From: a virus
Direction: 5' to 3' (one strand)
Virus record (IMG/VR): IMGVR_UViG_3300007770_000433
Coordinates: 1-20,962 of that record
DNA: 20,962 bases
Shown: positions 1 to 20,962 of the stretch, piece after piece
Layout of the letters: every line of letters starts with the position of its first letter
Numbering within the stretch: the stretch's first letter is position 1
Notes under the pieces: generated by a model
Told to the model about the DNA's origin: nothing
The model's database searches: none
Seen by the model: the letters and a program-made list of their open reading frames with translations, nothing else
Program-made: the position numbers and the translations under genes

Positions 1-168
1 CAAGGAGATGCAATGATCGCCGCTGTTGATGCTTACATGAGCCTTGGTGACGATGGAGTTAACAAAGAAGCCGCAGGACAGTTCACCCAAAGCGTCATGC
101 AGGGCAATATGAACTCTCCGCAAGCCCAACAGGGAATGATTAATAACATGGTTGGAGGTGCGGCATGA
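1..168 (+). CDS. C-terminal end of a small Ala/Gln/Met-rich phage protein (5' truncated)
   Basis: An open frame runs from the first base and ends at TGA 166-168, giving 55 residues; the start lies outside the window. The visible part is rich in Ala, Gln, Gly, Asn and Met (ending NNMVGGAA), with no charged clusters, Cys or recognisable motif. The stop overlaps the next start as ATGA (165-168), so the two genes are probably translationally coupled. Position directly before a mid-sized protein and a giant protein on the same strand suggests a small virion or internal core protein, as in the podoviral cassette where a gp14-like protein precedes gp15- and gp16-like ones. That role rests on position only. 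Confidence 0.7.
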   Translation, partial: QGDAMIAAVDAYMSLGDDGVNKEAAGQFTQSVMQGNMNSPQAQQGMINNMVGGAA

Positions 169-1499
169 GCATTAGAAGTGCGCGAAAGGCTGTCGAAATT
201 GGCGGAGGATTAATTAAAGACTTAATGGTTCTTGATGCCGCCAGAAGTAAAAGCGCCGCAGAAGCACAACAACAACAGTTTACTAATCAACTTGCATTGG
301 CTCAATTAGAAAGTGATCAACTTACAAGAAAGACAGAAGTTCTTACTACCGCTTATGCCACTCAAGCAGATGCTTACAAAGGTCTTCAACAAGCATTAGT
401 TGAAGATAGTGACTTAGCAGGTGATGAAGGATGGATGAGAAATTATGAAACTGTTTTTCAAAACCATCTACAAGCACGAAATATGTTGTTTGCAGAAAAT
501 GGAATTACTCTTCCTGAACTAACTGATTCATTTGATATAGCAAGGCATGAGTTAAGTATTCTTCCGTCAGATAAATCTATTTGGATTGATGGCACGACAG
601 ACAAACTAATAAAAGATAAATATGGTTTAGGTGACGAAGCCATTAAAGAAGTTAAAATTGCTTGGGTAGGACTACAGCCTAATGCATCCAAAGAAGCACA
701 AGAAAAATTTAACAAGCAATTAAAATTGTGGTCTGACAATGTATTGATTGATGGTAAGCCTGTTGATTCATTTCCTGAAGTTCCAGAACACGTAATACCG
801 CTTGAAGAACAGGCGTTAGAAGGCACAGGGATATTGGGAACAGCCGGAGAATTCTTAATTGGCGCCAGCGGCGCCGCAGCATTTAGATTGGCTCTAACAA
901 AACTTATTCCTAAATCTTTTTGGGCAAAACTATCCCAAAAATTAGAACCAATTAAGCCTTATAAATTAAAATATGACTCTACTGGAAGGCCTGCTTTTCC
1001 TCCCGGTCGTCCAACATACGAACAAGGGCCTTCAGCAAGGATTGATAACATCCTAAGAAAATTTGGATTAGATGATGTTAAACCGCCAACAATAGGAAAA
1101 GGTGGTATAACCCCATTTGGCAAAAAGGTTCTTGGATATGGCTTGACAGGCGCAGGTCTTCTTGCGGCTGATGAAGTATTTGCAACAGAAAAAATGTTGG
1201 AGGGTTCGTTATCTCCTTCTGTTGGAATGGATTCAAACGTTATTCCTGAAAGCGCAGTACAAGAACTTCAAAACTTAGACAAACAATTTGGTACTGGCAC
1301 TGGTGGGCTGATGTCTCTTGCTGACACTATTGAAGAAAGCAAAGAGCCAACTATATCTCAACAAGTAAAAGAATTTTTTGATATGTACATTCTTTACATA
1401 CAAGAATACGGACAGAGACAAGCAGACCAATACATGTCAAGAGCCTTTGAGTTATTGTCAGACGCAGAAAAACAAGAAGTTACAGAAATACTACAATAG
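165..1499 (+). CDS. putative internal virion protein (444 aa, unknown family)
   Basis: I do not recognise a family. Residues about 20-75 are Gln/Ala/Glu-rich and look helical or coiled. Two Gly/Ala-rich hydrophobic stretches follow, at about 222-249 (LIGASGAAAFRLAL) and 320-343 (GYGLTGAGLLAADEV), separated by a Pro/Lys-rich segment. Such stretches could be membrane-active helices, as expected of proteins ejected with phage DNA, but there is no signal peptide or strong transmembrane segment. The C-terminus is acidic. The ATG overlaps the preceding stop (ATGA) and has GGAGG six bases upstream, so the start is firm. It is followed after 35 bases by the giant gene on the same strand. Order and size fit a middle internal virion protein (gp15-like position) by inference only. 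Confidence 0.75.
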   Translation: MSIRSARKAVEIGGGLIKDLMVLDAARSKSAAEAQQQQFTNQLALAQLESDQLTRKTEVLTTAYATQADAYKGLQQALVEDSDLAGDEGWMRNYETVFQNHLQARNMLFAENGITLPELTDSFDIARHELSILPSDKSIWIDGTTDKLIKDKYGLGDEAIKEVKIAWVGLQPNASKEAQEKFNKQLKLWSDNVLIDGKPVDSFPEVPEHVIPLEEQALEGTGILGTAGEFLIGASGAAAFRLALTKLIPKSFWAKLSQKLEPIKPYKLKYDSTGRPAFPPGRPTYEQGPSARIDNILRKFGLDDVKPPTIGKGGITPFGKKVLGYGLTGAGLLAADEVFATEKMLEGSLSPSVGMDSNVIPESAVQELQNLDKQFGTGTGGLMSLADTIEESKEPTISQQVKEFFDMYILYIQEYGQRQADQYMSRAFELLSDAEKQEVTEILQ

Positions 1500-1534
1500 T
1501 CTGAAGCCTTTGCCTAAGACTAAGAGAGAGAACT

Positions 1535-4500
1535 ATGGTTGAATATTACAGGGAAGGTGCGCTTGTAGGACAAGAAGTACCAACTACAGATACTAGAACG
1601 CAATATGAAATAGGAATGGAATCTCCTATGGGATTTCAAGATATTGCTCCTCTTGCAACATATCAACCATCTCAGAGAAGCGACATTGGTTTAGCCTTTT
1701 CTAAAGGATCAAGGCTGTTGCTTGGCTCTGGAGTAACTACGTTCAAAGGATTTACAGGCTCTCTATTAAAAGAGTTTGGACTAGAAGAAGCGGGAGCAAG
1801 ATGGCTAAGTGACGCATATCAATCTGGATTACTCATGGGTATGGATGTTAATGAGATTGATGAGCAACTTAAAGGCCCTAAGAATCTAGGCGAGATCGAA
1901 GATTGGAAGGGTGCTATTGCTTGGGGTATGAACGCTGTAGCAGAACAAGTTCCAAACTTGATGACTACGTTTGCCCCCGCTGTTATCGGAACTGTTATTT
2001 TTAAAAGACCAACGCTTGGAACTGTTGGCACATTAGGCGCAATAGACTTTCTTAATACCGCTGAAGTCTATACCGACCTACTCATGGAAACTACTGAAAG
2101 CAGACCCGCTGTTGCGGCAAGCACTGGGGCTTTAATGAGCCTTTTAGATATGATAGTTCCCATGAGAGTCTTAGGAAAAATGGGTTTAGGAAATGATTTT
2201 GCCAGTTATTTTGGCAAAAAAATTAAAGACCCTAGAAGCGGTTGGCCTCAAATGATTGGTGAGATGCTTGCTAACGGAGCAAGAGAAGGCGTAACAGAAT
2301 ACGCTCAAACCATGATGGAAGGAATGGCCCTCAACTACGTCAAAGAAAATGACAAACTCTTTGAATTCACACAAGCCCAACAAGAAGAGCAACTAGAAGC
2401 AGGTGCTAGGGGCGCTCTTGTGGGTTCCCTCCTTGGAATTCCAATATCCTACGCAGGCAGATCAGCCAGAAAAAAAGCAAAAGAATATAGTAATGACGCA
2501 CTAGACGATCTAGTAAATAAAAATATCAATGCAAACAAAGAAGATGAGGCCGCTCTTGGCGGAGAAGGCTTTGTTTTGCATGGAGATACTACTGTAGTAA
2601 GTACAGCAGAAAAAAGAATACTTGATGAAGAAGGCAAGCGTTTATTTAAAGAACCACTACGGTCAGAGTGGGTTGTTAATTCAAAGGGAGAGCAAATATT
2701 ACGACCAAATTCTGAGTATGAAAGATTTCTCAGAACTGGTGAGATTGAACCTATTCGTTTTGGGGAGATTGCTAGAAGGTTTCAAGCAATAGAGAAAGGC
2801 GAAGACTTTATGGTTACGCCAGAAGAGGCAGAAGTTTACAGGCGTAAAGGAATTGAGATTCGTAAACTGATAGAAAAGTTTAACGACCAAGATAGAGTTA
2901 ACGAAATAAATAAAAAAGCAACTGCTAGGTTAAAAAGGCTTGGCATAGATGCTATCTATAATTACAATGTAAAAAGCCATGATCCAGAAATTTCATGGCT
3001 AAGACGAAAAGCAGTACAGGATCGTTACGATCCAGAGCCTGTTGTTCCTACTGGTGATCCATCAGAACGTCCTTTAACTATAAACCCAACTACAATTTCT
3101 AGGCTACTAAGGATAGGCAAAGAAAAAAGGGCAAGGAAAGCGGCAGATACAACTGCTCGTATGCAACAGCCATCTGAAGAAAAATATAAATACAAAGCAA
3201 CAGACCCCATTGTTGCTACAGTAAAAGGAAAGCAAAGACTTCCTCTTGGGTTGCCACAACAAGAAGACAGGGATCAAAGAACAACTTCAGAAGCAAAGAA
3301 ACTTGGTTGGAGTATTGACAACACGACTCTTGTTGTTACTTCAACTGGAGATGCTAAACAAAAAAATAATAAAAATGAATACAGAAGTGTATATGAAAAT
3401 CCAGAGTACATTGTAAAAAAAGCAAGTCCAGAAGGGCCTACAACCGCAGACTCTGCAACAACTTTATCAATATCTGACTGGGTTGTTATAGACAAATCAG
3501 ATGGCTCAGTTATAAAACGAGTACCCGCAGGTAAAACTACAAGAGAACAATTTAATAAATCTGTCGAAGCGGGTAAGCCTATATTTCCTGTAGAAATTTA
3601 TATGGAAGGGGAAAGTAATTTACGGCAACTTATTAATGAGTTTGCAGATACAACTTACGATCCTAGAGTTGAGCCTCAAGAAGTAAGCGATCTTGAATCT
3701 CGTTCTTTAGAACAGTTGCTTTCAGTAACGGAAAAAATAATTCCTACTGTTGGTAATAAGATAAGACTGTTTAATAAAAAGAAAGGTGTATTTTCAGATG
3801 ACATTGTGTACACTCTTGACGAGCCTATTAAGAAAATTACAAATAAAAAGACTGGTGCAATAGGTAAAAGATATGTCGTAACTCCAGTTGCTGGGGGAGT
3901 ACAAAAAGTTATTGATCTGTATCCTAAAAAAGCACCGACAGTTGAGGAAACAAAAAAGGCTAAAGAAGTTTTAGAAACAAAAAGAAAAGAAGGAACAGAA
4001 ACTAAAATAAGAAAGCCTGACGAGTCACTTAAAGGCGATTATATTTTTGTAGATCATCTAAGGTTTGCCCAATTACTTAGGGAGTATGACGAAACTCGCA
4101 CTACTGACGAAGAAGCATACGTTCAAGACCCACTGCGTACCGAAGAAGATCGCCAAGAATTTCTTGCAGAGGCGAGAAAAGATGAGCAGTATGATGTTGA
4201 CGTAACAGATACTGGCATAGAAATAGAAAGAATTGAACCAAAGCCAGACGAGTCTGGAAAAACTTTGCTTGCAGGAGAGCAGGTTCAAAGTAACCGACAG
4301 GTTCTAGTTGAAGAACTAAACAAGAACAAAAAATTTAAACAAAACTTAATCAAGGTGTTAACTAGGTTAGAGTTTTGGAATGCCAGAGCGGCAAAACTTT
4401 CTAAGCAAACTACTGATGCTGAGAAAAAGGGAATAATTTCTGACGAAACTTTTGAGGATGATGTTCCATCTGATTTTGATTTCCTTGAGAAAAGAACTAT

Positions 4501-7500
4501 AGGAAAAAAAGAAACTAGCATACAGGCTTTCTTCAACAAAAAGGAAAAGAACTTTGCATTACTAGCGGGTTCAGATTTGGATAATATAAAAAAATGGGTA
4601 GCCAAATACGCTAGAGAAACAAGCAAACAAATAAATAAAAACATTGAAGACGGTATTATATCTGAAAAAGATTACGCTAATAAAGAACTTGAGGTGGGCA
4701 GGTACATTGATGAACAAGTAGGCGTTATTACTGCAAGAGAAAAACCTGAAACTACTAGACAAGAGGGTATTGATGTAACAGCCATTGATCCTAGAACAGG
4801 GTTGCGACCTACTCCTGAAACTTTTAGAGTAAAGTTAACTCCATCTGCCGCTAAAAAATACGGACTAGCACCAAATGTTTTTTATGAATGGGAAACATTT
4901 TCTTTTCCTCAGTGGGGAGAATCAAGAGATGACTTTATAAAAGTTGCGGGCCAACTAGTAAGGCAAGTAAGAAGGGGTGCAGAGTCTTCTGAGATTGTAA
5001 ATGTAGAGAAGAAGCGCACTATTAAAAAAATAAAGCGTGATGACTTTATAGAAACAGACCCAAGTGTTCTTCCAAATACTGTACCAAATAAAGAAGGAAT
5101 AGATCAAGCATTTATTGATCCAAAGTCTGGCGTATTTATAGTAAGAAGGGCGGTAGATGTTGGCGAAGGCGCTTCACGATACGACATGTATGACTTTGAG
5201 GTTTACCTTACTTATAACGATAAGTTAGAGTACCAAGGAAAGATTCAAAATTTAAACGAAACATTAGTAGAATATGAAGCCATGTACGTTCCTACAGAAG
5301 AAGGGCCTCTTACCACTGCTTTAGTTAAAAAAATAATTCCTGTTCAAGTTTATATTGAAGCAATTAGAACAAGACCACCGGGAAAAATAAAAAAGAAAAA
5401 AATTAAAGAACTTATAACGACTGATCGCTTTGGAACAAAGGATGAAGTTGTACAAAAAATAAGTTCGGGTGATTTACAGAGAGTACTCAAACTAAAAGAT
5501 GCAAAAGTTAAAGTAAAAGTTTCTCCTTCTATTGTCGCTAAAATTAATAGCGAAAGAAAAAATCTTGGCATGAATCCTATAGAAACAGATGCCGAGTTCG
5601 ATGTATCTTTGTCAAGAAAATCGGATAATGTAATTGTTAATTATGAAGGATCAATAAGGGAAATAAAAGCATCTTCAGTAGTTGAGTTATCGGTAGAAAG
5701 TTTTGTTCCTAACAGAGTGGGTGCGATTGAGCAATACACTACCTACTTGGAAAGAACCCCAGAGACAAGAGGCGCTCGTCTTATTGCATCATTTAAAGGG
5801 GAGTCTGGACAAGACATGATCGCTTACTCAGATTTTCTTGAAGAGATGTACGGAGATACTGCACATAAGTACGGTATGTTCGGCACAGAAAGAGAAAACA
5901 TGGTTGAGGCTAGGACTAGAGAGTTTGACAAGCATTCAGGTGAGAAAGTAATGCTTACTCTTAGCGGCGGTCAAGAAATTGTAGGGACTATTACTGGAGT
6001 TTCAGATGGCACTATAAGATTTTACTATCCTAAGACTGTTAAACCTGTAGAGATAGATGTATTAAATGTAGAAAGATTTCAACCCCTCCTGAAAAAACCA
6101 ACGTATGTGGCGCAAGAAGCAGTAGATGACTCTATAAAAATCTCTGGCAACATGGTTGTATTTTCTCCTGCTACCCCGGAGAAGAGAGAGTTCCAAACAG
6201 AAGATGAGTCTCCACTTAAGGTGCAAGTTTTTTTGAGGAAAGATGGCACGTATCGCATAACTGTAGATGGGGTAACGGAAGAGACTGATTTAAGTGCAAA
6301 GGGTACGGTTGATTTTCTTAACGATCTTAACAAATCTTCAAAGGGAAACATAAATGTTTACAAACTTCCAGATGGCATACGTAAAATAGAAGTTGCACCA
6401 GTGTCTCTTCAGATAGCAGACAAGATAGACCAAGGATTTGTTGGCCCTATGCCAAAGGACAACATGATTAGATTTGTATTTGAAGTTGGAGGGGAAAAAA
6501 TAAATCCACTTACAGGTACAATAGAAAAAAAGGGTTACGGAAAAGATGTTTCTTATGAAACAGTGGCAGACCCATTAACTGGATTAAAATATAAAAGAAG
6601 GTCAGACCTAGTAGAAGCAGTAAGTGACAATGATGTTAATGCTTTAGAAAAAGATGTAGATAAAGAATTAACTCCCACCGTAAAGGCTCTTGGTAAGGTT
6701 ATTGAAGAGGTTAATAAGGCAGAACAAATTGCTCTGGAAGAAAAAGAAAACAACATCCAAAGGGATAATTACACTGCTAGAATTTTGCCTTACGAAGAAG
6801 TTTCTTCAAAGCCATTTTCAATTCTTCCTATTGGTCAGGAATTTGTAGACAGAAAAGGAACTCAATGGGAAGTTGCTTTGCACGATGGAAGAAATACCTA
6901 TCTAAAATTTATTGGAGGTAAAGCACCAGAGTTTAATTTCAAATTAAACTACAAAGGCAAAAACGACGAAGGTAAATTTGAAGAGGGAATGGAGATCGCA
7001 GTATTTAGTGGATCGACTCCTTCCGCTATGAGAGTTGAAGTTCAACTTGAAGACAAGTCTATTGGGTACGATAAGTATTCTATTGTTAATCCTGTTCCTG
7101 CTGATGGGACAGGCTCCATGTCTTACAACACAGGGCTTACTCCAAATAGATTTAAAGAGTTGCTTGGCCCTTTAGTCGGCAAATTAAACGTTGCAAGATT
7201 GGTTAACAAAGGCCTTATAAAGATTGTACAAAACCAAAGTGATGTACCTAACGCACCATTGGAACTAGGGGTAAAGTCAGTAACAAGAAATGGCGAACTT
7301 ATATTTATAACAAATAATATTAGAGAAGAAGAAATTATGCCTGTGTATATCCATGAAGTTGGGGTTCACATAGGGCTGAAAGATTTTTTTAGTAAGTATT
7401 TTCCTTCTTTAATAGAGGAAGTTAAACTTAAAAGACAAGACAAAGCATGGGCAGATGCCTTTAAAAATGCTGAGATGGTTGCTAACCAATTTACATTTAC

Positions 7501-10500
7501 TGACAGCATAGCCAGAGAAAACTTTGTTGCTGAAGAAGCAATGGGATACTACATTGAAAGCACAAACAATTTCAAAGATTCTTTATGGCAAAAATTGATT
7601 GATGCTTTTAATAGGTCAGTTGCAAAAATAAAAATGTGGTTTAACAAAAAGTTAAGCAACGAAGAAATAGTTTCTTTTATTCGTGGTGCTGTTCGCGGAA
7701 TGAGTGAAAGGAATTTTGAAGATGCACTGAATAAAGTAGACGAGCAATACTACTCTGTAGCAAACGCAGGTGAACGTGCAGTAGACTATTTGGGCGGCGC
7801 TGTTCAAGACAAACTAAAGGATATAGATTCTGCTCGTCAAACAAACTATGTTCAAAAGTCTAATGCTGTATGGGGATCAGTCAAAAAGTTTTTTGATCCA
7901 TTTGTTGCACTGCCAAAAGCAAGATTGTTTAGGCAGATGAGGTCTTTGTTGCATGGTGATCTTGGAAAGATAGAAGCGTTAGGCAAGGCTGTCATAAAAA
8001 ACTTTGCTGACTTAACAGAAGCGCAGAACGAAGAACTGTTTAAGTTCTTTACTACTAAGGGACATGTCATAGACGAGAAGACTGTTACCAATGCAGACCT
8101 TAGAAGAAAAGCACAAGCCCTAAAGATAGAGATAGAGAACATAGCAGATGCAGGATTGTTAAGGGGAATTTTTCCAGAGGCAAGCATGGAGCAACTGGAA
8201 GAACTTAGGGGAGCATACCTTCCAAGAGTTTACATGTACTGGTTGCTGAAGTCAGATGAAAGACAGCCGGGACAAAGAACCTTGGGGTCTATGAGGTATG
8301 TAAAGAAAAGAGAAGACGAACTTGTAGAAGAACTTGCTGATTTATGGGGCCAACAGAAAGATGTGCAGTACTTGCTTTATAGGGCAGTTACTGTTCCCCA
8401 ACAAGACATGGCTATTATTGATTTCTTGTCTGCTCTATCTAAACGCATTGCGTTTTCTGACACGGATGAGTTTAGAATTCTAAATGAAAACATCGCAACA
8501 AAAAAAGAACAGATAAAAGAAGCAAAGAAAGCAAAGGATGAAGAAAAAGTAAAGTCTTTAAACAAAGAACTTAAAGACTTGAATACTGCTAAGAAAAATT
8601 TTGCAGGGCCAAGAACTCAGATGGGTGATACTCCTTGGGTTATGCCTAATCAGTGGATTGAAATTGAGTTTACTTACCGTGGAAAAACTGTAAAGCAAAG
8701 GACAACGCTTGCTTCTTTAAACAACCAGATAAACGATTTGCAAGAACATTTACGTTTAAGTAACAAGGTGCTAAAGGAATCTGCAAAAGAAACTATACAA
8801 AAAAGAATTGCTGATTTAGAAATGGCTAGGTTTAATTTTTTCCAATCTATTGAGCCATCAATTAAATCAAAAGATGAGGTAGCAGGAAAAGATCAGCAAG
8901 AGAAAATACTACAGCCTTATTATTCTAGCGAGTACGACATAAATAATTTCCGAAGAATACCTGACAATCACAAGTATGGTTCAATGGCGGGGCTTTGGGT
9001 TAGGAAAGAAATACATGATGACTTGGTTGGAAACTCTGACATGGTGTACGGAGAAGCAAACATGTTTCAGAAACTGTTTCTTCCTTACGGCAGACATGCC
9101 AAGTTAGTTAGCATATATAAAATGATGAAGGTTCCTATGAACCCTCCAACAGTTGTAAGAAACTTTGTATCTAACTTAGTGTTGTTGCAACTAATAGGTG
9201 GAGTGCCATTTCATAAACAACCCGCATTACTAAGCGCCGCCTTAAAAGAATTAAGGGGTATGGATTCCGGCAAAGTCTTTACTCATTCAACACAGAAAGA
9301 TGAGAACGGAAACCCAAGAAAGTTTACAGCCTATGAGTTGGCTAAAGAACAGGGTATTTCCGCATCTACTTTAACCTCTGCTGAAATGAAAAAACTAGAG
9401 GAAGTATTTCAGCACATGGAGAAAGATGGTATATGGTCTATTGCTACTGGAGGGAAAAAAGTATGGAACAAGTTAGCAGGATTTAGTGGAGACTTATACC
9501 AAAACATAGAACTGCTTGGCAAAGTCATGGCTATCATGCATAAACTTGAAACCAAAAGTCAAAGAGCAGAACTTCAGGATATACTTGCAAACTCTGATAC
9601 TCCTGAGTTGTCTATAGAAGACATTGCTATTCAGGAATCCAACAGAATTTTGTTTGATTACAGCGAGGTTCATCCGTTTGTTAGAGGCGCTAGGTCTTCT
9701 TTCTTGGGCGCACCATTTATAACATTCCAAGTTAAGGTTCTTCCAGAACTGCTGAAGGTTGCTATTAAACATCCATACAGGTTCCTACCCTACGCTATGA
9801 TGCTTGGCGGAATGCAAGCAGTGTTTGGTTCTATTCCTTGGGTGGATGACGATTGGGATAAACTAGAAAAATTACTTCCAGAGTGGACTAAAGATAATAC
9901 AATGGTGTTCTTACCTTGGAAGGATTCAAACGGAAACATTCAAGCAGTTGACCTTTCTTATTTCTTTCCTTGGTCATTTTACACCCAAACATTTTCTCAT
10001 CTCAGGCAAGGAGAATTTAGCAGGGCTTTAGTAGAGGGTGGAATTATGGGGCCAATGTTTCAGATGGCTACCGCTATCTCAACAGGCATTGATCCTTGGT
10101 CACAAAGGCCAATATCAAATGAGAACGATCCATTATCTGATAGAGTGTTTGACAAAATGAGTTACATGAACTCAATGATCATGCCTCCTTGGTTAACGAG
10201 AACAGGTATTGTGTCGTTGTCTTCTTTGGGAGAAGCCATGTTTAGGCTAGACCCAAGAGAAGTAGAAGGCAAACTTGCAGACCTTATGTTAGGAAGAGAG
10301 AACGTATTTGGAGAACCAAGAAGAAGTTTTATGGGAGTGCTTGGCGCGGCAGTTGGGTTGAATCCTTATGCTGTATCCCCTAAAGCAAGGTCAAGACAAC
10401 TAAGAAGGTTTGATGTAGACATACGAAAACTTGAGTCAGAAATAGATTACGTTAAAACCAACAGGAAGTTATCTAAAAACGAAAGGGTAAGAAAAGTAAA

Positions 10501-10585
10501 CGAGTTGAAGACAAGAGTTGATCAGGCAAGAGAGGACAAGGGCGAGTTTAGAAAAGCAACTGCCAACATAAAGAGGACGCTGTGA
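1535..10585 (+). CDS. giant phage polyvalent/internal virion protein with HExxH metallopeptidase-like motif (3016 aa)
   Basis: One uninterrupted 9051-base frame covers 43% of the window. What is seen: hydrophobic N-terminal segments near residues 142-155 and 293-308, the second preceded by a Glu/Gln helix (pattern E-x2-TEYAQ ... GALVGSLLG) that I associate with large phage polyvalent proteins; a long Lys/Glu-rich central half with apparent beta-rich modules (for example about 1467-1499); a zinc-peptidase motif HEVGVH with H1940, E1941 and H1944 and candidate third ligands E2000/E2001; a Lys/Glu coiled coil about 2316-2356; hydrophobic helices at about 2536-2556 and 2719-2769, resembling the C-terminal associated domain of such proteins (LPD38-like, from memory); and a basic coiled C-terminus. 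AGAGAG lies just before the ATG. Known of the class: virion-carried proteins delivered into the host. Ejection and peptidase activity are inferred; no lysozyme or transglycosylase motif was recognised. Confidence 0.88.
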   Translation: MVEYYREGALVGQEVPTTDTRTQYEIGMESPMGFQDIAPLATYQPSQRSDIGLAFSKGSRLLLGSGVTTFKGFTGSLLKEFGLEEAGARWLSDAYQSGLLMGMDVNEIDEQLKGPKNLGEIEDWKGAIAWGMNAVAEQVPNLMTTFAPAVIGTVIFKRPTLGTVGTLGAIDFLNTAEVYTDLLMETTESRPAVAASTGALMSLLDMIVPMRVLGKMGLGNDFASYFGKKIKDPRSGWPQMIGEMLANGAREGVTEYAQTMMEGMALNYVKENDKLFEFTQAQQEEQLEAGARGALVGSLLGIPISYAGRSARKKAKEYSNDALDDLVNKNINANKEDEAALGGEGFVLHGDTTVVSTAEKRILDEEGKRLFKEPLRSEWVVNSKGEQILRPNSEYERFLRTGEIEPIRFGEIARRFQAIEKGEDFMVTPEEAEVYRRKGIEIRKLIEKFNDQDRVNEINKKATARLKRLGIDAIYNYNVKSHDPEISWLRRKAVQDRYDPEPVVPTGDPSERPLTINPTTISRLLRIGKEKRARKAADTTARMQQPSEEKYKYKATDPIVATVKGKQRLPLGLPQQEDRDQRTTSEAKKLGWSIDNTTLVVTSTGDAKQKNNKNEYRSVYENPEYIVKKASPEGPTTADSATTLSISDWVVIDKSDGSVIKRVPAGKTTREQFNKSVEAGKPIFPVEIYMEGESNLRQLINEFADTTYDPRVEPQEVSDLESRSLEQLLSVTEKIIPTVGNKIRLFNKKKGVFSDDIVYTLDEPIKKITNKKTGAIGKRYVVTPVAGGVQKVIDLYPKKAPTVEETKKAKEVLETKRKEGTETKIRKPDESLKGDYIFVDHLRFAQLLREYDETRTTDEEAYVQDPLRTEEDRQEFLAEARKDEQYDVDVTDTGIEIERIEPKPDESGKTLLAGEQVQSNRQVLVEELNKNKKFKQNLIKVLTRLEFWNARAAKLSKQTTDAEKKGIISDETFEDDVPSDFDFLEKRTIGKKETSIQAFFNKKEKNFALLAGSDLDNIKKWVAKYARETSKQINKNIEDGIISEKDYANKELEVGRYIDEQVGVITAREKPETTRQEGIDVTAIDPRTGLRPTPETFRVKLTPSAAKKYGLAPNVFYEWETFSFPQWGESRDDFIKVAGQLVRQVRRGAESSEIVNVEKKRTIKKIKRDDFIETDPSVLPNTVPNKEGIDQAFIDPKSGVFIVRRAVDVGEGASRYDMYDFEVYLTYNDKLEYQGKIQNLNETLVEYEAMYVPTEEGPLTTALVKKIIPVQVYIEAIRTRPPGKIKKKKIKELITTDRFGTKDEVVQKISSGDLQRVLKLKDAKVKVKVSPSIVAKINSERKNLGMNPIETDAEFDVSLSRKSDNVIVNYEGSIREIKASSVVELSVESFVPNRVGAIEQYTTYLERTPETRGARLIASFKGESGQDMIAYSDFLEEMYGDTAHKYGMFGTERENMVEARTREFDKHSGEKVMLTLSGGQEIVGTITGVSDGTIRFYYPKTVKPVEIDVLNVERFQPLLKKPTYVAQEAVDDSIKISGNMVVFSPATPEKREFQTEDESPLKVQVFLRKDGTYRITVDGVTEETDLSAKGTVDFLNDLNKSSKGNINVYKLPDGIRKIEVAPVSLQIADKIDQGFVGPMPKDNMIRFVFEVGGEKINPLTGTIEKKGYGKDVSYETVADPLTGLKYKRRSDLVEAVSDNDVNALEKDVDKELTPTVKALGKVIEEVNKAEQIALEEKENNIQRDNYTARILPYEEVSSKPFSILPIGQEFVDRKGTQWEVALHDGRNTYLKFIGGKAPEFNFKLNYKGKNDEGKFEEGMEIAVFSGSTPSAMRVEVQLEDKSIGYDKYSIVNPVPADGTGSMSYNTGLTPNRFKELLGPLVGKLNVARLVNKGLIKIVQNQSDVPNAPLELGVKSVTRNGELIFITNNIREEEIMPVYIHEVGVHIGLKDFFSKYFPSLIEEVKLKRQDKAWADAFKNAEMVANQFTFTDSIARENFVAEEAMGYYIESTNNFKDSLWQKLIDAFNRSVAKIKMWFNKKLSNEEIVSFIRGAVRGMSERNFEDALNKVDEQYYSVANAGERAVDYLGGAVQDKLKDIDSARQTNYVQKSNAVWGSVKKFFDPFVALPKARLFRQMRSLLHGDLGKIEALGKAVIKNFADLTEAQNEELFKFFTTKGHVIDEKTVTNADLRRKAQALKIEIENIADAGLLRGIFPEASMEQLEELRGAYLPRVYMYWLLKSDERQPGQRTLGSMRYVKKREDELVEELADLWGQQKDVQYLLYRAVTVPQQDMAIIDFLSALSKRIAFSDTDEFRILNENIATKKEQIKEAKKAKDEEKVKSLNKELKDLNTAKKNFAGPRTQMGDTPWVMPNQWIEIEFTYRGKTVKQRTTLASLNNQINDLQEHLRLSNKVLKESAKETIQKRIADLEMARFNFFQSIEPSIKSKDEVAGKDQQEKILQPYYSSEYDINNFRRIPDNHKYGSMAGLWVRKEIHDDLVGNSDMVYGEANMFQKLFLPYGRHAKLVSIYKMMKVPMNPPTVVRNFVSNLVLLQLIGGVPFHKQPALLSAALKELRGMDSGKVFTHSTQKDENGNPRKFTAYELAKEQGISASTLTSAEMKKLEEVFQHMEKDGIWSIATGGKKVWNKLAGFSGDLYQNIELLGKVMAIMHKLETKSQRAELQDILANSDTPELSIEDIAIQESNRILFDYSEVHPFVRGARSSFLGAPFITFQVKVLPELLKVAIKHPYRFLPYAMMLGGMQAVFGSIPWVDDDWDKLEKLLPEWTKDNTMVFLPWKDSNGNIQAVDLSYFFPWSFYTQTFSHLRQGEFSRALVEGGIMGPMFQMATAISTGIDPWSQRPISNENDPLSDRVFDKMSYMNSMIMPPWLTRTGIVSLSSLGEAMFRLDPREVEGKLADLMLGRENVFGEPRRSFMGVLGAAVGLNPYAVSPKARSRQLRRFDVDIRKLESEIDYVKTNRKLSKNERVRKVNELKTRVDQAREDKGEFRKATANIKRTL

Positions 10586-10818
10586 GATTGGTATGCGTAG
10601 AATGGTTAGACATCTACGCATCAGCAGGGTGGGAAAAAGAAGATGAGATAGAGCCGCAAAACTTTTGGTCTGTCGGATACCTCATCGTTAAAGACTCAAG
10701 GGTGCTGAAGATTGCCAACACCAAGGATGCGGAGGGCAACTACTTTGGCATAACTGCCTTCCCCATCGGTTGCGTGGTGTCCATTACTGATATTCCCTCG
10801 ACAGTTTCCGCTGAGTAA
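10582..10818 (+). CDS. small hypothetical phage protein (78 aa, GTG start)
   Basis: I do not recognise a family. The 78 residues begin MRLVCVEWLD and form an apparent small alpha/beta fold: a short N-terminal strand, an acidic Trp-containing loop (GWEKEDEIEPQNFW), then strands around residues 31-46 and 52-68. It is soluble, with no signal peptide or Cys cluster. The GTG start overlaps the giant gene's TGA (GTGA) and is preceded by AGAGGA four bases upstream, so the start is well supported and probably coupled. Its last 35 bases overlap, on the opposite strand, the end of the metallophosphoesterase gene. Function unknown; as the last gene of the rightward structural block it need not be structural. 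Confidence 0.8.
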   Translation: MRLVCVEWLDIYASAGWEKEDEIEPQNFWSVGYLIVKDSRVLKIANTKDAEGNYFGITAFPIGCVVSITDIPSTVSAE

Positions 10819-11566
10819 CGGCGACTATCTCGTCGTAGTAACCCTCACCATCTAGTTGGTTTAACATAATCACTCCTCTCCACCACTGATGCTCAGTGTC
10901 TCTGCACCAGTTCTCAGAGTACTTGGGGTGACTATAGCATCCGGCACTAAGACCGAATATTTTCTGACCGTCAGGCCTCGTCTGTTCAGAATGGTTGTAC
11001 AAATGGGTGTGACCCTGTACCGCACTACAGTGTAGTTTAGAAACCAGCGTGAAGCCAAGGTGGACGCTACTGATGGGCCTTCCAGATATGCCAGAGGTAA
11101 AGTAGTGGCTGAAGGATATCCCTGCTACAGTCAGTACTGACTTGAATGCAGTAACCTTCCATCCGTTCTTCTCGTACTGTAGGTCACTGATACCAATGGC
11201 TCCATCTAACTCAGGCGCAGAGTTAGTCGCCCTGCTGATGCGATCCTCATGGTTGCCAAGACACATGTGCATCTTGGGCTTGTACTGCTTGTCCTTGTTC
11301 TTCCTCTTCTGGGCGTTGTGCGCCCTCAACGGTTCCATAAGTTTCTCTTGGGCTTCAATACAACTCTGTATATCTTTCTTGTAACGTTTGCCTTCAAAGC
11401 CTTTGGTTCCCTTGTCATAGGAAGACAGCGATGGCATGTCAGCAAAGTCACCCAGACATACTATGTACTCTGGCTTGTGTTCCACAATGAAATTACCCAG
11501 ATGGGTAAACCTCTCATTGTCATAGTCTGGGTTGGTATGTGCATCAGGAATTATAAGAAGGTTCAT
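10784..11566 (-). CDS. calcineurin-like metallophosphoesterase
   Basis: The 260-residue protein carries the full set of calcineurin-like dinuclear metal motifs in order: D8-x-H10 (PDAH), G39-D40-x2-D43 (GDFAD), G104-N-H-E107 (GNHE), H154 (SHYF) and G185-H-T-H188 (GHTH). The family hydrolyses phosphomonoesters or phosphodiesters, including nucleic acids and cyclic nucleotides, with two divalent metals. Spacing between the motifs is normal apart from a Lys-rich stretch at about 85-98. There is no signal peptide, so it should act in the cytoplasm. The ATG has GGAG eight bases upstream and overlaps the stop of the Cys-cluster gene as ATGA. It is the last gene of the leftward operon. Its substrate cannot be read from sequence; a role in nucleic acid processing is suggested by the neighbours only. 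Confidence 0.93.
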   Translation of the reverse strand: MNLLIIPDAHTNPDYDNERFTHLGNFIVEHKPEYIVCLGDFADMPSLSSYDKGTKGFEGKRYKKDIQSCIEAQEKLMEPLRAHNAQKRKNKDKQYKPKMHMCLGNHEDRISRATNSAPELDGAIGISDLQYEKNGWKVTAFKSVLTVAGISFSHYFTSGISGRPISSVHLGFTLVSKLHCSAVQGHTHLYNHSEQTRPDGQKIFGLSAGCYSHPKYSENWCRDTEHQWWRGVIMLNQLDGEGYYDEIVAVTQRKLSREYQ

Positions 11567-11889
11567 TTAGCGATCTCCAATACCTTGTTGTACTGTTCCC
11601 TGTTGTTACTGACCTTGGCCCATGCGACACAGTTAAAGTCCCTGCACATTTGAGGTCGCTCCTCGTATATGCCACACTTGTAGTTGTCTACTAGGTGAGA
11701 GCATCTAATCTTGATGCCAGTTTCTGTGGCTTCAATGTGGTCATGCTTTTCTACTATGGCATGTAACCACTGCATCTTCCTTGGGTCTTTCCAACTGGGG
11801 TTGATTTCAATCTCGCAACATAAAGCGCACTTGGTACACAGGCTCTCAGTTATGTCGCTCTCTTGTAGAGGCCAAGGGGAATTAGCCAT
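11563..11889 (-). CDS. YkgJ-family Cys-cluster (putative zinc/iron-chelating) protein
   Basis: The 108-residue protein has the family's Cys pattern: CxxCxxCC at C18, C21, C24, C25, then C63, and C72-x-I-Y-x3-RP-x2-C82-x4-C87. The family (YkgJ, UPF0153) is annotated as putative zinc- or iron-binding, and most members have no assigned reaction. It is a bare domain with no fusion, transmembrane segment or signal. The ATG shares a base with the stop of the upstream gene (TAATG) and there is no clear ribosome binding site, so translation probably depends on coupling. The 3' end overlaps the phosphoesterase start (ATGA). It lies two genes downstream of the reductase, but a functional link is speculation. 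Confidence 0.88.
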   Translation of the reverse strand: MANSPWPLQESDITESLCTKCALCCEIEINPSWKDPRKMQWLHAIVEKHDHIEATETGIKIRCSHLVDNYKCGIYEERPQMCRDFNCVAWAKVSNNREQYNKVLEIAK

Positions 11890-12362
11890 TAGGTGTATAG
11901 TTCATCTATAGGACGCAATTTATCTTGAGTTAATGTATACCCCGGCCCATGCCCCAAGTCGTTTATATTTTTATCAGATAGTAATTCATCTTTTAAGGCA
12001 AACCCCCTTATGATATAATCTGGAAACACTCCTGTTACCAACAGGTAAACATCAACCTCTTCCGATCTTGTGTTTAACTTGGCAACTAATTTTCCAGTTT
12101 TGTACTTTGTTGTTTTTACATCTATCTTTATCCCTCTATACTTAATATCCCAACCAGAGTCAGGCTCAAGTATCAGGCTTGGGTATACATTTAATACTTT
12201 GCTTGCGGCTATTTCCCCGCCAATGCCCTCAAGATCAGTTTGTTCTGATGATTGTTTTCCTATCTGTTGATCCGGTCTGCCATTTTTTCTAGCCAGTTCG
12301 TACCTTTGCTTTGCTAAAGTTTTACATACAACCTGTTCACCGAAGTTTAGAGATACGTTCAT
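11889..12362 (-). CDS. PD-(D/E)xK nuclease-like protein (157 aa)
   Basis: A restriction-endonuclease-like core is visible: a helix with E50 (GIGGEIAASKVL), D72 (GWDIKYRG) and the signature D81-V-K83-T-T on the next strand. This E...D...DxK arrangement is that of the PD-(D/E)xK superfamily, which includes Holliday junction resolvases, repair nucleases and phage exonucleases. The N-terminal 40 residues are Lys/Arg/Gln-rich and could bind DNA. It sits between the reductase and the YkgJ-like gene; six bases separate its ATG from the reductase stop, and no ribosome binding site stands at good spacing. The region is AT-rich compared with the reductase (see findings), suggesting a later insertion. 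Nuclease activity is inferred from motif order; the exact subfamily is unknown. Confidence 0.75.
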   Translation of the reverse strand: MNVSLNFGEQVVCKTLAKQRYELARKNGRPDQQIGKQSSEQTDLEGIGGEIAASKVLNVYPSLILEPDSGWDIKYRGIKIDVKTTKYKTGKLVAKLNTRSEEVDVYLLVTGVFPDYIIRGFALKDELLSDKNINDLGHGPGYTLTQDKLRPIDELYT

Positions 12363-12368
12363 TGTGTT

Positions 12369-14219
12369 TCACAGTTCACAAGCACCTCCTGTGCAGGCAA
12401 ACTCCTGACTGCTAGTGGTAACGTCCTCTTCCTCAAGGATCAAGTCCCAGTCAATCTCCTTTGGTATCTGCTTGGCTCTCTCTTTGTACTCTGTTTCATC
12501 ACAGTCCTCATAGGGAGCAGACTCATACGAGTGAGCCTCGTCTGCGCTAGGCAGGAAGGACACGCCAGATACAATATCAAAGTTGTGCCACACCCATGCG
12601 CCTACCTCTACCCACTCATGCTCCTTGACGTAGATAGTGACTGACGGTTTGTGTTCGCACCAGTGTATAGAGAATCTCTTCCATATCTCAAGATGCTCCA
12701 AGGCTGACAGGTCATGTCGGGTCAGAGACTTCTTGGGAGACTTCTGAGGGAACTCAAACACCCAAGCCTCTGCATTGTATGGGTCAGTGTGGTGCGGTAT
12801 TCCAGAGTCAATGAGGGCCTGTGATAGAGGGTCTTTCTTATCGTTGCGAACCCTCCGAATCAGGTGTGAATTGTAGCGAGGGTGTATCCCTGATGCACTG
12901 TTCACAAGTTGGCTGACCGTACCTGACGGCTTGACACAAGTGATGGCGGTACTCTCTGGGATTCCAAGTTTCTTTGCCCACTGTTTGTTTACCCTGATAG
13001 CGTGAGTCTTGAGAGACTCCAACTCATCTGCACTGGCGTTCATAACAACAGGGCAATCCATGATACCTGTCAGGCTAACGCCAAGCAGTCTCTCTTCCTC
13101 AGTGTTCCTCTTCCATGCGGGAGACAGATACCTAAAGTCAGTTAACGTGGACTGTAGAGTGCCAATGATAGTGGCGATCTCTACCTTGTTCTTGATGTCC
13201 TCAAGCGTATCGCCCTCTCTGCATACAGCCTCCGACAGATTACAGAATTGCTTTGGCCTGAGAATAATCTCAGAGCAGGGGTTGCAACCGAACTCATAGT
13301 CGCTGTCTCTGCGCTCTGGAACCATGCTCTTTGCGGCTTCACGATTGAAGATGCCACGCTCCCCACTGCGACTCTCGTACAGGGCAGTCCACTCACGCAG
13401 GAATACACCCATGTCAGGCTTCTCTGTATAGCATACGCTGTTGTTCGCCAAAGCCCTTTGAGGATTCTCAGCCCACCACTGACCAGACTTGGCATGACGC
13501 ATACGATCATCAGTCAGATTGGACAGCGAGATAGTGGCTGATCTACGCACACCACCGACTACCACTGACTCCCCGATAAAGCACACCAGATCGTGACACT
13601 CTATGGAGTTTAGTCTCCTGCCTGATGCTCCCCTGAACACGCTGACAAAGTGCCGGAACAGTTTTTCCAGTGGCTCTGGGCCTGATGCCCTGCCCCCGAA
13701 TGTCTTGAGCCTAGCACCCGCAGGCCTGATCTTGGACACATCCCATGTGGGAACCTGCCCCGCATACAACAGGCTGACCAGTTCCTTGAGGGCCTTTGCC
13801 CACCCAATCTTGCTATCCCTTACAACGATAACCGAATCGCTGTCGTGGAACTCATCTGCTACGTGAGGTAGCATGTTTATGTAGCCTCGCTCCACACTAA
13901 AGCCAACTCCTGTGCCACACATGAGAACATACATGCACTCATCGAATGCTCTTGGGCTGTCGATAGGAAGGTACGAGCAGTTATATCCGGCGACTGCATC
14001 CCTGTCCAATGCTTTACCCGCAGTCATCATGCACCTCATGCTAGGCATGACATCCATGTTAATGATGGCATCACGCACAGGCCCCAGATTAATGGACGTT
14101 CTGTTCTGGAAGAAGTCTACGTAACGCTCGACTGTCTCTTCCCATGTCTCCCTGCGCTTCTGCTCATCCAGATACTTGGCGTACCTAGACTTGTGTATAA
14201 ACTTTTGATACTCGTTCAT
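12369..14219 (-). CDS. nrdJ: adenosylcobalamin-dependent (class II) ribonucleoside-triphosphate reductase
   Basis: Makes deoxynucleotides from ribonucleotides using an adenosylcobalamin-generated thiyl radical. At 616 residues it is shorter than the monomeric Lactobacillus leichmannii enzyme (739). All catalytic residues can be placed against that enzyme: redox pair C81 and C326 (C119/C419), thiyl-radical C315 with N313 and E317 in NPCSEI (N406, C408, E410), and a C-terminal reducing pair C609/C614 in CTGGAC (C731/C736). The 11-residue spacing C315-C326 and the 5-residue spacing C609-C614 are identical to the reference. No intein or frameshift interrupts it. The ATG overlaps the preceding stop as ATGA, with AGGGG eleven bases upstream. 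Phages commonly carry such genes to feed DNA synthesis. Class assignment is firm; oxygen independence and B12 need follow from the class. Confidence 0.95.
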   Translation of the reverse strand: MNEYQKFIHKSRYAKYLDEQKRRETWEETVERYVDFFQNRTSINLGPVRDAIINMDVMPSMRCMMTAGKALDRDAVAGYNCSYLPIDSPRAFDECMYVLMCGTGVGFSVERGYINMLPHVADEFHDSDSVIVVRDSKIGWAKALKELVSLLYAGQVPTWDVSKIRPAGARLKTFGGRASGPEPLEKLFRHFVSVFRGASGRRLNSIECHDLVCFIGESVVVGGVRRSATISLSNLTDDRMRHAKSGQWWAENPQRALANNSVCYTEKPDMGVFLREWTALYESRSGERGIFNREAAKSMVPERRDSDYEFGCNPCSEIILRPKQFCNLSEAVCREGDTLEDIKNKVEIATIIGTLQSTLTDFRYLSPAWKRNTEEERLLGVSLTGIMDCPVVMNASADELESLKTHAIRVNKQWAKKLGIPESTAITCVKPSGTVSQLVNSASGIHPRYNSHLIRRVRNDKKDPLSQALIDSGIPHHTDPYNAEAWVFEFPQKSPKKSLTRHDLSALEHLEIWKRFSIHWCEHKPSVTIYVKEHEWVEVGAWVWHNFDIVSGVSFLPSADEAHSYESAPYEDCDETEYKERAKQIPKEIDWDLILEEEDVTTSSQEFACTGGACEL

Positions 14220-14497
14220 AACGTGACAGGCCCCTCGTCTACTTCGATCTCCAACTTGGCTATCTCAGACATTGGGATGATCCACTTGCTGTTATCGGCA
14301 AGGCCTATCTCATACACGGTGATGTCCTTGAAGGTACTCTTGGATGCCATGTCTTGCGCTAGTACCTCCTGCTTTCTGTTTGATTTCTTGGCCCAACATA
14401 TGGCCCCGATATCTATGATCACTGGATATTGCTGAAGGATCACAGTCCTTGTTCCCTGTGACCGTTTAAAAAACCTTACTTCTCTGTAAAATGACAT
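14216..14497 (-). CDS. hypothetical phage protein upstream of nrdJ (93 aa)
   Basis: I do not recognise a family. The 93 residues start MSFYREVRFFKRS with a basic N-terminus, followed by an alternating hydrophobic pattern (TVILQQYPVIIDIGAICW) that looks like strands rather than a membrane helix, and end acidic (EIEVDEGPVTL). It has one Cys. The ATG has GAGGA six bases upstream, inside the end of the previous gene, giving a 22-base overlap. The stop overlaps the nrdJ start (ATGA), so the two are probably coupled. A role beside the reductase is possible from position only; it shows no glutaredoxin or thioredoxin CxxC motif. Confidence 0.72.
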   Translation of the reverse strand: MSFYREVRFFKRSQGTRTVILQQYPVIIDIGAICWAKKSNRKQEVLAQDMASKSTFKDITVYEIGLADNSKWIIPMSEIAKLEIEVDEGPVTL

Positions 14498-14679
14498 TCA
14501 AGTTCCTCGTAATCGTCTTTCAGATTCTTTTTGATTGCGTACTCTATGTACTCTTCAAGAGAGACTCCCCAAAAACTTTTGAATACATCGCTCCAGTTTT
14601 TTGAGGAGTCTTTTCTCGACTTACGGTAGCAGTATCTAGCAAATGAATACTTCATATGCTCTGCTAGGTCATAGTTCAA
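14476..14679 (-). CDS. small hypothetical protein (67 aa, uncertain TTG start)
   Basis: I do not recognise a family. The product is small, helical-looking and charged, with a basic N-terminal half (RYCYRKSRKDSSKNW) and an acidic C-terminal half. The frame opens at TTG 14679, ten bases after the ssb stop, with AAGG only three bases before it, which is closer than usual. The next candidate is ATG 14655, giving 59 residues but with a weak ribosome binding site. The 3' end overlaps the next gene by 22 bases. It fills the gap between ssb and the gene before nrdJ in the same direction, which supports it being real. It is AT-rich, like the other short unknown genes here. Confidence 0.6.
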   Translation of the reverse strand: MNYDLAEHMKYSFARYCYRKSRKDSSKNWSDVFKSFWGVSLEEYIEYAIKKNLKDDYEELECHFTEK

Positions 14680-14689
14680 TGACCTTACA

Positions 14690-15061
14690 TTAGAAGGGAA
14701 TATCCTCTCCCTTCTCGACTACATCAGCGGTGTGCTTCTCTCCTCCTGCACCTCCTAGCATCTGCATTGTGTACCCTGTGATCTCTGTTACGTACCTCTT
14801 GATTCCCTCCTTGTCCTCATATGAACGGTTAGCAATTCTTCCCTCGACATAGATTTGTGATCCCTTGTTTACGTACTGCTTGATTACATCGGCAGTCTTA
14901 CCAAAGAACACAACCCTGTGCCAATCGGTTGTCTTGTTTTCACCGTAACCGCTGTTGGTTGCCAGTGAGAAAGACGCTACTGTGTCTCCCGATTTAGTCT
15001 CGCGGAACTCAGGTTCCTTGCCAACGTGACCCACTAATATCGCTTTGTTTACGCTTGCCAT
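14690..15061 (-). CDS. ssb: single-stranded DNA-binding protein
   Basis: Coats ssDNA during replication and recombination. The 123-residue protein has a full bacterial-type OB fold: N-terminal strand VNKAILVGHVGKEPEFRET, the segment VASFSLATNSGY, TDWHRVVFFGKTADVIKQYV and KGSQIYVEGRIANRSY. A short linker follows, then the acidic tip EDIPF at the C-terminus, which in bacterial SSB recruits partner proteins. It is shorter than E. coli SSB (178 residues) because the linker is short, as in many phages. The ATG has GAGGT ten bases upstream and overlaps the end of the exonuclease gene by 13 bases. It lies between the exonuclease and nrdJ. The intact DIPF tip suggests it can bind SSB-interacting partners, host or phage. 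Confidence 0.96.
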   Translation of the reverse strand: MASVNKAILVGHVGKEPEFRETKSGDTVASFSLATNSGYGENKTTDWHRVVFFGKTADVIKQYVNKGSQIYVEGRIANRSYEDKEGIKRYVTEITGYTMQMLGGAGGEKHTADVVEKGEDIPF

Positions 15062-15795
15062 CTAGCATCATACCTCTTGGTTAGTTTCCATAATTGTAAG
15101 GCCGCTTCAAACATACTAAACAGCCTCCCTCTTTCTTCCCATTGGTGTTCTGCTACATAACCGGGAGAAGAAAACGATACAAAAAGGTTGAGGAGTTTCC
15201 TGCCTCCACCTATCCCGTGATTGTAAGCCGCCAGTTGTACACCATAAGAGTCGTACACATCAGGCTTCTTACCTTCATCCAAAACTTCCTTGGTCTTGAA
15301 GTCAACCACCCACTCATCAGAGTACACATCTATCTTACCTCCGTACCCCATTGGGTGAGCGAATGACTTCTCCACCTTCCAGTCCTGATCGCCACAAACT
15401 TCTTTCATCTTTGCGAGAGTCTGCATGACCATGTGTATTTCGTTTGGGTCTTGTGATCCACAACTTCCAGTGAGTAGTTGTTGTTCAATCAGGTTGTGCA
15501 TGTACGTCCCTCTCTCAGCAGACTTTATCGAATGCTCTTTGGACAATGCAAACACACGCTTCTTGAACGCTGACTCCTCTTCATCCCAGAACTGTCTTGA
15601 TTCTAGCATTGACCCAAACAACTGGTCTTGAAAGTATCTGTTCAAACCGGGAGAGGCAACCACATCTTTCCAAACGGTAGACACGGAAGGAACCCAATCA
15701 TGTTTACGAGCGTCACGCAAGGTGGTATTACGCATACCTGTCTTGCCCTCAATTTCGTAATGCGGGTTGCCTTCCTTGTCATACCAGTGACTCAT
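15049..15795 (-). CDS. RecB/Cas4-like PD-(D/E)xK exonuclease (248 aa)
   Basis: Predicted DNA exonuclease of the RecB-like PD-(D/E)xK group. Motifs, numbered from MSHW: the helix RGTYMHNLIEQ with H100, G153-K-I-D156 on a strand, D165-F-K167-T-K as the catalytic signature, and Q187-x3-Y191 (QLAAY), the QxxxY box that marks RecB-type nucleases. I chose ATG 15795 because GGAG sits nine bases before it and because it gives the ATGA overlap (15792-15795) that recurs in this operon; an in-frame TTG at 15810 would add five residues. No Cys quartet of Cas4 iron-sulphur type is present (only two Cys). With SSB and an annealing-protein candidate beside it, it may resect ends for phage recombination or degrade host DNA; both are inference. 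Confidence 0.88.
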   Translation of the reverse strand: MSHWYDKEGNPHYEIEGKTGMRNTTLRDARKHDWVPSVSTVWKDVVASPGLNRYFQDQLFGSMLESRQFWDEEESAFKKRVFALSKEHSIKSAERGTYMHNLIEQQLLTGSCGSQDPNEIHMVMQTLAKMKEVCGDQDWKVEKSFAHPMGYGGKIDVYSDEWVVDFKTKEVLDEGKKPDVYDSYGVQLAAYNHGIGGGRKLLNLFVSFSSPGYVAEHQWEERGRLFSMFEAALQLWKLTKRYDARWQA

Positions 15796-16025
15796 TTCCA
15801 ATGACTCCAATAGTGTTCTTGTTTGAAGTTAAACTCTTTTGCCAGATTATGTATAGCAGATTGAGTTTCCAGACAGTCATTAGCCATCGCTGATCCAACC
15901 TCTAAAACATCTCTAAGAACATCGCTTGAACTGTTGATAAGTTTTAGAAGTAACTCCCTTTGCTCATCAGTGATCTGTTTCGCTATTCTCTTAGCGGGTT
16001 TCTTTGCTACTTTCTTCTTAGCCAT
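15792..16025 (-). CDS. small Lys/Ala-tailed protein, possibly DNA-binding (77 aa)
   Basis: I do not recognise a family. The first 17 residues (MAKKKVAKKPAKRIAKQ) form a histone-H1-like Lys/Ala/Pro tail, followed by about 60 residues of predicted helix (RELLLKLINSSSDVLRDVLEV, then ETQSAIHNLAKEF). I chose ATG 16025 because AGAGGA lies eight bases upstream and the overlap with the previous gene is then eight bases; an upstream in-frame start at 16097 would force an 80-base overlap and adds residues that do not look conserved. The tail could bind DNA or RNA nonspecifically. It stands between the annealing-protein candidate and the exonuclease, so an accessory recombination role is possible but unproven. 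One Cys. Confidence 0.7.
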   Translation of the reverse strand: MAKKKVAKKPAKRIAKQITDEQRELLLKLINSSSDVLRDVLEVGSAMANDCLETQSAIHNLAKEFNFKQEHYWSHWK

Positions 16026-16431
16026 TCTTAAATTCCTCTGATTCATCTTGACCATAAACACCATACTTGTATGCGCCGGATAGTTTGAGTACAGCACGTG
16101 ACAACGCTCTCTTCTCTGCCATCTCTACGACATACAACGTTGTGACATTCCCCTCTCTTCCTTTGCCAAACAACGCAGAGGCAAAGGTTTCAATGGTTTT
16201 GTCACCCTTCGTTGCAACTGCTTTCACAACTGCAAAGTCTTTCTGAGGCGGTACGCTCATCAGTTCAAACGATACCTTGATATCGTTGGCGTACTGTATC
16301 TTCTCAATCCCTGTCCTTGTGATGATAGGGATATTCTTTCCGCCTCGCTCAAGGTTAAAGATGTCCTCCTTAACTATGAGGTCGTTCTCTTTAACCAAGT
16401 CATTGAGGAAGTCTCGTTTACTTACCGACAT
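16018..16431 (-). CDS. possible single-strand annealing/recombination protein (137 aa)
   Basis: Not assigned to a family with certainty. The sequence has an N-terminal helix, a strand-rich centre (IPIITRTGIEKIQYANDIKV, then strands at about 52-58 and 66-74) and a late helix EMAEKRALSRAVLKLSGAY at 103-121. A beta sheet followed by an Ala/Arg helix with a TxxAxxRAxxR/G-like pattern is reminiscent of the Rad52/ERF/Sak annealing proteins of phages. The protein is short for those families, which are usually about 180-300 residues. The ATG has GGAGG six bases upstream. The setting supports the idea: NinB upstream, RecB-like exonuclease and SSB downstream. An alternative is a general ssDNA-associated phage protein of unknown role. 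Existence is firm; function is inference. Confidence 0.85.
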   Translation of the reverse strand: MSVSKRDFLNDLVKENDLIVKEDIFNLERGGKNIPIITRTGIEKIQYANDIKVSFELMSVPPQKDFAVVKAVATKGDKTIETFASALFGKGREGNVTTLYVVEMAEKRALSRAVLKLSGAYKYGVYGQDESEEFKNG

Positions 16432-16525
16432 GTTCTTCCTCCCACTGTTGCCATTGGGCTACGGTCTGCTCGTATTCCTCTTGGCCTTCCATCTCCTGAA
16501 TTTCTTCTTCAGTCATGTCATCCAT
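16418..16525 (-). CDS. 35-aa acidic microprotein between ninB and the annealing-protein candidate
   Basis: A short frame from ATG 16525 to TAA 16418-16420 encodes 35 residues, starting MDDMTEEEIQEMEGQ and ending EEHVGK. It is strongly acidic (14 Asp/Glu against one Lys) and has two Trp in QWQQW. Its start overlaps the ninB stop by eight bases and its end overlaps the next gene by 14 bases, so it fills exactly the only gap in this part of the operon. GGAG lies ten bases before the ATG. No family is recognised; acidic microproteins of phages can be DNA mimics or inhibitors of host enzymes, but nothing here shows that. It could also be merely a translational bridge. Confidence 0.6.
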   Translation of the reverse strand: MDDMTEEEIQEMEGQEEYEQTVAQWQQWEEEHVGK

Positions 16526-16898
16526 ATTCAATATGCTCCATTCGTACATTGAGTTGGTTTGCTAGTTGCTTGACCCTTTCGATCAAGCCCGACATCTCCT
16601 CGACATCAAGTTCAGAGGTACTGCGTACTCTGGTTCTGGGTGTGCCGTCGAGTCCTGTGTATTCTGCACTACCAAGATACTCCTGACTGACATACTCCTT
16701 GATCTCTTCTACGCTGTGTCCTGTGCTTTCTGCCAAGGCCCTAATTATAGCATGGAATAGATTGTTCTGCTCCACGCTACGACTATTTTTATGCTCCCTG
16801 ATTATGACTTCTTGCTTCTTACCGTCTAGGTCTATGTCAGTGACGGCATCTATGCATCTCCACTTAATGTCTTCTGATCTTATCACGTACCTCTTCAC
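16518..16898 (-). CDS. ninB: NinB-family recombination protein
   Basis: Related to lambda NinB (Orf), a recombination mediator that binds ssDNA and SSB and can replace RecFOR functions. The 126-residue length is close to lambda's 146. Features in line with the family: an N-terminal strand region (YVIRSEDIKW), the basic segment IREHKNSRSVEQNNLFHAII with its QNNLFH helix at about 33-52, and an acidic-to-helical C-terminal half (SVEEIKEYVSQEYLG; ELDVEEMSGLIERVKQLANQ). The start is GTG 16898 with AAGGAG seven bases upstream, giving a 35-base overlap with the preceding gene. It is followed by the 35-aa acidic frame. An HNH nuclease gene stands further upstream, a combination like the lambda nin region. 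Family call is from motif pattern, not a search. Confidence 0.82.
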   Translation of the reverse strand: MKRYVIRSEDIKWRCIDAVTDIDLDGKKQEVIIREHKNSRSVEQNNLFHAIIRALAESTGHSVEEIKEYVSQEYLGSAEYTGLDGTPRTRVRSTSELDVEEMSGLIERVKQLANQLNVRMEHIEYG

Positions 16899-17076
16899 CT
16901 GATATCTCCTTGAATAGTTCCTTCATACCTACGGTTGCTCCCTCTATGAACACCCCCCTTAACATTTCTTTGTAAGGCCCCATCTCTGTGTGTACGAAAA
17001 GCAACTTGGGGTATATGTCATCCTCAAAAACCTTGTCGATTCTTTCCAGTGTCTCCACTGCTCTGTCTTCTATCAA
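16864..17076 (-). CDS. small hypothetical protein (70 aa, TTG start)
   Basis: I do not recognise a family. The product is helical-looking and acidic, with two helix-like stretches (AVETLERIDKVFEDDIYPKL; VGMKELFKEISGEEVRDKI). The frame opens at TTG 17076, which overlaps the preceding stop as TTGA (17073-17076), the same arrangement as the ATGA junctions elsewhere in the operon; GGA lies nine bases upstream. A GTG six codons in is an alternative. The 3' end overlaps ninB by 35 bases. Its fixed place in a gap-free operon supports it as a gene. No role is proposed. Confidence 0.65.
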   Translation of the reverse strand: MIEDRAVETLERIDKVFEDDIYPKLLFVHTEMGPYKEMLRGVFIEGATVGMKELFKEISGEEVRDKIRRH

Positions 17077-17282
17077 TTTAGTTTATCCATGAAGGTTATG
17101 TTCTTGACCTCAACCCGATACGTAACGTTGTTGTTGACATATATGTTGTGGTCTAACTCTTGGGAAATTATGGCTCTCATAATCTCATCGTCCGGTTCGC
17201 CATCGTGTTCAATCTCTATGGATACTAAGACATCTTTAGTACGCCACACTCCATCGCTTTCCCTATCATCTGCAACGTCCAT
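17073..17282 (-). CDS. small hypothetical phage protein (about 69 aa, start uncertain)
   Basis: I do not recognise a family. The well-formed part is a compact alpha/beta unit: strand VLVSIEIEHDG, acidic helix EPDDEIMRAIISQEL, then strand VTYRVEVKNITF. I chose ATG 17282 because AAGGAG lies 11 bases upstream and because longer frames run far into the HNH gene; the overlap is then 58 bases. GTG 17246 (57 residues, 22-base overlap) starts closer to the apparent domain and is equally possible; ATG at 17342 would overlap by 118 bases and is unlikely. The stop is shared with the next gene's TTG (TTGA). Second gene of the leftward operon; function unknown. Confidence 0.68.
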   Translation of the reverse strand: MDVADDRESDGVWRTKDVLVSIEIEHDGEPDDEIMRAIISQELDHNIYVNNNVTYRVEVKNITFMDKLN

Positions 17283-17488
17283 CTGTACTGTGTCTCCTTG
17301 TCGTGTTCCAGAGAGTGGCAGTCCGAGTGACACTGCTGACAAACTGGTATGGTGAAATAGTCAGGAACTTTTCTGCCCATGCCTGCCCCAAGAGAACTGC
17401 TTCTTAGATGGTGGACTTGGACAGGGTGTGTTCCGCAGTGAATACATGGGTGTTCCGCTACCCACTGCATGTACTTCCTGCTTTTCAT
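17225..17488 (-). CDS. HNH-type zinc nuclease-like protein (YbcO/Rap-like), first gene of the leftward operon
   Basis: The 87-residue protein has a Cys-bracketed HNH core: C15-x2-C18 (HPCIHCGT), the His pair H26-H27 (VQVHHLRSS), the GAGMGRKVPDYFTIPVC segment, C50-x2-C53-H54 (CQQCH) and H58. This order (CxxC, HH, GMGRK, D, CxxCH) is that of phage HNH nucleases such as YbcO and related nin-region nucleases. It is predicted to cut DNA in recombination intermediates or during packaging; the exact job is unknown. The ATG at 17488 has no Shine-Dalgarno sequence, and a strong extended -10 box sits so close that the transcript would start at or almost at the ATG. It heads the minus-strand operon and shares the intergenic region with the replication block. 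Confidence 0.85.
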   Translation of the reverse strand: MKSRKYMQWVAEHPCIHCGTHPVQVHHLRSSSLGAGMGRKVPDYFTIPVCQQCHSDCHSLEHDKETQYRWTLQMIGKAMECGVLKMS

Positions 17489-17491
17489 TGG

Positions 17492-17520
17492 TTGATTATA
17501 TCATGTGGATTTAGTATAAT
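17492..17520 (+). promoter_or_regulatory. rightward sigma70-like promoter (P-right)
   Basis: TTGATT at 17492-17497 (four of six with TTGACA) and a perfect TATAAT at 17515-17520 are 17 bases apart. Initiation would fall near 17527, leaving a leader of about 25 bases before ATG 17552, with AGGA at 17542-17545. The -35 box overlaps the leftward -10 box, so the two promoters cannot be occupied together. It would drive the replication block. Confidence 0.65.
17495..17503 (-). promoter_or_regulatory. leftward extended -10 promoter (P-left), predicted leaderless
   Basis: On the minus strand TATAAT stands at 17500-17495, preceded by TGA, giving the extended form TGnTATAAT. A -35 element is poor: TTGGGA at 17525-17520 with 19-base spacing. 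Six bases after the -10 box lies the A of the HNH gene's ATG (17488), so the usual start point falls at or within a base or two of the start codon, and no ribosome binding site exists there. Promoter identity is by sequence match; leaderless initiation is inference. Confidence 0.6.
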
Positions 17521-17522
17521 CC
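17507..17522. promoter_or_regulatory. inverted repeat GGATT-N6-AATCC, possible operator
   Basis: A perfect five-base inverted repeat (17507-17511 and 17518-17522, six-base spacer) covers the rightward -10 box. Its centre is within the divergent promoter region. A dimeric repressor bound here would block P-right and, by reach, the weak -35 zone of P-left. The two HTH proteins encoded to the right are candidate binders. Five-base arms can arise by chance, so this is tentative. Confidence 0.35.
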
Positions 17523-17532
17523 CAAGTTCGTC

Positions 17533-17552
17533 TAATTTTTTAGGATAAATTA
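17533..17552 (+). promoter_or_regulatory. leader inverted repeat with the ribosome binding site in its loop
   Basis: TAATTT (17533-17538) and AAATTA (17547-17552) are perfect complements separated by eight bases that contain the AGGA ribosome binding site (17542-17545). In RNA this would place the site in the loop and the first base of the ATG in the stem. The stem is all A-U and weak, so it could equally be a DNA operator or a chance feature of AT-rich leader sequence. Confidence 0.3.
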
Positions 17553-18088
17553 TGAGCCTAAGAAGAATACTCAAGGCACTAGACCTTGACCTCACAACGT
17601 CTGAGAAAATGATTCTTATCCTTCTATCAGACAATGCTAATGATGAGACAGGAGAATGTTGGCCCTCACAAAAATACCTCGCTAACAGAGCGGGAATGTC
17701 CAGACAGAATGTTAACTTAATTATCAATAAGTTACGTGATAAAGGACACATATCTTTTGAACACAGGAAGGGGGAGAATGGACAGAGAAGTAACATGTAC
17801 CGAATCCTTACCCTGTCAAATGAGATGACACCCCCTGTCAAGTCAGATGACACAGAATCTGTAATAGAATCTATACATATGGTGAACAACAGTATCTGGG
17901 ATGTATGGGAGCAGTTAGCAGGGCCTAATTCCAGATCAGTATTGGGCCAGTTAATCAAGAACAATGGCGAGAATGAGGTAGCCAAAGCCATAGGCATTGT
18001 GCTGTTGAAAAGACCCGCTGATCCCAAGCAATATCTGTACGGCATACTCAGAAACAACAAGCCAAAAAGAAAAGGATTCCAAGCATGA
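17552..18088 (+). CDS. winged-helix phage replication initiator-like protein (178 aa)
   Basis: N-terminal residues about 1-90 form a winged helix of the HTH_36/phage replication protein O type: LTTSEKMILILLSDNANDET, the marker CWPSQKYLANRAGMSRQNV containing the recognition helix, INKLRDKGHISFEHRKG and a wing ending NMYRILTL. A linker and a C-terminal helical part (SVLGQLIKNNGENEVAKAIG) follow, ending basic (NKPKRKGFQA), as expected of a helicase-loading region. It is proposed to bind the origin and deliver the helicase, since the primase-helicase gene overlaps its stop (ATGA, 18085-18088). It could instead, or also, regulate the divergent promoters just upstream. AGGA stands six bases before the ATG. 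Confidence 0.83.
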   Translation: MSLRRILKALDLDLTTSEKMILILLSDNANDETGECWPSQKYLANRAGMSRQNVNLIINKLRDKGHISFEHRKGENGQRSNMYRILTLSNEMTPPVKSDDTESVIESIHMVNNSIWDVWEQLAGPNSRSVLGQLIKNNGENEVAKAIGIVLLKRPADPKQYLYGILRNNKPKRKGFQA

Positions 18089-19791
18089 AAGACTACTCAG
18101 ATTTTGGTATCAAGTTCACTGGCACAGGCGGTCAGGTTGCAACCACTTGTCCTAAGTGCAGTAAGGACAGGCGGAAGAAGAACGCCAAGTGTCTGTCAGT
18201 AAACACAGATGAGAAGATTTGGTTGTGTCACCACTGTGGTTGGAGTGGTAGCCTGTTGTCGGGTACTGATGACAGCCTTGGTTTACACTGGCGTAAACCT
18301 GAGTTCAGAAAGCCAGAGCCTGTACCCAAGAGCGATCTGCCAAAGGCTACGATTGAGTGGCTGAACAAGAGAGGCATATCAGAGGAGACAGCCATAGACT
18401 GTGGTGTTGGCATGAAGAAGGTGTACATGCCTCAGTCTGAGGAGGAGAAGATGGCCCTCACGTTTCCCTACTACCGCAACGGTGAGTTGGTGAACGTGAA
18501 GTACAGGTCAGGCTCCAAGGAGTTCAGGTCTGAGGTTAATGCAGAGCGCATACTGTATGGGCTTGACGATATCTCAGATGAGGATGGGATTGTTATCTTT
18601 GTCGAGGGAGAGATGGACAAACTATCTCTGTATGAGGCGGGGATAAAGCAATGTGTCAGTGTTCCTGATGGTGCGCCATCCGTTGAGTCAAAGAACTACT
18701 CATCCAAGTTTGAGTTCCTCAACGAGTCACGTATCAACGGAGTGGAGAAGGGCAGGACTTACATCATAGCGGTGGACAACGATGCCCCCGGTCAGAGACT
18801 GCAAGAGGAACTGGCACGTAGACTTGGCAAAGAGGTATGCAGTAGGGTGACATGGCCTGAAGACTGCAAGGATGCCAACGATGTACTGGTCAAGCATGGC
18901 AAGAAGGTGTTGGCTGAGTGCATCGAACATGCGGAGCCATACCCCATAGCGGGTACGTTCACAGCCAGTGATCTGTCCGACAAGTTGGGTGAGTTGTATG
19001 ACAACGGATTGGAGAAGGGAATTTCTACAGGTTGGTCGTGTCTCGACAAACACTACCTAGTCAGGCCGGGATGCTTCTCTGTGGTGACAGGTATACCATG
19101 CAGTGGCAAGTCCAACTGGATTGATTCTATGATGGTGAACATAGCCAAGAAGGATGGTTGGAGGTTCGCCATCTTCTCACCAGAGAATCAGCCACTGGAG
19201 GATCACATGTCCCGCATCATGGAGAAGTATGTTGAGGCCCCATTTAGACAGGGCTTTACAAGACGCATGACCAAGGAAGAACTGAACTACGCCAAGGATT
19301 GGGTGAAGGAACACTTCCACTGGATACTGCCAGAGGATGATGCAGAGTGGACACTGGGGAAGATACTGGAGACAGCGAGGGGATTGGTCAGGAGGCATGG
19401 GATCAGGGGCTTGGTGATTGATCCGTGGAATGAGTTGGAGAGTGCGAGGGGTGCGTTCTCTGAGACAGAGTACATTGGAGTGTGCTTGAAGAGGGCGAGA
19501 CAGTTCGCCAGAAGGTACGGCATACACCTGTGGATAGTTGCCCACCCTGCCAAGATGTACCGTGACAAGGATGGAGGCTACCCAGTGCCTAGCCTGTGGG
19601 ATATCTCAGGTTCTGCACACTGGAGGAACAAGTCAGACTCAGGTGTGGTGATCTACCGTGACCTGTCAGACCCTGACTCCAAGTTGGTAGACATCCACAT
19701 TCAGAAGCAGAGGTTCAGACAGGATGGTGCTATGGGAATGGCATCGCTTAGATACAACCCAATCGTAGGAGATTACCATGAAGTTAACTAA
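18085..19791 (+). CDS. bifunctional primase-helicase (T7 gp4/Twinkle-like)
   Basis: Primes and unwinds DNA at the fork. Its 568 residues match T7 gp4 (566). Domains in order: zinc-binding site C22-x2-C25 and C48-x2-C51 (CPKC, CHHC); TOPRIM primase core with the catalytic glutamate in VEGEMDKLS (E175) and DND at 231-233; DnaB-like helicase with Walker A GIPCSGKS (336-343), SPENQP after strand 2, Walker B LVIDPWNE (D446), H3 motif IVAHPAK (H487) and a Ser/Gly/Lys-rich H4 region (DISGSAHWRNKSDSG). Both halves are complete, so primase and helicase activity are expected. The ATG overlaps the initiator stop (ATGA) and AAAGGA lies eight bases upstream. No DNA polymerase gene is adjacent in this window. 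Confidence 0.95.
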   Translation: MKDYSDFGIKFTGTGGQVATTCPKCSKDRRKKNAKCLSVNTDEKIWLCHHCGWSGSLLSGTDDSLGLHWRKPEFRKPEPVPKSDLPKATIEWLNKRGISEETAIDCGVGMKKVYMPQSEEEKMALTFPYYRNGELVNVKYRSGSKEFRSEVNAERILYGLDDISDEDGIVIFVEGEMDKLSLYEAGIKQCVSVPDGAPSVESKNYSSKFEFLNESRINGVEKGRTYIIAVDNDAPGQRLQEELARRLGKEVCSRVTWPEDCKDANDVLVKHGKKVLAECIEHAEPYPIAGTFTASDLSDKLGELYDNGLEKGISTGWSCLDKHYLVRPGCFSVVTGIPCSGKSNWIDSMMVNIAKKDGWRFAIFSPENQPLEDHMSRIMEKYVEAPFRQGFTRRMTKEELNYAKDWVKEHFHWILPEDDAEWTLGKILETARGLVRRHGIRGLVIDPWNELESARGAFSETEYIGVCLKRARQFARRYGIHLWIVAHPAKMYRDKDGGYPVPSLWDISGSAHWRNKSDSGVVIYRDLSDPDSKLVDIHIQKQRFRQDGAMGMASLRYNPIVGDYHEVN

Positions 19792-20032
19792 CGAACAGGC
19801 AGAGGAAGTATTGATTGAACTGAGGGAGTGTGAGTTAGAGATCAGGGAGATTGCCAAGATGTTCAACGTGTCTGTCAAAACTATTTCTTTAATAAACAAA
19901 GGAAAAATCTACAAAGTTAAGGATTATAATTACCCTGTTCGGGAAAGGACTCGTGAGTACAGGGAGCCGGGATGCAGGAGTGAGTTCTGGGATAATTACT
20001 ACCCAGAATCACAATCAGTTTTAGATTACTAA
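19778..20032 (+). CDS. small helix-turn-helix protein (84 aa)
   Basis: Residues about 22-43 form a helix-turn-helix of the homeodomain-like/resolvase type (IREIAKMFNVSVKTISLINKG), followed by GKIYK, a pattern common in small phage proteins and in the C-terminal parts of HNH endonucleases. The rest is polar, Tyr/Arg-rich and probably extended. It presumably binds DNA as a regulator or accessory factor. The ATG has AGGAG six bases upstream and overlaps the primase-helicase gene by 14 bases. It may act on the divergent promoter region or on late genes to the right; neither is shown. Confidence 0.82.
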   Translation: MKLTNEQAEEVLIELRECELEIREIAKMFNVSVKTISLINKGKIYKVKDYNYPVRERTREYREPGCRSEFWDNYYPESQSVLDY

Positions 20033-20043
20033 AGGTTTCTTAA

Positions 20044-20448
20044 GTGAGTGAAGGAGAGGAATTATTTCTTAGTCAGTGTGTAGCCTGTGGCCTCCCTGTT
20101 CCAGAGAGAGAGCATGCATTTCTGGAGCGGAGGAGGTTCAGGTTTGACTTTGCTTGGGTCGATCTGATGTTGGGGGTTGAGATTGAGGGAGGGGTGTACT
20201 CCAGAGGTAGGCATACCAGAGGGGTGGGGTACAGTCGTGACCTAGAGAAGTACAACTTGGCGGCGATGCATGGGTGGACTGTGTACAGGTTCACCACGCA
20301 GGATGTGAAGAGCGGTGTGGCTGTTGGGTTTACGACAATAATAATAAATAAAGGGGGATTGATTGATGGGTATAAGGATATCGGCGGAGAACTTATGCTC
20401 CCTGACTCCAACAACAGAACTAAACCAAAGGCCAAGGGTAAGGCCTGA
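20044..20448 (+). CDS. Vsr/DUF559-like endonuclease (134 aa)
   Basis: A PD-(D/E)xK fold of the Vsr/DUF559 kind is visible: N-terminal helix with E9, strand RFRFDFAWVD with D35, strand VEIEGG with E46 and E48, then the conserved stretch SRGRHTRGVGYSRDLEKYN with H57, D66, K69 and N71, and GWTVYRFT. Proteins of this pattern are nicking or branch-cleaving endonucleases, common in phages. The C-terminal 15 residues are Lys-rich. The start is GTG 20044 with AAAGG eight bases upstream, 11 bases after the HTH gene. The last 83 bases are shared with the next gene in another frame. Nuclease activity is inferred from motif conservation. Confidence 0.85.
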   Translation: MSEGEELFLSQCVACGLPVPEREHAFLERRRFRFDFAWVDLMLGVEIEGGVYSRGRHTRGVGYSRDLEKYNLAAMHGWTVYRFTTQDVKSGVAVGFTTIIINKGGLIDGYKDIGGELMLPDSNNRTKPKAKGKA

Positions 20449-20887
20449 AGTTATATGCTACGTGTTGGCAGGGATATCTAAGGAAGCGTCTAACTTTGTC
20501 AGACTGAAGTACGCCAATGACGAGAGCAACATGAGGCCAGTAGCCCATGAACTGGTGAGGCGTGTGAGGAAGAGAGCGCCCAAGGTTCTGAGTGATGGCG
20601 CTTTGTGGAAGTTGGCACTGATTGCAATACGAGAATCCATAGCAGACCACATGTGTGGCACGTGCAATGGAAAAACATGGGTGAGTACAGGAACTAAACA
20701 GATTGTGTGCTTCACATGCAAGGGAACAGGGAAGAGGAGCAAGAGGAGCAAGGACATAGCGGAGGATTTGGAGATGTCGCTGAAGTTCTACAACAAATAC
20801 TGTAGATATATTGTGGAAAGGAATATGTTGGGGATACTTGCTACATATGAGGGGGAATTGCACAATGCCTTCAGAAATAGGCTGTGA
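20366..20887 (+). CDS. DnaJ-type zinc-finger phage protein, possible Q-like antiterminator (173 aa)
   Basis: The central feature is a four-Cys zinc site, C97-x2-C100-N-G and C115-x2-C118-K-G-T-G (CGTCNGKTW, CFTCKGTGK), as in DnaJ zinc ribbons and several lambdoid Q antiterminators. Helical regions lie before (about 38-95, basic, RRVRKRAPK) and after it (130-165). Q proteins act late in the early block to switch on late genes, and this is the last gene of the rightward early block, which fits. A general nucleic-acid-binding zinc protein is the alternative. I chose ATG 20366 because AGGGGG lies eight bases upstream; a TTG one codon earlier is less likely. The start overlaps the endonuclease gene by 83 bases. 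No stop or shift within. Confidence 0.78.
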   Translation: MGIRISAENLCSLTPTTELNQRPRVRPEVICYVLAGISKEASNFVRLKYANDESNMRPVAHELVRRVRKRAPKVLSDGALWKLALIAIRESIADHMCGTCNGKTWVSTGTKQIVCFTCKGTGKRSKRSKDIAEDLEMSLKFYNKYCRYIVERNMLGILATYEGELHNAFRNRL

Positions 20888-20962
20888 GAGGCCCTGTAAT
20901 GGCCTGTATTGAACGATCTCTAGTGGACTGGTAGGGTGGTACAGGGTAGGCTAAGTTGACCG
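20888..20962 (+). other. non-coding tail of the window
   Basis: The 75 bases after the zinc-finger gene hold no credible gene (the longest frame is about 16 codons). A five-base stem AGGCC/GGCCT with a seven-base loop stands at 20889-20905 and lacks a T tract. TTGACC at 20955-20960 matches five of six bases of a -35 box, but a -10 box, if any, is beyond the window end. Confidence 0.4.

Follow-up and report, generated by a model that had tools for sequence, protein, structure and literature searches.

Two oppositely oriented phage operons meet in the window, the whole stretch of 20,962 nucleotides of an IMG/VR virus record that was analysed here, and the 63 bp between them (17489-17551; 27% GC, 73% AT) raise the question of whether so short a gap can hold promoters for both directions and, if so, whether their overlap amounts to a switch. 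The genes that define the gap are listed below.

17225-17488, minus strand: DUF968 HNH-endonuclease-like gene, at the head of the leftward operon (Pfam PF06147 E=2e-14; phrog_96 HNH endonuclease)
10784-17488, minus strand: leftward operon, predicted from gene order
17552-18088, plus strand: replication initiation O-like protein (HTH_36), at the head of the rightward operon (profile matches; ATG at 17552)
18085-19791, plus strand: primase-helicase gene (phrog_239 E=2e-96)

The leftward operon begins with the HNH/DUF968 gene, whose ATG lies at 17488 on the minus strand, and continues with small ORFs, NinB, a phrog_22961-like ORF, an exonuclease, SSB, a ribonucleotide reductase-family protein (12369-14219; phrog_367 E=2e-176) and a metallophosphoesterase. 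The rightward operon closes with 20363-20887, where there are a weak resemblance to Q-like anti-termination families (phrog_127 E=0.0016) and a DnaJ-like zinc motif. A search of the initiator gene for iterons or an origin found nothing beyond a tandem pair of imperfect 21-nt direct repeats (17811-17853, spacing 22), which could belong to an origin. Positions 1535-10585 form a single ORF of 3016 aa, the first 1155 residues of which gave no tblastn match in the phage collection. The same collection held no DNA-level relatives of the window, and the initiator protein had no relative among the bacterial and archaeal genomes.

The sequence-only reading had placed two divergent promoters in this gap, with the -10 box of each lying against the -35 region of the other. 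The elements found are given below.

17492-17497, plus strand: rightward -35 box, TTGATT (4/6), from direct reading and promoter scan; invariant in 8/8 distinct intergenic sequences
17515-17520, plus strand: rightward -10 box, TATAAT (6/6), 17-bp spacer, from direct reading and promoter scan
17524-17527, plus strand: predicted rightward transcription start from -10 geometry, leader of about 25-28 nt
17542-17545, plus strand: Shine-Dalgarno-like AGGA, 6 nt before the initiator ATG; AGGA or AGGG in all relatives
17495-17500, minus strand: leftward -10 box, TATAAT (6/6), read as ATTATA on the plus strand, from direct reading
17502-17503, minus strand: TG of the leftward extended -10 (TGnTATAAT), from direct reading; invariant in the 7 close sequences
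17518-17523, minus strand: leftward -35 position at 17-bp spacing, GGGATT (2/6, weak), from direct reading
17488-17489, minus strand: predicted leftward transcription start from -10 geometry, at the start codon or one base before it

All of the coordinates proposed for the overlaps were correct: the leftward -10 box and the rightward -35 box share 3 bp (17495-17497), and the rightward -10 box overlaps the weak leftward -35 zone by another 3 bp. The gap thus contains two recognisable sigma70-type promoters on opposite strands with overlapping core elements. Together with gene orientation, these elements support a leftward promoter for the HNH, NinB, exonuclease, SSB and ribonucleotide reductase genes and a rightward one for the initiator and primase-helicase genes. 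The proposal that RNA polymerase could not occupy both also agrees with the geometry, since each promoter covers core elements of the other. With this geometry, and with promoter footprints as they generally are, steric hindrance should prevent simultaneous occupancy and leave room for one RNA polymerase at a time. As both -10 boxes are perfect, competition between the two directions is possible, and the promoters may be stronger than the E. coli bidirectional promoters that have been tested.

The rightward promoter would be of the standard -35/-10 type, and it is the sole 10/12 match within 13000-20962 to an E. coli-like sigma70 consensus, which may not be that of the host. In Bacteroidota the -10 element differs, and the Shine-Dalgarno sequences found before many genes of the window speak mildly against a host of that type.

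The leftward promoter has two properties that the sequence-only reading had overlooked. Its -10 is extended (TGA-TATAAT, TGATATAAT, 17503-17495), which would explain the poor -35 (TTGGGA, a 4/6 match, occurs at 19-bp spacing), and it ends only 6 nt ahead of the ATG at 17488. If +1 is placed seven bases past the end of the -10, the leftward RNA would begin with the A of the ATG, at 17488, so that the leftward mRNA should be leaderless. There is no Shine-Dalgarno sequence upstream of the HNH gene; this is weak evidence by itself, because a loose criterion finds such a sequence at 13 of the 21 gene starts in the window, leaving the HNH gene among eight without one. The start codon itself is homologous in relatives, and those whose HNH gene comes after the helicase gene in the same orientation share the M-K-[SN] beginning. 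The gap therefore presents the sequence features of a leaderless promoter, namely a -10 directly before a homologous start codon and no Shine-Dalgarno sequence. An internal HNH start at M7 (17470) was also considered and rejected, as distant relatives have L at this position and the M1-K2 start is shared. Leaderless mRNAs with an immediately preceding -10 are known (PMC9031893, PMC12340547), and the lambda cI mRNA is a leaderless example from a phage (PMC9031893). These data suggest that the leftward promoter is probably of the extended -10 type, giving a leaderless mRNA from the HNH AUG.

In the contigs L182, L183 and L185/L186 we observed a separate divergent arrangement, in which an HTH protein and a 320-aa ORF lie opposite the HNH gene. 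Direct reading of L182, L183 and L185 shows that there, too, the HNH ATG follows an extended -10 at a distance of 7 nt (TGCTATTCT, TGGTAATCT and TGATAAACT), and the promoter scan scored two of these three sites.

To judge how often such elements would arise by chance, we scanned 13000-20962 with a score that counts matches out of 12 and that was picked after the sequence had been seen; sites of at least 9/12 numbered 5, against 10.1 expected in shuffled sequence. Dinucleotide shuffling of the 63-bp, 27% GC gap (20,000 shuffles) gave a rightward site as good as the real one in 6.6% of cases, a leftward one in 5.2% and the two together in 0.3%; only 3 of the 20,000 had ATTATA-N14-TATAAT with its exact spacing. 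Single boxes are unremarkable in AT-rich DNA, where -10-like boxes are common, and the pair is moderately striking.

We regard the conservation of the pair as stronger evidence than these chance statistics. A search with the initiator protein identified 15 related viral contigs holding the divergent pair and the gap, with initiator identities of 58 to 100%. Their gaps represent eight distinct types, all of which keep the divergent pair, and the leftward -10 is TATAAT or TACAAT in every one, with the same overlap; its conservation is partly explained by the bases shared with the rightward -35. The rightward -10 reads TATAAT, TAGAAT or TATAGT in the close relatives and is weaker in L013/L014 (TAATAT, 4/6, with a TGn; TGATAATAT), in which the leftward promoter has also lost the TG of its extended -10. 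Among the seven close types, T-12, A-11 and T-7 of both -10 boxes are invariant and all -10 substitutions fall at tolerant positions, while the n of the leftward TGn (17501) is T, A or C. The distance from the leftward -10 to the ATG is 6 nt in all but L013, where it is 8 nt. Variable columns in the seven close types are fewer within the elements (3/17) than in the other promoter-region columns (18/29, P=0.0038), a contrast that holds with L013 added (6/17 versus 25/29, P=0.0006) and is weaker across the whole gap (3/17 versus 22/46, P=0.027). These P values are a guide only: they assume that the columns are independent, and this independence is overstated because the few relatives compared are close to one another.

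The explanation that we consider likely is that two divergent early operons start in the gap and are read by the host sigma70-type RNA polymerase, the rightward promoter being standard and the leftward one extended -10 and leaderless. As each -10 box occupies the place of the opposite promoter's -35, a single polymerase would bind at a time and initiation would alternate between the directions. The ratio of expression of the two operons would then be set by the relative strengths of the promoters and not by a regulated on/off switch.

The same elements could be read in other ways. If only the rightward promoter were real, the leftward TATAAT would have arisen as a by-product of the AT-rich -35 region, and transcription of the leftward operon would start elsewhere. 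Three of the six leftward -10 bases are indeed common to the rightward -35, such boxes are frequent in AT-rich DNA and L013 lacks the TG; nevertheless, the leftward-specific positions 17499, 17500, 17502 and 17503 are invariant in the seven close sequences while 17501 and 17504-17509 vary, the box stands 6-8 nt before an ancestral start codon, and no other leftward promoter of equal score is present in 17481-18300, which makes this reading unlikely. It is very unlikely that the 7-bp inverted repeat GATTATA-N14-TATAATC is the operator of a dimeric regulator and resembles promoters incidentally. The window and the L002- and L006-type sequences have this dyad in perfect form, but one or both arms are changed in L003, L004, L007, L013 and L015 (5-6 of 7 pairs kept), and good -10 boxes remain in the close sequences despite these changes. 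The operator was rejected for this lack of compensatory change or covariation.

The sequence-only reading had gone further and described the pair as a compact built-in switch, and here our analysis does not follow it. In a regulated switch, a phage or host regulator would favour one promoter early on and its partner at later times, and exclusion between polymerases would convert this into an either/or choice between recombination and replication genes. The geometry permits this, and the overlapping divergent promoters of pLS20 act in such a way with RcoLS20 (PMC4207663). According to Bendtsen et al., as cited in that paper, a switch requires unequal promoters and a regulator that acts differently on each. 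Five E. coli bidirectional promoters showed no measurable competition at basal activity, and activating one direction repressed the other (PMC12825309); these published pairs thus compete only once one side is activated. Against a switch, the four long relatives, which are linear and possibly incomplete records, contain no integrase and no CI-like HTH_3 above the cut-off, their sub-threshold HTH_3 matches being located in the initiator gene, and no conserved operator lies between the promoters, the only dyad noted being that formed by the two -10 boxes, broken without compensation in 5/8 sequences. Early infection also normally needs replication and recombination products together. We consider a regulated switch quite improbable. 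A search of the relatives for a single-subunit RNA polymerase (PF00940) gave no match, and the control likewise had no match anywhere.

We also compared the arrangement of the flanking genes. In relatives with a helicase about 60% identical, HNH, NinB, exonuclease and SSB follow the helicase co-directionally, and the stretches of these relatives that were examined gave no initiator homologue. Because these relatives carry the block co-directionally, the divergent junction is specific to the clade of the window, and the promoter pair would sit at a clade-specific rearrangement junction. It is a doubtful but conceivable extension that this rearrangement, by putting the recombination operon back-to-back with the O-like initiator, fixed a single-occupancy pair in which polymerase exclusion links the expression of the replication genes to that of the recombination genes, with the leaderless arm favoured under different translation conditions. 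At present the finding is modest and ordinary. If its predicted activity is real, the pair would be a natural, compact and conserved case of phage early promoters that exclude each other, one of the two arms being leaderless, and the short fragment would allow competition between polymerases to be measured directly.

By its elements, the gap would be an overlapping divergent sigma70-type promoter pair and so belong to a known kind of promoter. Phage lambda also has divergent early operons, with recombination genes in one direction and O-like replication genes in the other. Its PL and PR lie far apart with the repressor region between them, whereas in the window both predicted starts fall in one 63-bp gap with no repressor gene. 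Pc and Pr of pLS20 are also overlapping divergent core promoters in which the polymerase itself excludes the other direction, as the geometry suggests here, but pLS20 also has looping, operators and a regulator dedicated to them (RcoLS20), and our analysis found none of these here (PMC4207663). The bidirectional promoters of E. coli and Salmonella described by Warman, Grainger and colleagues likewise have divergent starts in a site too small for two polymerases, and in them the -10 elements dominate and binding is mutually exclusive, as would be the case here judging from the geometry (PMC12825309, PMC10268837). That class is defined by one shared, near-symmetric -10 and by a distance between the starts that is mostly 10, 18 or 23 bp. 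An octamer of this shared form occurs at 19923-19930 within an 84-aa ORF (ATTATAAT), with a perfect TATAAT on both strands and overlapping -10 boxes; it is coding sequence and may be due to chance. The pair in the gap falls outside the definition: it has two separate -10 boxes at a distance of 14 bp, each sharing bases with the place of the opposite promoter's -35, and about 36-39 bp lie between its predicted starts.
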